Position numbers and translations under genes: made by a program. Source: Microbacterium sp. H1-D42 (GTDB taxonomy: Bacteria > Actinomycetota > Actinomycetes > Actinomycetales > Microbacteriaceae). Taken from it: a stretch of DNA of 64,000 nucleotides. Location: positions 124,001 to 188,000 of the forward strand of contig NZ_CP093342.1 of assembly GCF_022637555.1 (NCBI RefSeq), read 5' to 3'. The notes beneath the pieces were generated by a model. It was not told the DNA's origin, did no database searches, and worked only from the letters and a program-made list of their open reading frames with translations. Positions 1 to 64,000 of this stretch are shown one piece after another (position 1 is the first letter of the stretch; each line of letters starts with the position of its first letter).

Positions 1-711
1 GCCCTCGATGTACTCGCGCGACAGCTGCGCCCAGTCGACATCGGGGTCGGCCGACAGGTGCGCCGACCAGGTGCCGGTCGCACCAGAGAACTTCGCCAGG
101 TACTCCGAGCCCGCGATCTGCGCGCGCACGCGCTCGAGGCGCCATGCGAAGACGGCGATCTCCTTGCCCATGGTGGACGGGGTGGCGGGCTGGCCGTGCG
201 TGCGGGAGAGCATCGCGGCATCCGCATGCTCCACGGCAAGCTCCCGCAGCTTCGCGATCACGCCATCCAGCGCCGGCAGCCAGACTCCCTCGACGGCGCG
301 CTTGACGGTGAGGGCGTACGAGGCGGAGTTGATGTCCTCGCTGGTGCAGGCGAAGTGGGTGAGCTCGGCGATCGAGTCGAGACCCAGCGCGGAGAGCCGG
401 TCGCGCACGAGGTACTCGACGGCCTTCACATCGTGACGGGTGACGGCCTCCTTGGCGGCGAGCCAGTCGATCTCGGCCTGGCCGAAGTCGCGGTACAGCG
501 CCCGAAGGCGCTGCTTGTCAGCATCCGACAGCGGCGAAGTCTCGAACAGCGAGCGGTCGGTGAGGGCGATCAGCCACTCCACCTCGACCTCGACGCGGGC
601 GCGGTTCAGGCCCGCCTCGGAGAGGTAGTCGGCGAGGCCGGAGACGGCGGCCTGGTAGCGGCCGTCGAGGGGGCTCAGCGGCTGGGTCGGAAGCGAGGGC
701 AGAGAAGTCAG
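1..711 (-). CDS. purB: Adenylosuccinate lyase PurB, N-terminal part (runs off window)
   Basis: PurB acts in the cytoplasm in purine synthesis, splitting SAICAR to AICAR and adenylosuccinate to AMP. Reading the minus strand gives 237 codons of an open frame with family blocks: TRHDVKAVEYL near residue 90, HFACTSEDINSASYAL, then SRTHGQPATPSTMGKE. The C-terminal half lies beyond base 1. No ATG, GTG or TTG precedes the conserved N-terminus (LSPLDGRYQ). The best start is CTG at 711, seven bases after a perfect AGGAGG and overlapping the stop of the phosphatase gene upstream (CTGA). The two genes therefore look translationally coupled. The family call is secure; the CTG start is inference from the Shine-Dalgarno spacing. 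Confidence 0.93.
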   Translation of the reverse strand, partial: MTSLPSLPTQPLSPLDGRYQAAVSGLADYLSEAGLNRARVEVEVEWLIALTDRSLFETSPLSDADKQRLRALYRDFGQAEIDWLAAKEAVTRHDVKAVEYLVRDRLSALGLDSIAELTHFACTSEDINSASYALTVKRAVEGVWLPALDGVIAKLRELAVEHADAAMLSRTHGQPATPSTMGKEIAVFAWRLERVRAQIAGSEYLAKFSGATGTWSAHLSADPDVDWAQLSREYIEG

Positions 712-1253
712 AGGAGTTCCTCCTGCTCGGGGCCCCGCATCGCGCGGGGCGACGAATGGGATGCCCGCACAGCCGGTTCGAGCTGGCTGAAGAGTCCGCG
801 GGTCGCAGTCTCAATCATAGCGAGCACCGAATCGAACATCTCGGGGCCGGCGTAGTACGGATCGGGCACATCCATGCTCGAGGCGTGCGCGTCGAACGCC
901 CGAAGCAGGATCACCTTGCCCTCGTCGTCGTCGGTGCGCGCCCAGGCGCGCAGAATGCGCTCATGGGTGCGGTCGAGAGCGACGATCAGGTCGTTCTCGG
1001 CGAAGGATGCTGCGCTGAACTGCTTCGCGCGGTGCAGCGATCCGTCGAACCCCCGGCGGGTGAGGGCGTCGATCGTGCGTTCGTCGGCGCGCTCGCCCAC
1101 GTGCCAGTCGCCCGTGCCGGCGCTGCTCGAGACTACGTGCGCATCAAGCCCGTGTCGCGCCGAGAGCGCACGCAGCACCACCTCGGCCATCGGCGACCGG
1201 CAGATGTTGCCCGTGCAGACGAAGATGACGCGGAAGGGATCCGAGTCGGTCAT
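708..1253 (-). CDS. Low-molecular-weight protein tyrosine phosphatase
   Basis: A 181-aa cytoplasmic phosphatase that would hydrolyse phosphotyrosine through a cysteinyl-phosphate. The P-loop C-x5-R is CTGNICR, Cys13 to Arg19, followed by Ser20. The general-acid loop is DPYY at 131-134. Both match the family, as does the length, which is slightly long because of a C-terminal tail. The start at 1253 is preferred over the upstream ATG at 1313 because the protein then begins just before the first beta strand and a -10-like CAGAAT lies exactly six bases upstream. The gene overlaps purB downstream. Its physiological substrate cannot be read from the sequence. Confidence 0.92.
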   Translation of the reverse strand: MTDSDPFRVIFVCTGNICRSPMAEVVLRALSARHGLDAHVVSSSAGTGDWHVGERADERTIDALTRRGFDGSLHRAKQFSAASFAENDLIVALDRTHERILRAWARTDDDEGKVILLRAFDAHASSMDVPDPYYAGPEMFDSVLAMIETATRGLFSQLEPAVRASHSSPRAMRGPEQEELL

Positions 1254-1259
1254 CGCTCT

Positions 1260-1265
1260 ATTCTG
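1260..1265 (-). promoter_or_regulatory. Probable -10 of leaderless phosphatase mRNA
   Basis: CAGAAT on the minus strand, then the six bases AGAGCG, then the ATG at 1253. The spacing puts transcription start at or next to the start codon. Confidence 0.5.
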
Positions 1266-1366
1266 CCCGGATCGGGGCTTGTCCCCAATGATCGGCGCGG
1301 GGAAGTTGTCCACAGGTCGTGCGAACAGCGCGAAGTCGGATGCTGCCAGACGCGCACTCTGAAGGC

Positions 1367-1633
1367 ATGTACACCATCGCGCATGCCTCCCCTCCTGCTG
1401 CTGACGGACTCTGGGCCGCGTTCGCCGCTCTGCGCCTGCTGGAGGAAGCCGAAGACCGGCTGGCGAGCGCCGAGGGCGTCGGTGCGGGGCTGGTCGCCGA
1501 CTCGGCGTGGCGCAGTGACGGGGCCGGAGCGCGGGCGCTGCGCGGGGCGCTCGCCGAACTGCACCGCGGGCTGATGGGCGAGGTCGTCGCCGTGCAGGAG
1601 CAGCAGGGGATCGTCAGGGCGGGGATCCGCTGA
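1367..1633 (+). CDS. Small helical protein, WXG100-like partner of the next gene
   Basis: An 88-aa protein starting MYTIAHASPPAADGLW, rich in Ala, Glu and Arg and predicted almost entirely helical. Its stop overlaps the ATG of the following gene by one base, so the two are cotranscribed and probably work together. Size, helix content and position before a larger protein with a helical N-terminus suggest an ESX/WXG100-type helper. No clear W-x-G is seen, so this is only a suggestion. An in-frame ATG at 1319 would add 16 residues, but the added part is of low quality. Confidence 0.6.
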   Translation: MYTIAHASPPAADGLWAAFAALRLLEEAEDRLASAEGVGAGLVADSAWRSDGAGARALRGALAELHRGLMGEVVAVQEQQGIVRAGIR

Positions 1634-2928
1634 TGAGCGACGACCTGAACATCACCTCTGGTGGGGCGATCTCGGTCGACTCGTCGATGGTGCGCGAGAT
1701 CGGACGACGCCTCGGTCAGGTGAGCGCCCACCTGGAGGACGCCTCGCATCTGGTGCGGCGCGCGGGCGCGACATGCGCGCAGGTCCCGGCGCTCGCCGCG
1801 ACTGTCGGCACCGGAGCGATGGTGGCATGCGCGCAGCGGTTGGCGAGCATGGCAGACGAGACCCGCAGCGATGTGCACGGCGTCGAGGTGATGGCCGACA
1901 CCTTCGAGCTGGTCGAGCTGCGCAACGAGCAGGCAGCCCTCAGCGTGCACCGGCCGAGCGAAGCGATGGCGCTGCAGGGCCGCATCGATGCGCTGCTGGC
2001 CGGCGACGCTGACCTCGAGAAGCGCGCCGACATGCTGATCGCCGGGTGGGAGGAGCGGCGGTTCGACGGCACGAAGGATCAGCCGCTGGATGGCGTGTTC
2101 GACGTGCTGCTCGGTCCGTGGGGTGCGGGCACGGTCGGCGCCGGGCTGATGGTGATGGCGCGGGCCGCCGCGCACGGTCGCGGCCTGCTGCCGTTCGACA
2201 CCGTGTTGAAGGGGACCCCACCGCCGGTGCGGGTCGCCCCGGTCGCGAAGGGCGTGACCACCCCGGTCTCAGGGGTCAAGGATTCGCTCTCGCGCATCCC
2301 CGCGGGCAAGGAGGGACAGGTCGTCGTCGAGAAGTACACGATGGGAGACGGCTCGCGTCGGTTCGTGGCCTACGTCGACGGCACCCGGGCGATCGTCCCT
2401 GGCACTGAAGATCCGTGGGACATGGGCTCGAATTGGGACATGTACATCGATCGCGACCAGGCCGCGTCGCAGGTCGCGATAGAGAAGGCACTGGAAGCGG
2501 CCGGAGCGAACCCGGGAGATCGGGTCGGGTTCGTGGGTTACTCCCAGGGTGCCGCTGCTGCGAGCTTCACCGCGATGGAGGGCACCTACGACGTGGACGT
2601 CGTGATCACTGCCGGCAATCCTGTCGAACCGTCACTCGCCGCCGACCAGACGCTCGTCGAGCTGCGGCACCAGGGGGATCCGATCTCGAACCTGTCCGGC
2701 GGCGGAAGCGTCGGTGGGACCGGTTCGACAGGGAGCTTCACGGCGCGCGCCGAGGTGGATTCCGTGTCACCGCTTGGGCCGCACCGACTCGAGGAGTATC
2801 TCGACACCGCGGGGCAGGTGGACTCCTCGGGCGACCCGAGGGTGACCGATCTGCAGGAGTCCTTCTTCGCCGAGCTCGGTCAGGCGGCCAAGGTCGAGAC
2901 GACCGAGTTCCTGGCCGAGCGACCCTGA
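1633..2928 (+). CDS. Alpha/beta-hydrolase-fold protein with N-terminal helical domain
   Basis: A 431-aa protein. Residues about 10-145 are helical and ESX/T7SS-substrate-like. Residues about 225-420 look like an alpha/beta hydrolase with nucleophile elbow GYSQG (Ser304). His345 in LRHQGDP and His390 in GPHRLEEYLD are possible catalytic histidines. There is no Sec signal peptide, so secretion would need a type VII-like route or the protein is cytosolic. It follows a small helical protein with a one-base overlap. Substrate unknown; esterase or lipase activity is the reasonable guess. Confidence 0.72.
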   Translation: MSDDLNITSGGAISVDSSMVREIGRRLGQVSAHLEDASHLVRRAGATCAQVPALAATVGTGAMVACAQRLASMADETRSDVHGVEVMADTFELVELRNEQAALSVHRPSEAMALQGRIDALLAGDADLEKRADMLIAGWEERRFDGTKDQPLDGVFDVLLGPWGAGTVGAGLMVMARAAAHGRGLLPFDTVLKGTPPPVRVAPVAKGVTTPVSGVKDSLSRIPAGKEGQVVVEKYTMGDGSRRFVAYVDGTRAIVPGTEDPWDMGSNWDMYIDRDQAASQVAIEKALEAAGANPGDRVGFVGYSQGAAAASFTAMEGTYDVDVVITAGNPVEPSLAADQTLVELRHQGDPISNLSGGGSVGGTGSTGSFTARAEVDSVSPLGPHRLEEYLDTAGQVDSSGDPRVTDLQESFFAELGQAAKVETTEFLAERP

Positions 2929-2931
2929 GCC

Positions 2932-3333
2932 TCAGTCGTGCCGCTGCTTCTTCTGGGGGCGCAGGATCGCACCGAAGATCGCGTTGATGATCGAGATGAT
3001 GACGGCCGCGACGACGCCCCACCAGAACGACTCGACCGTCAGGCCCCAGCCGAATCCGCTGGTGATCCAGGCGGTCAGCCACAGCAGGAAGCCGTTGATG
3101 AGGAACGAGATCAGCCCGAGCGTGAGGATGTACAGCGGGATCGCGACGATCTTGATCACGGTGCCGATGATGGTGTTCACCAGCGCGAAGATCGCGGCGA
3201 CGGCGAGCAGCGTCAGCACGACCTGCAGAGTCTCACCGGGGGAGAACGGGCGGATGCTGACCTCGAGCACGGGGATGAGTGTGACAACCCAGATGGCGAA
3301 GGCATTGACGACGACGCGGACGATGAATCGCAT
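2932..3333 (-). CDS. Phage holin family 4-like membrane protein
   Basis: A 133-aa integral membrane protein with about four hydrophobic segments (residues about 5-25, 37-60, 66-88, 100-124). It has the GTVIKIVAIPLYILTLGL block typical of the PF04020 (Mlr/YvlD-like) family and a basic tail. Despite the family name, bacterial members are ordinary chromosomal genes of unknown function. It is convergent with the hydrolase gene, with three bases between the two stops. Nothing phage-like is nearby. Confidence 0.8.
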   Translation of the reverse strand: MRFIVRVVVNAFAIWVVTLIPVLEVSIRPFSPGETLQVVLTLLAVAAIFALVNTIIGTVIKIVAIPLYILTLGLISFLINGFLLWLTAWITSGFGWGLTVESFWWGVVAAVIISIINAIFGAILRPQKKQRHD

Positions 3334-3406
3334 CCGTCGATCCTGCCACGGTTGACTGGTGATGTCAGGGGGTGAACTGGCGCAGAATCTGCGACGGTTC
3401 GATCCG

Positions 3407-3778
3407 TCAGGGTTCAGCGTGGATGCCGGCAGCGATCACGTGCGCGAGTTCATCGACGGTCACCAAGCCCTGAGCGGCGCTTAGGACCAGCTCGAAGGCA
3501 TCGTCGTCGCTGAAGTTGAGTTCGAATCCATTCAGTCTGAGAAAGATGAGCGTCAGTACCAGGGACAGCCGTTTGTTGCCGTCGAACAGAGGGTGGTTCT
3601 GAGACAGCGAACTCAGCAGCGCCGCCGCCTTCTGCTCGATCGTGGCGTACGCATCTGTTCCGAACATGCTGGCGGCTGGGCGTGCCAACGCTGAGAACAG
3701 CAGTCCTTCGTCGCGTACATGCAGACCCAGCTTCTCGACGACGGCGATCGCCTGTGCTGGCTCGATGTACTCGACCAT
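3407..3778 (-). CDS. Doc/Fic-family toxin (death-on-curing)
   Basis: A 123-aa Fic-fold protein with the Doc motif HPLFDGNKR at residues 62-70 (catalytic His62, anion-binding loop GNKR). Doc proteins phosphorylate EF-Tu and stop translation; that is family knowledge. The ATG overlaps the antitoxin stop by one base (TGATG), giving a coupled antitoxin-then-toxin operon. A GTG at 3781 is an alternative start. All motif residues are present, so the toxin appears intact. Confidence 0.88.
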   Translation of the reverse strand: MVEYIEPAQAIAVVEKLGLHVRDEGLLFSALARPAASMFGTDAYATIEQKAAALLSSLSQNHPLFDGNKRLSLVLTLIFLRLNGFELNFSDDDAFELVLSAAQGLVTVDELAHVIAAGIHAEP

Positions 3779-3984
3779 CACGCGTCTTCGAGGCGTGTCA
3801 TCACGTCGGCGTACCGTTCGGTGATCTCGTCCGCGAGCGTCAGCACGCGGGCGGTCTTCGCCTCAGTGCTGGCGAAGCGCTCGGCGGCTTCGATCAGCAC
3901 CGCATGCTTCGAAATGTGCCGCGAGCGCGCAATCGCCTCGAGCTTCGCGTCGAGCTCCTCGGGGATCCGCACGGTCATGGCCAT
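3778..3984 (-). CDS. Ribbon-helix-helix antitoxin of the Doc pair
   Basis: A 68-aa protein beginning MAMTVRIPEELDAKLEAIA, a typical MetJ/CopG ribbon-helix-helix N-terminus, followed by an acidic helical tail that would occupy the toxin groove. It directly precedes the Doc gene. The start at 3984 follows TACCAT by six bases, so the transcript is probably leaderless. Longer in-frame starts up to 4059 would run into the divergent aminotransferase promoter. It should autoregulate through the inverted repeat at its promoter. Confidence 0.85.
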   Translation of the reverse strand: MAMTVRIPEELDAKLEAIARSRHISKHAVLIEAAERFASTEAKTARVLTLADEITERYADVMTRLEDA

Positions 3985-3996
3985 ACCAGAATGGTA
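3984..3996 (-). promoter_or_regulatory. Antitoxin -10 and inverted-repeat operator
   Basis: TACCA-GAA-TGGTA is a 5-bp inverted repeat that starts on the antitoxin ATG. It contains the minus-strand -10 hexamer TACCAT (3991-3996). RHH antitoxins commonly bind such short repeats, so repression would block the -10 itself. Confidence 0.55.
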
Positions 3997-4021
3997 CCAC
4001 CGGCGATCCGTCTCGGCTCCA

Positions 4022-4033
4022 TAGACTGATCCC
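4022..4033 (+). promoter_or_regulatory. Leaderless -10 of the aminotransferase gene
   Basis: TAGACT (4022-4027), six bases, then GTG at 4034. No Shine-Dalgarno is possible in this arrangement. Confidence 0.65.
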
Positions 4034-5101
4034 GTGACCGAGCCGATCCTGCCCCGCATCCGTCCCGAGATCGCCGCGCTGCCGCCCTACCGGCAGGGCA
4101 AGCAGGCGGGACCGGACGCGTTCAAGCTGTCCAGCAACGAGAACCCGTTCGATCCACTGCCCTCGGTGCTCGAGACGCTGGCGCACACGACGCCGATGAA
4201 CCGGTACCCGGATGCCACTGCCGGCGCGCTGCGCGCCCGCCTGGGGGAGAAGTACGGCGTCGAACCCGACGCAGTGCACATCGGCACCGGAAGCGTGTCG
4301 ATCCTCTACCAGCTCGTGCTGGCCACAGCATCCGTCGGCGACGAGGTCATCTACGCCTGGCGCTCGTTCGAGGCGTACCCCGGCCTGCCGCTGGTCGCCG
4401 GCGCGACGGGCGTGCAGGTGCCGCTCACCGACGGCGCGCGGCACGATCTCGATGCGATGGCGGATGCTGTCACCGTCCGCACCCGTGCGATCATCGTCTG
4501 CACGCCGAACAACCCGACCGGTCCTGTCGTCACCAGTGCGGAGTTCGCCGGTTTCGTCGCGCGCGTCCCGAGCGACGTGCTGATCATCCTCGATGAGGCC
4601 TACGCCGAGTTCGTGACCGCTCAGGACGCAGTCGACGGTCTTGCGGAGCGCGTCTACGAACAGCATCCGAACGTCGTCGTGCTGCGCACCTTCTCGAAGG
4701 CCTTCGGCCTCGCGGGCCTTCGGGTCGGCTACGCCATCGGCAACCCGCGTGTGCTCGACGCCGCGCGCACGACCGCGATCCCGCTGTCGGTGACCAGCGC
4801 CGCCGAACGCGCCGCGATCGCCAGCCTCGACGCCGAGGACGAGCTGCTCGCCCGCGTCGCCGTCATCGTCGAGCGCCGCACCCGTCTCGTCGCTGGCCTC
4901 CGCGAACAGGGCTGGGACGTGCCCGACGCCCAGGCGAACTTCATCTGGCTGCCGACCGGCGATGGCACGGATGCTGCCGCTGCGGCATTCGTCGCCGCCG
5001 ACCTCATCGTCCGGCCGTTCTCCGGCGATGGCATCCGCATCTCGGTCGGAGAAGAGGAGTCGATCGCTCGCGTGCTGGAGGTTGCAGCGACCCTGCGGTG
5101 A
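4034..5101 (+). CDS. HisC-family aminotransferase, probably aromatic (Pat) type
   Basis: A 355-aa fold-type I PLP enzyme. Visible are the substrate loop [14 protein letters not shown] (31-44), PNNPTG (158-163), DEAY (187-190) and Schiff-base Lys222 in [14 protein letters not shown]. The N-terminus [14 protein letters not shown] resembles actinobacterial phenylalanine/aromatic aminotransferase Pat more than biosynthetic HisC, and no his genes are nearby. It would transfer amino groups between aromatic amino acids (or histidinol phosphate) and 2-oxoglutarate. The GTG start at 4034 is set by the adjacent -10 hexamer. Confidence 0.85.
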
Positions 5102-5102
5102 C

Positions 5103-5678
5103 TCATGCGCGGCCCGATCCTCGGGGCTGCTCGGCTGATTCCGACGTGTGATCGGGGAGCGGACTCGTCGGGTCGGTCGGCATCTGACTGTGCGCTGCCG
5201 GTGAATGGTGGCCGGCTGCGCGATACGCGAACCCCGCACGGCGGCGGTCGATGACGACCGCAGAGGTCGCGGCGAGAAACACCAACTGGGTGAGCGTTCG
5301 CCACAGCAACTCGTCGTACCAGGGCAGCGGTGCGTCAGACAGGGCGAGCGCGATGTTCGCCGGGAACACGCCGATCAGCAGCAGGGTGAGTCCAGCCGCG
5401 GACAGGCCTGCGAGTCGCGGAATCAGCAGACCTATCGCGCCGGCCAGTTCCACGAGGCCGGTCGCCGTGACGGCGAGTTCGGGGGTGGGGACGAAGTCGG
5501 GCACCATCGCGATCAGCTCTTCCCGCATGCCGATGAAGTGCGAGACCCCGGTCAGTGCGAACATCGCGGCGAGCCCGCCGCGCAGCGCCGTCGGAAAGTG
5601 GCGCAGCGCCTGTGCGCCGAGAGCGCCGAGCAGCCACAGGAGGGCTGTGACCGCCACGAGCATGATCAGTGGTTCCAT
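5103..5678 (-). CDS. DoxX-family membrane protein
   Basis: A 191-aa protein with four membrane segments (about 5-23, 34-52, 68-90, 97-115), the conserved region GVSHFIGMREELIAMVPDF, and a hydrophilic tail of about 45 residues that is longer than usual. DoxX-like proteins are quinone or redox associated membrane proteins of poorly defined role. It lies nine bases after the membrane gene at 5688-6104 and is probably in the same MerR-controlled transcript. Its stop lies next to that of the aminotransferase gene. Confidence 0.83.
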   Translation of the reverse strand: MEPLIMLVAVTALLWLLGALGAQALRHFPTALRGGLAAMFALTGVSHFIGMREELIAMVPDFVPTPELAVTATGLVELAGAIGLLIPRLAGLSAAGLTLLLIGVFPANIALALSDAPLPWYDELLWRTLTQLVFLAATSAVVIDRRRAGFAYRAAGHHSPAAHSQMPTDPTSPLPDHTSESAEQPRGSGRA

Positions 5679-5687
5679 GACGGCCCC

Positions 5688-6104
5688 TCAGTCCAACGCG
5701 TTGATGCCGGCGCCGATCACGCTGATCCCGACCGTGATCAGAGAGACGGCGAGCACGACGACGCCGACCCACAGGAGCGCGATGACCCGGCTGGGCTGCT
5801 TCGGGTCGCGACCTAGAACGGAGAGGAAGAATCCCGCGGGGATGAGCAGCGCACTGGCGAGCACACCGACGGCGCCCCACCGCCACACTCCGATCACGCC
5901 GACGGCATCCTGGAGCAGCAGGCTGACCAGACCGAGGATGATGAGCACTCCCGCATGCGCGTGCCCCGCTCGGAAGAACGTCTTCTGCAGGCCGTTGAAT
6001 GGAAGTCCTCCTGTTGCGATTCGCAGCAGGAAGGTGCCGCCGGACATCACGCCGACGACGGTGAGGATCGTCGCTCCGGCGACGATAGCGAGGATCGGGT
6101 CCAT
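5688..6104 (-). CDS. Small four-helix membrane protein, MerR-linked
   Basis: A 138-aa hydrophobic protein, MDPILAIVAGATILTVVGVMSG onward, with about four membrane helices and few charged residues. The start at 6104 is set by AAGGAG six bases upstream; the ATG at 6140 would fall inside the operator. It is first in an operon with the DoxX gene and divergent from a MerR regulator, so it is likely induced by whatever the regulator senses. No family function is recognised. Confidence 0.72.
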   Translation of the reverse strand: MDPILAIVAGATILTVVGVMSGGTFLLRIATGGLPFNGLQKTFFRAGHAHAGVLIILGLVSLLLQDAVGVIGVWRWGAVGVLASALLIPAGFFLSVLGRDPKQPSRVIALLWVGVVVLAVSLITVGISVIGAGINALD

Positions 6105-6118
6105 ATCTTGCTCCTTAA

Positions 6119-6159
6119 GATAGTGAAAGTATCTAATCACATTAGACAGTTAAGCTATC
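6119..6159. promoter_or_regulatory. Divergent MerR-type operator/promoter
   Basis: An AT-rich patch between the membrane operon and merR. The perfect 15-bp palindrome TCTAAT-cac-ATTAGA (6132-6146) is bracketed by outer arms GATAG (6119-6123) and CTATC (6155-6159). MerR regulators bind dyads between stretched -35 and -10 elements, so this is the likely binding site for both directions. Confidence 0.65.
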
Positions 6160-6189
6160 CGAAAGTCCAGGGGCTCAAGGAGGCCGTGA

Positions 6190-6807
6190 ATGCGCATCTC
6201 GGAACTGGCCGAACGCAGTGGCCTGACGATCGCCACTCTCAAGTTCTACATTCGCGAAGGCATGCTCCAGCGGGGGGAGGCGACCTCGGCGACCCGTGCC
6301 GAGTACGGCGACGATCATCTCGCCCGGGTGCAGCTCATCTCTGCGCTGGCCGACGTTCGGGGCCTGCCGCTCACCAAGGTCAAGCAGATCCTGGCACTGA
6401 TCGATGATCCCGATCCTGACCCGGTCGTGGTGCTCGGCAGGGCGATCGGGGCGCTTCCTCCCTACGTGCAGGGGGACCGCGCAGAATTTCCCCGCGCTCA
6501 GGCGGCGATCGAGTCGCTCGGGCTGACCTACGATCCCGCGTTCACCGCCGTGCCTCAGCTCGAAGACGCCATCCGGGCGCTCGAGCACGCGAATCTCGAC
6601 GCCGGCCCGGACACCCTGCGCCGCTATGCGGATGCGATGTGCACCGTCGCCGTCGACGAGATCGCCCCCCTCTCTGAGATGTCCCTCGAGGAGGCGATCT
6701 CGTACTCAGTGCTCGGGACCGCTCTGTACGAGCCGCTCATGCTCGCGTTGCGGCGCCTAGCGCACCAGCACCTGCTCGCCGACGGCCTTCCTCCTCGGGT
6801 GACCTGA
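6190..6807 (+). CDS. MerR-family transcriptional regulator
   Basis: A 205-aa regulator. The N-terminal winged helix-turn-helix MRISELAERSGLTIATLKFYIREGML (1-26) is classic MerR, followed by the second wing and dimer helix to about residue 75. The remaining 130 residues are an uncharacterised effector domain with no cysteine cluster. A metal-thiol sensor is therefore unlikely and an organic ligand more so. The start is supported by AAGGAGG upstream. It is divergent from the two-gene membrane operon it presumably controls. Confidence 0.86.
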   Translation: MRISELAERSGLTIATLKFYIREGMLQRGEATSATRAEYGDDHLARVQLISALADVRGLPLTKVKQILALIDDPDPDPVVVLGRAIGALPPYVQGDRAEFPRAQAAIESLGLTYDPAFTAVPQLEDAIRALEHANLDAGPDTLRRYADAMCTVAVDEIAPLSEMSLEEAISYSVLGTALYEPLMLALRRLAHQHLLADGLPPRVT

Positions 6808-6836
6808 GTGTGATGCGCAGAATGGGGCTGTTAGTA

Positions 6837-6858
6837 AGTAGTTAGTTACTACTACGAT
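6837..6858 (+). promoter_or_regulatory. TetR autoregulatory operator overlapping a leaderless -10
   Basis: Inverted repeat AGTAGT-tagtt-ACTACT (6837-6853) runs into the -10 hexamer TACGAT (6853-6858), which is six bases from the ATG at 6865. A repressor bound here would cover the promoter of its own gene. Confidence 0.65.
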
Positions 6859-6864
6859 GCAGGC

Positions 6865-7410
6865 ATGCGAGATGAGAAGCGAAGCGCGGCAGAACGCCGG
6901 ACGCAGGCAGTAGCCGAGGGGCTCAGTGCGTTCGCCGACCACGGCCTCACGACCGCGGCGATTGCGCAGGTGGCCGAGCGGATCGGCGTCTCCCAGCCCT
7001 ACGTCTTTCGCCTCTTCGGGTCCAAACAGGCGTTCTTCCTAGCGTGTATCGATGAACTGCCCGATCGCATCACCGGGATGTTCCTGCAGGCCGCGCAGGG
7101 CGCCGATGACCCCATGGAGGAGATGGGCGCCGGCTTCCGCGTGCTGGTCTCGGACGGTGTCATCAGCGGCTTCTGGTTGCAGGCCTGCGCTGCAGCTCGC
7201 GCCGATGACGAGATCGCCCGCAGATGCAGGGGCGTGATCTCGCGTGCGCTGCGCGTCGCTCAGGACAGCACCGGCGCTGACGCCGACGGGCTGGCCGCCT
7301 TCTTCGGCAGGGGAGCTCTCGTGATGATGCTGCAGACCCTCGGAGTCGATCTCGGCGAGGGCAGCCAAGCGGCGGTCGCAGCGCTGGCAGAAGAAGGGCG
7401 CCGATCATGA
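6865..7410 (+). CDS. TetR-family transcriptional regulator
   Basis: A 181-aa repressor. The helix-turn-helix is at about residues 30-55 (TTAAIAQVAERIGVSQPYVFRLFGSK), followed by an all-helical ligand-binding domain. Its stop overlaps the next gene (ATGA), so it is cotranscribed with an SGNH hydrolase. The palindrome on its promoter indicates autoregulation and hence control of the hydrolase. Ligand unknown. Confidence 0.88.
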   Translation: MRDEKRSAAERRTQAVAEGLSAFADHGLTTAAIAQVAERIGVSQPYVFRLFGSKQAFFLACIDELPDRITGMFLQAAQGADDPMEEMGAGFRVLVSDGVISGFWLQACAAARADDEIARRCRGVISRALRVAQDSTGADADGLAAFFGRGALVMMLQTLGVDLGEGSQAAVAALAEEGRRS

Positions 7411-8099
7411 ATCCATTGCTGATGCCCTTGGTGGCTGTGCAAGGACGCCGGGCCCGTTCTCAGATCGAGGTGCTTCCCGAAGCGGGGGGTCCCACCACCG
7501 GACGCACCAATGATGGCGTCGGGGAGGGCTTGCGCGTGATCGTGGTGGGCGAGTCGACCGCAGCCGGCTGCGGAGCCGCAACGCATGAGGAAGCGTTCGC
7601 CGGCGAGTTCGCCCGAGCGCTCAGCGGACGCCGCGACAAGCCAGTGCAGTGGACGGTGCAAGGGCGCCATGGTGCGACCATTCGGCGGGTGCGATATCGG
7701 ATGCTGCCTGACCTGGACACCCCCGTCGACGTGGCCGTTCTGCTCATCGGCGTCAACGATGTGCTCACCCGCACTCCGGTCGCACAATGGGGCGATGATC
7801 TCGCGGCCGTCGTCGAAGCCCTGGACGCTGCGGCTGAGCGCACGGTCGTCGCGGGCATCCCCCCGTTCGACGCGTTTCCCGCTCTGCCCCGCGCGCTTCG
7901 CACTTACCTCAGTGAGCGCGGTCGCGCGCTCGATGCCGCCGCGCAAGAGGTCTGCGCGGCCGGTCGCGGTGTTTCGTGGCTGAGTTCGGCCGACATCGCA
8001 GATGCGGACGCCACGTTCTTCGCACGGGATGGCTTCCATCCGTCGCCTGCGGGGTATCGGCGCTGGGCGAATGACGTCGCGCTGGCTGTCGCCGGGTGA
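7407..8099 (+). CDS. SGNH/GDSL-family hydrolase
   Basis: A 230-aa esterase-type protein. Block I is VVGESTAAG (Ser50), the block II glycine is in GRHGATIR, block III is GVND (Asn117), and block V is DGFHPS with Asp208 and His211. The full Ser-Gly-Asn-His set is present. There is no signal peptide, so it is cytoplasmic, hydrolysing an ester of unknown kind. It overlaps the TetR gene by four bases and is likely the regulator's main target. Confidence 0.85.
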   Translation: MNPLLMPLVAVQGRRARSQIEVLPEAGGPTTGRTNDGVGEGLRVIVVGESTAAGCGAATHEEAFAGEFARALSGRRDKPVQWTVQGRHGATIRRVRYRMLPDLDTPVDVAVLLIGVNDVLTRTPVAQWGDDLAAVVEALDAAAERTVVAGIPPFDAFPALPRALRTYLSERGRALDAAAQEVCAAGRGVSWLSSADIADADATFFARDGFHPSPAGYRRWANDVALAVAG

Positions 8100-8163
8100 A
8101 CTGAGTGGAGTCGGCGGCGGCAGTTGGCCATGCTCCCTGAGCACCGGCCACCGTCATCAGCGG

Positions 8164-8643
8164 TCAGTCGGTCTCCGAGTTGCCGTCCGGTGCCGGCGTC
8201 GTGGCATACGTCAGGGTCTCCGGGAGACCTCGTGACACGGGGTGAACCTGGCCGAAGCCGCGCACGTCGTGGTTCCAGCCCTCCATGCCCTCGCGCGCTC
8301 TGGTCGCATACCACTCCGTCAGGTGATGGTGCAGCTCAACGCGGAGCTCCGCCTGCGAGCGGTCATCGATGAGGTTGTGCTGTTCAGCGGGGTCATTCTC
8401 GCGATCGGCCGACGCGCGCCACCGGTCGGACGGAATCTCGACGCCGGCCAGTTCGCACACCGTCGAGTGCAGTGTGGTGGCGCAGACCTTGCCCCAGAAG
8501 CCGTGATGCCCGCAGCTGAACTCGTTGTCTGAGAGGAACGGCACGACAGTGTCGTCGCGGACGCCGACCAGGGCAACCCGCTGCTGGGGGGCTGATGCGG
8601 GAGAGGAGTGGGCTGGAAGCCGCTTGGTCGCATCTCCGGACAC
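8164..8643 (-). pseudogene. Sulfatase remnant (C-terminal fragment with internal deletion)
   Basis: A 159-residue open frame contains pieces of a type I sulfatase: VPFLSDNEFSCGHHGFWGK resembles the SDHGE..GHHGLWGK block, and DPAEQHNLIDDRSQAELR resembles the C-terminal D-P-x-E-x-x-N-L block. The roughly 200-300 N-terminal residues with the formylglycine site are missing. The segment normally lying between the two blocks is shortened to about 30 residues, and the catalytic His of SDHG has become Asn. It cannot be an active sulfatase. It sits between two unrelated transcription units and is probably decayed. Confidence 0.65.
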
Positions 8644-8670
8644 TTACAAGGGCCCCCGAATTATGCGTGA

Positions 8671-8701
8671 GGCGGCATGCCGCCGTCGGTAGCGTGGACG
8701 C
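8671..8701 (+). promoter_or_regulatory. 2-oxoacid dehydrogenase promoter with palindromic operator
   Basis: The perfect palindrome GGCGGCATGCCGCC (8671-8684) lies just upstream of TAGCGT (8690-8695), which is six bases before the GTG at 8702. Its position between the expected -35 and the -10 suits a repressor site. Confidence 0.55.
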
Positions 8702-9832
8702 GTGACCTCGACCGAAACACCCCTCGTTCGCGTTCTGGAAGCCGATGGGCGATACGCCCCGAGCGCCGCCGCCGAGCAGTACCTGCCCCTCATCGACGCG
8801 CTGTCGGATGCTGAACTCGAGCAGTTCTACCGAGATATGGTCGTCATCCGCGCCATCGACACCCAGGCCACCAACCTGCAGCGTCAGGGCCAGCTGGCGC
8901 TGTGGCCTCCGAGCCGCGGACAGGAGGCGGCGCAGGTCGGATCCGCGTACGCGGCACGCAGACAGGACACGCTCTTCCCGTCTTATCGCGAACATGCGGT
9001 CACCCGCATCCGAGGCGTCGACCCGGTCGACATCCTCAGCGTGATGCGCGGCAACACACACGGCGGCTGGAACCCCCTCGACCCGAAGAACGGCAACACC
9101 CGCATCTACACGCTCGTGCTCGGTTCGCAGACGCTGCACGCGGCCGGCTTCGGCATGGGCCTCGTCTTCGACGGCAAGACCGGCACCGGCGATGTCGAGC
9201 GCGACGAGGCTGTCGTCGTCTACTACGGTGACGGCGCCTCCAGCCAGGGCGATGTGCACGAGGCGATGGTGTTCGCCGCCAGCTACAACGCGCCTGTGCT
9301 GTTCTTCCTGCAGAACAACCACTGGGCGATCTCAGTGCCGGTCGAGACCCAGACGAAGGTGCCCCTGGTCACCCGCGGCGCCGGCTACGGCATCCCCTCG
9401 GTGCGCGTCGACGGCAACGACGTGCTCGCAAGCTACGCCGTCTCGCGGGCGCAGCTCGACGAGGCACGCTCTGGGGGCGGGCCTCGGGCGATCGAGGCGG
9501 TCACCTACCGCATGGGCGCGCACACGACGAGCGACGACCCCACCAAATACCGCGGCAGCGACGAGGAGCAGTCCTGGGCGCAGCGCGACCCGATCGCGCG
9601 CATGCGCGCGTTCCTCGAGGGCCGAGGGGCGGCAGCATCCGTCTTCGACGACGTCGAGACCGAGGCGGCGGATGCCGCTGAGGATCTCCGCGCGCGCACC
9701 GTCGCACTCACAGCCCCAGGCCGTGAGCTGATGTTCGACCACGTCTACAGCGAGCCGCATCCGCTCATCGACGAGCAGAAGGCGTGGCTGGAACAGTACG
9801 AAGCCTCGTTCGAGGGAGGGGCGAACCGATGA
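8702..9832 (+). CDS. 2-oxoacid dehydrogenase E1 component, alpha subunit (branched-chain type)
   Basis: A 376-aa thiamine-diphosphate-binding half of the E1 decarboxylase. The ThDP motif starts [12 protein letters not shown] (176) and ends with NN (205-206). The N-terminus, with an extended region before the helix [17 protein letters not shown], matches bacterial heterotetrameric E1 of branched-chain 2-oxoacid or pyruvate dehydrogenase. With E1beta and E2 it would convert 2-oxoacids to acyl-CoA. No E3 gene is adjacent, so lipoamide dehydrogenase must be encoded elsewhere. The branched-chain assignment is inferred from actinobacterial operon layout. Leaderless GTG start. Confidence 0.9.
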
Positions 9833-10809
9833 CCATCGAGACTGTGCCGATGTCGAAGGCACTCAATGCCGGCCTGCGCAAGGCCCTCGAGGACGACCCC
9901 CGCGTGCTGCTGATGGGCGAGGACATCGGTCCGCTCGGCGGGGTCTTCCGCGTCACCGAGCACCTGCACCGCGACTTCGGCTCGCAGCGCGTGCTCGACA
10001 CCCCGCTGGCCGAGTCCGGCATCGTCGGCACGGCGATCGGCCTCGCCATGGCGGGCTTCCGCCCGGTCTGCGAGATCCAGTTCGACGGCTTCGTATTCCC
10101 CGCATTCGACCAGATCACCTCGCAGCTGGCGAAGATGACCAACCGTCACGAGGGCGCCCTGTCGATGCCGATCGTGATCCGCATCCCCTACGGCGGGCAC
10201 ATCGGAGCCGTCGAGCACCACCAGGAGAGCCCGGAGACGTACTTCGCGCACACCCCGGGGCTGCGCGTCGTCTCGCCGTCGACTCCGAACGACGCGTACT
10301 GGATGATCCAGGAGGCGATCCGCTCGAACGACCCGGTGATCTTCCTCGAGCCCAAGAGCCGGTACTGGCCCAAGGGCGAGGTCGATCTGTCAGCATCCGC
10401 CGCCCCGCTGCACGCATCGCGCATCGTACGCCGCGGCAGCGATGTGACCCTCGTCGGACACGGCGCGATGGTGACCACCCTGCTGCAGGCGGCTGCGATC
10501 GCCGAGGGCGAGGGCACCAGCTGCGAGGTCGTCGACGTGCGCTCGCTCTCGCCGGTGGACTACGGCCCCATCCTCGACTCGGTGCGATCCACAGGGCGAA
10601 TGGTCCACGCACAGGAGGCGCCCGGATTCAACGGCCTCGGTGGCGAGATCGCCGCGACGGTCATGGAGCGCGCGTTCTACTCGCTCGAGGCGCCAGTGCT
10701 TCGGGTCTCGGGCTTCGACACGCCCTTCCCGCCCGCGAAGCTCGAGGGCGTCTACCTTCCCGATGCCGACCGCATCCTCGAAGCCGTCGACCGCTCGCTC
10801 GCCTACTGA
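9829..10809 (+). CDS. 2-oxoacid dehydrogenase E1 component, beta subunit
   Basis: A 326-aa transketolase-like beta subunit starting [20 protein letters not shown]. It has the [17 protein letters not shown] segment, the cofactor-cleft Glu region and a C-terminal transketolase domain ending near [13 protein letters not shown]. It overlaps E1alpha by four bases (ATGA), which fixes the start at 9829 rather than at the upstream in-frame ATG at 9784. It pairs with E1alpha to form the active ThDP site. Confidence 0.92.
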
Positions 10810-10819
10810 CGTCGACCCG

Positions 10820-10902
10820 GCCGCAACTCCGGAAAAACTGCCGAAAATCGCACAGAATGGCCGCCAGGCCCGGAATCATCGCCGAATCTCCGGAGTTGCG
10901 GC
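10820..10902. repeat. Intergenic inverted-repeat element between E1beta and E2
   Basis: Perfect 14-bp arms GCCGCAACTCCGGA (10820-10833) and TCCGGAGTTGCGGC (10889-10902) enclose 55 bases. It fills almost the whole E1beta-E2 gap and would form a hairpin in the operon mRNA. No run of T follows, so a simple terminator is unlikely. Confidence 0.75.
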
Positions 10903-10919
10903 AACCGAAAGGACTCGCC

Positions 10920-12257
10920 ATGACCACTCAGACCTTCACCCTTCCCGACGTCGGCGAGGGCCTCACTGAAGCCGAGCTCGTCGCCTGGAAGGTGGCGCCA
11001 GGCGACACCGTGGCGATCAACGACGTGATCTGCGAGATCGAGACGGCGAAATCACTCGTCGAGCTGCCATCGCCGCACGCCGGCACAGTCGGCGAGCTGC
11101 TCGTGGCCGAGGGCGTCACCGTCGAGGTCGGTGCGCCGATCATCACTTTCTTGTCGGATGCTGTCGCTGCAGCGCCCTCGGCACCCGCTGAGCCCGCTCC
11201 GGAGGAGGGCGGTGGGTCGGTGCTGGTCGGCTACGGCACCGGCGGTGGCGCCTCGTCACGCCGACGCAAGCCGGCCGAGCGACCGGTGCGCTCGTCGGTG
11301 GGAGTGATCGCGAAGCCCCCGATCCGCAAGCTCGCCCGCGACCTGAACGTCGACCTGACCGAGGTGACCGCAACTGGCGCCGACGGCGAGATCACGCGCG
11401 ACGACGTGGTGAAGCACGCTTCGCAGGCGAGTGTCTTCCGCAACATCGAGACCCCGGAGTGGGGGACAGTGCGCGAGGAGACCATTCCGGCGCCTGCGCC
11501 GGAGCCGGTGGGGCTGGCCCGTGGCATCCAGCCGTCCTCGCCGGAGGCGACCGACGGGCGCAGCGAGTCGATCCCGGTCAAAGGCGTGCGCAAGGCGACG
11601 TCATCGGCCATGGTGCGCAGCGCGTACTCGGCCCCGCACGTCACGGTCTGGAAGGAGGTCGACGCGAGCCGCACGATGGAACTCGTCGGTCGGCTGAAGG
11701 CCTCACCGGACTTCACCGACATCCGGGTGTCGCCCCTGCTGATCATGGCCCGCGCGGTCATCTGGGCAGCCCGCCGCACGCCGATGGTGAACGCGGCCTG
11801 GGTCGACACCGAGGACGGTGCCGAGATCGTCGTGCGCCACTATGTGAACCTCGGCATCGCCGCGGCCACGCCGCGCGGTCTGCTGGTGCCGAACATCAAG
11901 GACGCCCAGGATCTCAGCCTGAAGGACCTCGCTCGCGCCTTGAACCGGTTGACCCTCACAGCCCGCGAGGGCAAGACCAGCCCGGCCGACCAGCAGGGCG
12001 GCACCATCACGATCACCAACATCGGCGTGTTCGGGATGGACGCCGGCACCCCGATCATCAACCCCGGCGAGTCGGGCATCATCGCCATGGGCACGATCGC
12101 CCAGAAGCCGTGGGTCGTCGACGGCGAGGTGCGCCCCCGATGGGTGACGACTGTCGCCGGTTCGTTCGACCACCGAGTGCTCGACGGCGACGCCATGAGC
12201 CGCTTCGTCGCCGACGTGGCCGCCGTGCTGGAGGAGCCCGCGCTGCTGGTGGACTGA
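10920..12257 (+). CDS. Dihydrolipoamide acyltransferase E2 of 2-oxoacid dehydrogenase
   Basis: A 445-aa three-domain E2. The lipoyl domain spans residues 1-80 with lipoylation Lys44 ([12 protein letters not shown]). The peripheral-subunit-binding domain is at 132-165 ([17 protein letters not shown]). The catalytic domain runs from about 215 with the closing motif DHRVLDG (His418, Asp422). A single lipoyl domain and a Pro/Glu-rich linker are normal. It transfers the acyl group from E1 to CoA. The start at 10920 matches the conserved [15 protein letters not shown]; the upstream in-frame ATG at 10857 lies within the hairpin element. Confidence 0.93.
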
Positions 12258-12287
12258 GTGCTTCACCGCAAAGGGGACCGGTAGAAC

Positions 12288-12321
12288 GACAATGGTCCGC
12301 TCCCAAAGGAGCGGACCATTG
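12288..12321. terminator. Bidirectional terminator hairpin
   Basis: A perfect 15-bp stem ACAATGGTCCGCTCC with loop CAAA and its complement, between the convergent E2 and PIG-L genes. It can serve both strands. Confidence 0.8.
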
Positions 12322-12328
12322 TCTCGGA

Positions 12329-15118
12329 TCAGCGGGAGCGGCCGCCGAGCGGTGCGCGGGCTGCGTAGACGCCGCCGTTCGACTCGAACGAGACGGCCAG
12401 AACCGGCGAAGCCGTCGTACCGGTCAGACTGTCCCCGGTGCCGCGAGACGAGGTGCGTGCACCGAATCGCAACTCTGTACGGCCGGATTGCACGTTCGCT
12501 TCGGCGCTGCCGATGACCTGGCTTCCGTCCCAGAGGTAGACCCGCGCCGTACCCGACCGGGGCGTTTGCAGCGAGACGCTCACGATCCCAGCGGAGATCG
12601 ACGACTTCAGCACCTTGAGCTGATGGCTCGTCGGCATGAAGCCGCCTAGGGGCACAGAATCGGCCGCTGACTGCAGAATCGACTGAGGCGACGTGACCGA
12701 GCGGGCTGCCGTGTCTGGCAGCGTCGGCGCCTTGGGTTGAGCCCCCTTGTCCTGGACGCCGTCGAGCGTGAGGATGCCCCACCGCCATGGATCGGCTCGC
12801 ATGCCGGGGAACGTCGACCAGCCGACACGGGTCTGGGCAGCCTTGTTCTGCGTGTCGGAATCGTTGATGACCACGTTGAATCCGATGTGCGACGGGTCGA
12901 CATTGTCGGGCAGGACGCCGAAGGGGATCTTGACCTCCATGTCGTACCCGGCGTACGCCTCTGCCGTGGCAGCCATCTTCACCGCGACCTGCATTCCGGG
13001 TGCGGTGATCGCAGCCTCACCCTGCCAGTTGTCACGGTCGCGGCCCACGCCGGGCGCGCCGGTCATGGAGTCCATCGATGGCATGATTCCGGCGATGAAC
13101 GTGTGGGCGGTGTTCGGGGCAGTGCCGCGCGGATCGAAATAGATCTCGACGGCGTCCGTCCGCCGCTGACGCTTGTTGTCAGATGCCGGCAGGATCGTGC
13201 CCCGCACATCGTCGACGACAGACAGGAACAGGTAGAAGTTCGCGTCGTCGTGCGTGATCCAGGTCTGCGCGCTGATCGACGGGTTCGTGCCGCCCATCGG
13301 GCTGCCGTCCCACACCGTGACCACTGGAATCGGATCGCCGGGGTACTCCCCGTCGCGGCGGATCCCGTCTATGGCGGGGGCCGTGCCTGCGCGCTGCACC
13401 GCGTATGTCGGGACGAGGTTCATCGTGACGTCGCGCTCCGCAGTGCCCGACTCGCTGGTCGCGGTGATGGTGACGGGCCAATTGCCCTTGTTCGACGCCC
13501 GGTTCGCGGTTGGGATCGATGTATCCACGTTGGTCACGTCGAACGTGAGCGTGGCGGTCTTTCCCGCGGCGAGTCCCGCGTACTGCTGGGATGCGGATGC
13601 CGAGAAACCAGCCGGCAGGGTGAGCGCGACCGATCCGGAGCGGCTCTGGGACGAGAAGTTCTCCACGACGATCTCAAGGGCCTTGGTGCGCCCCTGTCCC
13701 AGCGGGAACAGCTCGGGGACGAGCACATCGAGATGCTTCATTCCGAGGCCTGCGGTCCAGTCGCGGAACGCTTGAATCTCTTCAAGCGGACGGATCGTGG
13801 CCTCGACCGCACCTGCGACGCGAAGCTGAGCAAAGGTCGTGCCCTTCGCTGAGCCCGCTGCGAGCGTGGCCTCCACGCGGGCCTGCGTGCCGACAGCGGC
13901 GTCGCCCGCGGCGGTGACCTGAACACTCACCCGGTGCGATCGACCCTTGTTCAAGGACGGGACCGTGACGGCTCCAGTCGCGGACCAGCCCGAGGGGACC
14001 GCAAGCGTCAGCCGGCCCGCGGGCAGCTTCGCGTCCGAGGGGGCGGTGACGATGACCTCGACGGGGACGCTCTCCCCGGCGACGACTTCGAAGCGCCCTG
14101 GCCGCACATCGATCAGCGTTCCGAGCGGCAGCCCGCCCTGGATCGGCAGCGCAGCACCGCGCAGCGCCGCGTCGCCACCCGACTTCGCGTCGACGATCGG
14201 TGTGCGCGAGTGGATGACGGTGAACCACGAGTTGGAGATCTTGGCGGGATCGGTCGTGCCTGGGGCGAACTCACCCCAGCCCTGGGTGACGTAGGCCCAA
14301 CGCGCCTGGTCGAGCATCTGCGACCAGCGCTTGCCGTTGCGCACGCTCATCGTGCCGTTCCAGCATCCGAACACGACATCGGACGACACGGTCGGCGTGT
14401 AGCCCGCAGCGACGCCGCCCTCGCCGGCTGCGCCGGAGCCGTTCGCGCCCGAGCGCAGGATGCGACGCGGCTGCCATGGGCGGAAGCCTTCGGCGAAGTG
14501 CTCGGGGTAGCGGCTTTCGTCGCCGGCGGCCAGGTAGGCCTCGACCGCGAACATCGCCGCCTGCTGGTGATTGCCGTGATTGCCCTCAACGGCAGAGGGA
14601 TTCATCGTGATGATGACGTCAGGACGCGTGGCACGCACGACGCGCACGATGCGGTTGAGCACGGCATTGCCGTCCCAGACCTGGTGCGAAAGCGGTGCGC
14701 TTGCCGTGTAGTAGAAGTCGAGTCCGTCGAGATTGAACACGTTCTCGATGCCGGCGTAGCCAACAGCCTTGCGCTCTTCGGCCTCGCGCAGCATCCCCAG
14801 AGGGGGCCCCTCTTCGAGACCCACAGCGTTTCCGCCACCTTCTCCGCGGGTGACGGTGATGACGCCGGCCTTCATATCGTGGAACTCGTTCCACTGGCCC
14901 AGAACGCCGAGGTTGCCGGCCTCATCATCGGGGTGGGCGCCGATGAAGAGCACGTTCAGCTTGACGGCGCCGCCCGGTGCGGCCAGCGCCTGTTCGGCGG
15001 GAGTGAGGCCGGACACCTGCAGGCCGGCGACCGCAGCGGCGACGCCGAACGCACCGCCCGCCTTGAACAGATTTCGGCGAGTCAGCGAATATCCGGAAGG
15101 GGATTGAAGATCATCCAT
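12329..15118 (-). CDS. Tat-exported PIG-L (LmbE) deacetylase with CBM9-like domain
   Basis: A 929-aa secreted protein. Domains in order: Tat signal with TRRNLFK (13-19) and a hydrophobic stretch to about 48; PIG-L zinc deacetylase with AHPDDE (61-66) and NHGNHQ (180-185); a NEW3-like beta-sandwich at about 345-430; a second beta-sandwich at about 470-570; and a CBM9-like domain at about 575-770 (APAIDGIRRDGEYPGD ... TDAVEIYFDPRG). PIG-L enzymes remove N-acetyl groups from amino sugars, so this likely trims a carbohydrate outside the cell. It is last in the minus-strand cluster with its own perfect inverted-repeat operator. Substrate unknown. Confidence 0.85.
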   Translation of the reverse strand: MDDLQSPSGYSLTRRNLFKAGGAFGVAAAVAGLQVSGLTPAEQALAAPGGAVKLNVLFIGAHPDDEAGNLGVLGQWNEFHDMKAGVITVTRGEGGGNAVGLEEGPPLGMLREAEERKAVGYAGIENVFNLDGLDFYYTASAPLSHQVWDGNAVLNRIVRVVRATRPDVIITMNPSAVEGNHGNHQQAAMFAVEAYLAAGDESRYPEHFAEGFRPWQPRRILRSGANGSGAAGEGGVAAGYTPTVSSDVVFGCWNGTMSVRNGKRWSQMLDQARWAYVTQGWGEFAPGTTDPAKISNSWFTVIHSRTPIVDAKSGGDAALRGAALPIQGGLPLGTLIDVRPGRFEVVAGESVPVEVIVTAPSDAKLPAGRLTLAVPSGWSATGAVTVPSLNKGRSHRVSVQVTAAGDAAVGTQARVEATLAAGSAKGTTFAQLRVAGAVEATIRPLEEIQAFRDWTAGLGMKHLDVLVPELFPLGQGRTKALEIVVENFSSQSRSGSVALTLPAGFSASASQQYAGLAAGKTATLTFDVTNVDTSIPTANRASNKGNWPVTITATSESGTAERDVTMNLVPTYAVQRAGTAPAIDGIRRDGEYPGDPIPVVTVWDGSPMGGTNPSISAQTWITHDDANFYLFLSVVDDVRGTILPASDNKRQRRTDAVEIYFDPRGTAPNTAHTFIAGIMPSMDSMTGAPGVGRDRDNWQGEAAITAPGMQVAVKMAATAEAYAGYDMEVKIPFGVLPDNVDPSHIGFNVVINDSDTQNKAAQTRVGWSTFPGMRADPWRWGILTLDGVQDKGAQPKAPTLPDTAARSVTSPQSILQSAADSVPLGGFMPTSHQLKVLKSSISAGIVSVSLQTPRSGTARVYLWDGSQVIGSAEANVQSGRTELRFGARTSSRGTGDSLTGTTASPVLAVSFESNGGVYAARAPLGGRSR

Positions 15119-15183
15119 GAGGGGACCAGCCTTTCGTCCTGGCGCACAGCGATGTCGCGCCCGAACCTATGAGGAGACAGGGA

Positions 15184-15220
15184 GTCAACACTTATTTGCT
15201 AGACAGAAATAAGTGTTGAC
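15184..15220 (-). promoter_or_regulatory. Perfect 14-bp inverted-repeat operator upstream of the secreted PIG-L gene
   Basis: GTCAACACTTATTT (15184-15197), nine bases, and its exact complement (15207-15220). The core TTATTT-n9-AAATAA resembles NagC/Mlc-type ROK-repressor sites, and a ROK repressor is encoded in the same cluster. A further half-site AAATAAGT lies at 15261-15268. Confidence 0.75.
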
Positions 15221-15285
15221 CCCAATTCCATCGGTGCTTCACGGTGGCGTCAACGGCGAAAAATAAGTCCCGAACGCAGCCCGGC

Positions 15286-16146
15286 TCAGGCGGCGGGGCG
15301 TGCCAGAATCATCGCGCCCCGCAGCGAAGCGTCCGCCCCGAACGCCGAGGGCACGATCTGCGGCGGATACGGGATGGCTCCCGTCAGTCGCTCGGACAGA
15401 GGGACGAGCAGAGCGTCGCCCGCACGGGTCATTCCGCCCCCGATGACGATGCGAGAGGGGTCGATCGTGAGGACGGCGGTGATGAGGTGGCGAGCGATCT
15501 CATCCACAGCATCCGCCCACATTCGCCGCGCCGCCTCAGAATGCGGAATCGCGGCGACCAGACTCGCGACATCGGTTGCCGGGACATCTTGCGCGGCCGC
15601 CACTCGTCTGCCCAGGCCGCTGCCGCCCGCGAACTCCTCCAGCGTGACGCCGTCATGGATGTCGATCACGGCGTATCCCACCTCTCCGGCAGACCCGTGC
15701 GCGCCGCGCAGCACCTCACCTGCGATGACTGGCGAGATCGCGATCCCCGTGCCGAGGTTGACGTACAACCCGATGTCCACGCCACTGAGCGCACCCTCCC
15801 GGCACTCGGCGAGCGACGCCGCCTTCACGTCATTCTCGATTCTGAGCGACGAGACGCCGAACTCCGCCTGCATTCGGTGCCCGAGCTCGAGATCCGACCA
15901 TCCGATCACGTTGGGCGCGAGGTCGACACGGTCATCGAAGACGATGCCGGGGGTCGAGATGCCGACGGAGGCAAGTGGTCCGATCTGATCCACGAGGCGC
16001 CGCGCAGTCTCGAAGGTGCGCGAGAGAACCTCCTCGGCATTCTCGCCGTCCTCGATCTGCAGTCGTTCTTCAGCACAGTCTCCGTCGGGAGCCTCGGCCC
16101 GCAATGCGACCTTCGTGCCGCCGAAGTCGATTCCGAGCACGCTCAT
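15286..16146 (-). CDS. ROK-family sugar kinase
   Basis: A 286-aa kinase without a DNA-binding domain. The phosphate loop GIDFGGTK is at 4-11, followed by the sugar-binding segment SVGISTPGIVFDD and the ROK signature region LGTGIAISPVIAGEVLRGAHGSAGEVGY. The usual CxCGxxGC zinc cluster is not present, so it belongs to a zinc-free subgroup. Members phosphorylate glucose, N-acetylmannosamine or similar sugars. It lies between the lyase and secreted deacetylase genes, implying that an imported sugar is phosphorylated. ATG at 16146 preferred over 16158. Confidence 0.85.
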   Translation of the reverse strand: MSVLGIDFGGTKVALRAEAPDGDCAEERLQIEDGENAEEVLSRTFETARRLVDQIGPLASVGISTPGIVFDDRVDLAPNVIGWSDLELGHRMQAEFGVSSLRIENDVKAASLAECREGALSGVDIGLYVNLGTGIAISPVIAGEVLRGAHGSAGEVGYAVIDIHDGVTLEEFAGGSGLGRRVAAAQDVPATDVASLVAAIPHSEAARRMWADAVDEIARHLITAVLTIDPSRIVIGGGMTRAGDALLVPLSERLTGAIPYPPQIVPSAFGADASLRGAMILARPAA

Positions 16147-16167
16147 TGCCGCTACCACCGCCTGACC

Positions 16168-17673
16168 TCACGCGCCCAGCGTCGCCGTCGAGGCGATGAG
16201 CTGGTCGGCGACGGAGTCGAGATGAGCGCGCATTCCTTCGCGCCACAGTCGGAACTCGTCGACGGTGACCGCGCGGGCCTGCGCCATCCTGGCCACCTCC
16301 GCAGGGGCAGCCCCTCCGATGGACGTTCGCACGGCGACGAAGTTGTCGGCGTTCAGAGCGCGTGCGAAGTCCTCCGGAGTCAGCGAGACGTCACGGCCGG
16401 CGACCTCCTTGGTCACCTCGTGCACGCGAACAGGGTCGATGGTGCGCACATCGACGACACCTGCCGAGTCCGCCTCCCGCACGATCCGCGAGACCACGGC
16501 GTGCGCCTGCGTGAACGTCAGTCCGCCATCGCGGACGAGTGTGTCCGCGAGTTCGGTGGCGTTCGCGAACGATGACAGCGCACGCTCCCGCATCACATCG
16601 GTGTTCACCTGTATCGTGCCCAGAACACCCGTGAGCAGGTGCAGCACGTCCGTGAGGGTGTCCACGGCACGCCATGCGTATGGCTGCAGGTCGTCTTCAG
16701 TGTCGACGATGTCACCGAAGGGTGTGTTGTGCATCATTGTCAGCACGGTGGCGGCACTGGCGGATGCCGCCGAGAGCAGTGACCGGGAGTGCTCGATCGA
16801 GACGGGGTTCCGCTTCTGCGGCATGATCGACGAGATCTGCACATAGGGAGCCGCGACGCGGTACAAGCCGAACTCTGCCGTGCACCAGTTGAGGAAGTCC
16901 ACGCAGCTGCGCCCCGTGTCGATCGCCATGAGCTGCAAGGCGATCGCCGAATGTGCGATGTAGTCGGTGGCGGCAACGGCATCGTAGGAATTCTCCACGA
17001 CACCGCGGAACCCGAGAAGCTGCGCCATGTGCTCGCGATCGATGGCGAATCCGGTGCCGGTCAGCGCCGCGCCGCCCATCGGCGAGTAGTCCAAGCTCTC
17101 GTAAGCCTGCTGCACCCGGCGGATGTCGCGGCCGAGCACGTCGGCGATGGCGAGGAAGCGGTGTCCGAGCGTCGATGGCTGCGCCGGCTGGGTGTGCGTG
17201 TGCTCCAGCGAGAGCGTGTCGGCGTGCTCGCCACCGAGGCGCACCAGCGTCTCGTAGAGTTCGCCAGCGGCATCCAGCACGCGGATCAGCTGCCGACGCA
17301 TGACCATGCGGTAGAGCGTCATGCCCATGTCATTGCGGCTGCGCGCCGTGTGGAGGCTGCCGGTGACATCGCCGCCGATGCGCATCATCTCGTTCTCCAC
17401 AGTGAAGAACAGGTCCTCGAACTGGCCCGTGTACTCACTGGCGGCAAGAGCGTCGAGATCCAGCCCGTCGATCGCCCTTGCAATCGTGGCGGCGTCGGCG
17501 TCGTTCAAGATGCCGGCCCCGTGCAGCATGATCAGATGCGCGCGGTGGATCTGGATCATCGAGGGCAGCAGCATCCGCTTCGCCTCGTCATACGCAGGAC
17601 GCAGGACAGCGGTCGTGTAGCTTTCGCCCGGGAAGGTGGCGCCGTCGCGCTGGACGATCTCGTCGCGGTTCAT
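16168..17673 (-). CDS. Argininosuccinate lyase-superfamily enzyme, not canonical ArgH
   Basis: A 501-aa fumarase/aspartase-superfamily lyase. All three conserved regions are visible: LHTARSRNDM (107-116), HTHTQPAQP (158-166) and the catalytic loop SSIMPQKRNPV (281-291) with the base serine at 281/282. Against true ArgH, it lacks the N-terminal LWGGRF, has NPV where NPD is expected, and is about 30 residues longer. No arginine genes are near; it sits behind an FbpABC-type importer. EDDS lyase (about 502 aa, same subfamily, cleaving N-succinyl amines) is one model for the reaction, from memory. Expected chemistry: C-N elimination releasing fumarate. Confidence 0.75.
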   Translation of the reverse strand: MNRDEIVQRDGATFPGESYTTAVLRPAYDEAKRMLLPSMIQIHRAHLIMLHGAGILNDADAATIARAIDGLDLDALAASEYTGQFEDLFFTVENEMMRIGGDVTGSLHTARSRNDMGMTLYRMVMRRQLIRVLDAAGELYETLVRLGGEHADTLSLEHTHTQPAQPSTLGHRFLAIADVLGRDIRRVQQAYESLDYSPMGGAALTGTGFAIDREHMAQLLGFRGVVENSYDAVAATDYIAHSAIALQLMAIDTGRSCVDFLNWCTAEFGLYRVAAPYVQISSIMPQKRNPVSIEHSRSLLSAASASAATVLTMMHNTPFGDIVDTEDDLQPYAWRAVDTLTDVLHLLTGVLGTIQVNTDVMRERALSSFANATELADTLVRDGGLTFTQAHAVVSRIVREADSAGVVDVRTIDPVRVHEVTKEVAGRDVSLTPEDFARALNADNFVAVRTSIGGAAPAEVARMAQARAVTVDEFRLWREGMRAHLDSVADQLIASTATLGA

Positions 17674-17725
17674 ACTTCTTCTCTTTCAGGGGTCGTTCGG
17701 GAGTTGCAAAATGGAGCACGGGGCG

Positions 17726-19468
17726 TCAGAGCGTGGTGGCTGTGCCTTCTTTCGCCTCCATCCGGCGCGTGATGATCAGGACGCCGAGCACGAGGAACAC
17801 CTGGATCATGCCGTACACCGAGCCGGTGCCGATGTTGCCCTGATAGTTCTCGTTGTTGATCGCGATCGACAACGGCACCCAAGCCGGCGTGTAGATGAGC
17901 ACGCTCGCGACGAATTCGCCGACACCGTCGACGAAGGCGAGCAGTGCGCCGGCCATGATCCCCCGTGAGATCAGCGGCAGCACGACTTTTCGGAATGCGT
18001 GCCACCATGTGGCACCGAGGCTGCGCGCGGCATCTTCGAGATTCGGATCGAGTTGTGAGAAGGACGCGAAGGTCGAGCGGAAGATCAGAGGGTTGAATCG
18101 CACGAAGTAGGCCAGCGGGAGAATCGCGAAGGTGCCGACGAGGACCTGCCCGAATGCGAAGGGTGAGGGGCTCGAGAACGCCGTGATGAGGTTGATCGCG
18201 ACGACCGTGCCAGGAAGTGCCCACGGCAGCATGATCGCGATGTCGAGGGCGAGCTTTCCGCGGAAATGCATCCGGCTCATGACATACGCAGCTCCGGCGC
18301 CGAGGATGACCGCGCCGCCGACGGCGATCACGCTCATCAGCAGAGAGTTCGTGACGGGACGCCAGAAGTCCACACCGCTGAACATCTGCGCCCACCACTC
18401 CAGCGTGTAGTCGCTGGGCAGCACGCTCGACAGCCAGCCGCCCTTCGCGGTGACCGACAGCACCGCGATCATCACGATCGGCAGCACGAGAAACAGCGTC
18501 GTGGGGACGGCGATCACGAACAGCAGCACCTTCAGTGGCGTCGAGGTGACTGTGGAGCGCTTTCGTCCGCCGCCCTTCGACTGGGTGCGGTAGACCTTGC
18601 GCTGCTCATAGGAGCGGATGATGGCGAGGAAGGCGATCGAGATGACGGCCAAGGTCGTCGAGATGATGGACGCCAGGCGCATGTCGCCGTTCGTCTTCGC
18701 GATCACGATCTGCTGGGTCATCACATCGGTGTATTGGAACAGCAATGGTGCCGTATACGACGACATCGCGGACATGAACGTGATCAATGCGCCGGCGACG
18801 AGCGCCGGGGTGAGCATCGGCAGGACGACCTTCATCCAGATGCGCGCCTTGCCGGCGCCCATCGACGCTGCTGCTTCTTCGAGTGAGGCGTCGGCGTTGG
18901 ACAGCGCGGCGGAGACCGTCAGGAAGAAGTAGGGGTACATCGTCATCGCATGCACTATGAGGACCCCGGCGAGGCCCTGGAGCCAGAACATCTTCTGGTC
19001 GACGCCGAACCACTCCTGCATGGCGAAGGGGATGCGCCCGCCGACGCCGAAGAGCAGTTTGAACGACCACACGCCCATCAGGGGCGGCAGGGCGATCGGC
19101 AGCAGTGCGAGCACCTGACAGATGCGTCGGCCGGGGAAGTCCCAGCGGGTGAGCAGGATCGCCACGGCGGTGCCGAGCACGCCGGCGACCACCACCGAGA
19201 GCAGCGACAGCACGATCGATCCGCCGATGGCGGACGTCTGGGTGGGGTTGGCGAAGAAGTCGGCCCAGGCCTTGAACGAGAATCCGAGTACCGCGGCCTT
19301 GTCCTGAGAGACGCTGCGGCGGGCGGTGGCGATCATCGGGCCGATCACGTATCCGAGCAGCACCACGCCGAGCAGGGTGAGAGTCAGCACTGTCGACCAG
19401 CGGCGCTTGATCCACGGCGGACGCTTCGACGGGCCGGTGACCCGCTGCGCTGTTGTCAGCGAGCTCAT
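17726..19468 (-). CDS. ABC transporter permease, two fused permease domains (FbpB type)
   Basis: A 580-aa inner-membrane protein with about twelve membrane segments in two homologous halves. Each has an EAA loop contacting the ATPase: LEEAAASMGAGKARIWMKV (about 195-215) and LEDAARSLGATWWHAFRKV (about 475-495). Fused permeases of this length are typical of the iron, 2-aminoethylphosphonate and phosphoglycerate importer branch. It overlaps the ATPase gene by four bases and is followed by the lyase gene. Cargo is unknown, but the context suggests an organic amine, metal chelate or sugar derivative. Confidence 0.88.
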   Translation of the reverse strand: MSSLTTAQRVTGPSKRPPWIKRRWSTVLTLTLLGVVLLGYVIGPMIATARRSVSQDKAAVLGFSFKAWADFFANPTQTSAIGGSIVLSLLSVVVAGVLGTAVAILLTRWDFPGRRICQVLALLPIALPPLMGVWSFKLLFGVGGRIPFAMQEWFGVDQKMFWLQGLAGVLIVHAMTMYPYFFLTVSAALSNADASLEEAAASMGAGKARIWMKVVLPMLTPALVAGALITFMSAMSSYTAPLLFQYTDVMTQQIVIAKTNGDMRLASIISTTLAVISIAFLAIIRSYEQRKVYRTQSKGGGRKRSTVTSTPLKVLLFVIAVPTTLFLVLPIVMIAVLSVTAKGGWLSSVLPSDYTLEWWAQMFSGVDFWRPVTNSLLMSVIAVGGAVILGAGAAYVMSRMHFRGKLALDIAIMLPWALPGTVVAINLITAFSSPSPFAFGQVLVGTFAILPLAYFVRFNPLIFRSTFASFSQLDPNLEDAARSLGATWWHAFRKVVLPLISRGIMAGALLAFVDGVGEFVASVLIYTPAWVPLSIAINNENYQGNIGTGSVYGMIQVFLVLGVLIITRRMEAKEGTATTL

Positions 19469-20553
19469 CGCGCCTCCGCCGGGACGCAGTAGGCGGCTTC
19501 CTCGGGCAGCACGACGCGCATCATGTCGCCACGCTCGGGCCGTGCGTGCACTCCGGTCAGGTCGACCTTGATGCGTCCAAGCGACGAGTCGATCTCACAC
19601 GACAGCGAATACCCGACGAAGTCGACGTCGGCGACCGTCCCCGAGATCACGTTGGTGTGCTCGTCGGATGCTGCTGGTCGGACCGTCTCGGCCCGCACCG
19701 TGGCGATGATCGGTGTTCCCGCCGCGAAGGTGACTCCGGGGGCGGCGTTCTCGGTGCGCACCTCCAGAGTGCTGCCGTCGGCAAGCGTGAGGGTCGCACG
19801 CCCCCCGTCAACGCGCTGGACGGTGGCATCGAGCAGGTTGTTGCGCCCGAGGAACCCCGCCACGAACGCAGTGTGCGGTCGGCTGTAGACCTCATCGGGG
19901 GTTCCGACCTGGTGCACGACCGCCGTGTTCATGACGGCGATGCGCGTCGACATCGCGAGCGCCTCGGCCTGATCATGCGTGACGTACACCGATGTGATGC
20001 CTGTCTCGGCGTGGAGGTCGCGAAGCGCTCCGCGCATCTCGAGGCGCAGCTTCGCGTCGAGGTTCGACATCGGCTCATCCAGCAGAAGCAGCTGGGGGCG
20101 GAAGACCAGCGCCCGGGCGAGCGCAACGCGCTGCTGCTGCCCGCCCGAGAGCTCGTCCACCCTGGCACCCGCCTGCGCGGCGAGCCCCACTTGATTCAGC
20201 ACATCGCTGATGCGCTGCTCGGCCTCGGCTTTCTGCACCTTGCGCACGTCGAGTCCGAAGCCGACGTTGCGCGTGACGGACATGTGCGGGAACAACGCGT
20301 AGTTCTGGAACACCAGACCCACATCGCGCTTGTTCGCCGGCGCATACGTCACGTTGCGATCATCGAAATGGATCGTTCCGCTGTCGGGTTCCTCGAACCC
20401 GGCGATCATTCGCAGCGTCGTCGACTTGCCGCATCCCGACGGTCCGAGCAGGGTGAAGAACTCCCCGTCCGCGATCGTCAGATCGATGCCGTCCACGACG
20501 GTGCCGGATCGCGCGAATGACTTTCGCAGGTGGTGCAGTGTGACCGAGACCAT
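19465..20553 (-). CDS. ABC transporter ATPase (FbpC/PotA type)
   Basis: A 362-aa ATPase. Walker A is GPSGCGKST (37-45), the signature LSGGQQQR, Walker B LLLLDEPMSNLD, and the switch His in YVTHDQ. The C-terminal 120 residues form a TOBE/OB regulatory domain, as in importers of the spermidine/iron group. It sits between binding-protein and permease genes, eight bases after the former and overlapping the latter. It powers uptake at the cytoplasmic face of the membrane. Confidence 0.92.
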   Translation of the reverse strand: MVSVTLHHLRKSFARSGTVVDGIDLTIADGEFFTLLGPSGCGKSTTLRMIAGFEEPDSGTIHFDDRNVTYAPANKRDVGLVFQNYALFPHMSVTRNVGFGLDVRKVQKAEAEQRISDVLNQVGLAAQAGARVDELSGGQQQRVALARALVFRPQLLLLDEPMSNLDAKLRLEMRGALRDLHAETGITSVYVTHDQAEALAMSTRIAVMNTAVVHQVGTPDEVYSRPHTAFVAGFLGRNNLLDATVQRVDGGRATLTLADGSTLEVRTENAAPGVTFAAGTPIIATVRAETVRPAASDEHTNVISGTVADVDFVGYSLSCEIDSSLGRIKVDLTGVHARPERGDMMRVVLPEEAAYCVPAEAR

Positions 20554-20561
20554 CGTTCAGA

Positions 20562-21662
20562 TCAGCCCTTGTCCTTGATGTTGTCGGCCCAGTAGGTCAT
20601 CCACTCGTCCTGGTGGTCGGCGAACACGGCCCAGTCGATCTTCTGCTCGTTGATCTTGAAGTCCTTCATCCACTCGGGCTGGTCGGCCTCGGGGATGTCC
20701 ATCGCTGAGATCTGGTAGTAATCGGCGGCGAGCTTCGCCTGCATCTTGGGCTCCATCAGGAAGTCCATGAACGACTGCGCAGCGGCCTGCTGCTTGTCGT
20801 TCTTGATGATTCCGACCCCGTCGACGAGCACCGGAGCACCCGACTTCGGCATGATGTAGCCCCACGGACGGTTGTTCTTGAGCGGCTGGATCAGCGCATC
20901 CTGCATGTTCCACACGGTGACCTGACCGGTGCCCTGGTCGAGTTGCGTGTACATGTCGTCGGGGGTGGCGGCATAGGAGACGGTGTTCGCGTCGATCTTC
21001 TTCAGCAGGTCGTAACCGGCGTCAGGGCTGCCGTCTTCTGCAAAGGCCGAGTAGACGATCGCTGCGTAGATCGTGCGCATCGTGCCGGAGGGCATGACGT
21101 CGCGAATGACGATCTTGTCCTTCCACTCGGGGTCGCCGAGGTCGCTCCAGTCCTGCGGGGCGGTTTCGGCGGTGAGGAGGTCGGAGTTGTAGATGATCAC
21201 CTCGGGCAGCAGCATCTCTGCGATCCACTGACCATTGGGATCCTTGTACTTGTCGGCGACAGCGTCGCCGTTCTTGGGTGTGTAGGCAGCGAGCAGACCC
21301 TCGTCGGCTGCCTGCTCGAACTGCTGCTGTGTTCCGCCCCAGAGGAACCCGGCCTGCGGGTTGCCTGATTCGGCGCGCATGCGGTCGAGGTTGTCCTGGG
21401 CGCCGGCGATGACGGTGGTCACCTTGCCCGCATACTCGGGGAACTCCTTCTCGAACTCCGAGACGACCCAGGCGACCTCGTCCTTGTCGCGACCGGTGTA
21501 GATGGTCAGGCTCTCGCTGGGCTGCAGGGTCTCTGTGCCTGCTTCGGGCGTCTTGGACTTCTCGGGGGCGACATCGCCCGCGCAGCCCGACAACATCAGG
21601 GCGCCCGCCGCAGCGAACGTGGTGAGGGTGAGCAGTCGGCGCTTGGTGGTGTTGGTCTTCAT
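20562..21662 (-). CDS. ABC transporter substrate-binding lipoprotein (FbpA-like)
   Basis: A 366-aa extracytoplasmic binding protein. The signal peptide MKTNTTKRRLLTL... ends in lipobox LSGC (Cys27). The mature part starts with SLTIYTGRDKDEVAWVVSEFE, the family pattern of Fe3+/2-aminoethylphosphonate/phosphoglycerate receptors. The paired tyrosines of ferric-binding FbpA are not obvious, so the cargo need not be free iron. The start at 21662 follows AGAGGAAG. It is first gene of the importer, about 100 bases downstream of the ROK repressor gene. Confidence 0.88.
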   Translation of the reverse strand: MKTNTTKRRLLTLTTFAAAGALMLSGCAGDVAPEKSKTPEAGTETLQPSESLTIYTGRDKDEVAWVVSEFEKEFPEYAGKVTTVIAGAQDNLDRMRAESGNPQAGFLWGGTQQQFEQAADEGLLAAYTPKNGDAVADKYKDPNGQWIAEMLLPEVIIYNSDLLTAETAPQDWSDLGDPEWKDKIVIRDVMPSGTMRTIYAAIVYSAFAEDGSPDAGYDLLKKIDANTVSYAATPDDMYTQLDQGTGQVTVWNMQDALIQPLKNNRPWGYIMPKSGAPVLVDGVGIIKNDKQQAAAQSFMDFLMEPKMQAKLAADYYQISAMDIPEADQPEWMKDFKINEQKIDWAVFADHQDEWMTYWADNIKDKG

Positions 21663-21670
21663 ATTCTTCC

Positions 21671-21712
21671 TCTTTGAAGGGAGTGGCGGGGTCTTTGAAG
21701 GGAGTGGCGGGG
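21671..21712. repeat. Perfect 21-bp tandem duplication in the binding-protein leader
   Basis: Two identical head-to-tail 21-base units (21671-21691 and 21692-21712) lie immediately upstream of the Shine-Dalgarno of the binding-protein gene. They look like a recent slippage duplication. On the mRNA each unit carries a CU-rich stretch. Confidence 0.85.
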
Positions 21713-21762
21713 TTGCCACGGTCTGGGTCGGGCGGGGTGATGAGACTCCGAATGGATGCTGT

Positions 21763-22881
21763 TCATAGACCTCCCGTGAGCAGCTGCTGCCAGCAGCGGT
21801 TTAGAGCGGAGTCGAGTACGGCGTCCGGCTTCGGGCTTGCTGGGCGCACGGTGGGGAGGAACGGCAGATCTCCGCGCAGCGGCTGCAGCATCTCGTCGTG
21901 GTCCCTCTCGCGGAAGGCCCGTGCATGTCCGCCGAGCAGGATGACATGCGGGTCGAGCAGCGCCGTGATCACCGCGATGGCATGGGAGAACGCCGTGATC
22001 ACGTCGGTGCGAATATGCAGCGCCGCCTGATCTCCGCTGTCGGCGAGAGCGAGCAGACGGTCGACCACCTGGCCGTTGACGGTGTGTCCGGCAGCCTCCA
22101 AGCGGGCGGCGATCGCCCGCGTCGAGGTGGTGTCCTCGAAGTCGGTGCGGTCGTTCGCGTTCAGCGGCGAGAGTCCGATCTCGCCAGCCGCGCCGTGGTC
22201 GCCCTCGATCAGTCGACCTGAAGCGATGATGCCCGCTCCGATACCGCGGGTCCCCAGATACAGGTACACGGCATTGTTGCTGGCGCGGACGTCGAGGACG
22301 CGACGCTCCGCCGCCATCATCAGATTCACATCGTTGTCGATCGTCACCACCGTGCCGAAACGCTCCTGCAGGAGTGCGCGCAACGGGACCACGTCGGTCC
22401 AGCCGAGGTCGGGTGCGGCGCTCACGTCACCGGTTGCAGCGTCGACCACGCCGGGAACCGCCACGCCCACGGCGAGTACGCGTGGCGTTCGAGCGATGAG
22501 CGCGGCAATGACCGCGGCGATCGACTCTGGAGTCACTTCGCCGTCAGTCGATGCGGAGCTGGTCTCGGCGATGATTCCGCCATGCAGGTTGACCATGCGC
22601 GCGCGCAGTCCGTCGGCGGTGCACGAGACCGCCAGCAGCGCCCCATGGTCACGCACGACCTCGAGCCGCACCGGGGGACGGCCGATGCTCTGCGCCTGCA
22701 CGCCGAGTTCCCGCAGGATGCCGTCGTCGATGAGGCCACGCACGAGTCGGGTGATCAGCGACGAACTCACGCCGAACTGCTCGACGAGATCGGTGCGACT
22801 CTTGCGCTGCTCGTGCAGCGCCCCGACGAGGCGTGCGCGCTGCGTGCGGCGGTCCGCCAACGCGAGGGACGGCCGAGACAT
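21763..22881 (-). CDS. ROK-family transcriptional repressor
   Basis: A 372-aa NagC/XylR-type regulator. The N-terminal winged helix at about 15-70 (RKSRTDLVEQFGVSSSLITRLVRGLIDDG) is followed by a ROK sugar-binding domain with VGVAVPGVVDAATG, IDNDVNLMM and GTRGIGAGIIASG. The CxCGxxGC zinc motif is replaced (GDHGAAGEIGL). Effectors of the family are sugars or sugar phosphates. Its ATG overlaps the stop of the MshB-like gene by one base. It is the natural candidate to bind the inverted repeats at 15184 and 23809. Confidence 0.9.
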   Translation of the reverse strand: MSRPSLALADRRTQRARLVGALHEQRKSRTDLVEQFGVSSSLITRLVRGLIDDGILRELGVQAQSIGRPPVRLEVVRDHGALLAVSCTADGLRARMVNLHGGIIAETSSASTDGEVTPESIAAVIAALIARTPRVLAVGVAVPGVVDAATGDVSAAPDLGWTDVVPLRALLQERFGTVVTIDNDVNLMMAAERRVLDVRASNNAVYLYLGTRGIGAGIIASGRLIEGDHGAAGEIGLSPLNANDRTDFEDTTSTRAIAARLEAAGHTVNGQVVDRLLALADSGDQAALHIRTDVITAFSHAIAVITALLDPHVILLGGHARAFRERDHDEMLQPLRGDLPFLPTVRPASPKPDAVLDSALNRCWQQLLTGGL

Positions 22882-23768
22882 CAGTGGATCTCCGCCGCAG
22901 ACAGCAGGTCGGTCTCATAGCGTTCGCCGACGCGGTGGCCGCCCTTGACGCGGATGAACCATTCGCGGTCTTGAATCCGCATGCCGCGACCAGAAGCGAG
23001 TACCCAGTACGGCCCGTTCACCGTCAGCTGTGTGTGATGGCATCCGAGCGCCGCTGACTTTGCAGACAGGTAGTCAGACACATCGAACTCGACGTCGATC
23101 ACCGCATCGTCATGGACGCCGTCCGGATACTCTGACAGATCGGTGTCGACCCAGAGTCCCAGCTCTGCCGCATGCGTAGCCAGTTCCCTGAGATCGGCTG
23201 TGATCACATCGCGCGGGACGGCCGTCCAGTACACCAAAGGGACGTCCCAGACGGGGGCATCGCTGTCGGCGGTCGGATCGGCAGCGAGCTCGATGCCGCG
23301 CATCGTCACCCGATGCGTCTGGATGTGATCAGGATGCCCGTAGCCGCCGTTCGGGTCGTAGGTGACCACGACCTTCGGTCGCGTCTCGCGGATGATCTCG
23401 GCCATCAGCAGCCCGGCCTGGTCGAGATCGGCCTGCCAGAAGGCATCGGCTCGGTCGTTCGCCGGAATACCCATCCGGCCGGAGTCACGAAAGTGACCAC
23501 GGCCGCCGAGATAACGATGGTCCGCCACCTGGAGCGCGTCGATCGCACAGGCGAGTTCACGGGCGCGCTCGGGTCCGAGCGCGTCATCTTCGTCGGCATG
23601 CAGGTGTTGGAGGTCGAGGACGGCGATGCGTCCCTGCTCGCCCATCGTCGACGTGACGACGGTGACCTGGTGCCCTTCTGCCACGAGGCGAGCGATCGTC
23701 CCGCCTGTCGCGCAGCTCTCGTCGTCCGGGTGGGCATGTGCGAAGAGAACGTTCACGGCGTTCGTCAC
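22881..23768 (-). CDS. MshB-like PIG-L deacetylase (cytoplasmic)
   Basis: A 295-aa zinc deacetylase. AHPDDE is at 12-17, followed by GTIARLVAEGHQVTVVT, the segment YLGGRGHFRDSGRMG, and VVTYDPNGGYGHPDHIQTH carrying the third zinc ligand. These blocks match mycothiol-pathway MshB (GlcNAc-inositol deacetylase) and Mca closely. Its operon with a ROK repressor and sugar importer suggests either mshB itself under sugar control or a paralogue acting on an imported amino-sugar conjugate. The GTG at 23768 is chosen because GGGAG lies six bases upstream; earlier starts fall in the operator region. Confidence 0.82.
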   Translation of the reverse strand: MTNAVNVLFAHAHPDDESCATGGTIARLVAEGHQVTVVTSTMGEQGRIAVLDLQHLHADEDDALGPERARELACAIDALQVADHRYLGGRGHFRDSGRMGIPANDRADAFWQADLDQAGLLMAEIIRETRPKVVVTYDPNGGYGHPDHIQTHRVTMRGIELAADPTADSDAPVWDVPLVYWTAVPRDVITADLRELATHAAELGLWVDTDLSEYPDGVHDDAVIDVEFDVSDYLSAKSAALGCHHTQLTVNGPYWVLASGRGMRIQDREWFIRVKGGHRVGERYETDLLSAAEIH

Positions 23769-23808
23769 GTCTATCTCCCTTGATCGGCGCATCAGCAGAC
23801 TGCTTGAG

Positions 23809-23843
23809 TCGAGTTTGATTCTGACAGCAAGAATCAAACTCGA
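23809..23843 (-). promoter_or_regulatory. Perfect 14-bp inverted-repeat operator upstream of the MshB-like/ROK operon
   Basis: TCGAGTTTGATTCT (23809-23822), spacer GACAGCA, and its exact complement (23830-23843). An AAATAAGT half-site like those at the other operator follows at 23854-23861. Arm length equals that of the 15184 site; the spacer also contains GACAG. Confidence 0.7.
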
Positions 23844-23925
23844 GAAGATCGGAAAATAAGTCGAGCTGATGCCCGGGTTCCGGTGAGATGGATATGAAAC
23901 CCGAATCGATCACAGCCGCCGAGTT

Positions 23926-23959
23926 GATAATGGTTCTCATTAGCATTTAGCATGGGAGC
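23926..23959 (+). promoter_or_regulatory. Zur-like box and leaderless -10 of znuA
   Basis: Dyad TAATG-gttct-CATTA (23928-23942) inside TGATAATGgttctCATTAGCA matches the actinobacterial Zur pattern with one mismatch. TAGCAT (23948-23953) follows, six bases before the ATG at 23960. Zinc-loaded Zur bound here would block initiation. Confidence 0.75.
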
Positions 23960-24925
23960 ATGCAGAAGCCTCTCGCCGCCCTCGCGCTCGCCGCAGCATC
24001 CGTCATCGTGCTCACCGGGTGCGCAACGACCGCGACCCCGGGCGGCGATGGCAGGGTTCAGGTCGTCGCCTCGACGAACGTGTACGGCTCGCTGGCCGCC
24101 GAGATCGGCGGTGACCGAGTCGAGGTGACCAGCCTGATCGACTCCGCAGCGAAGGATCCGCACTCCTACGAAGCCACCGCGCGCGACCGACTTGCCGTCC
24201 AGAAGGCCGATCTCGTGATCGAGAACGGCGGCGGCTACGACTCGTTCATGGAAGAGCTGCGCGACGGCTCGGATGCCACTGTCATCACCGCCGCGGAGTT
24301 CTCGCACGACTACCCGGATGCGATCGTCGACGACCACCACGGCGACGAGCACGCTGACGACGAGCACAGTGAAGACGCTCACGCGGGCCACGACCACATC
24401 GAGGGGTTCAACGAGCACGTCTGGTTCGATACGCACACGATCTCCCACGTCGTGGAGCAGATCGCCGACGATCTGACCGTGCTCGATCCCTCCGGAGCGT
24501 CCGCGTACGAGTCGGCTGCCAAGACGCTGACCGGCGAGCTCGCCGACATCGAGACCGAACTGGCCACACTGCACGAGAAGCTCGAGGGCACCCCGGTCTT
24601 CATCACCGAGCCGCTGCCCGGCCTGCTGGCCGCGGCCGCAGGTCTCGACGATGTCACCCCGGACGGATTCGCCTCGGCGGTCGAGGAGGGCAACGACGTG
24701 GCCCCGGCCACCCTGCTCGAGGGCCTTTCGCTCGTGGACAGCGGCGAGGTGCGGGCGGTGCTCACCAACGCGCAGACCGGCGGAGGCGAGACGGCGCGCA
24801 TCGAGGATGCTGCGGAGCAGGCGGGCATCCCCGTGCTCGCCTTCTCAGAGCTGCTGCAGCCCGATCAGTCGTACGCTGAGTGGATGCACTCCGCGCTCTC
24901 CGACCTCGGCTCGCTCGCCGAATGA
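23960..24925 (+). CDS. znuA: Zinc ABC transporter substrate-binding lipoprotein
   Basis: A 321-aa cluster A-I metal receptor. Signal peptide with lipobox LTGC (Cys21); metal-ligand region DPHSYE; a His/Asp-rich loop at about 115-145 (DDHHGDEHADDEHSEDAHAG) typical of zinc-specific ZnuA; then HVWFDTHTISHV. It captures Zn2+ outside the membrane for the ZnuB channel. First gene of znuA-znuC-znuB, with the start fixed by the -10 at 23948 and overlapped downstream by ATGA. The Zur-like box predicts expression under zinc limitation. Confidence 0.93.
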   Translation: MQKPLAALALAAASVIVLTGCATTATPGGDGRVQVVASTNVYGSLAAEIGGDRVEVTSLIDSAAKDPHSYEATARDRLAVQKADLVIENGGGYDSFMEELRDGSDATVITAAEFSHDYPDAIVDDHHGDEHADDEHSEDAHAGHDHIEGFNEHVWFDTHTISHVVEQIADDLTVLDPSGASAYESAAKTLTGELADIETELATLHEKLEGTPVFITEPLPGLLAAAAGLDDVTPDGFASAVEEGNDVAPATLLEGLSLVDSGEVRAVLTNAQTGGGETARIEDAAEQAGIPVLAFSELLQPDQSYAEWMHSALSDLGSLAE

Positions 24926-25767
24926 CCGACGAGGTCCCTGCCGCGCCTGCTCCGGTGCTCAGCATCACCGGCGCGGCCCTGCACCGCGGCAGTCGAGAAC
25001 TGTGGGCAGGACTCGACCTGGACGTCGCACCTGGCGAGTTCATCGCGGTGCTCGGGCCGTCTGGCTCTGGAAAGACCACGTTGCTGCGCAGCATCCTCGG
25101 CCTGCAGTCCCTGTCGGCCGGCAGCATTCGCGTCGCGGGTGAGCCGACCCGGCGGGGCAACCCGCGCATCGGCTACGTGCCCCAGCAGCGCCCACTGCCG
25201 CCGGACACCAGCATGCGCGCCCGCGACCTCGTCGCACTCGGCGTGCGCGGCACCCGCTTCGGACTGCCCATCCCCCGCAAGGGCGACCGAGAGCGCGTGG
25301 ACGCCCTGCTCGAGGGCGTCGGTGCAGCGCACTACTCGGAACGTCCCGTAGGACTGCTCTCCGGTGGAGAGCAGCAGCGACTGCGGGTCGGTCAGGCCCT
25401 CGCCGATCAGCCCGCGCTGCTGCTGTGCGACGAGCCGCTGTCGAACCTCGACCTGGCCAACCAGCGCGGCGTGACCGACATCATCGACCGGCAGCGCCGA
25501 GAGCACGGCACCGCCGTGCTGTTCGTCACGCACGATATCAACCCGATCCTCGGCCGCGTCGATCGCATCCTCTACATCGCCGGCGGACGCTTCGTGCTCG
25601 GTACGCCGGATGAGGTACTGCAGAGCCGGGTGCTCACCGAGCTGTACGGCACACCCGTGTTCGTGCTGCGCGCCGGCGACCGGCTCGTCGTGGTCGGCGT
25701 GCCCGACGCAGAACCGCACCACGAGCACGGCGACGATGAGCCGACCAGTGCGGGAGCACACGCATGA
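24922..25767 (+). CDS. znuC: Zinc ABC transporter ATPase
   Basis: A 281-aa ATPase. Walker A GPSGSGKTT near residue 45, signature LLSGGEQQRLRVGQ, Walker B LLLCDEPLSNLD and switch His in VTHDINP. The C-terminus is rich in His and Glu (EPHHEHGDDE), which may bind zinc. It overlaps znuA by four bases, fixing the start at 24922 rather than 24880, and overlaps znuB by four bases. Confidence 0.92.
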   Translation: MTDEVPAAPAPVLSITGAALHRGSRELWAGLDLDVAPGEFIAVLGPSGSGKTTLLRSILGLQSLSAGSIRVAGEPTRRGNPRIGYVPQQRPLPPDTSMRARDLVALGVRGTRFGLPIPRKGDRERVDALLEGVGAAHYSERPVGLLSGGEQQRLRVGQALADQPALLLCDEPLSNLDLANQRGVTDIIDRQRREHGTAVLFVTHDINPILGRVDRILYIAGGRFVLGTPDEVLQSRVLTELYGTPVFVLRAGDRLVVVGVPDAEPHHEHGDDEPTSAGAHA

Positions 25768-26624
25768 GGGCGCTGGTCGACTGGAGCGACGTCTTCTCGT
25801 TCCAGGACTACGGCGAACTGCTCGCGCTGCTCTCGAACTCATTGATCGCCGGCGCTGTGCTCGGCATCGTCGGCGGGCTCATCGGCGTCTTCGTCATGCA
25901 GCGCGATCTGGCCTTCGCCGTGCACGGGATCAGCGAGCTGTCGTTCGCCGGTGCCGCGGCGGCCCTGCTGTTCGGCGGCAGTGTCGTGGTCGGATCCATC
26001 GGCGGTGCACTGGCGGCGGCCATCCTCATCGGGCTTCTCGGCTCGCGGGCGCGCGATCGCAACTCCATCGTCGGCGTGCTGATGCCGTTCGGGCTTGGCC
26101 TCGGCATCCTGTTCCTCTCGCTCTACGACGGCCGCAGCGCCAATCGTTTCGGGCTTCTGACCGGGCAGATCGTGTCGGTCTCCAACCCTGATCTCGGCTG
26201 GCTGATCGGCATGAGCATGATCGTGCTGGTCGGGCTGCTGCTGATGTGGAATCCGCTGCGCTTCGACTCGCTCGACCCCGACTCCGCCGCCGCGCGCGGA
26301 GTGCCCGTTCGAGCGGTGAATCTCGTCTTCATGGTGCTGCTCGGCCTGATCGTCGCCGTCAGCGTGCACATCATCGGCGCGCTGCTGGTGATGGCCCTGC
26401 TGGTGACCCCTGCTGCCGCCGCGATGCGGCTCTCGGTCGGTCCGGTCGCGGTTCCCCTGTTGGCCGCGCTGTTCGGATTCCTCTCCGCCGTCGGCGGCAT
26501 CATGCTCGCCCTGGCCGGCACCCTGCCGGTGAGTCCGTACATCACCACGATCTCCTTCCTGATCTACGTCGGATGCTGGATCACCCAGCGCCTGCGCCGA
26601 CGGACCCGACGCATAGCCAAGTGA
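25764..26624 (+). CDS. znuB: Zinc ABC transporter permease
   Basis: A 286-aa ABC-3 family membrane protein with about eight membrane helices. It contains the family segments DLAFAVHGISELSFAGAAAALLFG (about 47-70) and LLVMALLVTPAAAAMRLS (about 210-227). It forms the zinc channel with ZnuC and closes the operon. The arginine-rich tail ends 46 bases before the next gene. Confidence 0.92.
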   Translation: MRALVDWSDVFSFQDYGELLALLSNSLIAGAVLGIVGGLIGVFVMQRDLAFAVHGISELSFAGAAAALLFGGSVVVGSIGGALAAAILIGLLGSRARDRNSIVGVLMPFGLGLGILFLSLYDGRSANRFGLLTGQIVSVSNPDLGWLIGMSMIVLVGLLLMWNPLRFDSLDPDSAAARGVPVRAVNLVFMVLLGLIVAVSVHIIGALLVMALLVTPAAAAMRLSVGPVAVPLLAALFGFLSAVGGIMLALAGTLPVSPYITTISFLIYVGCWITQRLRRRTRRIAK

Positions 26625-26670
26625 TGAGATCATGTACGCGGGGGCCGAAACTTGAGAAAGGCGACTTCCC

Positions 26671-28050
26671 TTGAGCAATACGCAACAGCCCGGCGGGCAG
26701 CAGAACGGCGACTTCTTCGACCAGCTGCTGACCAACGCGCCGAAGGGCGAGCAATCTGCTTTCACGCAGGCTTTCCGCGGGTACGACAAGGGTGAGGTCG
26801 ACGCCGCGATCGCGACCCTGAAGGATCAGGTGGTGCGACTCACCGCCGACCTCGATGACGTGGATGCCAGGCGCCGCTCCGAACTGGCGACCGTTCGCGG
26901 CGAGAACGAGCAGTCGCTGGCCGACGCTCTCGCCGACAGCGACTCGCGCGTCGCCGACCTCGAGAACGAGGTCGCGGCAGCCGAGGCACGGGTGAACGCC
27001 GCCAATGCGCTGGCCGAGGAGGCGAACGCCAAGGCTGAGGACTCCGCTGCGCAGGTCGCGACCCTCACCGCTGAACTGACCGATGCGCCGCGCGGCGAGG
27101 ACGACGGCGCCGAGGAGCCGCAGAGCCGCCAGCAGTTCGAAGCCGTGCTCCGGGTGGCCGAAGAGCAGGCGAGCGTGCTGATCCACAACGCCGCGACCCA
27201 GGCCGAGCGGCTGCTCGAGGCGGCCCGCGAGGAGACCGAGGCCAAGCGCGCCGAACTCGCCGCTGACGTCGCCCGCATCACCGCGCAGGCACAGCAGGAT
27301 GCCGACCAGGTGCGCCTGAAGATCGATACCGAGCTGACCGCGCACGAGGCACGACTGGAGCGCGAAGCGGCGCACGCCGCCGAGAAGGTCGTGCAGGCCG
27401 AGCGTGAGGCCGCGACGGTGCGCACCGAGGCCGAGAAGGGCGCCGCCGCGCTGCGCGCGATGGTCACGCGCGAGACGACGGACATGCGATCGGATGCTGA
27501 GCGCGAGGTCCGCGAGCTGAACGCACGCACCCTGGAGTTCGAAGAGACGCTCACGCGTCGCCAGGACGACGCCCAGCAGGAGTTCCTGGTGCTGCACAAC
27601 CAGGCCGTCGCGCACGCCGAGCGCATCACGTCGGATGCCAACGAGCAGGTCGCCGCGTCGCTGGAGCACGCGCAGCGCATCTCGGGCAAGGCGGAGGACT
27701 ACGAGCGGCTGATGCGCACGCAGGCACAGGCGATCGAGGCCGAGGCGCAGGTGCGCGCCCGCGAGACGCTCGAGCGCGCCCGTGTCAAGGCGCAGAAGAT
27801 CGTCGACAGCGTCACCGGGCACGCAGGCGGGGTGCTGCGGGATGCTGAGGATCAGACCCGCCAGCTGCGCTGGCAGCAGCAGCAGCTGACCAGCTTCATG
27901 TCGGAGGTGCGCGAGATGCTCCGCCCTGAGGGCGTGCTGACCGGCCCGCCGGCCGCAGCATCCGACTCCGCCGCCGATCGGGCATCCGAGGTTCCGGCCG
28001 ACGACGCGGACGACGCGCAGGACGACGACGCCACCGAGGACGAGGACTGA
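26671..28050 (+). CDS. DivIVA/Wag31-like coiled-coil protein
   Basis: A 459-aa protein with an N-terminal DivIVA-like segment AFRGYDKGEVDAAIATLKDQV (about 30-50), a long Ala/Glu/Arg coiled coil to about residue 425, and an acidic disordered tail rich in Asp. DivIVA proteins bind curved membrane at poles and septa and organise growth in actinobacteria. This one is longer than Wag31 (about 260 aa), so it may be a second polar scaffold. TTG start. It sits between znuACB and zur without functional link to zinc. Confidence 0.72.
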   Translation: MSNTQQPGGQQNGDFFDQLLTNAPKGEQSAFTQAFRGYDKGEVDAAIATLKDQVVRLTADLDDVDARRRSELATVRGENEQSLADALADSDSRVADLENEVAAAEARVNAANALAEEANAKAEDSAAQVATLTAELTDAPRGEDDGAEEPQSRQQFEAVLRVAEEQASVLIHNAATQAERLLEAAREETEAKRAELAADVARITAQAQQDADQVRLKIDTELTAHEARLEREAAHAAEKVVQAEREAATVRTEAEKGAAALRAMVTRETTDMRSDAEREVRELNARTLEFEETLTRRQDDAQQEFLVLHNQAVAHAERITSDANEQVAASLEHAQRISGKAEDYERLMRTQAQAIEAEAQVRARETLERARVKAQKIVDSVTGHAGGVLRDAEDQTRQLRWQQQQLTSFMSEVREMLRPEGVLTGPPAAASDSAADRASEVPADDADDAQDDDATEDED

Positions 28051-28163
28051 TCGTCGCCTCCGCACCGGTCGCGCGAGTGGCCGACCACGATGCCTCGGCA
28101 CGGGTCGAACAGGCGACCGGCGCGGACAGGATCGGCGGCCAGGCAACACACGACGGCCCGGCC

Positions 28164-28175
28164 TAGACTCGGAAT
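28164..28175 (+). promoter_or_regulatory. Leaderless -10 of the Fur-family gene
   Basis: TAGACT (28164-28169), six bases CGGAAT, then ATG at 28176. Confidence 0.65.
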
Positions 28176-28586
28176 ATGGCTCAGCGGAACACCTGGCAGC
28201 GCGAGCGCGTGCGCGACGCGCTCGCCGAGGCGCGCGGTTTCGTGAGCGCGCAGAGCCTGCACGCCGACCTGCGCCAGGCCAACACCGGCATCGGCCTCGC
28301 CACGGTGTACCGCGCGCTCGCGGGTCTCGCCGCGTCCGGCGACGCCGATTCGCTGCAGAGCCCCGAGGGCGAGGCGCTGTACCGGGCCTGCACCACCCAG
28401 GGCCACCACCATCATCTGATCTGTCGGTCCTGTGGGCTCACGGTCGAGATCGAGGCGAAGGACGTCGAGCAGTGGGCCAAGCGCACCGCTGCGCTGCACG
28501 GCTTCCGTGACGCTGAGCACGTCGTCGACATCTTCGGTCTGTGCGCCGCCTGCGCGAACCGTCAGGACGCCGAGGCCGGCGCGTGA
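28176..28586 (+). CDS. zur: Fur-family regulator, probably Zur
   Basis: A 136-aa metalloregulator. The winged helix covers residues about 10-70 (TGIGLATVYRALAGL), followed by the metal-binding HHHHLICRSCG segment (about 77-87) and a C-terminal CAAC. The two CxxC pairs form the structural zinc site. Zinc rather than iron is inferred from position between znuACB and a Zur-associated membrane gene pair, and from the Zur-like box at znuA. It overlaps the next gene by four bases. Confidence 0.87.
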   Translation: MAQRNTWQRERVRDALAEARGFVSAQSLHADLRQANTGIGLATVYRALAGLAASGDADSLQSPEGEALYRACTTQGHHHHLICRSCGLTVEIEAKDVEQWAKRTAALHGFRDAEHVVDIFGLCAACANRQDAEAGA

Positions 28587-29644
28587 CCCCTGTCACGCCG
28601 GGGGTGTCGTCGCCGGCATCCACCTCGTCGCACACCGCGCACGCGCATCGGCACCCGCCGCGTCGCGTGCCCACGGTGAAGGCGATCGGCATCGGCATCG
28701 GCATCATCGCCGTGCTCGTCCTCATCGACGTCTTCGCACCCACGCTGTTTCCCGCCGCGCTGCCCGACCGCGCTCAGGACGGGCTGACGCTCAGCCTCAG
28801 CGTGCTGATCGAGGCGCTGCCGTGGGTGATCCTCGGCGTGCTGCTGTCGATCGTCGTGCAGGTGTGGCTGCCTTCCGACGCCGTGCAGCGCTGGCTGCCC
28901 CGCAACGCGTGGGCCCGGCGGGCCGTGCTGTCGCTGCTCGGCATGTTCATTCCGGTCTGCGAGTGCGGCAACGTGCCCTTCGCGCGCGGTCTGATGATGC
29001 GCGGCCTCGCTCCGGCCGAGGCGCTGACCTTCCTCATCGCCGCGCCCATCGTCAATCCGATCGTCATCCTGACCACGCATGCGGCGTTCGGATGGGACGG
29101 CGGCATCCTGGTCGCGCGGCTTGTCGGCGGCTTCGTCATCGCCAACCTCATCGGCTGGATCTACAGTCGCCACCGCGACCCGCAGGCGCTGCTCACTGCC
29201 CGCTTCGTCGAGACGTGCGAGCAGGTGACTCACGAGCCAGGATCCCCGGCGCGCCGCAGTCTGATGCAGTTCCTCATCGAGCTGCGCGCCGTCATGCCCG
29301 CCCTCGTGATCGGCTCCGCGCTCGCCGGCGCGGTGCAGGTGCTCATCCCGCGCGACGTGCTGCTGGCGATCGGGTCGAACCCGGTGCTGTCGATCCTCGC
29401 GATGGTGGCCCTCGCGATGACGGTGGCGATCTGCTCGAACGTCGACGCGTTCTTCGCGCTCTCGTTCGCCTCGTCGTTCTCGGCAGGGGCGATCATCGCG
29501 TTCCTCATCGTCGGTCCGCTCGTCGACGTGAAGATGATCGCGCTGCTGCGCACCACCTTCACGACCCGCGTGATCGCCGGCATCGTCGGCGTCGTGATCC
29601 TGGCCGCCTGTGCGATCGGGATGGGGGTGAACGTCCTTGGCTGA
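28583..29644 (+). CDS. DUF318/COG0701 permease (YraQ/YcgR-like)
   Basis: A 353-aa membrane protein with about eight helices and the family hallmark FIPVCECGNVPFARGLMMRG (about 117-136); a second cysteine lies in VAICSNVDAFFALSF. COG0701 proteins are putative metal or thiol-linked permeases often next to Zur genes. The GTG at 28583 overlaps the zur stop (GTGA), so all three genes form one operon. The N-terminus is Ser/Pro/His rich and could bind metal. Function not established. Confidence 0.82.
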   Translation: MTPVTPGVSSPASTSSHTAHAHRHPPRRVPTVKAIGIGIGIIAVLVLIDVFAPTLFPAALPDRAQDGLTLSLSVLIEALPWVILGVLLSIVVQVWLPSDAVQRWLPRNAWARRAVLSLLGMFIPVCECGNVPFARGLMMRGLAPAEALTFLIAAPIVNPIVILTTHAAFGWDGGILVARLVGGFVIANLIGWIYSRHRDPQALLTARFVETCEQVTHEPGSPARRSLMQFLIELRAVMPALVIGSALAGAVQVLIPRDVLLAIGSNPVLSILAMVALAMTVAICSNVDAFFALSFASSFSAGAIIAFLIVGPLVDVKMIALLRTTFTTRVIAGIVGVVILAACAIGMGVNVLG

Positions 29645-30422
29645 GCACGAGGGTGCGGCGCCGAAGCTGCACGCGCTCGCCACCCGCTGGCTGGGTGTGG
29701 GACTGGCGACCGTGCTGGCCGTCGTCACGCTCGGTCTCGCCGTCACCGGGCGACTCACGCTGTACATCAGCCCCGAGACGGTCTGGTTCGCTGCCGCGGC
29801 CGCCGCGGTGACCCTCATCCTCGCCGTCTGGTCATGCACTCTGCCGCTGGGCGCCGAAGGCGACCACGACCACACGGTCGCGGCGAGTGGATCGGATGCT
29901 GCTGCCGCGCGCCGTCGGGTGCTGCAGACCGTGGCCGTCGTATCCGGCGGCGTGATTTCCTCGGCGGTCGTGCTCGCCGCGCTGCTGCTGCCACCGGCAT
30001 CCCTCTCGGCGGAGCTCGCCGTCTCGCGCGCGGGGGAGACCCCGACGCTGTTCGCCGGATCGGACGATGTGTCGCTGGGGGTGGCCGACACGACGACCTT
30101 CGGGGTGGGCGAGTGGTCGACCGCGTTCGCCACATCGACTCGCCCCGAGAAGTACGACGGGGCCCCTGTCACGCTCACGGGCTTCGTGACACCCGCCGAG
30201 GACGGCGACGTGAATCTGACCCGCATGGTGATCTCGCACTGCGTGATCGACGCACAGCCCGCTTCGGTGGCGATCGCCGGATCGGGCCTCGACGAGTCGT
30301 ACGACACCGGGCAGTGGATCGAGGTGGCCGGCACCGTGCGCGCCGACAGCGATGGGACGCTGCGGGTCGAGCCGGCGTCCGTGACCAAGATCGAAGAGCC
30401 GAAGGATCCGTATGAGTACTGA
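29637..30422 (+). CDS. TIGR03943/COG3689 membrane protein (YcgQ-like)
   Basis: A 261-aa protein with two N-terminal membrane helices (about 20-40, 47-66), a third near 95-118, and an extracytoplasmic domain containing NLTRMVISHCVIDAQPASVA, the family signature with a conserved Cys. It is the regular partner of the preceding COG0701 permease and overlaps it by eight bases. Start is TTG. The pair is thought to work in metal handling; the mechanism is unknown. Confidence 0.8.
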   Translation: MAEHEGAAPKLHALATRWLGVGLATVLAVVTLGLAVTGRLTLYISPETVWFAAAAAAVTLILAVWSCTLPLGAEGDHDHTVAASGSDAAAARRRVLQTVAVVSGGVISSAVVLAALLLPPASLSAELAVSRAGETPTLFAGSDDVSLGVADTTTFGVGEWSTAFATSTRPEKYDGAPVTLTGFVTPAEDGDVNLTRMVISHCVIDAQPASVAIAGSGLDESYDTGQWIEVAGTVRADSDGTLRVEPASVTKIEEPKDPYEY

Positions 30423-32169
30423 CGGATCCGACGGACAGCCCCTCACCCGCGCACAGCTGCGCGCGCAGCGCGCTGCCCAGGAGGCCGCCGCTCACGAGGG
30501 CACCGCGGACGAGGGCACCGCGCAGGCGGGGCCGACCGAGCAGGCGCAGCCCGCCGCGCAGTACGAGCCCGCAACTGACGAGGCCGCCACGCAAGAGCAG
30601 CCCGCCGAGCCCGAGCTCCCGCTCCCCGAGCCCGAGCTGCCATTCCCGCCGGTGCCAACACCGTCCGGCCCGGTGCCCACCATCCCGGCACTCGCCACCA
30701 CTTCGGGGGCCGACACGCCAGATGTCGGACCGAACGCCGGGAACCGTCCGACATCTGGCGTGTCGGCCCCCAGAACGCAAACCCCGCAAGCGTCGCGAAC
30801 CGGCACCAACCGGCGCTTCGCGCTCACCCTGTGGTCGGTGCTCGGCGTCCTGGCGCTCGTCGTCGGCATCTTCGGCGTCGTGAGCCTCACACAGGGACCC
30901 CGTCTCAGCGAAGTGCAGGTCGACCCGGCCCAGGCGATCGAGTCCAGCGGCAGCCGTCTCATCCTCACGGCCAATCAGAGCCTGGACACCGTCGACGCCG
31001 AGCAGGTCACCGTCGAACCCGCCGTGCCGTTCACCGTTGATGCGAACGGTCGCAGCATCGGCATCCGCTTCACCACGCCTCTGGACGACGAGACGAAGTA
31101 CCAGGTATCGGTGAGTGGCGTCACCGCGGCAGGCGGCGGCCCCTCGAGTGACCTCGAGACCTCGTTCAGCACTCCCGCCTCGCAGATCTTCCTGCTGCAG
31201 CGCACCGCCGATGAAGACAGCATCTTCATCGCCGATCTCAGCGGTGAGAAGGCCACCCCGGTGTTCACGCACCCGCGCATCGACGACTACCGGGCCACGC
31301 CCGACCTGCTGGTCGTCGCGGTCGAGTCCGACGAGGGCTCGCAACTGCTGGTGATGAACCGCGACGGATCGGATCAGCGCGAACTGAAGCTGCCGGGCGA
31401 GGGCTACGTGTCCTCTGTGCAGGTGACCGACCGCGGCGGCCTCGTCGGCTACAGCTACTCCGATCGCGAGCTCACCGAGACCTCGGGCCGCGCGAGCGTG
31501 CTCGTCACGCAGTCCCTCAGCGGCGCCGACGAGCCGCGCATCGTGCAGATCGGCGACACCGACGCGAGCATCGCCGAGTGGCAGTTCGTGCCGGGATCGT
31601 CGTCACTGCTGTTCATCGACTTCGACGGGGCGCTGAGCCTCGAAGACCCCACCACCGATGCGGGAGTGGAGTCGATGGGCATCGCTGCCAGCATCCTCGG
31701 CGTCACGCGCACCACCTTCACCGCGATCATCGAGCGCGCCGACGCGAGCATCGTGCAACTGGATCTCGCCGACGGCGGCGAGCAGCCGCTGACGCCATCC
31801 GAGCCCGATTACGGCGACCCCACTGCGATCGAGACCTTCCCCGGCGGCACGCTGCGCTACATCGTGCAGCGCGACGACAGCGGGATGCCGACTGGCCAGG
31901 CCGTCGTCAAGGTCGACGACGACGGCACGGCCACCGTCATCTCCGAGGTCAGCGGCACCGACGCGATCCTGCAGGTGTGCGCATCGCCGAGCGGCCAGTA
32001 CGCGGCGGTCGTGATCGCCCCGGATCTGCCCAGCAACCCCTACGACGATCTGCTGCTGCCGCTGCCGACGACGCTGCACACGCAGCTGCTCGATCTGCGG
32101 GGCGACGCCAAGATGCCGGTCCTGAACGGCTTCGACATCTCGTGGTGCCGGTCGGTGCAGCAGCAGTGA
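30412..32169 (+). CDS. Membrane-anchored beta-propeller-like protein
   Basis: A 585-aa protein: a cytoplasmic Ala/Glu/Pro-rich segment (1-135), one membrane helix (about 138-162, LWSVLGVLALVVGIFGVVSL), an Ig-like domain (about 165-250), then repeated strand blocks to the end (IFLLQRTADEDSIFIADL ...) typical of TolB/WD-like propellers. The cytoplasmic segment contains a 67-bp hairpin repeat encoding about residues 98-120. It overlaps the preceding gene by 11 bases. No catalytic motif is seen; a ligand- or protein-binding role outside the membrane is plausible. Confidence 0.68.
   Translation: MSTDGSDGQPLTRAQLRAQRAAQEAAAHEGTADEGTAQAGPTEQAQPAAQYEPATDEAATQEQPAEPELPLPEPELPFPPVPTPSGPVPTIPALATTSGADTPDVGPNAGNRPTSGVSAPRTQTPQASRTGTNRRFALTLWSVLGVLALVVGIFGVVSLTQGPRLSEVQVDPAQAIESSGSRLILTANQSLDTVDAEQVTVEPAVPFTVDANGRSIGIRFTTPLDDETKYQVSVSGVTAAGGGPSSDLETSFSTPASQIFLLQRTADEDSIFIADLSGEKATPVFTHPRIDDYRATPDLLVVAVESDEGSQLLVMNRDGSDQRELKLPGEGYVSSVQVTDRGGLVGYSYSDRELTETSGRASVLVTQSLSGADEPRIVQIGDTDASIAEWQFVPGSSSLLFIDFDGALSLEDPTTDAGVESMGIAASILGVTRTTFTAIIERADASIVQLDLADGGEQPLTPSEPDYGDPTAIETFPGGTLRYIVQRDDSGMPTGQAVVKVDDDGTATVISEVSGTDAILQVCASPSGQYAAVVIAPDLPSNPYDDLLLPLPTTLHTQLLDLRGDAKMPVLNGFDISWCRSVQQQ
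30705..30771. repeat. Perfect 26-bp inverted repeat inside a coding sequence
   Basis: Arms at 30705-30730 and 30746-30771 are exact complements of each other, separated by 15 bases. Each arm is itself a hairpin (CCGACA ... TGTCGG). It lies in the linker-coding part of the anchored propeller gene and shares GCCAGATGTCGG (30717-30728) with the intergenic element at 48240. Confidence 0.9.
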
Positions 32170-32888
32170 GTGCGCCCGATCCGGTCGGAGAGGGGCGGAT
32201 GCTGCGCGCAGCCACCCGCGCGGACCTGCTCGGACTGCCGATCGAAGTCGCCCCTCGCCTGCTCGGAGCGCACCTCGCGACCGTCGTCGACGGTGCTGAG
32301 ACGATGCTTCGGATCACCGAGGTCGAGGCCTACCACGGCAAGGGCACCGGCACCGTGCCCGACCCCGGCTCACACGCCCGCATGGGGCCGACCGCACGCA
32401 ACGCGACGATGTGGGGCGAGCCCGGTCACCTGTACGTGTACCTGAGTCATGGCATCCACTCGTGCATCAACGTCGTGTGCGGCCCCGACGGCGAAGCAGG
32501 GGGCGTGCTGCTGCGCGCCGGCGAGGTGATCGCCGGGTCGGATGCTGTCGCCGCGCGCCGCGGCATCGCGACGCCGCTGTCGCGCATTGCACTGCGCGAC
32601 CTCGCACGCGGACCTGGGCGCCTCGGTCAGGCGATGGGCCTGCGGCATGCGCTGCACGACGGCATCGACTTCGCGTCTGGGGCGGCGATGAACGGCGCGA
32701 CAGCCCAGCTGCTGTGGAGCGACCTGCCCGTCGGGGTGTCGACCGGGCCACGGGTGGGTGTGGCCGGTCTCGCCGGCACGATGGCGTTCCCGTGGCGGTT
32801 CTGGATCACGGGCGACCCGACCGTATCGCCGTTCCGCTGGGGGCGCGGCGCCGCCGAGGCCGCCCGCACTCTCGAGGATGCCGGCTGA
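32166..32888 (+). CDS. 3-methyladenine DNA glycosylase (AAG/MPG family)
   Basis: A 240-aa monofunctional glycosylase of the mammalian AAG type that excises alkylated purines. Visible: LGAHLATVVDG, catalytic-region ITEVEAYHG with the activating Glu, the tyrosine-rich LYVYLSHGIHSCINVV, and GVLLRAGEVI. Length is typical for bacterial members. The GTG start overlaps the stop of the preceding gene (GTGA). A second in-frame ATG lies 34 bases downstream. Confidence 0.9.
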   Translation: MSAPDPVGEGRMLRAATRADLLGLPIEVAPRLLGAHLATVVDGAETMLRITEVEAYHGKGTGTVPDPGSHARMGPTARNATMWGEPGHLYVYLSHGIHSCINVVCGPDGEAGGVLLRAGEVIAGSDAVAARRGIATPLSRIALRDLARGPGRLGQAMGLRHALHDGIDFASGAAMNGATAQLLWSDLPVGVSTGPRVGVAGLAGTMAFPWRFWITGDPTVSPFRWGRGAAEAARTLEDAG

Positions 32889-32933
32889 CAGCATCCGACA
32901 TCTCGTCCCGCGTCAGCGGAAGAGTGCCACTCG

Positions 32934-33938
32934 TCAGTCGTCTGCGGTGCAGCCGCACGACTCGCGCACCCGCAACTGCGTCGCGAACTCGACGTAGCGC
33001 GGCACGGAGTCGGGGTCGAGCACGGCGCGGATCGCGGTCTCGGCCATCTGCTCGAGCGGCTGCACGACCGTCGTCATGCGCGGCCATACGAAGTCCACTG
33101 AGGCGGTGCCGTCGAACGAGACGATCGCGACATCCTCGGGCACCCGAACTCCGCCCTCGCGCAGCGCGGTCAGCAGTCCTACGGCGATCTGGTCTGACGC
33201 TGCGAGCACGGCGCGGGGCAGCGTACCGCGTTCCACCAGTCGCCGGCCGGCGTCGTAGCCGCCCTGGTACGAGAACGTCGTGTGCACGAGTGCGCCGGGT
33301 GTGAGGTGCGCATCGCCGAGGGCCTCCTGCCATCCGCGCTCGCGGGGGTCGTAGCGTGCGGCGCTGCCGATGAAGGCGATGTCGGTGTAGCCGTGGCCGA
33401 TGAGGTGCTCGACACCCATCCGCGCGCCGGCGGCGAAGTCCACACCCACCCCCGACAGGCCGTCGGTCTCGCCGAACTGTCCGATCATGACGCTCGGGAT
33501 GCCCAGCCGCTCGATCAGGGCCTGCTCGCCCGCGGTGAGGACGCTGGCGATGATCAGACCGCTGATCTGCCGCGATGCGAGGTCGCGGATCTGCTCGGAG
33601 GTCGGCGCTTGCCTCCGATCGCTGTTCACGATCAACAACTGACGTGAGCGGTCTGCGCTGGCCTGGTCGAGCGCGTGGCAGAGCTCGGCGAAGAAAGGGT
33701 TGCGGTTGTCGTTCACGAGCAGTCCGAGCATGTCGGCCTGACCCTTCGACAGCGCGCGAGCTGCGAGGTTGGGACGGTACCCCAGTACCCGCACGGCGTC
33801 GAGCACACGCTCCTTCGTCAGCGGTGCGACCGCCTTCGGGCCGTCGTTGAGCACGTAACTGACCACGGCGGTGCTGACGCCCGCGTACCGGGCGACATCG
33901 GCACGGGTGACCGGGCGCGGTCGCGCGTCGTCAGACAC
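32934..33938 (-). CDS. LacI-family transcriptional regulator
   Basis: A 334-aa repressor. The N-terminal LacI helix-turn-helix VTRADVARYAGVSTAVVSYVLNDG is at about 9-32, with hinge helix to residue 65, then a periplasmic-binding-protein-like sugar domain. It ends SCGCTADD. The GTG at 33938 follows GGGAGA and overlaps the Gfo/Idh stop by eight bases, so it is translated with that oxidoreductase. It probably controls its own operon in response to the sugar or polyol used by the oxidoreductase. Confidence 0.88.
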   Translation of the reverse strand: MSDDARPRPVTRADVARYAGVSTAVVSYVLNDGPKAVAPLTKERVLDAVRVLGYRPNLAARALSKGQADMLGLLVNDNRNPFFAELCHALDQASADRSRQLLIVNSDRRQAPTSEQIRDLASRQISGLIIASVLTAGEQALIERLGIPSVMIGQFGETDGLSGVGVDFAAGARMGVEHLIGHGYTDIAFIGSAARYDPRERGWQEALGDAHLTPGALVHTTFSYQGGYDAGRRLVERGTLPRAVLAASDQIAVGLLTALREGGVRVPEDVAIVSFDGTASVDFVWPRMTTVVQPLEQMAETAIRAVLDPDSVPRYVEFATQLRVRESCGCTADD

Positions 33939-35130
33939 GCGGATCTCCCATGTCGGGGACGATGAGACGCTCGCCGCCACGGCGCGCGGACTCGTGCGCG
34001 ATCACCCCTGGCAGCGTGAACCGCGCCGCCTGCCAGGCGTTCACCGGCGGAAGCGTGCCGTCGTCCACTGCGCGAACGAAGTCGTCCACGAGGAAGTGGT
34101 GGCTGCCTTCGTGCCCGTTGCTCAAATGGCTCAGCTCGACGGGGATGCGACCGCGGTCCGCTTCATGGATCTCGGCGTAGCCGGAGATGAACGCGTCGCG
34201 CAGGGCCGGTGCGACGTGTGCCAGTGACGGGTCGTCGGCCGACAGCGAGGCGTGCGTGTCGATCAGGTGTGAGATGTCTTCGACGCCCTCGCGGTTCTGC
34301 CAGACGGTGGTCAGCGCCAGCTGCTCGAACGAGCCCTCGGTGCCGAACCAGCGGAAGCGCGACTCGCGCAGGTGCGATGGGTAGCCGACGCGGCGGAACT
34401 CGTTGATGCGCATCGACCCGCCGGCGGCGAGCTCGAACAGCGCCGTGGCGTTGGAGAAATCGTTGTCGAACTGGCTCACCGATCGGTCGAAGACGCCGTC
34501 GCCGCGCTGGTCCGTCACGCCGATCGCCGAGACGGCGGTGGCATGCGTCGGCCATGCACCGAGGACGCCGCCGATCGAATGCGTGGGATACAGCAGCGGT
34601 GGATAGCTGGCTGTGGCCTTCCACTCGGCGCCGCCGGAATACTGGTACGCCTCGTAGAACCCGAGATCCATGTCGTGGACGTAGTCGCCCTCGCCGTAGA
34701 ACAGTCGCCCGAAGGCACCCTCTGCCAGCTTCTGCCGTGCGAACACGGTGGCGGGGTTGTAGTAGCTGGTCTCACCCATCATGTAGGTAAGCCCGGTCTC
34801 GCGGACGGCGTCGATGATCGCGGCGATCTCGTCGACCGTGATCGCCATCGGCACCGCGGAGTAGACGTGCTTTCCGGCGCGCAGCGCCTGTACCACCAGT
34901 GGGCCGTGAGTCCACCGCTGGGTGAAGATGGCGATGGCGTCGACAGATGCGAGCATGTCGTCGAATGTGGCGAAGGAACCGGCCAATCCGGCTGAGCGCA
35001 CCAGCTCATCGGCGCGTGACGAGACGACATCGGTCACGTAGACCGCTGATACGCCCGGATGATGGTGGAAGAGAGTCGCGAACTGGCCGGCGAACTGACC
35101 CGCTCCTACGATCCCCAGAGTGAACGCCAT
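33931..35130 (-). CDS. Gfo/Idh/MocA-family oxidoreductase
   Basis: A 399-aa NAD(P)-dependent sugar or polyol dehydrogenase. The Rossmann motif is GAGQFAG (8-14); the C-terminal half is a GFO-type alpha/beta domain. The usual catalytic EKP is replaced by SAVPMA (in GKHVYSAVPMAIT). The lysine is therefore missing, a variant seen in one branch of the family, and the reaction may differ from simple dehydrogenation. First gene of a two-gene unit with LacI. The start at 35130 matches the conserved N-terminus. Confidence 0.85.
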   Translation of the reverse strand: MAFTLGIVGAGQFAGQFATLFHHHPGVSAVYVTDVVSSRADELVRSAGLAGSFATFDDMLASVDAIAIFTQRWTHGPLVVQALRAGKHVYSAVPMAITVDEIAAIIDAVRETGLTYMMGETSYYNPATVFARQKLAEGAFGRLFYGEGDYVHDMDLGFYEAYQYSGGAEWKATASYPPLLYPTHSIGGVLGAWPTHATAVSAIGVTDQRGDGVFDRSVSQFDNDFSNATALFELAAGGSMRINEFRRVGYPSHLRESRFRWFGTEGSFEQLALTTVWQNREGVEDISHLIDTHASLSADDPSLAHVAPALRDAFISGYAEIHEADRGRIPVELSHLSNGHEGSHHFLVDDFVRAVDDGTLPPVNAWQAARFTLPGVIAHESARRGGERLIVPDMGDPRV

Positions 35131-35154
35131 GAGTCGCAGTCTTCCACCGGTCAT

Positions 35155-35316
35155 CTACGGGTGTCAACTGGAAAAGGGATCCCGGAACCTTGCCCCTCAG
35201 TAGGGTTCCGAGACCCCTGAGACCCCCAGTGATCTACGCGGGTAAACGTACCACGTTTCGGTCGATTTTGCACGCTTTTTCTTCGACCCCGGTCAAGGGC
35301 ATGGGCTGAGCCGTGC
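35155..35316. other. Intergenic region between divergent Gfo/Idh and rpmB units
   Basis: No gene is seen in this divergent gap. It holds a small dyad CGGAACC ... GGTTCCG (about 35183-35210) followed by CTCAG ... CTGAG, suitable as a LacI operator for the Gfo/Idh promoter, and a T-rich stretch (about 35265-35283) ahead of the rpmB promoter. Confidence 0.35.
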
Positions 35317-35463
35317 TAGGCTGACTCTTTGTCTGCGCGCTCTCCTGTGCGCAGTTCGCATCCCTTTCCCTCCCGCGCGGACCATTTCGCGCGCGAAGAA
35401 GGGGTGCAGACAAGGGATCTTGGGTGAGGCCGTCCGGCCTCACGGTATAGAAGGAGTCACAAC
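35317..35463 (+). promoter_or_regulatory. rpmB operon promoter and structured 5' leader
   Basis: The -10 TAGGCT (35317-35322) implies a transcript starting near 35329. The leader of about 135 nt can fold: TTGTCTGC (35329-35336) pairs with GCAGACAA (35406-35413), closing a domain with internal GC-rich hairpins. A stem GTGAGGCC-gtcc-GGCCTCAC (35424-35443) lies just before AAGGAG (35451-35456). This may mediate ribosomal-protein or metal feedback. Confidence 0.6.
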
Positions 35464-35700
35464 ATGGCAGCAGTGTGCCAGGTGACCGGAGCTGTTCCCG
35501 GCTTTGGTCACAACATCTCGCACTCGCACCGCCGGACGAAGCGCCGCTTCGACCCGAACGTGCAGAAGAAGACGTACTACGTGCCGTCGCTCGGCCGTAA
35601 GGTCACCCTGAACGTGTCCGCCAAGGGCATCAAGGTGATCGACGTTCGCGGCATCGAGAAGGTTGTCGCAGACCTCAAGGCGAAGGGTGTGAAGCTCTAA
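35464..35700 (+). CDS. rpmB: 50S ribosomal protein L28, zinc-ribbon-free form
   Basis: A 78-aa large-subunit protein beginning [29 protein letters not shown], the L28 signature. Only one cysteine is present (Cys5), so the zinc-binding CxxC pairs of C-plus L28 are missing. It is first of a three-gene operon with L33 and S14 and overlaps rpmG by one base. AAGGAG seven bases upstream fixes the start. Confidence 0.97.
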
Positions 35701-35870
35701 TGGCCAAGAAGGCTCAGGACGTACGTCCGATCATCAAGCTCCGTTCGACGGCGGGCACCGGTTACACCTACGTGACCAAGAAGAACCGTCGCAACACCCC
35801 CGACCGCCTTGTGCTGAAGAAGTACGACCCGGTGGTCCGCAAGCACGTCGAATTCCGAGAGGAGCGTTGA
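35700..35870 (+). CDS. rpmG: 50S ribosomal protein L33, zinc-free form
   Basis: A 56-aa protein, [21 protein letters not shown] onward, with [23 protein letters not shown] typical of L33. It has no cysteine at all, so it is the C-minus type that needs no zinc. The ATG overlaps the rpmB stop (TAATG), and rpsN follows three bases after its stop. Its length and frame fit L33 exactly. Confidence 0.96.
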
Positions 35871-35873
35871 TCC

Positions 35874-36179
35874 ATGGCTAAGAAGAGCAAGATTGCTCGC
35901 AACGAGCAGCGCAAGGTCATCGTCGAGCGCTACGCAGAGCGTCGCCTCGAGCTGAAGAAGACCCTCGTCGACCCGAACGCGACCGATGAGGCCCGCGAGG
36001 CCGCTCGCCTCGGCCTGCAGAAGCTGCCGCGCAACGCGTCGCCGGTTCGCGTGCGTTCGCGTGACGCCATCGACGGCCGCCCCCGTGGCATGCTCACGAA
36101 GTTCGGCATCTCGCGTGTCCGCTTCCGTGACATGGCTCACCGTGGCGAGCTGCCCGGCATCACCAAGTCGAGCTGGTAA
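35874..36179 (+). CDS. rpsN: 30S ribosomal protein S14, long zinc-free form
   Basis: A 101-aa S14 of the long type, [14 protein letters not shown] ... LRKLP-like block [25 protein letters not shown], ending [24 protein letters not shown]. The short zinc form has CxxC-x-CxxC; here there are no cysteines. Together with L28 and L33 it makes a full set of zinc-free paralogues. A strong terminator follows. Confidence 0.97.
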
Positions 36180-36192
36180 GCACCCGCTTTTG

Positions 36193-36224
36193 AAGGGGCG
36201 AGGATCTTCGGATCCTCGCCCCTT
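36193..36224 (+). terminator. Terminator of the rpmB-rpmG-rpsN operon
   Basis: A 14-bp GC-rich stem AAGGGGCGAGGATC with a TTCG tetraloop and perfect complement, starting 14 bases after the rpsN stop and followed by TCTG. Confidence 0.88.
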
Positions 36225-36279
36225 CTGCGTGTCCGGGAGGTGTGGCCAGCGTCACCGCGCGCTCGTTGCCGCCCCTGCT

Positions 36280-36350
36280 CGGGAGGAGAACTCACGCTCG
36301 GGAGGAGTGATTCCGGGCATCCATCCTCCCGATCCTGAGAAGTCCTCCCG
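36280..36350. repeat. Imperfect inverted-repeat element with duplicated CGGGAGGA modules
   Basis: Arms 36280-36306 and 36324-36350 match in 23 of 27 positions. CGGGAGGA occurs twice in the left arm and TCCTCCCG twice in the right. It lies alone in the gap between rpsN and the HU gene. Confidence 0.72.
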
Positions 36351-36593
36351 ATCCGGTGGTGGACTCGGTCGTCACGCGAGCGGCACCTCGTGCGGGCGCA
36401 ACCGCACTGGAGGACCCCCGAAATCTGTGACTCAAGTGACGGATGTTGCCCGACACGCTAAGAAAAGACTCCGAAACCCGCGAAATGACGCGGAAATCCG
36501 CTTCTTGGTTGGTACATTCGAGGCGGTCGATCTGACCAACGGGGGCTTCCCGAAACAAACAACTGCGACGGATCCTCGTCGCTGGAGGAAGAC
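36351..36593 (+). promoter_or_regulatory. Promoter and leader region of the HU gene
   Basis: No gene is seen here. A -10-like TACATT lies at 36513-36518, giving a leader of about 70 nt. The Shine-Dalgarno GGAGGAA is at 36584-36590. No clear -35 is seen. Confidence 0.45.
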
Positions 36594-36881
36594 ATGGCTG
36601 ACAAGTCCATCACCAAGACCGAGCTCGTCGCGAGCATCGCTTCCGCAACCGGCGAGAGCCAGGCCACTGTGTCGCGCGTTCTCGACTCGCTGTTCGGCAC
36701 CGTCTCCGACGCCGTCGCCAAGGGCAGCAAGGTCTCGATCCCGGGCTGGATCTCGTTCGAGCAGGTCGACACGGCCGCTCGCACCGGTCGCAACCCGCAG
36801 ACCGGCGCCGAGATCAAGATCCCGGCCGGCAAGCGCGTCAAGGTCACCGCAGGCTCCAAGCTGAAGGCAGCCGTCAAGTAA
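36594..36881 (+). CDS. HU-family nucleoid protein
   Basis: A 95-aa DNA-binding protein, MADKSITKTELVASIASATGES, with the beta-arm GRNPQTGAEIKIPAGKRVKVTAGSKL diagnostic for HU/IHF. It lacks the long Lys/Ala-rich tail of mycobacterial HupB, so it is the short HU type. It compacts DNA in the nucleoid. It has its own promoter and is followed by a strong terminator. Confidence 0.96.
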   Translation: MADKSITKTELVASIASATGESQATVSRVLDSLFGTVSDAVAKGSKVSIPGWISFEQVDTAARTGRNPQTGAEIKIPAGKRVKVTAGSKLKAAVK

Positions 36882-36896
36882 GACCGCTCCCGCAGC

Positions 36897-36926
36897 GAGA
36901 AGGCCGCCCCTCGGGGCGGCCTTCTC
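36897..36926 (+). terminator. Terminator of the HU gene
   Basis: A stem GAGAAGGCCGCCCC and its exact complement with a minimal TC loop, 15 bases after the stop codon and followed by TCGTCTTC. Confidence 0.87.
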
Positions 36927-36952
36927 TCGTCTTCGGCACGCGGTATCCGGCT

Positions 36953-36964
36953 TAGGCTGGAACA
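36953..36964 (+). promoter_or_regulatory. Leaderless -10 of the CopD-CtaG gene
   Basis: TAGGCT (36953-36958), six bases GGAACA, then GTG at 36965. Confidence 0.62.
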
Positions 36965-38959
36965 GTGAACTCGTACCGTCTCGCTGGCCTGGCGATCCTC
37001 GTCGTCAGCGCGGCCGCGGCGCTCGTCGTCGCCCTTGTGGTCGGCGGCGGTGCCGTCCCGCCGAAGCTGCTCGACCCCGGCCCCATCGTCATGTGGGGGC
37101 TGCCCGCCGCGAAGCTCATCGCCAACCTCGGGGCCGCCGCCATGCTCGGCTCGCTCGTGCTGGCGCTGTTCGGCCTGCGCAGCGGATCGCGCCCGTTCGA
37201 CATCGCGCTCGACACAGCATCCATCGGCGCCGCGGTCTTCACCATCGCCTCGGGAATCACCGCCTTCCTCACCTTCATGGCGGCCTTCAACCCGAAGCTC
37301 ACCGCCGACAACTCGTTCGGCGAGCAGTTCGGCCGCTTCCTGCTGGAGCTGCCCCTCGGCCAGGCATGGCTGATCACCACGCTGATGGGCGCGGTCATCA
37401 CCCTGCTCGTGTTCGGCTGGCGCAGCTGGACGGGCACCATGCTCACCGCCGTGCTCGCGGCAGCATCCTTCCTGCCGATGGCCACGCAGGGGCACTCCGG
37501 TGACGTCGCCGGACACACCGTCGCTGTGAACTCGATCCTGCTGCACACGATCGGCGCAGCCGTGTGGATCGGTGGCCTGATGCTGCTGATCCTGCTGCGT
37601 GGAATCGGCGCGAAGAAGAAGTCGGATGCTGATCGCATCGACCTTCCCGTGCTGGTCTCGCGCTACTCGTCGCTGGCGATCGCGGCGTTCGTCGTCGTGG
37701 CGTTCTCCGGCATCGCCCGCACGGTCGTCGCGCTCGGCGAGTGGAGCGAACTGCTCTCGCCGTACGGTCTGATCGTGCTGGGCAAAGCCGTGGTGCTGGT
37801 CGGCCTCGGCATGTTCGGCGCCTGGTACCGGCGGGCGCTCATCCCGCATCTGACGGGTGAGCGCGAGAAGCGCTCGTTCTGGACCCTCATCCTCGGTGAG
37901 CTCGCACTGATGGGCCTCGCGTCGGGTGCCGCAGCGGCACTCGCGCGCACACCACCTCCGATCGGCGAGGAGGCCCCGGCCGTGCAGACCCCGGCCGAGC
38001 GCCTCACCGACTCGCCGCTGCCGCCCGAGCTCGACCTGCAGCAGTGGCTGACCGCATTCGACCTCGACATCCTGTGGATCGTCGCGGTCGGCTTCGGCGC
38101 CTTCCTCTACATCGCCGGTCTCGTGCGGCTGCGGCGGCGCGGCGACAGCTGGCCGGTGCACCGCACGATCTTCTGGATGTTGGGGCTCGCAGTGCTGCTG
38201 TGGGTCACGAGCGGACCAGTCAACGCCTACCAGGAGTACCTGTTCAGCGTGCACATGCTGGGTCACATGATCCTCGGCATGGGCATCCCGCTGCTGCTGG
38301 TCATGGGCGCACCCGTCACCCTCGCCCTGCGCACGATCCACAAGCGCGACGACGGCACCCGCGGCGGACGGGAGTGGATCCTGTGGGCCGTGCACTCGCC
38401 GTACTCGCGCTTCATCACGCATCCATTCGTCGCCGCGGCGATCTTCGTGCTCTCGCTGTGGGCCTTCTACTTCACCGATCTCGTCCGCTGGGCGATGTAC
38501 GACCACCTCGGGCACGAGTGGATGATCATCCACTTCCTGATCTCGGGGTACCTGTTCGTGCTGACGCTGGTCGGCGTCGATCCGATCCCGTACCGGCTCC
38601 CGTACGCCGGACGCCTGATCACGCTCATCGCGGTGATGGCGATGCACGCCTTCTTCGGCATGGCGATCATGATGCAGGAGGGGCTGTTCGTCGCGGAGTG
38701 GTTCGGGTCGATGGGGCGCACCTGGGGTCCGCCCCCGATGGAGGATCAGTACATCGGCGGCGGCATCGCCTGGTCGGTGGGTGAGATCCCGACGCTCATC
38801 CTGGCGATCACGGTGGCGATCCAGTGGTCGCGGTCCGACGACAAACTGCAGCGGCGCCGCGATCGGCACGCCGATCGCACGGGGGATGCCGAGCTGGAGG
38901 AGTACAACGCCCAGCTCGCGAAGCTGGCCGAGCGCGACGAGCGGCAGACCGCGCGCTGA
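36965..38959 (+). CDS. CopD-CtaG fusion: copper resistance D and cytochrome c oxidase assembly protein
   Basis: A 664-aa polytopic membrane protein. Residues about 1-320 form a CopD-like domain with roughly nine helices, including the His-containing QGHSGDVAGHTVAVNSILLHTIGAAVWIG. Residues about 370-640 form a CtaG_caa3 domain with nine helices, including FSVHMLGHMILGMGIPLLL and MMQEGLFVAEWFG. Fused CopD-CtaG proteins are usual in actinobacteria and link copper uptake to maturation of the oxidase copper centres. CopC is encoded about 5 kb downstream. Leaderless GTG start. Confidence 0.9.
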   Translation: MNSYRLAGLAILVVSAAAALVVALVVGGGAVPPKLLDPGPIVMWGLPAAKLIANLGAAAMLGSLVLALFGLRSGSRPFDIALDTASIGAAVFTIASGITAFLTFMAAFNPKLTADNSFGEQFGRFLLELPLGQAWLITTLMGAVITLLVFGWRSWTGTMLTAVLAAASFLPMATQGHSGDVAGHTVAVNSILLHTIGAAVWIGGLMLLILLRGIGAKKKSDADRIDLPVLVSRYSSLAIAAFVVVAFSGIARTVVALGEWSELLSPYGLIVLGKAVVLVGLGMFGAWYRRALIPHLTGEREKRSFWTLILGELALMGLASGAAAALARTPPPIGEEAPAVQTPAERLTDSPLPPELDLQQWLTAFDLDILWIVAVGFGAFLYIAGLVRLRRRGDSWPVHRTIFWMLGLAVLLWVTSGPVNAYQEYLFSVHMLGHMILGMGIPLLLVMGAPVTLALRTIHKRDDGTRGGREWILWAVHSPYSRFITHPFVAAAIFVLSLWAFYFTDLVRWAMYDHLGHEWMIIHFLISGYLFVLTLVGVDPIPYRLPYAGRLITLIAVMAMHAFFGMAIMMQEGLFVAEWFGSMGRTWGPPPMEDQYIGGGIAWSVGEIPTLILAITVAIQWSRSDDKLQRRRDRHADRTGDAELEEYNAQLAKLAERDERQTAR

Positions 38960-38971
38960 CCGCAGCGGTGC

Positions 38972-40033
38972 TCAGCTGGGTGAGCCCACCCGGATCGACA
39001 CCGAGCCGTTCGGCAGCACCTGGATCGTGCCGTTCACCTGGAACGGCACGTCCTCTGCCAGCTCGCGAACCGCTCCGTCGTAGAGCGACTGGATCTCCAC
39101 GTCGATGTGGGCCATGGCATCCGTCGCCGGAATCGCCCAGCTCGCGCCGTCCGGCACGACTGTCACCTTCGGCTGCGACGTGATCGACCACTTCGGCATC
39201 GAGCCGGGCGCGAGCCGGTTCTGCACTTCGAGACCGAACGGGCAGGACGTCGGCAGCAGCACCTCCTGCTTCGCGCAGGTGGAGAGGAACTGCTCGACCT
39301 GCTGCTGCACGACCTCGACGAACTTCGCAGTGGGCTGCGCCTGCACATCGACCGGAGTGCTTGCTGAGGCCTTGTCGGAGAGCACGCTGACTCCGGGGGT
39401 CGCGGCGATGGCCGAATCCACGGTGACGGAATAGAGCCCCGGCGTCAGCACGAGCAGGTGCAGCGGATCCAGCGGGTCGGGATTCTCCTCATGCGCTGCG
39501 ACCTGCCGCCGATCGATCGCGAAGCCGTTGACGGCGAAGGTGTCGGATCCGCGCACGGTGAGCTCGATCTCGGCCAGCGGGCTGCGTTCGAACCGCCAGG
39601 CAGGCGTGACCCCCACCCAGCCGTCCTGCACCACCGAGAACGTGGTGCGGCCTTCCACTCCGCCCGCCTTGTACGAGACCTTGACCTGGTGGACGCCGTC
39701 CTTCTTGATGTCCGAGACGATCTCGATGTCGTCGAGCGGGGCGAGCGCGGCGTGGCGCAGCAGCGCTTCGGATGCTGTGCCGTGGATGCCCGATTCCTGC
39801 AGCACCGCGAGGTCGAGAGCCACACCGGGGACCCGCAGCGCGTCAGCCGCTCGTCCGGAGGCGAGCAGGTCGAGGTAGCGGTGCACGAACGCTGAGGGGC
39901 TGTAGAACTGCTTGTACAGTGAGGCACCGCCGGCCCCGAGTGCGGCGATGAGCAGGACGCCGATCAGGCCGAGGATGGTGAGGTCGATGCCGAGGCGTGC
40001 TCGCCTGCGTGACACCGTCCGCCCCTGCATCAT
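38972..40033 (-). CDS. Membrane-anchored protein of unknown function
   Basis: A 353-aa protein: a short basic N-terminus MMQGRTVSRRRARLGIDL, one membrane helix (about 19-42), then an extracytoplasmic region with NTF2-like features (YLDLLASGRAADAL) followed by beta-rich repeats. Two cysteines near 270 and 279 (STCAKQEVLLPTSCPF) could form a disulfide. No catalytic motif or named family is recognised. TAGACT at 40041-40046 lies seven bases before the ATG, supporting this start over 40051. Confidence 0.72.
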   Translation of the reverse strand: MMQGRTVSRRRARLGIDLTILGLIGVLLIAALGAGGASLYKQFYSPSAFVHRYLDLLASGRAADALRVPGVALDLAVLQESGIHGTASEALLRHAALAPLDDIEIVSDIKKDGVHQVKVSYKAGGVEGRTTFSVVQDGWVGVTPAWRFERSPLAEIELTVRGSDTFAVNGFAIDRRQVAAHEENPDPLDPLHLLVLTPGLYSVTVDSAIAATPGVSVLSDKASASTPVDVQAQPTAKFVEVVQQQVEQFLSTCAKQEVLLPTSCPFGLEVQNRLAPGSMPKWSITSQPKVTVVPDGASWAIPATDAMAHIDVEIQSLYDGAVRELAEDVPFQVNGTIQVLPNGSVSIRVGSPS

Positions 40034-40040
40034 GGCGCTC

Positions 40041-40046
40041 AGTCTA
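40041..40046 (-). promoter_or_regulatory. Leaderless -10 of the anchored-protein gene
   Basis: TAGACT on the minus strand, seven bases GAGCGCC, then ATG at 40033. Confidence 0.6.
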
Positions 40047-40108
40047 GGCAAGCGTGCCTGTGATCATGCCGAACTGCGTCGCGAGGGCATCCGCCGGCGA
40101 CAGCGAAC

Positions 40109-40120
40109 TAGCATGGTTGG
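40109..40120 (+). promoter_or_regulatory. Leaderless -10 of the PIF1-like helicase gene
   Basis: TAGCAT (40109-40114), six bases GGTTGG, then GTG at 40121. Confidence 0.62.
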
Positions 40121-41503
40121 GTGTCCGCCCCCGCCCTCTCCGACGAGCAGCAGAAGCTGTTCCGCCTGATCGAGGACACCGACGAGCACGTCTTCATCAC
40201 CGGTCGCGCCGGCACGGGCAAGTCGACCCTGCTGCAGCACTTCGCCTGGAACACCAAGAAGCAGATCGCGATCTGCGCGCCCACCGGCGTCGCGGCACTG
40301 AACGTCGAGGGGCAGACGATCCACTCGCTGTTCCGGCTGCCGATCGGGTTGATCGCCGAGGGCGAGATCGATCAGTCGGATCCCACCCGCCGGATCCTCA
40401 ACGCGATCGAGACTCTCGTGATCGACGAGATCTCGATGGTCAACGCCGATCTGATGGATGCCATCGACCGGTCGCTTCGGCAGGCCAGGGGCAAGCGGGG
40501 CCTCCCGTTCGGCGGGGTGCAGGTGGTGATGTTCGGCGACCCGTATCAGCTGGCGCCGGTGCCGCCGCGCGGCGACGAGCTGCGATACGTGCAGGATCAC
40601 TACCGCTCGTTCTGGTTCTTCGATGCCAAGGTGTGGACCGGTGGACTTGCCGGCGCCGACGGCGGGATGCTGGATCTCGGCATGCACGGTGCGCAGCTGC
40701 ATGTGCACGAGCTCGTGCACATCCACCGGCAGTCCGATGACGGATTCAAGGCGATGCTGAACGCCGTGCGCTACGGCCGCGTCACGGCTGAGATCGCCGG
40801 CACACTGAACGCGCAGGGCGCACGCACGCCTCCCGTTCCAGAGCCGGGCGAGGTGCCGATCATCACCCTCGCCACCCGGAACGACATCGTCAACAGCATC
40901 AACAAGCGCCACCTCGCGGCGCTGGAAGGGCGGGAGCAGACCGCGCACGCCGAGGTCAGCGGCGACTTCGGGCGCGGCGAGGCGAACTACCCCGCCGATG
41001 CAGAGCTCAAGCTGAAGATCGGCGCGCAGGTCATGTTCCTGCGCAACGACACGGCGATGCAGGGTGAGCCGCCACGGTGGGTGAACGGGTCGATCGGCAC
41101 GGTCACGCGCATCCTCGGCGACACGGTGCGCGTCGATGTCGACGGTGACGAGTTCGATGTCGAGCCCGCGGTCTGGGAGCGGTTCCGCTACGCCTACAAC
41201 CCGGGCACGAAGACGCTCAGCCGCGAGGTGGCGGCCGAGTTCACTCAGTTCCCGCTGCGGCTGGCGTGGGCGGTGACGATCCACAAGTCGCAGGGCAAGA
41301 CGTACGACCAGGCGATCGTCGACCTCGGCTCAGGGGCGTTCGCCCCTGGACAGACCTATGTGGCGCTGTCGCGCCTGACGAGCCTTGACGGTCTGTATCT
41401 GTCGCGTCCGCTGCGACCGAGCGACATCCGCGTCGACGAGGACGTGCGCCGGTTCATGCGCGAGGCGTGGGAGGCAAGACAGGCCGAGAAGGTCGGGAGC
41501 TGA
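40121..41503 (+). CDS. PIF1-like superfamily 1B DNA helicase
   Basis: A 460-aa helicase. Walker A GRAGTGKST (28-36), motif Ia CAPTGVAALNVEGQTIHSLF, Walker B LVIDEISMVN, motif III FGDPYQLAPVPP, and C-terminal motifs with AWAVTIHKSQGKTYDQ and YVALSRLTSLDGLYLS. All SF1B motifs are present. PIF1/RecD-like enzymes move 5' to 3' and resolve DNA structures; bacterial members are poorly studied. No nuclease domain. Single-gene unit with a hairpin after the stop. Confidence 0.88.
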   Translation: MSAPALSDEQQKLFRLIEDTDEHVFITGRAGTGKSTLLQHFAWNTKKQIAICAPTGVAALNVEGQTIHSLFRLPIGLIAEGEIDQSDPTRRILNAIETLVIDEISMVNADLMDAIDRSLRQARGKRGLPFGGVQVVMFGDPYQLAPVPPRGDELRYVQDHYRSFWFFDAKVWTGGLAGADGGMLDLGMHGAQLHVHELVHIHRQSDDGFKAMLNAVRYGRVTAEIAGTLNAQGARTPPVPEPGEVPIITLATRNDIVNSINKRHLAALEGREQTAHAEVSGDFGRGEANYPADAELKLKIGAQVMFLRNDTAMQGEPPRWVNGSIGTVTRILGDTVRVDVDGDEFDVEPAVWERFRYAYNPGTKTLSREVAAEFTQFPLRLAWAVTIHKSQGKTYDQAIVDLGSGAFAPGQTYVALSRLTSLDGLYLSRPLRPSDIRVDEDVRRFMREAWEARQAEKVGS

Positions 41504-41561
41504 GCGGGGCTCGGATGCCGTGGGAGCGGGATTCGGATGCCACGGCTGGCCGGCTCTCAGC
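41499..41561 (+). repeat. Hairpin element after the helicase gene
   Basis: Nested dyads GCTGAG/CTCAGC (41499-41504, 41556-41561) and GCCGTGG/CCACGGC (41517-41523, 41540-41546). TCGGAT occurs twice within. It may be a terminator or a member of the hairpin-element set; weaker than the others. Confidence 0.4.
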
Positions 41562-41571
41562 ATCCGCGCTC

Positions 41572-41577
41572 TAGACT
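41572..41577 (+). promoter_or_regulatory. -10 of the lipoprotein gene
   Basis: TAGACT lies 29 bases upstream of the ATG at 41607. A short leader with GGGAGAG follows, so this gene, unlike its neighbours, has a Shine-Dalgarno. Confidence 0.5.
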
Positions 41578-41606
41578 CGGAAGGTCCATCCCGGGAGAGT
41601 CGATAC

Positions 41607-42890
41607 ATGCATCTACGTTCGTCGCGCCGCGTGCGCGCTGTCGTCGGCGGCGCCGTCGCGCTCGCCCTGGTCCTGACCGGATGCTCTGGATCGGAGCCCG
41701 AGTTCAGCTACACACCCCCGAAGCAGGTCGACGCCAAGCTGTCCGATGACGTCACGGCACAGCTGCAGTCCGCCGTCGACCAGGCGATGGCCTCGTCCGG
41801 TTCGACCGGCGCGATCGTCGGCGTATGGGTGCCGTGGAGCGGCCAGTGGGTCGCCGGCGTCGGCACGCAGAGCGGTGGCGACAGCGCCAAGGTGACCGCC
41901 GACATGTCGTTCCGCATCGCGGATGTGACCCGGCTGATGACCTGCGACGTGCTGTACGGCCTGGCCGACGACGGCAAGGTGGAGCTGGACGAGCTGGTCA
42001 CGAAGCACGTCTCGGGTGTCGCCGACCTCGGCGACGCCACACTGCTGGACCTCTGCAACGGCACCAGCGGCGCCGGGTCCTCCGAGGCTTCCGTGAAGGC
42101 GAACTGGCTGAAGACCCCGGCACGTGAGTGGTCGCCGCTGCGTCTGGCGAGCTACGGCCTCGGCGTCCCTCGCGGCCCCGTCCACACGGCATACCGCGAT
42201 TCGGATGCGGGCTACCTGATCCTCGGCCTCGCACTCGAGCGCATCTCCGGCAAGACCGCCTCCGAGCTGATCGCCGAGTACGTCACGACGCCGCTCGGCC
42301 TGGCATCCACTGCTCTGCCCACTCCCGTCGCCGCCACGCCGACGCCGGGACCGGCGATGCACGGCAACTACCTGCCGGCCGTCGAAGGCGGATACGACTG
42401 CACCGCGCCGATCGACATCACCAAGATGTCGTCGAGCGTCGGCTACACCGACTCCGGCGCGACCTCGACGATCACCGACCTCGGACGCTACATCCAGGCC
42501 GAGGCGCGCCAGGCGCTGCGCGCTGAGAAGGCGGAACCGGCCCGCTTCGGACAGCCGCTGCCCTCGTCTGCGAAGGCGCCCAGCTGGTATCAGGCCACCG
42601 GCGGCGGCCTGATGGTGGGATCGATGATCGGTCAGCAGGGCTGGGTGCCCGGCTACGCGACGGCTGCGTACTCCGACCCGGCGACCGGCTTCACCGTCGC
42701 GGTGACCTTGAACAACTCCTCTGCAGGCAGCTCGATCGCCACCTACCTGGCCTGGCAGCTGGCAGCGATCGCCTCGAAGGCGCCGGCGGCGAAGGGGCAG
42801 ACCGCTCCGGAGTTCGGCCTGCCGTTCACCGCCGAGCAGTACGGCAAGAGCATCGCCGACGCCGCGATCTGCGCGCCGCCGAAGGAGTGA
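41607..42890 (+). CDS. Beta-lactamase/PBP-fold lipoprotein with lost catalytic residues
   Basis: A 427-aa lipoprotein: signal peptide with lipobox LTGC (Cys26) and a class-C beta-lactamase/DD-peptidase fold (about 45-420). At the position of the nucleophile motif F-R-I-x-S-V-T-K it reads FRIADVTRL (102-110), so the nucleophilic serine is Asp106 and the general-base lysine is Arg109 (codons GAT and CGG). The second motif YxN is YRDSD. It therefore should not acylate or hydrolyse beta-lactams and may be a peptidoglycan- or ligand-binding pseudoenzyme. It is full length and not frameshifted. Confidence 0.8.
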   Translation: MHLRSSRRVRAVVGGAVALALVLTGCSGSEPEFSYTPPKQVDAKLSDDVTAQLQSAVDQAMASSGSTGAIVGVWVPWSGQWVAGVGTQSGGDSAKVTADMSFRIADVTRLMTCDVLYGLADDGKVELDELVTKHVSGVADLGDATLLDLCNGTSGAGSSEASVKANWLKTPAREWSPLRLASYGLGVPRGPVHTAYRDSDAGYLILGLALERISGKTASELIAEYVTTPLGLASTALPTPVAATPTPGPAMHGNYLPAVEGGYDCTAPIDITKMSSSVGYTDSGATSTITDLGRYIQAEARQALRAEKAEPARFGQPLPSSAKAPSWYQATGGGLMVGSMIGQQGWVPGYATAAYSDPATGFTVAVTLNNSSAGSSIATYLAWQLAAIASKAPAAKGQTAPEFGLPFTAEQYGKSIADAAICAPPKE

Positions 42891-42937
42891 CCCGCAGGGC
42901 CTGCATCAGGTCGATCCCCTGATCCGGGCCGGCGTGA

Positions 42938-42949
42938 AAGGATGGATGG
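42938..42949 (+). promoter_or_regulatory. Probable leaderless -10 of the membrane-protein gene
   Basis: AAGGAT (42938-42943), six bases GGATGG, then GTG at 42950. The hexamer is weak but the spacing is exact. Confidence 0.4.
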
Positions 42950-43561
42950 GTGCGTCCGTCTCGTAGAATCCCGCTGCTGCGCGGGTTCGTCGGCGCCACG
43001 ATCGCGACCTTCGTCGCGCTGGTGTCGCACATCGTGGTGGGCGGCGCGATGCCAGGGATGCTGGGTGTCGCCGTCCCGTGGGTGCTGTCTCTGATGATCA
43101 GCACCCTGCTGGCCGGACGCCGTTTGTCGGTGGTCAGGCTGAGCGCTGCCGTAGTCCTGTCGCAGGGTCTGTTCCACGTGCTGTTCGTGCTCGGCAGCTT
43201 CAGCCCGCGCGGCGGCTTCGCGCCCCACGTGCACGGCAACGCACCGATGATCCTCGGCAACGGCACTGAGCTGCTTCCTGGCGCGGGGCTGATTCCCGAG
43301 GACGCCGGCATGTGGATCGCGCATGCCACTGCGGCCGTGCTCACCATCGTCGCGCTGCACCGCGGTGAGCGGATCGTGCGGGCACTCGCGTCCGTGGCAT
43401 CCGACGTCGCTCTGTGGCTGCGGCGAGCGGTCCTTGTCGCCGTCCTCGTGCGCCCCTCTGCTCCCTCCGCGCGGCGCTGGGCGCTCGTCGCCGCGCCGCG
43501 CCTGCGCGCCCGCCATCTCTCCGCGCTGGGCAGGCGCGGACCTCCGCCGGCTCTCATCTGA
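42950..43561 (+). CDS. Membrane protein upstream of copC
   Basis: A 203-aa protein with about four membrane helices (about 10-30, 36-58, 63-83, 118-138) and a basic C-terminal tail. HVLFVLGSFSPRGGFAPHVHGN contains several histidines between helices three and four. Position about 100 bases before copC suggests a link to copper, and similar proteins accompany copC in actinobacteria. No named family is recognised with certainty. Confidence 0.65.
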   Translation: MRPSRRIPLLRGFVGATIATFVALVSHIVVGGAMPGMLGVAVPWVLSLMISTLLAGRRLSVVRLSAAVVLSQGLFHVLFVLGSFSPRGGFAPHVHGNAPMILGNGTELLPGAGLIPEDAGMWIAHATAAVLTIVALHRGERIVRALASVASDVALWLRRAVLVAVLVRPSAPSARRWALVAAPRLRARHLSALGRRGPPPALI

Positions 43562-43657
43562 CTAGCCGCGCGCCGATCCGGTCGCGCGAATCAGGACGCC
43601 CTTGAGCGCCCGCACAGATGCAGACGCCGCTTCGCGGCATCCGAAGAGAGGTTTTCC

Positions 43658-44287
43658 ATGTTCCGTATCCGCACCACCCTCGCCGTCGTCGCAGTGGCCG
43701 TCGTCGCCGGCCTCGCCATCAGCGCTCCCGCCTCCGCGCACGACGAAGTCGTCGCGAGCACCCCGGCGTCGGGTGAGCAGCTGACCGCCGCCCCCGAGCA
43801 GGTCACGCTGACATTCTCGAACCAGCTGCTCTCGCTGGAGGAGAACAGCGGTACAGCCATGACCGTCGAGGACGAGTCAGGCACTGATTGGGTCGCAGGC
43901 GCTCCCGTGGTCGAGTCCGACACCGTCACCACGCCGCTCAAGCCGGGCATGCCCAACGGCGCCTACCTGGTCACCTGGAAGGTGGTCTCCAGCGACGGGC
44001 ATCCGACCTCGGGCGAGTACTCGTTCTCGGTTGCCGCCGCCGAAGTCGCCCCGACCGAGGCGCCGACGACCGCGCCGACCGAGGCGGTCGCGCCGAAGAC
44101 CGAGCAGCCTCGGCCGAGCGAGACGCCGATCGCCGCACCCGCCGATGACGCTCCCTGGCCGCTGCTGATCGGCCTCGGTGTGCTGTTGCTCGCCGCGGTG
44201 ATCGTGCTGATCGTGATCGTCGCGCGCAAGAAGCGCCCGGCACCGGCATCCGCCGACGGTGAACCGACCACGGACCCGACGGCCTGA
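43658..44287 (+). CDS. copC: CopC/YobA-family copper-binding protein, membrane-tethered
   Basis: A 209-aa protein. The signal peptide ends ASA, so the mature protein starts with His (HDEVVASTPASGEQL), the CopC N-terminal Cu(II) ligand. The beta-sandwich runs to about residue 125 with SSDGHPTSGEYSFSV carrying the second conserved His. Then come a Thr/Pro/Glu linker and a C-terminal membrane helix (about 165-188) with basic tail. It would pass copper to CopD, encoded in the fusion gene at 36965. Confidence 0.92.
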   Translation: MFRIRTTLAVVAVAVVAGLAISAPASAHDEVVASTPASGEQLTAAPEQVTLTFSNQLLSLEENSGTAMTVEDESGTDWVAGAPVVESDTVTTPLKPGMPNGAYLVTWKVVSSDGHPTSGEYSFSVAAAEVAPTEAPTTAPTEAVAPKTEQPRPSETPIAAPADDAPWPLLIGLGVLLLAAVIVLIVIVARKKRPAPASADGEPTTDPTA

Positions 44288-44320
44288 CGCCCCGCGCGCC
44301 CGCCCCGCGCCCACCCCGCT

Positions 44321-44385
44321 GAGAAGCCACTTCCCGCATGAGAGACCACGCCAAGCGTGATGTTTCAAACGGGAAGTGGTTTCTC
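44321..44385. repeat. Hairpin repeat, copy A
   Basis: Arms GAGAAGCCACTTCCCG (44321-44336) and CGGGAAGTGGTTTCTC (44370-44385), one mismatch. The inner part has GAGAGACCACGCC and AAGCGTGATG. A closely related copy lies at 46908-46972; the two bracket the beta-helix gene in direct orientation. Confidence 0.9.
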
Positions 44386-44401
44386 GCGTTGAAAAGAGCG
44401 G

Positions 44402-44431
44402 TTGACGCCACTGTCTGATCATTTGTAATAT
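44402..44431 (+). promoter_or_regulatory. Consensus promoter of the beta-helix gene
   Basis: -35 TTGACG (44402-44407), 18 bases, -10 TAATAT (44426-44431) in an unusually AT-rich patch. The leader is about 110 nt and ends with CGGAGG. Confidence 0.7.
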
Positions 44432-44545
44432 TATCGGACTGATTGATTTTGCTTATTTGAGGCACGAAACGTCAACAGAAACACAATGGTGTGGGCCTTT
44501 TCCGATCCCAGCGAACGGGTGCGCGCCGATCGGAGGAAGTTCTGC

Positions 44546-46897
44546 ATGAAGAAAATGATGAGACTCGGCAGCCTGCTTGTCGGCGCCGTCGTCGTCGGCG
44601 GATTGGTGGTCGCGCCGACCGAAGGCGCCCAGGCGGATCAGTCGAACGTGTACTACGTCGACTCCTCAGTCGGCAATGATGCCGACAAGGGCACTTCGCC
44701 GAAGAAGCCCTGGGCCTCACTCGAGCGGGTGAATGCAGAGGTGTTCAAACCCGGCGACGAGATCCGATTCCGCTCTGGCGAGTCATGGGCCGGCCAGCTG
44801 GCCCCGCAGGGGTCGGGCGCGGAGGGCGAGCCGATCGTCATCGGCAGTTACGGTGAGGGCGGCAAGCCGCTGATCGCAGCCGAGGGGCTCTTCGAGAGCG
44901 CCGTGCACCTGTACAACCAGGAGCACTGGGAGATCGGCGATCTCGAGATCACGAACACCGGCGAGGAGCCTGCGACATCGGCGCGCCGTGGTGTGCACAT
45001 TCAGGGTGAAGATGTCGGAGTCGGCGACAAGACGCAGACCGACCTTGACGAGGTGTCCACTCTCTCGGGCATCCACCTGCACGACCTGTACATCCACGAC
45101 GTCAACGGGGAGGACGAGAAGGATGCCGACGGCAGTGCCGGCATCCAGGTGAGCGTCAACATCGCCGGGCTCACCGACCAGCAGGAGCCGTCTCAGGGAG
45201 ACGTGCATCAGCGCACGACGTTCGATGACGTCCTCATCGAGAACAACGTCATCGACACCGTCTCGCGCACGGGCATCATCACGTGGACCGATTGGAAGAA
45301 CCGCGACGAGCTCGGGGAGGGCATCGGCTACGGCGACAAGGACCTCACGCCGTTCACGCCTCTGACCGACGTGGTGATCCGTGGCAACACCCTCAAGAAC
45401 ATCGGCGGCGACGGCATCACTCCGCACATGACCGAGGATGCTCTCGTCGAGCGCAACCTCGTCGACGGCTTTCACATGACATCGTCGGGCTACAACGTCG
45501 GCATGTGGGTCTGGAATGCCGACGGCACGCTGTTCCAGTACAACGAGGTGACCGGCGGCAACACGACCCGCGACGGCAACGCCTTCGATTTCGATCACGG
45601 CTCGCGCGGCGTCATCTACCAGTACAACTACAGTCACGGCAACGACGGCGGTGCGCTGCTGTTCTGCGCCGACGGTCGCGCTGGCGGAGTGTACGACGGC
45701 ATCTTCCGCTACAACGTCAGCCAGAACGACTACTACAAGCTGTTCACCATCTGCGGCGGCGCGAACATGTACAACATCAACGTGCACAACAACGTCTTCT
45801 ACGTCGGCGCGGGCTTGAACACGACGATGCTCGACGCCCAGGGTGGACGCAACGACATCACACTGAGCAACAACATCTTCTACAACCTCGGTTCGGGCGG
45901 CTACACCAGCAAGCCGGGCTGGACGTACGACAGCAACATCTACTTCGGCAACAACACGCCCTCGTCGTCGACGATCCCGGACGCGAATGCCATCACTGCC
46001 GAGCCGATGCTGGTCGCTCCCGGCACCGCATCCGGTGTGGATGAGCTGGACGGTTACCGACTCCTCGCAGGTTCCCCGGCACTCGGCACCGGAGCGGCGA
46101 TCGGTGCGGGGACGAAGGACATCTGGGGCAACGTCATGTCGCAGAGCGCCCCGAATCGCGGCGTGTACGCCGGTGCCGGCGAGCTTGCAGCATCCACCGG
46201 GAATCTCCTGACGAACGCCGGCTTCGAGTCGGGGCGCTCGGGGTGGACATGGTGGAACGGCACTGTGGTCCGCGGCGAGGCGCACACCGGTGTGAACGCC
46301 GCCCGCATCGCCGGCGGGCAGGGTTCTGTCGAGCAGACCGTGACCGGCTTGAAGTCGAATACGACCTATACGCTGTCCGGGTCGGTTCGCACCGAGGGCG
46401 GAGAGATCCGGGTGGGGGTGAAGGGCCACGGCGGCCAGGAAGCGCATGTCGTCGGCGACTCGGCCGAATACACGCAGGTGTCGCTCGAGTTCACCACCGG
46501 TGCCGACGCGACCTCGGCGATCGTCTACCTGTACAAGGCGACCCCGGGCAACACCGCCTTCGGCGACGACTTCGCGCTGACCGAGGTCGACCTCGTGGCA
46601 CCGGCCGCACCGCACGTGGCGCCGTTCGCCGGCAAGGTGTCGCGCACCCCGACGTTCACGGGCACGGGCGAGCCCGGTGCGAGCATCGAGGTGACCTTGG
46701 GAGGGCGCGCCGTCGCCGCCGGCGTCGTGGCCGCCGACGGCACCTGGAGTGCAACCGCCGACTCGCAGCTGCGTCCGGGCAAGCACCGTGGCTCGGTGAC
46801 GCAGACGGACGCCGCAGGCAACGTGTCACCGGCAACCGGCGTCTCCTTCATCGCGGTTCCCGACGCCGCGTTGAAGAACGGCGGCGACGACTCCTGA
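44546..46897 (+). CDS. Secreted right-handed beta-helix protein with CBM-like and Ig-like domains
   Basis: A 783-aa exported protein. Sec signal peptide (about 1-31, ends AQA); pectate-lyase-type beta-helix at about 35-550, with a DUF1565-like opening (YYVDSSVGNDADKGTSPKKPW) and many N-N-x-F/I turns; a carbohydrate-binding-like sandwich at about 555-690 (LLTNAGFESGRSGWTWWNG); and a bacterial Ig-like domain to about 775. A polysaccharide lyase or hydrolase is likely; the catalytic residues are not evident. Its strong AT-rich promoter and flanking hairpin repeats set it apart from neighbours. Start chosen by CGGAGG. Confidence 0.82.
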   Translation: MKKMMRLGSLLVGAVVVGGLVVAPTEGAQADQSNVYYVDSSVGNDADKGTSPKKPWASLERVNAEVFKPGDEIRFRSGESWAGQLAPQGSGAEGEPIVIGSYGEGGKPLIAAEGLFESAVHLYNQEHWEIGDLEITNTGEEPATSARRGVHIQGEDVGVGDKTQTDLDEVSTLSGIHLHDLYIHDVNGEDEKDADGSAGIQVSVNIAGLTDQQEPSQGDVHQRTTFDDVLIENNVIDTVSRTGIITWTDWKNRDELGEGIGYGDKDLTPFTPLTDVVIRGNTLKNIGGDGITPHMTEDALVERNLVDGFHMTSSGYNVGMWVWNADGTLFQYNEVTGGNTTRDGNAFDFDHGSRGVIYQYNYSHGNDGGALLFCADGRAGGVYDGIFRYNVSQNDYYKLFTICGGANMYNINVHNNVFYVGAGLNTTMLDAQGGRNDITLSNNIFYNLGSGGYTSKPGWTYDSNIYFGNNTPSSSTIPDANAITAEPMLVAPGTASGVDELDGYRLLAGSPALGTGAAIGAGTKDIWGNVMSQSAPNRGVYAGAGELAASTGNLLTNAGFESGRSGWTWWNGTVVRGEAHTGVNAARIAGGQGSVEQTVTGLKSNTTYTLSGSVRTEGGEIRVGVKGHGGQEAHVVGDSAEYTQVSLEFTTGADATSAIVYLYKATPGNTAFGDDFALTEVDLVAPAAPHVAPFAGKVSRTPTFTGTGEPGASIEVTLGGRAVAAGVVAADGTWSATADSQLRPGKHRGSVTQTDAAGNVSPATGVSFIAVPDAALKNGGDDS

Positions 46898-46907
46898 GCC
46901 ACCCGCT

Positions 46908-46972
46908 GAGAAACCACTTCCCGCACGAGAAACCACGCCTGGCGTGATGCCTCAAGCGGGAAGTGGTTTCTC
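46908..46972. repeat. Hairpin repeat, copy B
   Basis: Perfect 17-bp arms (46908-46924 and 46956-46972). GAGAAACCAC occurs twice in the left half and GTGGTTTCTC once in the right. Copy A at 44321 has the same length and layout and most of the same bases, including the flanking CCACCC(C)GCT. Confidence 0.92.
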
Positions 46973-47012
46973 GCAGTTACGGCGGGGCGGAGGCATGGCC
47001 GGCGCGGCGGGA

Positions 47013-47024
47013 GAGAATGGGGGG
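47013..47024 (+). promoter_or_regulatory. Probable leaderless -10 of the MalY/PatB-type gene
   Basis: GAGAAT (47013-47018), six G residues, then ATG at 47025. The G run could also act as a weak ribosome-binding site. Confidence 0.45.
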
Positions 47025-48209
47025 ATGAACACCGCCGAGACCACGCACACGTTCGACGCCATCACCCAGGACGACCTGCGGCGGGCCGGCAGTGTGAAGT
47101 GGACGCGGTTCCCCGACACGATCGGCACCTTCATCGCCGAGATGGACTTCGGGGTCGCCCCGGCCATCTCGCAGGCGATCACTGAAGCGCTCGCCGACGG
47201 GCTCACCGGATACCTGCCGAAGCCCAAGGCCGACGCCCTGCAGGCGGCGACGGCACGCTGGTACGCCGAGCACTACGACTGGAATGTGCCCGCAGCCGAC
47301 GTGCGCCTGGTCTCGGACGTGATCGTCGCGTACGAGTTCGCCATCACGACCTACACGCAGCCCGGCGCCGCGGTGATCGTGCCGACACCGGCGTACATGC
47401 CGTTCCTCGACGTGCCGCAGCGCCACGGACGCCGCGTCATCGAGGTGCCGAGCGTCGAGATCGACGGACGCTGGACGATGGACCTCGACGCCGTCGCCGC
47501 CGCATTCGCCGATGGCGGCGAGCTGCTCGTGCTGTGCAACCCGCACAACCCGCTTGGCACAGTCGCGACGCGCGACGAGCTGCTCGCGATCGCGAAGACG
47601 GTGTCGGATGCCGGTGGCCGGGTGTTCTCGGACGAGATCCACGCGCCGCTCGTCTACGCCCCGGCCACGCACATCCCATACGCGTCGGTGTCGGATGCTG
47701 CCGCAGCGCACACGCTGACTGCGACGTCCGCATCGAAGGCATGGAACCTGGCGGGCTTCAAGTGCGCGCAGCTGATCCTCTCGAGTGACGAGACCCGCGA
47801 TGCCTGGGAGGCGGACGGCGGTTGGGCTGGTCATGGCACGGCGACGATCGGCGTGCTGGCACAGCTGGCCGCGTACACCGGTGGGGAGCCGTGGCTGCAG
47901 GAGGTCACCGCGTACCTCGACGGCAACCGCCGCGAGCTCGCCGAACTGGTCGCCGAGCACCTGCCCGGCGTGAAGGTGACGATGCCGGAGGGCACCTACA
48001 TCGCGCTGCTCGACTTCCGCGCGACGGGGGTGACGGGCGACCTCGGCGCGTGGTTCCGCGAGCATGCGGGCGTGTCGATGACCGATGGCGCCGCATGTGG
48101 CCAGGCGGCGATCGGATACACGCGTTTCGTGTTCGCGACGCCGCGGCCGATCATCCGCGAAGCGATCCTGCGCATCGCGCGGGCACTCGAGGCCCGCGCG
48201 GCGGTGTGA
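47025..48209 (+). CDS. MalY/PatB-type PLP aminotransferase or cystathionine beta-lyase
   Basis: A 394-aa fold-type I enzyme. N-terminus with SVKWTRFPDTIGTFIAEMDFG, then CNPHNPLG (171-178), SDEIHAPL (202-209) and PLP-lysine Lys238 in SASKAWNLAG. The W-x-x-x and EMDF segments are typical of MalY/PatB proteins, which split cystathionine or other cysteine-S-conjugates and release ammonia and pyruvate. No methionine genes are nearby. A hairpin element lies after the stop. Confidence 0.86.
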   Translation: MNTAETTHTFDAITQDDLRRAGSVKWTRFPDTIGTFIAEMDFGVAPAISQAITEALADGLTGYLPKPKADALQAATARWYAEHYDWNVPAADVRLVSDVIVAYEFAITTYTQPGAAVIVPTPAYMPFLDVPQRHGRRVIEVPSVEIDGRWTMDLDAVAAAFADGGELLVLCNPHNPLGTVATRDELLAIAKTVSDAGGRVFSDEIHAPLVYAPATHIPYASVSDAAAAHTLTATSASKAWNLAGFKCAQLILSSDETRDAWEADGGWAGHGTATIGVLAQLAAYTGGEPWLQEVTAYLDGNRRELAELVAEHLPGVKVTMPEGTYIALLDFRATGVTGDLGAWFREHAGVSMTDGAACGQAAIGYTRFVFATPRPIIREAILRIARALEARAAV

Positions 48210-48239
48210 GGGTCCCTGCCGCGCGCCGTTCGCGCGCTG

Positions 48240-48294
48240 GCGGGGAGCCAGATGTCGGTGATGAGGGCCGGATGACGGGCATTTGGCTCCCCGC
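48240..48294. repeat. Hairpin repeat sharing a core with the 30705 element
   Basis: 15-bp arms GCGGGGAGCCAGATG (48240-48254) and CATTTGGCTCCCCGC (48280-48294), one mismatch, between convergent genes. It contains GCCAGATGTCGG (48247-48258), also found in the arm of the element at 30705. Confidence 0.8.
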
Positions 48295-48333
48295 AACCGG
48301 CGCGGGGTGCGCGGGATCAGCCATGAGCCGACT

Positions 48334-49419
48334 TCACCCCAAGCCCTGGGTCGCCCAGATCGTCAGCAGGGCGGTGGTCGTCACCAGGATCCACAGGATC
48401 GCGCCGAGCAGCAGCGGCCGCAGGCCGGCGCGACGCAGCGCCGGGATATCCGTCGAGAGCCCGATGCCGGCCAGCGCCATCGCGATGAGGAACACGCTCG
48501 CCTGCACGAGCACGTCGCGCGGCCCGTCCGGGATGATGCCGGTCGAATTCACGACGGCGACGATGAGGAACCCGATCAGGAACCACGGCACGAGCTTCGC
48601 GATCCGCTTGGCGTTCATCGGCTTGCCGTCGTCGTGTTTCCACGCCTCGATCACCGACAGCCCGATGCTGATCGGGATGATCATCAGGGTGCGCACGAGT
48701 TTCACCACGACGGCGAACCCCAGCGCTGCAGTGCTGTAGACGCTGGCTGCGGCGACCACCGAGCTGGTGTCGTTCACCGCCGTCCCGGTGAGCAGCCCGA
48801 ACGTGTGCGGGTCGAGGTTCAGCGCATGCCCTAGGAGCGGGAACAGGATCACCGCGAGGATGTTGAACAGGAAGATCGTCGACACCGCGTACGCGACCTC
48901 TGCCCCGACCGCGCCGATCACCGGAGCGACGGCGGCGATGGCGGATGCCCCGCAGATGCCGGTCCCGACACCGATGAGGGTGGTCAGCCGGCCCTCGATG
49001 CGCAGCATCCGACCCAGCGCCCACGCCGCCACCAGGCAGACGGCCAGCGTCGTCAGCATCACCGGCAGGGACTCCAGCCCGACCTCGGCGATGCTGGTCA
49101 GCGACAGCTGCGCGCCGAGCAGGACGACGGCCAGCTGCAGCAGGAACTTGCCCGAGTACTGGATGCCCGGCTGCAGCCGTCCGTCGAGGCGGGCGAATCC
49201 GGTGCCGGACTCGTCGCGCTCCAGCATCCGACCTCGCACGAGCGACAGCAGCACCCCGATGACGATGGCAGGCACGGCCGAGCCGAGCACCGGAACGACC
49301 GTGCCGATGCCCGTGGAGATCAGGGCGATTCCTCCCGTGAGGAGCACGCCGGGCAGCACGTCACCGCCTCGTCGGGTGAGCCGGGCGGGCAGGGTCTGAG
49401 CGGGTGAGAACTGCACCAT
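48334..49419 (-). CDS. YeiH-family putative sulfate/anion exporter
   Basis: A 361-aa membrane protein with about ten helices. It contains the family blocks LLGAQLSLTSIAEVG, GVGTGICGASAIAAVAPVI, GLLTGTAVNDTSSVVAAA and the C-terminal GLSTDIPALRRAGLRPLLLG. YeiH proteins are often annotated as sulfate exporters; the transported anion is not proven. It is divergent from a LysR gene, the usual arrangement for this family. The start at 49419 is preferred because longer frames overlap the LysR gene. Confidence 0.88.
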   Translation of the reverse strand: MVQFSPAQTLPARLTRRGGDVLPGVLLTGGIALISTGIGTVVPVLGSAVPAIVIGVLLSLVRGRMLERDESGTGFARLDGRLQPGIQYSGKFLLQLAVVLLGAQLSLTSIAEVGLESLPVMLTTLAVCLVAAWALGRMLRIEGRLTTLIGVGTGICGASAIAAVAPVIGAVGAEVAYAVSTIFLFNILAVILFPLLGHALNLDPHTFGLLTGTAVNDTSSVVAAASVYSTAALGFAVVVKLVRTLMIIPISIGLSVIEAWKHDDGKPMNAKRIAKLVPWFLIGFLIVAVVNSTGIIPDGPRDVLVQASVFLIAMALAGIGLSTDIPALRRAGLRPLLLGAILWILVTTTALLTIWATQGLG

Positions 49420-49487
49420 TCCAGCATTCGCGGTGTGTGCGCAGCGCAGTAGAGGGCAGCCGTCGATAGGGGTACAGGTCTGGACTG

Positions 49488-49500
49488 TATCCTGGGCTGC
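49488..49500 (+). promoter_or_regulatory. Leaderless -10 of the LysR gene
   Basis: TATCCT (49488-49493), seven bases, then ATG at 49501. It lies in the short divergent gap where LysR would bind. Confidence 0.58.
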
Positions 49501-50415
49501 ATGAAGGACGTTCCTGAGCTGGCTGCGCTCGAGCTGCTCGTCGCCGCGGTGCGAAGCGGCTCGATCTCGGCCGCGGCTCGTGAGGCCGAGGTGGCCCAGC
49601 AGTCGGCGTCGATGCGGCTGCGCAACATCGAGCGGATGCTTGGACTCGAACTGCTGCAGCGCACCACCCGCGGCGTCGAGCCGACGGCCGCGGGGGAGAC
49701 GGTCGCGGCGTGGGCCGAAGAGGTGCTCGCGGCCGCTGAGCGGTTCCGGGTCGGGGTCGAGATGCTGCGCGATGAGCGTCGGCGTGAGCTCACCGTCGCC
49801 GCGAGCCAGACCGTCGCCGCGCACCTGATGCCGGCATGGCTGGTCGCCCTGCGCGAGCGGCAGGTGCGCGAGGGCCGCACGCCGACGGCGGTGCGTCTCA
49901 TCGCGGGCAACAGCGAAGAGGTCGCGACGCTGGTGCGCGACGGTGCCGCTGACCTTGGTTTCATCGAATCGTCGGCGCTTCCAGAGCGGCTCTCGCGGGT
50001 CGCCGTCGGAGTAGATGCCCTCGTGCTGGTGGTCGCTCCGGGGCATCCGTGGGCCACGGCGGGGCCGATCGCGATGTCGGATGCTGCGGATGCGGCGATC
50101 GTGGCTCGCGAAGCGGGCAGTGGCACCAGGCAGACGTGGGAGGACGCGGTGCGCGCGCGCCTGGGGCGCGAACCTGCCGAGCCGATTGCAGTGCTGCCGA
50201 CCTCGGCGGCCGTGCGCTCCGCGGTCGCGAACGGGCTGGCACCTGCGCTGCTTTCACGTCTGGTGGTGGCCGATGACCTGCAGCTCGGGCGGCTGGTGGA
50301 GGTGCCGATCGACGGGTATCCCGTGTCGCGGCCGATCACGGCGCTCTGGCGTGGCGGTGTGCGCGACCTGGAATCGACCAGCCGAGACCTGATCGAGGTC
50401 GCGACGGGCGGCTGA
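49501..50415 (+). CDS. LysR-family regulator next to yeiH
   Basis: A 304-aa regulator. N-terminal helix-turn-helix with SGSISAAAREAEVAQQSASMRLRNIERMLGLELLQRTTRG (about 18-58), then a periplasmic-binding-like effector domain. YeiE-type LysR proteins are regularly divergent from yeiH and control it; that pairing is family knowledge. The effector is unknown, perhaps sulfite or a related anion. Confidence 0.88.
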   Translation: MKDVPELAALELLVAAVRSGSISAAAREAEVAQQSASMRLRNIERMLGLELLQRTTRGVEPTAAGETVAAWAEEVLAAAERFRVGVEMLRDERRRELTVAASQTVAAHLMPAWLVALRERQVREGRTPTAVRLIAGNSEEVATLVRDGAADLGFIESSALPERLSRVAVGVDALVLVVAPGHPWATAGPIAMSDAADAAIVAREAGSGTRQTWEDAVRARLGREPAEPIAVLPTSAAVRSAVANGLAPALLSRLVVADDLQLGRLVEVPIDGYPVSRPITALWRGGVRDLESTSRDLIEVATGG

Positions 50416-50536
50416 GGCCGGGTCGTTGCCGTGCCTCGCGTCTGGCTAGTTCGCGTGGCGTATGGTCGCTTCAAGGTGGGGGATGCGGCCAATTGGCCAT
50501 CCGATGTGGGCTCGTAACGATGTCAGTGGCCGCGCG

Positions 50537-50549
50537 TAGCGTCGCCGGT
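50537..50549 (+). promoter_or_regulatory. Leaderless -10 of the UvrD-like helicase gene
   Basis: TAGCGT (50537-50542), seven bases CGCCGGT, then GTG at 50550. Confidence 0.58.
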
Positions 50550-52601
50550 GTGACAGAGACCTCCGTTGTGGAAGAGAGTGATGCACTCGCCGGGCTCGAC
50601 GCGGCACAGCTGCAGGCCGTCGAACACGGCGACGGCCCGCTCGTGATCGCGGCGGGAGCGGGTACGGGCAAGACCCGTGTGCTGACCTCGCGGGTCGCGC
50701 GACTGCTCGAGGCGGGGGTCGCGCCTGAGCGGATCCTGCTGCTGACGTTCACCCGGCGGGCGGCCGCATCGATGATCTCGCGGGCTGCCGCGCTGTGCGG
50801 CGATGCGCAAGCGGCGCAGCGGATCGCCGGTGGCACGTTCCACGCCGTCGCGCACCGGATCATCGCCGAGCACGCGCAGCACCTCGGGCTCGCGGATGTC
50901 ACCGTGCTCGACCCGGACGATGTGATCGACCTTCTCGACCTGCTGCGCAGTGAATTCGGACTCGACGGTGCTGCTCAGGACGGTGCTGCGGCGAAGCGCC
51001 TGCCGACGACACGCACGATCGCCGACATCTGCTCCCGTGCGATCAACACCGGCACACCCGCACGGAAGGTGATCGACGAGCAGTTCCCTTGGGCGCTGGA
51101 GCATGCGGATGCCATCCTCGCCCTGCTGCGGCACTACAGCATCCGAAAGCGCGAGCGCGGTCTGCTCGACCTCGACGACCTGCTCATCGCATGGCGGGCG
51201 CTCGTGCGCGACCCGGACGTCGGGGCGCGCCTGCGCGCGCGGTGGGACTGGGTGCTCGTCGACGAGTATCAGGACGTCAACAGCCTGCAGGTCGACATCG
51301 TGCGCGGTCTCGCCCCGGACGGCCGCGGGCTGACCGTCGTCGGCGATGACGCGCAGGCGATCTACGGGTTCCGCGGCGCGAGTGCCGGGCATCTGCTCGA
51401 CCTTGCGGCGGCGTTCTCGGATGCCACGCTGGTGCGACTGGAGCGCAACTTCCGCTCCACGCAGCCGATCCTCGATCTCGCGAACGAGGTGCGCCCTGGC
51501 GAGCTCGGGCTGCGGCTGCGCGCGGACCGGCCCGATCCGGGCATCCGACCGTCTCTCGTCGTCTGTCGCAACGCGGATGACGAGGCGCGCACGGTCGCCG
51601 ATCGCATCCTCGCGGCGCACGCCGACGGCATGCCGCTGCGTGAGCAGGCCGTGCTGATGCGCACCGGGTCGCACAGCGCGCTGCTCGAGGTCGAGCTGAA
51701 GGTGCGGAACATCCCGTTCCACAAGTTCGGGGGCATCGGGTATCTCGAGACCTCGCATGTGCGTGATCTGCTGGCGAGCTTCCGGGTGGTGCTGAATCCG
51801 TCCGATGAGGTCTCCTGGTACCGGCTGCTGACGCGGCACCGTGCGATCGGCAAGGTGTCGGCCCGCTCGCTGGCGGGGATCCTCGCCGACGGTGGCATCG
51901 ATCGGGCGTCGGATGCTGTCGCCGCAGCCCCCGCGAAGGCCCGCACCGGTCTTGCGACCACGCTGTCGCAGCTCGGTGCGGTGGATTCCACGACGACGGT
52001 TCCGGAGCTGGTGGAGGCGTGCCGCGGGGCGGTGGATCCTCTGCTGCGGGCGCACTATCCGGACTGGCAGCGCCGCATTACCGATGTCGACGGCATCGCC
52101 GAGGCAGCAGCCCGGCAGTCGGATCTGCGGTCGTTCGTCAGCGAGCAGGCGATCGATCCGGTGAACGTCGCCGGCGACTGGGCGAAGAAGCCGCACCTCG
52201 ACGAGGACTGGGTGACGCTGTCGACGATCCACTCCGCGAAGGGGCTGGAGTTCAGCTCCGTGCACGTGATCCGCTCGTGCGATGGCGCGATGCCCTCCGA
52301 CATGGCGCTGTCGTCATCCGCGGGGCTGGTCGAGGAGCAGCGGCTGTTCTATGTGGCGCTCACGCGCGCCCGCGACACGCTCGACGTTTACGCCCCGTCC
52401 CGGCTGCCGACGCACCCCACGTCGTTCCTCGCCCGACATGTGATCGCGAAGCCGAGCCGGTTCCTGACCGAGGCTGCCCGAGGGCTGATGGATGCCGTCG
52501 ACACCAGTGCATCCGACGAGCGCGTGCTCGAGCCAGTGGGGGCGCCGGCGATCGCGGGGCCGCGCGTGCGGCTCGACGAGTTCGATGACCTGTTCGCTTA
52601 G
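50550..52601 (+). CDS. UvrD/Rep-family ATP-dependent DNA helicase
   Basis: A 683-aa SF1A helicase. Walker A AGAGTGKT (35-42), Walker B with VLVDEYQDVN, motif III VVGDDAQAIYGFRGA, motif IV region LERNFRSTQPILDLAN, motif V TLSTIHSAKGLEF and motif VI YVALTRARD. It is shorter than UvrD or PcrA and resembles an actinobacterial UvrD-like group. The family role is 3' to 5' unwinding in repair or recombination. The GTG at 50550 matches the leaderless -10; the ATG at 50493 lies upstream of it. Confidence 0.9.
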   Translation: MTETSVVEESDALAGLDAAQLQAVEHGDGPLVIAAGAGTGKTRVLTSRVARLLEAGVAPERILLLTFTRRAAASMISRAAALCGDAQAAQRIAGGTFHAVAHRIIAEHAQHLGLADVTVLDPDDVIDLLDLLRSEFGLDGAAQDGAAAKRLPTTRTIADICSRAINTGTPARKVIDEQFPWALEHADAILALLRHYSIRKRERGLLDLDDLLIAWRALVRDPDVGARLRARWDWVLVDEYQDVNSLQVDIVRGLAPDGRGLTVVGDDAQAIYGFRGASAGHLLDLAAAFSDATLVRLERNFRSTQPILDLANEVRPGELGLRLRADRPDPGIRPSLVVCRNADDEARTVADRILAAHADGMPLREQAVLMRTGSHSALLEVELKVRNIPFHKFGGIGYLETSHVRDLLASFRVVLNPSDEVSWYRLLTRHRAIGKVSARSLAGILADGGIDRASDAVAAAPAKARTGLATTLSQLGAVDSTTTVPELVEACRGAVDPLLRAHYPDWQRRITDVDGIAEAAARQSDLRSFVSEQAIDPVNVAGDWAKKPHLDEDWVTLSTIHSAKGLEFSSVHVIRSCDGAMPSDMALSSSAGLVEEQRLFYVALTRARDTLDVYAPSRLPTHPTSFLARHVIAKPSRFLTEAARGLMDAVDTSASDERVLEPVGAPAIAGPRVRLDEFDDLFA

Positions 52602-52614
52602 ATGCTCGGGTTCT

Positions 52615-52839
52615 TTCAGCCGATCAGGCGACGTTCGGCTTCTTCGATCAGCGTGGCCGTCTCGCGCAGCGCGACGTCGCGATCGTGAGGTGTCAGGAGC
52701 CCAGCTCCGTACTGGCTCTCCGACTTGAGGCTGATGAGGCGAGCAGATCAGCGACCTCGAGGTACTTTCTCCCGATGCGCAGACGAGCCCGGCCGGCCGC
52801 AATGTCGGAAACTCGGGTGGAGAGCTTGTTCGGGGTCAA
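52615..52839 (-). pseudogene. Broken HEPN-type gene, partner of the nucleotidyltransferase
   Basis: Reading after the nucleotidyltransferase stop, a TTG at 52839 overlaps it (TTGA). It opens a frame giving LTPNKLSTRVSDIAAGRARLRIGRKYLEVADLLAS, after which the frame runs to an early stop. In another frame the sequence continues as LISLKSESQYGAGLLTPHDRDVALRETATLIEEAERRLIG and ends at 52615. The two halves resemble the start and end of HEPN-like partners of MNT antitoxins. About 50 central residues are missing and the frame is shifted near 52745. It is presumably inactive. Confidence 0.6.
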
Positions 52840-53465
52840 CTCGATGCCTTCCGGTTCAGCAGGACGCTCGGGTCGTCTCCGATGAGGCGGAGCCCGTCAT
52901 CCCGCCAATTCTGGACAATCGGCTCCCCCGTAGCGATGAGCTCCCTGACCTTCCGGGCCGTGAAGCTCAGGACCTGCAGGCTATTGCCTGTCCATCGCCC
53001 TACGTCGTCTGCGGTAGCTCCCGCCTGTGTCCGCCATTCGTCGGAGCGGGGATCGACGGTGTCTGCCACGATCACAGCGAGGTCGATGTCGCTGTGATCG
53101 TCCGCCTCGCCCCGGGCGAATGAGCCGAAGAGGAACGCGTGCAACGGTGGAGGATCCAATTGCTGCAGACGCTCGCGTAGTCTGCCCACAAGGCGGACCC
53201 TCGCGTCAGCGGCGGCCAGCACCGCATCGACGAGCACGTGGTCGTGGTTCAGCGCGTAGAGATGGCCGGTTGCCGCCGGGAAGGCGTTGACGAGGCCATG
53301 CTGGACGAGTCGGTTGAGTACTGGCAGCTGTCCTGCGCGTGTTCCGCGCGAGCTGGCTCTCCAGATCGCCGACGCGCTCTGCGGCTGCTCCGAGCGGGCG
53401 AGGACTTCAAGCACGGCGGAATCGAGGCTCGGGATGAGCGTGCGAAGCGGCGAGCCGAGATCCAT
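52836..53465 (-). CDS. MNT-type nucleotidyltransferase (antitoxin) with winged-helix N-terminus
   Basis: A 209-aa protein: a winged-helix DNA-binding domain (about 15-75, VLEVLARSEQPQSASAIW ... LNRLVQHGLVNA) followed by a minimal nucleotidyltransferase with GSFARGEADDHSDIDLAV (114-131; Asp126 and Asp128 as metal ligands). MNT proteins pair with HEPN toxins and neutralise them by AMPylation. The winged helix makes it a likely autorepressor through the inverted repeat at its promoter. Its HEPN partner downstream is broken. The ATG at 53465 is six bases from the -10; 53468 is also possible. Confidence 0.82.
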   Translation of the reverse strand: MDLGSPLRTLIPSLDSAVLEVLARSEQPQSASAIWRASSRGTRAGQLPVLNRLVQHGLVNAFPAATGHLYALNHDHVLVDAVLAAADARVRLVGRLRERLQQLDPPPLHAFLFGSFARGEADDHSDIDLAVIVADTVDPRSDEWRTQAGATADDVGRWTGNSLQVLSFTARKVRELIATGEPIVQNWRDDGLRLIGDDPSVLLNRKASS

Positions 53466-53471
53466 CATTCA

Positions 53472-53513
53472 AGCCTGCAGAAATATCGTCATGTTGTCAA
53501 CTATTTCTGCAGG
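53472..53513 (-). promoter_or_regulatory. Promoter and 12-bp inverted-repeat operator of the nucleotidyltransferase
   Basis: Perfect arms CCTGCAGAAATA (53474-53485) and TATTTCTGCAGG (53502-53513), 16 bases apart. Between and under them lie, on the minus strand, -35 TTGACA (53495-53500), 17 bases, and -10 CAGGCT (53472-53477), six bases from the ATG at 53465. The operator encloses the promoter. Confidence 0.75.
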
Positions 53514-53569
53514 TTCCCCAGCGGAAACCGCCGCTCCCCGGCATCCGACCCCGCTCAATCCGACTTCGT

Positions 53570-55018
53570 CTAGTTCAGTGCGGACGTCAACCGCGCCAGC
53601 CCATCGAGGAAGGTCGATTTCGCCGGTTCACGCTCCCACTCCGCCAGCGTGAGCTCGCGGCCGAGGGTGCGGTACTTCTCCTCGACCTCGCGCATCTGCG
53701 CCACGAACGACTCGCCGCGCACCATCATCGAGATCTCCGCGTTGAGGCTGAACGAGCGGATGTCCATGTTGCTCGAGCCGATCACGGCGACGTCGTCGTC
53801 GATCGAGAAGTGCTTGGCGTGCAGGATGTACGGCGCCGGATACAGGAAGATCCGCACGCCGGCGCGCAGCAGCGCCGAGTAGTACGAGCGCTGCGCGTGA
53901 TAGACGAGGCCCTGGTCGCCGAGCTCCGAGACGAACAGCTGCACGTCGAGTCCCCGCTGGCACGCGGTGGTGATCGCGTACAGCATCGCCTCGTCGGGAA
54001 CGAAGTAGGGGCTGGTCAGGATGACCCGTTCGGTGGCGCCGTGGATGAGCGAGAGGAACAGCCGCAGGTTGTTCTCGGTGCCGAACGTGGGGCCGCTCGG
54101 CACGAGCTGGCAGCGCAGGTCGCCGGCGCGAGGGATGTCGGATGCTGCGACGCGTTCGTCCACGAGATCCTCGCCGGTCTCGATCAGCCAGTCCACGTGG
54201 AACACGGCATCGACCTGCGCGACGACCGGACCTTCCACGCGCGAGACGAGCTCGTGCCACATCAGCCCGCGCTTGATGTTCTTCTCGGCGTTGTAGTCGC
54301 GCGAGATGAGGTTCTGCGAACCGACGAACCCGACCACTCCATCGACGACGACGAGCTTGCGGTGGTTGCGCAGATCCGGGCGCTGGTACTCCCCCTTGAA
54401 CGGGCGCACCGGCAGCATCCACGACCACTTCACGCCGATCCGGTCGAGCTCGGCGAACGTCTCGTCCGACTTCGGGATCTTGCGCGAGGCGATGTAGTCG
54501 GCGAGCAGACGCACCGTGACGCCGCGCTGCACAGCATCCTCCATCGCCTTCAAGAACTTGCGGGTCGTGTCGTCCCACGCGGTGATGTAGAACGCGATGT
54601 GCACGTACTTCTGGGCTTGGTCGATCGCGTCGGCCATCGCGTCGATCGAGCCCTGGTAGTCGTCGATGAGCGTCATCGCCGCGCCGTCGACCTCGGGCAT
54701 CGCGGTCAGGTCATGGTTCTGCTCGACGACGCGCTGGAACCAGCGCGGGTCGTCGGCCTGGGTGTCCGGCGTCGTCTCGCCGAGCACGGCGGTGATGCGA
54801 TCGCGCTCGCCGCGGCGCTTCTTCGGCAGCAGGAAGTTGCCGATCAGCAGATACAGAGCTATGCCGAAGAACGGCACCAGGAAGATCAGCAGCAGCCATG
54901 ACATCGCCGCTGTGGGCTTGCGGTCGCGCGGGATGTAGATCAGAGCGATGATGTTGATCGCGAACACGACGAGGACCGAGATGATCCAGATCAGGTTCGA
55001 GGAGAGCAGAGCAGTCAT
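53570..55018 (-). CDS. cls: Cardiolipin synthase (phospholipase D superfamily)
   Basis: A 482-aa membrane enzyme that makes cardiolipin by phosphatidyl transfer. Two N-terminal helices (about 8-28, 38-60), then two PLD domains with HxKxxxxD motifs: HRKLVVVDGVVGFVGSQN (about 218-235) and HAKHFSIDDDVAVIGSSN (about 400-417). Both motifs are complete and the length is standard. Divergent from the aspartate-dehydrogenase-family gene. Confidence 0.93.
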   Translation of the reverse strand: MTALLSSNLIWIISVLVVFAINIIALIYIPRDRKPTAAMSWLLLIFLVPFFGIALYLLIGNFLLPKKRRGERDRITAVLGETTPDTQADDPRWFQRVVEQNHDLTAMPEVDGAAMTLIDDYQGSIDAMADAIDQAQKYVHIAFYITAWDDTTRKFLKAMEDAVQRGVTVRLLADYIASRKIPKSDETFAELDRIGVKWSWMLPVRPFKGEYQRPDLRNHRKLVVVDGVVGFVGSQNLISRDYNAEKNIKRGLMWHELVSRVEGPVVAQVDAVFHVDWLIETGEDLVDERVAASDIPRAGDLRCQLVPSGPTFGTENNLRLFLSLIHGATERVILTSPYFVPDEAMLYAITTACQRGLDVQLFVSELGDQGLVYHAQRSYYSALLRAGVRIFLYPAPYILHAKHFSIDDDVAVIGSSNMDIRSFSLNAEISMMVRGESFVAQMREVEEKYRTLGRELTLAEWEREPAKSTFLDGLARLTSALN

Positions 55019-55071
55019 GCGGGATCCTTCAGACGGTGATGACTCAGTGTGGCACGCCGCAGGGCGTGTCC

Positions 55072-55083
55072 TATGGTCGGATC
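55072..55083 (+). promoter_or_regulatory. Leaderless -10 of the aspartate-dehydrogenase-family gene
   Basis: TATGGT (55072-55077), six bases CGGATC, then ATG at 55084. Confidence 0.6.
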
Positions 55084-55875
55084 ATGGCGGATCTGCGGGT
55101 GGCGTTCCTCGGTGGTGGCAACATCAACGGCGAGCTGCGCGGCATCGTCGAGCACGCGCGTCCGTACGACGTGGCGGGCACGTTCGGTCGGGGCGACGAG
55201 TTGCCGTCGGCCGCGGACATGGACGTCGTCGTCGAGGCGGCGACGCAGGATGCCGTGCGCGAGCGGGTTCCGTCGCTGTTGGATGCGGGTGTCGACGTGA
55301 TCCTGCTGTCGGTGGGGGCGCTGGCGGATGCTGACCTGCGGGCGCGACTGTCGGCGCCGGACGGCGCCGCCGCGGGCCGTGGCATGCTGATCGCCTGCAC
55401 CGGAGCGATCGGCGGGCTGGATCAGGTGCGGGCGCTGCGCGCGGCTGGCACCCTGCGGGCGGTGTCGATCGAGAGCCGCAAGCAGCCGGGCGCGCTGATG
55501 CAGCCGTGGATGGATGCTGAGCTGCGCGAGCGGCTGACCGAGGGAGACACCGAGATCGTGCTCGCCGACGGGCTCGCGGCCGAGGTCGCCCAGCAGTTCC
55601 CGTCGTCGGCGAACGTCGCGGCCGCGCTCGCGCTGGCGGCGGATGCCTGGGACACGGCGATCGCTCGGATCGTGGCCGACCCCGCTGCGACGCGTACGCG
55701 GCACGAGATCCGGGCGTCGGGGGAGTTGGGCGAAGTGCGCGTGGTGGTGGAGAACGCGCCGTCGGCGGAGCGGCCCCGCTCGAGCGCCGTGGTCGCGTGG
55801 GCCGCGCTGCGCGCGCTGGACGACTACGCCCGACTGCGCGGCTATGACGGGGTCGACGGGGTGGCATTCCTCTGA
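55084..55875 (+). CDS. Aspartate-dehydrogenase-family NAD(P)-binding protein
   Basis: A 263-aa protein with Rossmann motif FLGGGNINGEL (8-18), SVGALADADLRARL, CTGAIGGLDQVRAL, and a C-terminal domain with FPSSANVAAALALAADAWDTA, where the N-V-A-A-A block and catalytic region match L-aspartate dehydrogenase (PF01958/PF03447). It would convert aspartate to iminoaspartate with NAD(P). No nad genes adjoin, so a role in NAD synthesis is not shown by context. Confidence 0.85.
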   Translation: MADLRVAFLGGGNINGELRGIVEHARPYDVAGTFGRGDELPSAADMDVVVEAATQDAVRERVPSLLDAGVDVILLSVGALADADLRARLSAPDGAAAGRGMLIACTGAIGGLDQVRALRAAGTLRAVSIESRKQPGALMQPWMDAELRERLTEGDTEIVLADGLAAEVAQQFPSSANVAAALALAADAWDTAIARIVADPAATRTRHEIRASGELGEVRVVVENAPSAERPRSSAVVAWAALRALDDYARLRGYDGVDGVAFL

Positions 55876-55898
55876 GTGCAGGCGTCAGCGGCGCCTCG

Positions 55899-56360
55899 TC
55901 AGGGAAGCGGATGCAAGAGAGCGAACCGCTCGCAGAGAACCGCCATGTCCGTCGCCCAGCCCCGGGAGCTCTCGGAGTGCTGGCGCCAGAAACGCTCATG
56001 GATGTCTCGCCAGGCGGTCAGCGTGCGGTCGCCTTCGCCCTCCGCGTTGGCGTGCTCAGCGGTGACCTGGTCGAACGGCACGATCGCCACCGAGGTCGTG
56101 CGGATCACCGCCCGCGGGGCGCCAGCGCCGTCGAGGATGACGCTGAGGTCGCCGACCTCGGGCATCCGCTCGCCGCTGGCCTCGTAGTCCCACACCGATG
56201 ATGCGGTCCCGGTCTTGATTCCGGTCAGGACGAGGTCGAGCAGCCCGTCGGCATGCTCGGGCGTGGCCCCGAAGGCCCAGGCCTCGGGCACGTCGGCGGG
56301 CAGTGCGGGAATCTCCGCGCGCACGCGGTGCCAATAGGTGCTGAGGGCGTCAGTCGTCAT
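55899..56360 (-). CDS. ASCH-domain protein
   Basis: A 153-aa protein with the ASCH/PUA-like fold: LVLTGIKTGTASSVWDYEASGERMPEVGDLSVILDG, the G-x-K-x-x-T motif near 47-52, and VAIVPFDQVTAEHANAEGEGDRTLTAWRDIHERFW. ASCH proteins bind RNA or act on modified nucleosides (N4-acetylcytidine amidohydrolases are related). Convergent with the aspartate-dehydrogenase-family gene. Confidence 0.87.
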   Translation of the reverse strand: MTTDALSTYWHRVRAEIPALPADVPEAWAFGATPEHADGLLDLVLTGIKTGTASSVWDYEASGERMPEVGDLSVILDGAGAPRAVIRTTSVAIVPFDQVTAEHANAEGEGDRTLTAWRDIHERFWRQHSESSRGWATDMAVLCERFALLHPLP

Positions 56361-56384
56361 GGTTCTCCTGAAGTGGGGGAAGCA

Positions 56385-56912
56385 TCAGTGCACGAACGCC
56401 TTGAGAATGACGAACACGATGCCGAACGAGGCGGTGGCGAGCGAACCGAGGATCCTCACCGGGATGCTGCTTCCCCGGCGGAGGAAGGCGACGTAGCCGA
56501 GGAATGCGAGGATGATCGTGCCCGACCAGAGCGCCACGTCGTTGGCGATGTCGTCGGAGATCACGCGGGTCGTTCCCAGCAGCAGGATGATCGCCGGGAT
56601 GGCCGCGGACGTCAGCATGCCGAAGGAATGACGCACTGACTGTCGAATCGCCGTGCGCACGCCGATCCCCTTGTTGTCGACCCCGGCGCCCATGCGGGAG
56701 ACCGCGCCCGCATAGACGTGGGCTGCCCAGAACACCAGCACGGTCACGGCGACCGTGACGAGTACGACCACGGATGTCTCGCCGTGCGCGGACGAGACCG
56801 CGATCAGTCCGCTCACCAGGATCGTGCCGTACACCGCGGCCTCGGTCCCGAAGCCCGGCTGAAGAACGCGGTGCGCAAGAAGGACCTTGTGCTCGTTTGG
56901 TGAAGGCTCCAT
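56385..56912 (-). CDS. Four-helix membrane protein of unknown function
   Basis: A 175-aa protein with membrane segments at about 27-45, 48-70, 98-114 and 122-140, plus a further hydrophobic C-terminal stretch. HVYAGAVSRMG lies between helices two and three. Its stop is 24 bases from the start of the ASCH gene on the same strand, so the two may be cotranscribed. Not recognised as a named family. Confidence 0.65.
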   Translation of the reverse strand: MEPSPNEHKVLLAHRVLQPGFGTEAAVYGTILVSGLIAVSSAHGETSVVVLVTVAVTVLVFWAAHVYAGAVSRMGAGVDNKGIGVRTAIRQSVRHSFGMLTSAAIPAIILLLGTTRVISDDIANDVALWSGTIILAFLGYVAFLRRGSSIPVRILGSLATASFGIVFVILKAFVH

Positions 56913-56941
56913 GTGATTGAGCCTATTCGCCTACGGTGTGG

Positions 56942-57012
56942 AGGGACTGACGGGAATCGAACCCGCGCTATCTGCTTGGGAAGCAGAAGTTCTGCCATTG
57001 AACTACAGTCCC
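56942..57012 (-). tRNA. tRNA-Gly (anticodon CCC)
   Basis: On the minus strand the acceptor arms GGGACTG and CAGTCCC pair perfectly. D arm GTTC-aatggca-GAAC, anticodon stem TCTGC/GCAGA with loop TTCCCAA (anticodon CCC), T arm with GGTTCGATTCC. Discriminator T; CCA is not encoded. It reads GGG glycine codons. Confidence 0.96.
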
Positions 57013-57137
57013 GAACGCCTCGCGGCGTCTGGCCAGCATAACAAAGTCGAGCGACTCGCGATCACGACCCACCCAGCGATGTACGCCACGCCCCGGATGT
57101 CATCCTGCAGGCGGACGCGCCACCGGCATCCGAAAAG

Positions 57138-57150
57138 TAGCGTCGAAGAC
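57138..57150 (+). promoter_or_regulatory. Leaderless -10 of the ABC exporter ATPase gene
   Basis: TAGCGT (57138-57143), seven bases CGAAGAC, then ATG at 57151. Confidence 0.6.
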
Positions 57151-58095
57151 ATGATCACAGCAGAAGGTCTCAGCAAGCGCTACGGCGACAAGCTCGCCGT
57201 CGACGACGTGTCGTTCACGGTGCGCCCGGGCAGCGTCACCGGATTCCTCGGGCCGAACGGCGCGGGCAAATCGACCACCATGCGCATGATCGTCGGCCTC
57301 GACCGGCCGACCGCCGGCCGCGTCACAGTCAACGGGCAGAGCTACGCCCACCTCCGCGCACCGCTGACCGAAGTCGGCGTGCTGCTGGATGCCAAGGCAG
57401 TGCACACCGGGCGCAGCGCGCGCAATCACCTGCGTGCCATGGCCGCCACCCACGGCATCCCGACCTCTCGCGTCGACGAGGTCATCGAGATCACCGGGCT
57501 CGGCTCTGTGGCTGGCAAGCGCGCCGGCGGCTTCTCGCTCGGCATGGGCCAGCGCCTCGGCATCGCGGCTGCCCTGCTCGGCGACCCGCACACCCTGATC
57601 CTCGACGAGCCGGTCAACGGCCTCGACCCCGAGGGCGTGCGCTGGGTTCGCCAGTTCGTGCGACACGCAGCATCCGAGGGACGCACTGTGCTGCTCTCGA
57701 GCCACCTCATGAGCGAGATGGCGCAGACGGCCGACCACGTGATCGTGCTCGGCCGCGGCAAGGTTCTCGCTGACGCGCCCCTCCCCGAACTCGTCCGCGC
57801 GTGGACCACCGCGCGGGTGCTGGTGCGCAGCCCCAGGGCCACCCAGCTCGCCGACGTCCTCGCGGGTCCTGACGTGGAGATCGTCGCCACCGACGCGTTC
57901 ACGCTCGATGTCACCGGCCTGCCGGCATCCCGCATCGGTGATCTCGCGTTCGAGCGCGGAATCCCCGTGCACGAACTCACCCCCGCCAGCGGCTCACTCG
58001 AAGACGCCTACCTCGCCCTCACCGGCGAAGCCGTCGAGTACCGCACCCGCGCCGTCCCGCAGGAGGGCGCCCAGCTCGAGGAGGCCCGCGCATGA
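57151..58095 (+). CDS. ABC transporter ATPase (drug/lipid exporter type)
   Basis: A 314-aa ATPase. Walker A GPNGAGKST near 40, signature FSLGMGQRLGIA (the SLGM form), Walker B LILDEPVNGLDP and switch His in LSSHLMSEM. These are features of DrrA/BcrA-type exporters. It overlaps the permease by four bases. The in-frame ATG at 56917 is ignored because that reading passes through the tRNA. Substrate unknown; a single-permease exporter would act as a dimer. Confidence 0.9.
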   Translation: MITAEGLSKRYGDKLAVDDVSFTVRPGSVTGFLGPNGAGKSTTMRMIVGLDRPTAGRVTVNGQSYAHLRAPLTEVGVLLDAKAVHTGRSARNHLRAMAATHGIPTSRVDEVIEITGLGSVAGKRAGGFSLGMGQRLGIAAALLGDPHTLILDEPVNGLDPEGVRWVRQFVRHAASEGRTVLLSSHLMSEMAQTADHVIVLGRGKVLADAPLPELVRAWTTARVLVRSPRATQLADVLAGPDVEIVATDAFTLDVTGLPASRIGDLAFERGIPVHELTPASGSLEDAYLALTGEAVEYRTRAVPQEGAQLEEARA

Positions 58096-58898
58096 CCGCC
58101 ATCCAGGCCCGCGCCACGCACCTGCCCGTCAGCACCATCCGCCTCACCTTCCCCCGCCAGCTGCGCAGCGAGCTGATCAAGCTCATGACCGTGCGCGGCA
58201 CGTGGTGGTCGGTGGCGATCGTCGCCGCCCTCAGCATCGGGCTGGCCTTCCTGGCGACCATGACCATGTCGCCTCCGTCCGACGTGATGATGGCCGTCGT
58301 CGCACCAGTGCAGTTCACGATGCTGCTCGCAGGCATTCTGGGTGTGATCTCGGTGACCGGCGAGTACTCCACCGGCATGATCCGCTCCACGCTCACCGCC
58401 AACCCGGTGCGCGGGTCGGTGCTGGTGGCGAAGTCGATCGTGCTCGCGGTGTTCATGTTCGTCGTCTCGCTCGTGATCCTGCTGGCGTCCGCGATCGCGA
58501 TCACCCCGCTCGCCGCCGCGAACGACATGGCCGTGCAGTGGTCGGATCCCGCGCTGACCCTGGTGCCGATCCTGTCGGCCGCCGGCGCCATGGCGCTGTT
58601 CGCCCTGCTCGGCGTCGGGCTCGGTTTCCTGCTGCGCTCCGGCGCCGCTGCGATCGCCACGACCGTCGGCATCCTGTTCGTGCTGCCCATCATCGTGATG
58701 GCGCTGGCCAGCCTCGCTCCTGACGTGCAGTGGCTGATGAGCGTCGGCGATTACCTGCCGTCAGCGGCCGTGCAGTCCGCGATCATGCCCGCAGAGGGCT
58801 ACGGACTCACCCGTGGCGAGGCATGGGTGACGCTGGTCGCCTGGCCAGGCATCACGCTGCTGGGTGCGTGGGCAGTGCTCCGCGGGAAGGATGCCTGA
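58092..58898 (+). CDS. ABC-2-type exporter permease
   Basis: A 268-aa membrane protein with six helices (about 36-56, 66-88, 116-138, 152-174, 184-206, 243-262), preceded by RQLRSELIKLMTVRGTWWSV, the usual amphipathic entry of this family (STRPT... LTA-type). VTGEYSTGMIRSTL lies between helices two and three. It works with the preceding ATPase. A strong terminator follows. Confidence 0.9.
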   Translation: MTAIQARATHLPVSTIRLTFPRQLRSELIKLMTVRGTWWSVAIVAALSIGLAFLATMTMSPPSDVMMAVVAPVQFTMLLAGILGVISVTGEYSTGMIRSTLTANPVRGSVLVAKSIVLAVFMFVVSLVILLASAIAITPLAAANDMAVQWSDPALTLVPILSAAGAMALFALLGVGLGFLLRSGAAAIATTVGILFVLPIIVMALASLAPDVQWLMSVGDYLPSAAVQSAIMPAEGYGLTRGEAWVTLVAWPGITLLGAWAVLRGKDA

Positions 58899-58913
58899 CA
58901 CTCAGCCGCACAC

Positions 58914-58943
58914 AGAAGCCCGGGTCATGAGACCCGGGCTTCT
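58914..58943 (+). terminator. Terminator of the ABC exporter operon
   Basis: A 13-bp perfect stem AGAAGCCCGGGTC with ATGA loop, starting 15 bases after the permease stop. The dcd promoter begins only about 12 bases after it. Confidence 0.87.
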
Positions 58944-58954
58944 GGCGTACGCGT

Positions 58955-58966
58955 TACGCTGAACAC
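58955..58966 (+). promoter_or_regulatory. Leaderless -10 of dcd
   Basis: TACGCT (58955-58960), six bases GAACAC, then GTG at 58967. Confidence 0.63.
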
Positions 58967-59572
58967 GTGCTTCTCAGCGACCGCGACATCAGGGCAGAAC
59001 TCGCATCGGGCCGCGTCGGGCTTTCACCGTTCGACGACACGATGGTGCAGCCCTCCAGTGTCGACGTGCGCCTGGATCGGTACTTCCGGCTGTTCGACAA
59101 CCACAAGTACCCGTACATCGATCCGTCCGAGGATCAGCCCGAGCTGACCCGCCTGATCGAGGTCAAGCCCGACGAACCGTTCATCCTGCATCCCGGCGAG
59201 TTCGCCCTCGGCGCCACCTTCGAACAGATATCCCTTCCGGACGATGTCGCCGCACGACTCGAGGGCAAATCCTCACTCGGGCGCCTCGGCCTGATCACGC
59301 ACTCCACCGCCGGTTTCGTCGACCCGGGGTTCACCGGTCACGTCACGCTCGAGCTGGCGAATGTCGCCACCCTGCCGATCAAGCTGTGGCCGGGTATGAA
59401 GATCGGCCAGTTCTGCTTCTTCCGCCTGAGCTCGCCGGCCGAGAACGCCTACGGTTCCGGCCCGTACGGCAACCGCTACCAGGGGCAGCGCGGCCCCACA
59501 GCATCCCGCGCATTCCAGAATTTCCACCGCACCGACGTGAGCACGACCGATGCGGGAGCGATCGGAGGCTGA
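58967..59572 (+). CDS. dcd: dCTP deaminase
   Basis: A 201-aa enzyme of the dUTPase fold. [12 protein letters not shown] start, [13 protein letters not shown] with substrate-binding Arg/Lys/Ser, [21 protein letters not shown] with catalytic Glu, and the closing tail [11 protein letters not shown]. Actinobacterial members can be bifunctional, making dUMP directly from dCTP; which type this is cannot be read with certainty. Leaderless GTG start, followed by a gene whose Shine-Dalgarno overlaps its end. Confidence 0.94.
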
Positions 59573-59573
59573 C

Positions 59574-60230
59574 ATGTCCAACCCTGTCGAAGGCGAACAC
59601 GAAGAGGCGACCGAGCCCGCGTCGCCCGAGACAGGGCCGCTCGACGCAGGGCAGGCCCCGCCCGAAGCGGCGGTGTCGGATGCGGCGGTGTCGGATGCCA
59701 TCGACGAGGCCACTGCGCTCGCCGACGCCGCACCCCTCACCGAGAGTGACGTCGCCGATGCGGTGATTCCGGATGCGGTGATTCCGGATGCGGTGATCCC
59801 CGCCCTCGACCTGCCGGAGCCCGAGATCCCCGAGCCCGTTCTGCCCGCCTCCGCCCTGGCCGAGCCCGTGATCCCGCCGGCGCCGGCATCGGATGCTGTA
59901 GACGCAGCGACTGATTTCTCCGGGGGCTCAGGTGTGACAGCATCCGACTCCACGGAACTCGCCGCACCGGCCACGCGAGCCGAGCGCCGCGCGCTGCCGA
60001 GCGTGGACTCGCTGCCGGAGCCGGCCCCGATTCCGCGTGACCCGGCAGTGGTGCCGCCCGTCTCGGGCGCGACGATGGGCGGGTACCGGGGTTGGACGAT
60101 CGCGATCTTCCTCATCCTGATCGTGCTGCTGATCGCGGCCGTCGCGACGGTGATCGTGCTGGCGACCAGCGGTGCCAATCCGTTCCCGACCGCCGCAGCC
60201 GCCGTGGGATGGATCCCGCTGGTTGTATGA
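59574..60230 (+). CDS. Acidic repeat-rich protein with C-terminal membrane anchor
   Basis: A 218-aa protein, mostly Glu/Ala/Pro/Asp and disordered, with tandem units AVSDAAVSDA (about 35-45) and VIPDAVIPDAVIPA (about 63-76), and one membrane helix near the C-terminus (about 178-203, WTIAIFLILIVLLIAAVATVIVLA). Shine-Dalgarno GGAGG overlaps the end of dcd, which fixes the start at 59574. Probably a cytoplasmic spacer anchored by its tail. Not recognised. Confidence 0.65.
   Translation: MSNPVEGEHEEATEPASPETGPLDAGQAPPEAAVSDAAVSDAIDEATALADAAPLTESDVADAVIPDAVIPDAVIPALDLPEPEIPEPVLPASALAEPVIPPAPASDAVDAATDFSGGSGVTASDSTELAAPATRAERRALPSVDSLPEPAPIPRDPAVVPPVSGATMGGYRGWTIAIFLILIVLLIAAVATVIVLATSGANPFPTAAAAVGWIPLVV
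59760..59804 (+). repeat. In-frame tandem 15-base repeat
   Basis: About three units of GCGGTGATTCCGGAT (59760-59804, last unit diverging) encode the A-V-I-P-D repeat of the acidic protein. Codon-level identity points to slippage. Confidence 0.8.
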
Positions 60231-60437
60231 AGTCTGAACCGGCGTTATCCATCCCGGGTGGGGTGGCGGTGGTGGCCCGGGGTGGATTCTGCTGGTTCGG
60301 GGTGGGCTGGACCAGTTGATGGCATCCCGCGACTGGGGTGGACCCGGCGGCAGGCCCGGGATCGCGCCCGGACGAACGGTCGGATGCCCCGGACGCGCGG
60401 TCGGGCGCACCTGCCGCACGGCGACCAGGCTGGAAGC
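60231..60437 (+). promoter_or_regulatory. G-rich gap and -10 upstream of the MFS gene
   Basis: No gene is seen. The first half has repeated GGGGTGG runs on the plus strand (about 60255-60345). At the end, CAGGCT (60426-60431) lies six bases before the ATG at 60438, a possible leaderless -10. Confidence 0.4.
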
Positions 60438-61643
60438 ATGACCGTCTCCGCGCCCTTGCCCACTGTCGCCACTCAGAAGACACGCATGCCGTACGCGGCG
60501 CTGCTGACGATGATGGCGATGAGCTTTCTGCTCGTCAGTGCGGAATTCCTGCCGAACGGGGTGCTCACCGAGATCGCCGCAGAGCTGAGCGTGACGCCAG
60601 GGCAGGCAGGGCAGCTCGTCACAGTCACCGCGTTCGCCGGACTGCTCGTCGCGCCCACGATCGGGCTGGCGCTGCCGAGGCTCGACCGGCGCACGCTGCT
60701 GGTGTGGATGGCCGTGCTGGCCGCGATCTCGAATCTGGTCGTCGCAATCGCCCCGAGTCTGCCGCTGATGCTGGTCGCCCGAGTACTGCTCGGCGCGGCG
60801 CTGTCGGGGTTCTGGACCATGTCGATCACGGTCGCCGCGCGCATCGCCGGCCCCGAGCGCCTTGGCCGGGCGGTGATGTTCACCTCGGCGGGAACCTCGC
60901 TGGCGACCGTCGCCGGGGTGCCTGTGGGAGTGATGCTCAGCCAGGTGCTGGACTGGCGCGGCGTATTCGGGATCGCCGCTGCGGTGACGGCGCTGCTCGC
61001 GATCGGGCTTCGGATGCTGCTGCCGTCGGTGCCCGCCGAGAACGCGGCCCGGATCTCGATCCTGGTCGAGACGCTGCGCCGCCCCGGGATCGGTCTCGGC
61101 GTCGTCGGCCATGTGCTGGTGATCTTCGGCCATGCTCTGGCGTACACGTACATCCGCCTCGCGTTGGAGCGGGTGCAGGCAGACGGAGTGGCGGTCGATG
61201 AAGGAACCATCATCGTGCTGCTGGCGGTGTTCGGCGTCGGCGGCTTCATCGGCAACATCGTCATCGGCGTCGGCATCGACCGCACCTACCGGGTGCTCGC
61301 GGTCGCCACCCCGCTGGTGATCGCGCTGGCGCTGATGCTCATCATCGTCGGCGCTGGGTCGCTGTGGACGGTGGGCGCTGTGGCGTTCGTGTGGGGATTC
61401 TTCTTCGCCTCGTGGCTGCTGATCGTGAACACGTGGGTCGGTCACCGCATGCCCGACCGGCTCGAGGCAGGAGGCGGACTCATCGTGGTCGGCTTCCAAG
61501 CGGCGATCATGCTCGCGGCGGGGGTCGGCGGAATGCTGGTGGACGCCATCGGCATCGAACTCGCCTACAGCGTCGGCGCCGCGACGTTGGTCGTCGGAGC
61601 CGTGCTGTTCGGGCTGTCGGATCGGGTGTCTACGCGCCGATAG
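60438..61643 (+). CDS. MFS transporter (DHA1/AraJ-like efflux type)
   Basis: A 401-aa transporter with twelve membrane helices and an N-terminal FLLVSAEFLPNGVLTEIAAELSVTPGQAGQLVTV block typical of the drug:H+ antiporter-1 group with sugar-efflux-like members (AraJ, YdhP). The conserved loop GLALPRLDRRTLL follows helix two. It is convergent with an AraC regulator gene. Substrate unknown. Confidence 0.86.
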   Translation: MTVSAPLPTVATQKTRMPYAALLTMMAMSFLLVSAEFLPNGVLTEIAAELSVTPGQAGQLVTVTAFAGLLVAPTIGLALPRLDRRTLLVWMAVLAAISNLVVAIAPSLPLMLVARVLLGAALSGFWTMSITVAARIAGPERLGRAVMFTSAGTSLATVAGVPVGVMLSQVLDWRGVFGIAAAVTALLAIGLRMLLPSVPAENAARISILVETLRRPGIGLGVVGHVLVIFGHALAYTYIRLALERVQADGVAVDEGTIIVLLAVFGVGGFIGNIVIGVGIDRTYRVLAVATPLVIALALMLIIVGAGSLWTVGAVAFVWGFFFASWLLIVNTWVGHRMPDRLEAGGGLIVVGFQAAIMLAAGVGGMLVDAIGIELAYSVGAATLVVGAVLFGLSDRVSTRR

Positions 61644-61660
61644 CCGGATGCCACGGGTCT

Positions 61661-61751
61661 CGGTTGGGGATCACAGACGATTTGGTCTGTGCGCTGCGTG
61701 TCGATCGGCGACGCGCCGGGCTGGAGCCGTTCGGTCTGTGATCTCCAACCG
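61661..61751. repeat. Hairpin element between the MFS and AraC genes
   Basis: 18-bp arms CGGTTGGGGATCACAGAC (61661-61678) and GTCTGTGATCTCCAACCG (61734-61751), one mismatch. An inner GTCTGTG (61684-61690) can also pair with the left arm. It sits between two convergent stops. Confidence 0.82.
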
Positions 61752-61760
61752 GCAACCCGC

Positions 61761-62633
61761 TCAGGCTCTTGCGGTCGTCTCCCGCGCCCGCCAGGCGGAC
61801 GGCGTCATGCCGGTGTGACGCCGGAACGCACGGCTGAAGCCCTCGTCGGATCCGTAGCCGAGCTCGCGGGAGACCTCGCTCACCCCGCGTCCGTCGATCA
61901 GCAGAGCGCGGGCGGCGCGCATGCGCACATCGGCGACATATTGTGCCGGTGATGACCCGAAGGCAGCGCGAAACCGCTCGGCGAAGACCGAGCGGGAGAG
62001 TGCGCTGATGGATGCCATCTGCTCGACGGTCCACAGCCGGCCCGGTGCGTCGGCGACAGCATCCACCACCCGATCCAGGAACGGATCGTTCGTGCGCGAC
62101 GGCCAGCCCTGCGGCGCGCAGCCGATGCGTGACCACGCACGGATGACGGACTGCAGCAGCGTGGTGGCCATCATGCGGCAGATGACCAGGTCGCCGTCCC
62201 GCTCGCACGTCGTCCCGTCGCCGCCCATGTGCTGGGCGAGCGCCGCCGCGGCGGGCTCGAGTTCGGCGAAGCCGCGGATCCAGGCGCTGTCGGGCAGCAG
62301 GTCGGCGAGGTGGACGGCGCTGTCGGAAAGTACGAGGTGCGACGCCAGCACCTCTGCGCCCGCCGGCACCTGCAGAGTCAGACTGCGGCGGCCCGAGACG
62401 AGCATCGCGTCGCCCGCCGCGAGGGAGTCGGGGATGCCGGACCCTGCCGGCGGCCGCACTCGCCCCGCCAATACGTAGACCAGCGAGAGCGCGCCGGTGT
62501 CGAGGGCGATGGCCGTCTCGACAGCAGGCGCGACGCGGCGCTGTGAGCGGATGCTGATGGCGATGCCGCCCAGCAGCCGCTCCAGCGCATCAGTGCGCGT
62601 GGACGGAGTCGGCGCCGGTGCGAGAAGGCTCAT
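61761..62633 (-). CDS. AraC-family regulator with N-terminal cupin domain
   Basis: A 290-aa regulator. The N-terminal cupin-like domain (about 20-140, LDTGALSLVYVLAGRVRPPAG) belongs to the AraC_binding_2/cupin_6 group. Two helix-turn-helix motifs lie at the C-terminus (about 185-285), with LLIDGRGVSEVSRELGYGSDEGFSRAFRRHTGMTPSAWR. This combination is typically found beside MFS efflux genes, as here. The start at 62633 (MSLLAPAP) is chosen; the upstream frame to 62918 is low-complexity antisense of the His-rich MarR gene. Confidence 0.85.
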   Translation of the reverse strand: MSLLAPAPTPSTRTDALERLLGGIAISIRSQRRVAPAVETAIALDTGALSLVYVLAGRVRPPAGSGIPDSLAAGDAMLVSGRRSLTLQVPAGAEVLASHLVLSDSAVHLADLLPDSAWIRGFAELEPAAAALAQHMGGDGTTCERDGDLVICRMMATTLLQSVIRAWSRIGCAPQGWPSRTNDPFLDRVVDAVADAPGRLWTVEQMASISALSRSVFAERFRAAFGSSPAQYVADVRMRAARALLIDGRGVSEVSRELGYGSDEGFSRAFRRHTGMTPSAWRARETTARA

Positions 62634-62682
62634 GTGAGGGCGAACCTTCTGCCGGGCGGGCGTATTCCGCCGGCGCTGTCCG

Positions 62683-63372
62683 TCAGCGGGTGTGGATATG
62701 GATGTGGTGCTCGGTCGCGTGACCGCGGTGCGGGTGGCCGTGGTGTGAGCCACGGTGGTGCGGGTGGTCGTGGTGGGCGTAGCCGGGGTGGGCGTCGGCG
62801 CCGCGACCGTGGCGGTCTGCGTGTCCGTCACGAGTTTCGTATCCGTGGCGGTGTCCGCCGTCGCGGTGGTCCTCGTGTGCGTGATGGCGCCCGTGTGCGT
62901 GGCGGCGTCCGTGCTCACAGTCGTGGCCGTGGCGCTGGCGACCTTCGGGTCGACGGGGGAGGCGCTTGCCCTCTTCCCAGCCGAACTCGCGGGCGATCTT
63001 CTCGAGCGATGCCGTCAAGGCGGCGTACTCGTCTGGCGTGACGGCTCCGGCCACACGGGCGCGAAGTTCGTCGACGGCCGCGCTCAGGCGGGTCTTCGCC
63101 AGCCGGCCGGCGTCGGTGAGGGTCCAGCCGCCTGGGGAGGAAGTGTCAGCCGTGCGCTCGATCCAGCCGAGGTCGATCAGGCGGCGCATCTTCGGGCCGC
63201 GCAGCGGCCGCGAGGGTACGCGGGCAAAGGCCGTGCCGTCGATGACGTTCAGCATCCGCCATTCGCGGCGGGTGACGCGCTCGTCGGCGAAGACGGTGGC
63301 GAACTCGGCCTTCATCAGGCGGTCGACGGCGGTGATCCAGTATCCGAAGGGATGTGTGTTGTCGGTGTTCAT
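62683..63372 (-). CDS. MarR-like regulator with long histidine-rich C-terminal tail
   Basis: A 229-aa protein. A winged-helix MarR-like domain covers about 10-135 (FADERVTRREWRMLNVI ... GWIERTADTSSPGGWTLTDAG). The last about 85 residues are His/Asp/Gly/Arg-rich (HGHDCEHGRRHAHGRHHAHE and more) ending HHIHIHTR. Such tails bind Ni2+, Zn2+ or Co2+. Shine-Dalgarno AAAAGGA supports the ATG at 63372. Divergent from a second MarR gene with its own His-rich tract. Confidence 0.78.
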   Translation of the reverse strand: MNTDNTHPFGYWITAVDRLMKAEFATVFADERVTRREWRMLNVIDGTAFARVPSRPLRGPKMRRLIDLGWIERTADTSSPGGWTLTDAGRLAKTRLSAAVDELRARVAGAVTPDEYAALTASLEKIAREFGWEEGKRLPRRPEGRQRHGHDCEHGRRHAHGRHHAHEDHRDGGHRHGYETRDGHADRHGRGADAHPGYAHHDHPHHRGSHHGHPHRGHATEHHIHIHTR

Positions 63373-63394
63373 GGGAATCCTTTTGTTGTCATGT

Positions 63395-63436
63395 TGCATG
63401 TATATGCAGTGTGACATGGATTGTGTATGCATGTCA
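63395..63436. promoter_or_regulatory. Divergent MarR operator region
   Basis: AT-rich gap with a near-palindrome TGCATGTATATGCA (63395-63408) and the dyad TGACATG-n11-CATGTCA (63412-63418, 63430-63436). GCATGT recurs three times. One or both regulators probably bind here. Confidence 0.65.
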
Positions 63437-63445
63437 AATCGCATG

Positions 63446-63458
63446 TAAAGTCGGAGCC
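63446..63458 (+). promoter_or_regulatory. Leaderless -10 of the plus-strand MarR gene
   Basis: TAAAGT (63446-63451), seven bases CGGAGCC, then ATG at 63459. Confidence 0.58.
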
Positions 63459-63974
63459 ATGAGCAACGACCGTGACGCAGACGCCATCGCCCTCGCCCTG
63501 TCGCGCCTGCGCGGGCGCCGCGGCGGCCCGCACGGTCACGGGGGCCCCCACGATCACGACGGGCAGCACGGACACCAGCATCCACACGGCCCCCGCGGCG
63601 CGCGTCACGGTCGCATGGGGTGGGACGCGGCGCGCGGGGGAGCGCCGGCGGTGATCCGGATGCTGGATGCGCTCGCCGCAGCATCCGATCCACTCAGCGT
63701 CAGCGGACTGGCCGAGGCGATCGGCGTCGACCAGCCCCGCGCTTCGCGCCTGGTGCAGCAGGGCGTCGACCGCGGCTGGGTGCGCCGCGAGGCCGACCCC
63801 GCCGACGCTCGACGCACGCGCATCGCCCTCACTGACGAGGGATCGCAGATGATCCGCGGTGTGCGCGGGGAGCGGCGCGAACGTCTCGGCACAGCCCTCG
63901 AGGCGTTCACCGAGCCCGAGCGTGCGGAGCTGGCCAGGCTGCTCACCAAGCTCGCCGACAACTGGCATCCCTGA
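63459..63974 (+). CDS. MarR-family regulator with histidine-rich N-terminal tract
   Basis: A 171-aa protein. Residues about 22-50 are His/Gly/Pro-rich (HGHGGPHDHDGQHGHQHPHG), inserted before a MarR winged helix at about 60-150 (LDALAAASDPLSVSGLAEAIGVDQPRASRLVQQGVDRGWVRREAD, wing DARRTRIALTDEG). A metal-binding tract ahead of the DNA-binding core suggests metal sensing, though this is inference. It ends 26 bases before the window edge and is divergent from the other His-rich MarR gene. Confidence 0.83.
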   Translation: MSNDRDADAIALALSRLRGRRGGPHGHGGPHDHDGQHGHQHPHGPRGARHGRMGWDAARGGAPAVIRMLDALAAASDPLSVSGLAEAIGVDQPRASRLVQQGVDRGWVRREADPADARRTRIALTDEGSQMIRGVRGERRERLGTALEAFTEPERAELARLLTKLADNWHP

Positions 63975-64000
63975 GCCTCGAGCTCATCTGGTCCCGACGG

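Follow-up and report, generated by a model that had tools for sequence, protein, structure and literature searches.

A conserved gene cluster of PIG-L deacetylases and an ArgH-related lyase that may degrade an acylated glucosamine conjugate

According to the accessible part of a review of the LmbE family (PMC4101496), the PIG-L enzymes described up to 2014 have N-acylglucosamine cores as substrates; in bacillithiol metabolism (BshA, BshB, BshC and the amidase Bca) they act on GlcNAc-malate and on bacillithiol conjugates (PMC4360819, accessible part). Among the matches listed, the accessible parts of the open-access literature announce no bacillithiol breakdown beyond the conjugate amidase, and we found in them no description of a step that removes its malate. 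To our knowledge, glucosaminyl-malate, the bacillithiol core, is the only known metabolite in which a glucosamine processed by PIG-L enzymes is joined to a group that yields fumarate. EDDS, a metal chelator, contains no sugar, and we know of no PIG-L, ROK or kinase partners of EDDS lyase. The S-(2-succino) lyase (2SL), of the lyase class I family (cd01334), frees fumarate from N-acetyl-succinocysteine, and its yxe/scm-type catabolic cluster includes an ABC importer and a deacetylation step (PMC9706529, accessible part).

The window, i.e., the whole stretch of 64,000 nt analysed here (Microbacterium sp. H1-D42, GCF_022637555.1, contig NZ_CP093342.1, forward-strand positions 124,001-188,000), holds eight genes on the minus strand whose Pfam families match those named by the sequence-only reading. 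They encode a cytoplasmic MshB-like PIG-L deacetylase (22881..23768; TIGR03445, 288.9 bits; MshB 4ewl, 169.3 bits), a ROK-family repressor of 372 aa (21763..22881; PF00480, 112 bits from residue 94 on), an AfuA/PhnS-like solute-binding protein with a lipobox, LSGC, read in the sequence (20562..21719; PF13343, SBP_bac_6), an ABC importer ATPase (19465..20553; PF00005 and PF08402, TOBE_2), a fused double ABC permease (17726..19468; PF00528, two stretches), a fumarate lyase of the argininosuccinate-lyase superfamily (16168..17673; PF00206, Lyase_1, and PF14698, ASL_C2), a ROK-family sugar kinase, proposed to be a glucosamine kinase (15286..16158; PF00480, 110 bits), and an exported PIG-L deacetylase or amidase of 929 aa with two NEW3 stretches and a CBM9-like domain (12329..15118; PF02585, 70 bits; PF10633, NPCBM_assoc, two stretches; PF06452, CBM9_1). 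Judged by these coordinates, the genes are spaced as in an operon: neighbours overlap by 1 and 4 bases or lie 8, 9, 43 and 52 bases apart, and the exported PIG-L gene follows after 167 bases. For the MshB-like gene, the TTG start assigned mechanically (23837) is probably wrong; the GTG at 23768, preceded by a GGGAG ribosome site, is likelier.

The lyase, the importer, a ROK regulator, one or two PIG-L genes and a sugar kinase recur together in loci of Actinomycetota, Bacillota, Deinococcota and Pseudomonadota; far from being routinely separated, the gene set travels together across phyla. The kinase of this recurrent cluster belongs to one of three families, ROK, BadF/NagK-like or PfkB, and its importer to one of two types, which suggests that the steps are kept though the proteins change. 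Our counts cover 102 lyase loci besides the window; two pairs, L057/L156 and L048/L162, share a site, which leaves 100 distinct places. Cut contigs and loci lacking partners count as misses, and L090, at the same place as L016, was dropped beforehand. An importer of the window's type lies within 7 kb on the same strand in 55 of the 102, and these 55 include 48 with a long PIG-L gene, 49 with a BadF/ROK-type kinase and 35 with a short PIG-L gene. Among the Bacillota loci, four of 40 (L034, L048, L050, L052) are without such an importer. In Deinococcus wulumuqiensis pDrdI, the ROK, lyase, long PIG-L, importer, short PIG-L and kinase genes stand in a row; Qingshengfaniella and Aminobacter have PIG-L, ROK, importer, lyase and PfkB kinase genes, with no second PIG-L gene in these two alphaproteobacterial loci; and a Roseomonas locus has a ROK kinase and a SIS protein. 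Only four of ten chosen plasmid regions carried a PIG-L gene. Across Microbacteriaceae, where a search for the neighbourhood had been proposed, it looks rare (2/398 sampled genomes, Microbacterium sp. H1-D42 included, in a sample with only eight other Microbacterium genomes); another search found six further Microbacterium loci, and the system reaches far beyond the family. An order-level search around the genome with an SDH_alpha neighbour matched that genome alone (1/10). That the eight genes look like one pathway is well supported, and the analysis also supports the earlier proposal that this pathway would import an N-acylated amino-sugar conjugate.

We infer the substrate, the bond cleaved, the order of steps and the regulation as follows. 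Outside the cell, the exported PIG-L enzyme would remove an N-acyl group or cleave an amide; uptake of the acidic aminosugar would fall to the AfuA-like ABC importer; the cytoplasmic PIG-L enzyme would finish the de-N-acylation; the dedicated lyase would eliminate fumarate from a malyl O-glycoside, leaving free glucosamine; and the sugar kinase would produce glucosamine-6-phosphate, with fumarate entering the TCA cycle and the ROK repressor responding to the sugar. The pathway is likely to yield an aminosugar and fumarate, and on balance is probably a catabolic one for an acylated glucosamine conjugate carrying a malyl (or succinyl) group. In two of the 102 loci the lyase shares its gene run with a NagB that scores above cut-off, standing one and two genes away; the presence of this glucosamine-6-phosphate deaminase suggests that the sugar product is probably glucosamine. 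Phosphorylation of the sugar, part of the original proposal, is supported by the recurrence of a sugar kinase with the lyase and importer, the ROK kinase being replaced elsewhere by a BadF/NagK-like or PfkB kinase; the NagK-like kinase, which also points to an aminosugar product, as do the ROK kinase and SIS protein of Roseomonas, scores below the cut-off of the NagK model.

The ROK repressor matches the NagC and Mlc models from residue 28 on, below cut-off, and two perfect palindromes are candidate operators. Upstream of the operon, TTTGATTCT-N7-AGAATCAAA (23814..23838) is the only match in the window at up to three mismatches (0 in 100 shuffles); among seven Actinomycetota loci it is exact in L011 and L012, has one mismatch in L017 and four in L013, and was not found in L014-L016. 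Before the exported PIG-L gene, TTATTT-N9-AAATAA (15192..15212), a candidate site for the ROK repressor, is the only match in the window at up to one mismatch (0 in 100 shuffles). Among the same seven loci it is exact upstream of the long PIG-L gene in L011, and has two mismatches near the start of that gene in L012 and L017; in L013-L016, where no long PIG-L gene is seen, it was not found.

PF02585 finds only two PIG-L genes in the 3.66-Mb genome, both in the cluster. The exported one has the metal motifs AHPDDE and HGNH, and a twin-arginine motif, TRRNLFK, read in the sequence, by which export via Tat is predicted. Deacetylation outside the cell before import, as first envisaged, is not a general feature: in the two long PIG-L proteins inspected from Alphaproteobacteria, no obvious signal peptide is seen at the annotated start. 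The short enzyme scores above the NCBIfam MshB cut-off of 224.35, but no MshA (best match 130.8, cut-off 462.5) or MshC (best match 267.6, cut-off 485.1) was found above cut-off in the genome. Mycothiol biosynthesis was rejected on this ground, and with it the objection that the MshB-like gene is simply the organism's mycothiol enzyme; mycothiol-derived substrates, also suggested earlier, are unlikely because none of the eight genes belongs to an inositol-catabolic family. In BshB, Arg109 binds the substrate according to the accessible part of the LmbE review (PMC4101496); the short PIG-L enzyme lacks it, which counts against a bacillithiol-type substrate, and has a GHPDH motif, like MshB. Other PIG-L proteins in the genomes of eight relatives have RHPDH (as BshB's Arg109-His110) or VHPDH, classes assigned by motif reading, and since VHPDH proteins of the same genomes also lack the arginine, it is not a decisive test for a BshB-type pocket.

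The NEW3 and CBM9 domains of the exported enzyme could point to a polymeric substrate. Together with the carbohydrate-type CUT1 importers in 40 of the 102 lyase loci (five of these with both importer types), they favour another glucosamine conjugate, or a short glycoside derived from a polymer, as the substrate, with the lyase freeing fumarate or a relative from some acidic group. We regard this as somewhat unlikely: no glycosidase family was found among the eight genes or the recognised recurrent neighbours, and the action of PIG-L enzymes on N-acylglucosamine cores (PMC4101496, accessible part) does not discriminate between conjugates.

For the importer of the preferred conjugate, a glucosamine with a malyl group, the three best solved relatives of the binding protein are AfuA, P5PA and 8x1a, named as sugar-phosphate, pyridoxal-phosphate and G6P binders, respectively. 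R206, S211-G212-T213, R215 and Q273-D274 are invariant in 18 aligned homologues, the two invariant arginines sitting near the SGT motif. The nearest relative in sequence is the non-iron AfuA. By its residues iron import is unlikely, as Gln273-Asp274 align with AfuA His205-Asp206, which we take to be the position of the iron-binding Tyr pair of FbpA; in fold, iron proteins and AfuA are equally close to the binding protein. Among the matches listed, the nearest NCBIfam models of the permease are 2-aminoethylphosphonate/sulfate permeases, all below cut-off.

The lyase scores above the cut-off of the argH model TIGR00838 (309.2 vs 279.5 bits), yet it is not the organism's only ArgH: the genome has another ArgH-like gene (G000:C1:1294186-1295517, 33% identity; the match crosses one TGA, taken as that gene's end). 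In the alignment, S112-R-N-D, T159-H160, S281-S282, K287, N289 and E294 are invariant in 53/53 near rows, a set in which L016 and L090 are the same place and L014 and L015 are identical, and in 10/10 distant rows. Where the other ArgH has the Asp of KKNPD, a Tyr and a Gln, which we take to be arginine-side residues, all 53 near rows have V291, D321 and E326. In the lyase, the superfamily's catalytic and succinate-side residues are retained and the arginine-side ones uniformly changed; it should therefore release fumarate from a substrate other than argininosuccinate, which upholds the fumarate release first proposed. The reading as a second ArgH was rejected on the changed residues and the other ArgH gene, though the HMM score exceeds the cut-off. 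A signature of Q279, V291, H295, N316 and D321 is a simple way to tell these lyases from ArgH in databases. Haloarchaeal and Cupriavidus lyases, without signature and context, were excluded from the family; those of Terrarubrum and Bosea keep the signature and adjoin a CUT1 importer, with no PIG-L, ROK or kinase gene within 8 kb.

The closest solved relative of the lyase, by sequence (217 bits) and by fold (TM 0.85), is EDDS lyase (PDB 6g3d, 6rx8), of the same superfamily, with fumarate as product and a catalytic serine loop (S281-S282-I-M-P, K287 and N289 are conserved in the lyase), at 28-30% identity. EDDS lyase and ArgH are C-N lyases, and the other partner genes would fit equally well if the substrate were an N-succinylated or aspartyl-linked amino sugar, cleaved as by these enzymes. 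We nevertheless consider this unlikely, as Asp290 of EDDS lyase (numbered after the D290M variant and presumably on the amine side) aligns with V291, a Val in 53/53 near rows, and we know of no abundant natural N-succinyl hexosamine. The partner genes are more in keeping with a malyl C-O bond than with the C-N bond first proposed, which is unproven.

With a malyl C-O bond as the preferred target, bacillithiol-type substrates, i.e., bacillithiol (Cys-GlcN-malate), its disulfide or conjugates, or GlcNAc-malate, are our best, if tentative, guess. BshC is present in 39/39 Bacillota hosts searched and 0/8 other hosts. In a Bacillota sample, BshC occurs in 5/6 genomes with a lyase of at least 45% identity against 72/392 others (p 0.0012), and in 4/5 of the former without the sample's centre genome (p 0.005), both values uncorrected for kinship and the 45% line drawn after the data were seen. 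None of the nine matches below 45% lies in a BshC genome, and over all lyase-bearing genomes of the sample the association is not significant (5/15, p 0.18; 4/14 without the centre genome, p 0.32). The link to bacillithiol makers is mixed. Creatininase-family and Amidohydro_2 genes each occur in 22 of the 102 loci and never together; in 19 of the 22 loci with Amidohydro_2, neither a PIG-L nor a sugar kinase, NagB or ROK gene is seen. At a guess, the creatininase-family and Amidohydro_2 enzymes might act by opening a ring, lactam or lactone, derived from glucosaminyl-malate.

Sulfur genes adjoin the lyase in 6/102 loci, where it is of a paralogous type accompanied by Amidohydro_2 and a CUT1 importer. 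Cysteine synthase, D-cysteine-desulfhydrase-family, rhodanese, thioredoxin-like and FMN-monooxygenase genes lie next to paralogous lyases and fit bacillithiol, though indirectly. Along with the reaction of 2SL itself, they also suit a lyase that takes fumarate off succinated thiols (cysteine, bacillithiol), with the PIG-L enzymes processing the thiol. This is quite improbable, since Pfam finds no acetyltransferase or M20 deacetylase among the eight genes, and the sugar kinases, NagB, ROK control and twin PIG-L genes would go unexplained; the succinocysteine pathway was kept as a weak rival only. A chance neighbourhood, with a second ArgH, mycothiol genes and an iron importer merely adjacent, would suit the above-cut-off argH and MshB scores and the closeness of iron-binding proteins in fold, but is hardly credible given the gene set conserved in four phyla, the other ArgH, the lack of MshA or MshC above cut-off and a binding protein closest in sequence to non-iron AfuA.

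We tentatively suggest a widespread undescribed bacillithiol-eating route, in which an ArgH relative would act as a C-O lyase that converts glucosaminyl-malate to fumarate and glucosamine, and bacteria that do not make the thiol, Microbacterium among them, would scavenge it from Bacillota in their surroundings. A single catabolic pathway, present in four phyla, would claim genes that now carry the annotations argH, mshB or iron importer. Should bacillithiol prove to be the substrate, the step would be the first known to us that takes off its malate, the turnover and scavenging of thiols in soil would become testable, and a malyl-glycoside C-O lyase would join a well-studied superfamily.

By phmmer the binding protein is nearest AfuA of the hexose-phosphate importer AfuABC (PMC4546632). 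AfuA Thr150 (phosphate site) and Asp206 (sugar site), residues named in the accessible part of that source, align with its SGT threonine and an Asp, whereas Ser37, His205 and Glu229 align with Ala, Gln and Leu, the two invariant arginines are added here and the permease is one fused protein. In comparison with mycothiol MshB/Mca, the short PIG-L enzyme scores as MshB (169 bits to the solved protein), but its host has no MshA or MshC above cut-off and only the two PIG-L genes. The yxe/scm-type clusters differ in their thioether substrate and in their acetyltransferase and N-acetylcysteine deacetylase partners, with no sugar kinase, ROK or PIG-L described in the accessible part of the source (PMC9706529); the lyases are compared here by description. 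The BshA/BshB/BshC and Bca enzymes serve only biosynthesis or conjugate cleavage, whereas bacillithiol itself is made of the same parts as the proposed substrate: glucosamine, malate and cysteine (PMC4360819, accessible part).

Family profiles place eight genes on the - strand between 12329 and 23838, and all eight belong to the families that the sequence-only reading had assigned to them. They are transcribed in the order short PIG-L (22881..23768), ROK regulator, binding protein, ATPase, fused permease, lyase (16168..17673), ROK kinase and exported, long PIG-L (12329..15118), the last lying 167 bases from the kinase gene upstream of it. The lyase is 92% identical to a protein of Microbacterium esteraromaticum. 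A PF02585 search of the whole host genome (a single contig of 3.66 Mb) returned no PIG-L gene beyond these two. The earlier proposal would have fallen if the lyase had proved to be the only ArgH and the MshB-like short PIG-L the only mycothiol enzyme, with unrelated regulation; the genome speaks against both of the first two. The closest paralogue of the lyase (C1:1294186-1295517, 33% identity, in a match spanning one TGA that was read as the gene end) carries D, Y and Q at positions where the window lyase does not, so the latter is not the sole ArgH. Neither MshA (best 130.8, cut-off 462.5) nor MshC (best 267.6 bits, cut-off 485.1) was found above cut-off in the genome, and the MshB-like gene is thus probably not for mycothiol synthesis. 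Elsewhere in the window, a more distant lyase-superfamily gene (29% identity to the cluster lyase) crosses the window start (1-498, -), and three genes of 2-oxoacid dehydrogenase complex type (8702-12257, +; E1 alpha and E1 beta read by eye, E2 by Pfam) converge with the exported PIG-L gene. The sole Rfam and ARAGORN match in the window is a tRNA-Gly (ccc) at 56939-57012 (-).

A scan of named genomes with the lyase gave 48 loci. Six loci of Microbacterium follow the gene order of the window for short PIG-L, ROK regulator, importer, lyase and ROK kinase; in three, the long PIG-L is present too. A 6 kb contig of Glaciihabitans carries importer and lyase, and the single locus of the alphaproteobacterium Cohaesibacter differs from the others in gene make-up. 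Among the 40 Bacillota loci, we found importer and long PIG-L in 36, a BadF kinase nearest to NagK in 35, a ROK regulator in 31, the short PIG-L in 24 and a creatininase-family gene in eight; four have the lyase without these partners. Lyase matches occur in 15/398 genomes of a Bacillota phylum sample (centre genome counted), 53/104 of a single-family sample centred on Paenibacillus tyrfis (two matches each in seven of them), 2/398 of Microbacteriaceae (window genome counted) and, with a distant query, 6/388 of Pseudomonadota (query's own genome counted). Two queries of annotated plasmids returned 33 and 48 records and extend the lyase to Deinococcus and Alphaproteobacteria. Ten plasmid regions were chosen by hand and read: PIG-L is present in four (two Alphaproteobacteria, two Deinococcus), a ROK regulator in five and a sugar kinase in five; in two a CUT1 importer is the sole partner, and the three regions from haloarchaea and Cupriavidus showed no partner genes of the cluster. 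Deinococcus wulumuqiensis has the run ROK, lyase, long PIG-L, binding protein, two permeases, short PIG-L and carbohydrate kinase.

Neighbours within 7 kb on the lyase's strand were counted at 102 loci (100 distinct places; window and locus L090 left out), with ORFs called mechanically and some loci cut by contig ends. Importers are FbpABC-type in 55 and CUT1 in 40, five loci being counted under both; PIG-L is long in 59 and short in 45; kinases are BadF/ROK in 60 and PfkB in seven. The ROK regulator lies within this distance in 29 and often farther away. Creatininase-family and Amidohydro_2 genes occur in 22 loci each but never in the same one, and sulfur genes occur in six. The strongest sign of one pathway is that lyase and PIG-L remain constant although the kinase may come from any of three families and the importer from either of two types. 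The conserved catabolic gene set is real, and we found no description of it in the open-access literature; the identity of its substrate is a reasoned guess, a bacillithiol-type conjugate.

The nearest solved relatives of the binding protein are AfuA, P5PA and 8x1a, all within the first four Foldseek rows, with iron proteins level with AfuA in fold by VIA-align. R206 and R215, next to the SGT motif, are invariant in 18 homologues and could bind two carboxylates. Two perfect palindromes, neither of which has a second match in the window or any match in 100 shuffles, lie at 15192-15212 (TTATTT-N9-AAATAA, which we take to resemble NagC/Mlc-type ROK operators) and 23814-23838. The first recurs in 3/7 Actinomycetota loci, once exactly and twice with 2 mismatches; the second recurs in 4/7, twice exactly and once each with 1 and 4 mismatches. 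This suggests, rather than proves, one regulon for the cluster. The intergenic region of the operon promoter also holds a presumed Fur/Zur-type box (23925-23942, TAATGAGAACCATTATCA), which precedes divergent genes (23960-26624, +) that by eye encode a ZnuABC-type metal importer.

According to the LmbE review (PMC4101496), N-acylglucosamine cores are the substrates of the PIG-L enzymes known up to 2014. The sole NCBIfam match of the BadF kinases is NagK, below cut-off; NagB is found above cut-off one gene from the lyase in locus L076 and two genes away in L082, and in Roseomonas a SIS protein accompanies a ROK kinase. These neighbours point to glucosamine-6-phosphate as the putative sugar product.

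To our knowledge, bacillithiol alone joins a PIG-L-processed glucosamine to a group that a fumarase-superfamily enzyme could eliminate as fumarate. It is described in PMC4360819 as Cys-GlcN-malate, which many Firmicutes and Deinococcus radiodurans synthesise with BshA, BshB and BshC. In its favour, BshC was found in 39/39 Bacillota hosts searched and 0/8 other hosts, and, at a 45% lyase identity line, in 5/6 against 72/392 in one sample (p 0.0012; 4/5 without the centre genome, p 0.005), with the line set post hoc and kinship ignored; against it, the association is 5/15 when all lyase matches are pooled (p 0.18) and 0/9 for distant ones. Sulfur genes beside paralogous lyases also count in favour: rhodanese (5 loci), thioredoxin-like (6) and FMN-monooxygenase genes (9), a cysteine synthase above cut-off with a D-cysteine-desulfhydrase-family protein (L179), and a serine-dehydratase-alpha-family gene, presumably of cysteine-desulfidase type (L081). 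However, the loci with these sulfur genes have the CUT1 type of importer and, for the most part, Amidohydro_2, and only 3/22 Amidohydro_2 loci (L082, L084, L166) have an aminosugar or ROK gene. In Paenibacillus (L173, L176-L180), FMN monooxygenase, rhodanese (except in L180) and thioredoxin-like genes precede a paralogous lyase accompanied by Amidohydro_2 and a CUT1 importer; these runs may be a separate pathway.

The lyase itself was aligned over the first 63 loci (53 near and 10 distant rows). The residues of catalysis and of the succinate half (S112-R113-N114-D115, T159-H160, S281-S282-I-M-P, K287, N289, E294) are invariant. V291, D321 and E326, at what we take to be the arginine-facing sites of ArgH, occur in 53/53 near rows and in 8/10, 9/10 and 4/10 distant rows, respectively. 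Since the former are kept and the arginine side is uniformly altered, the chemistry of the family supports fumarate release well, and a new leaving group is predicted; the conserved acidic residues would suit an aminosugar. Seven plasmid lyases of Alphaproteobacteria and Deinococcus share V291, H295, N316 and D321, a signature absent from the three of haloarchaea and Cupriavidus. Two haloarchaeal ones annotated argH (L202, L204), one near fumarate-reductase-type and gamma-glutamyltransferase genes and the other adjoining a rhodanese, probably have a different substrate. Among solved structures, EDDS lyase is the nearest in fold to the predicted structure of the window lyase (mean pLDDT 92.7).
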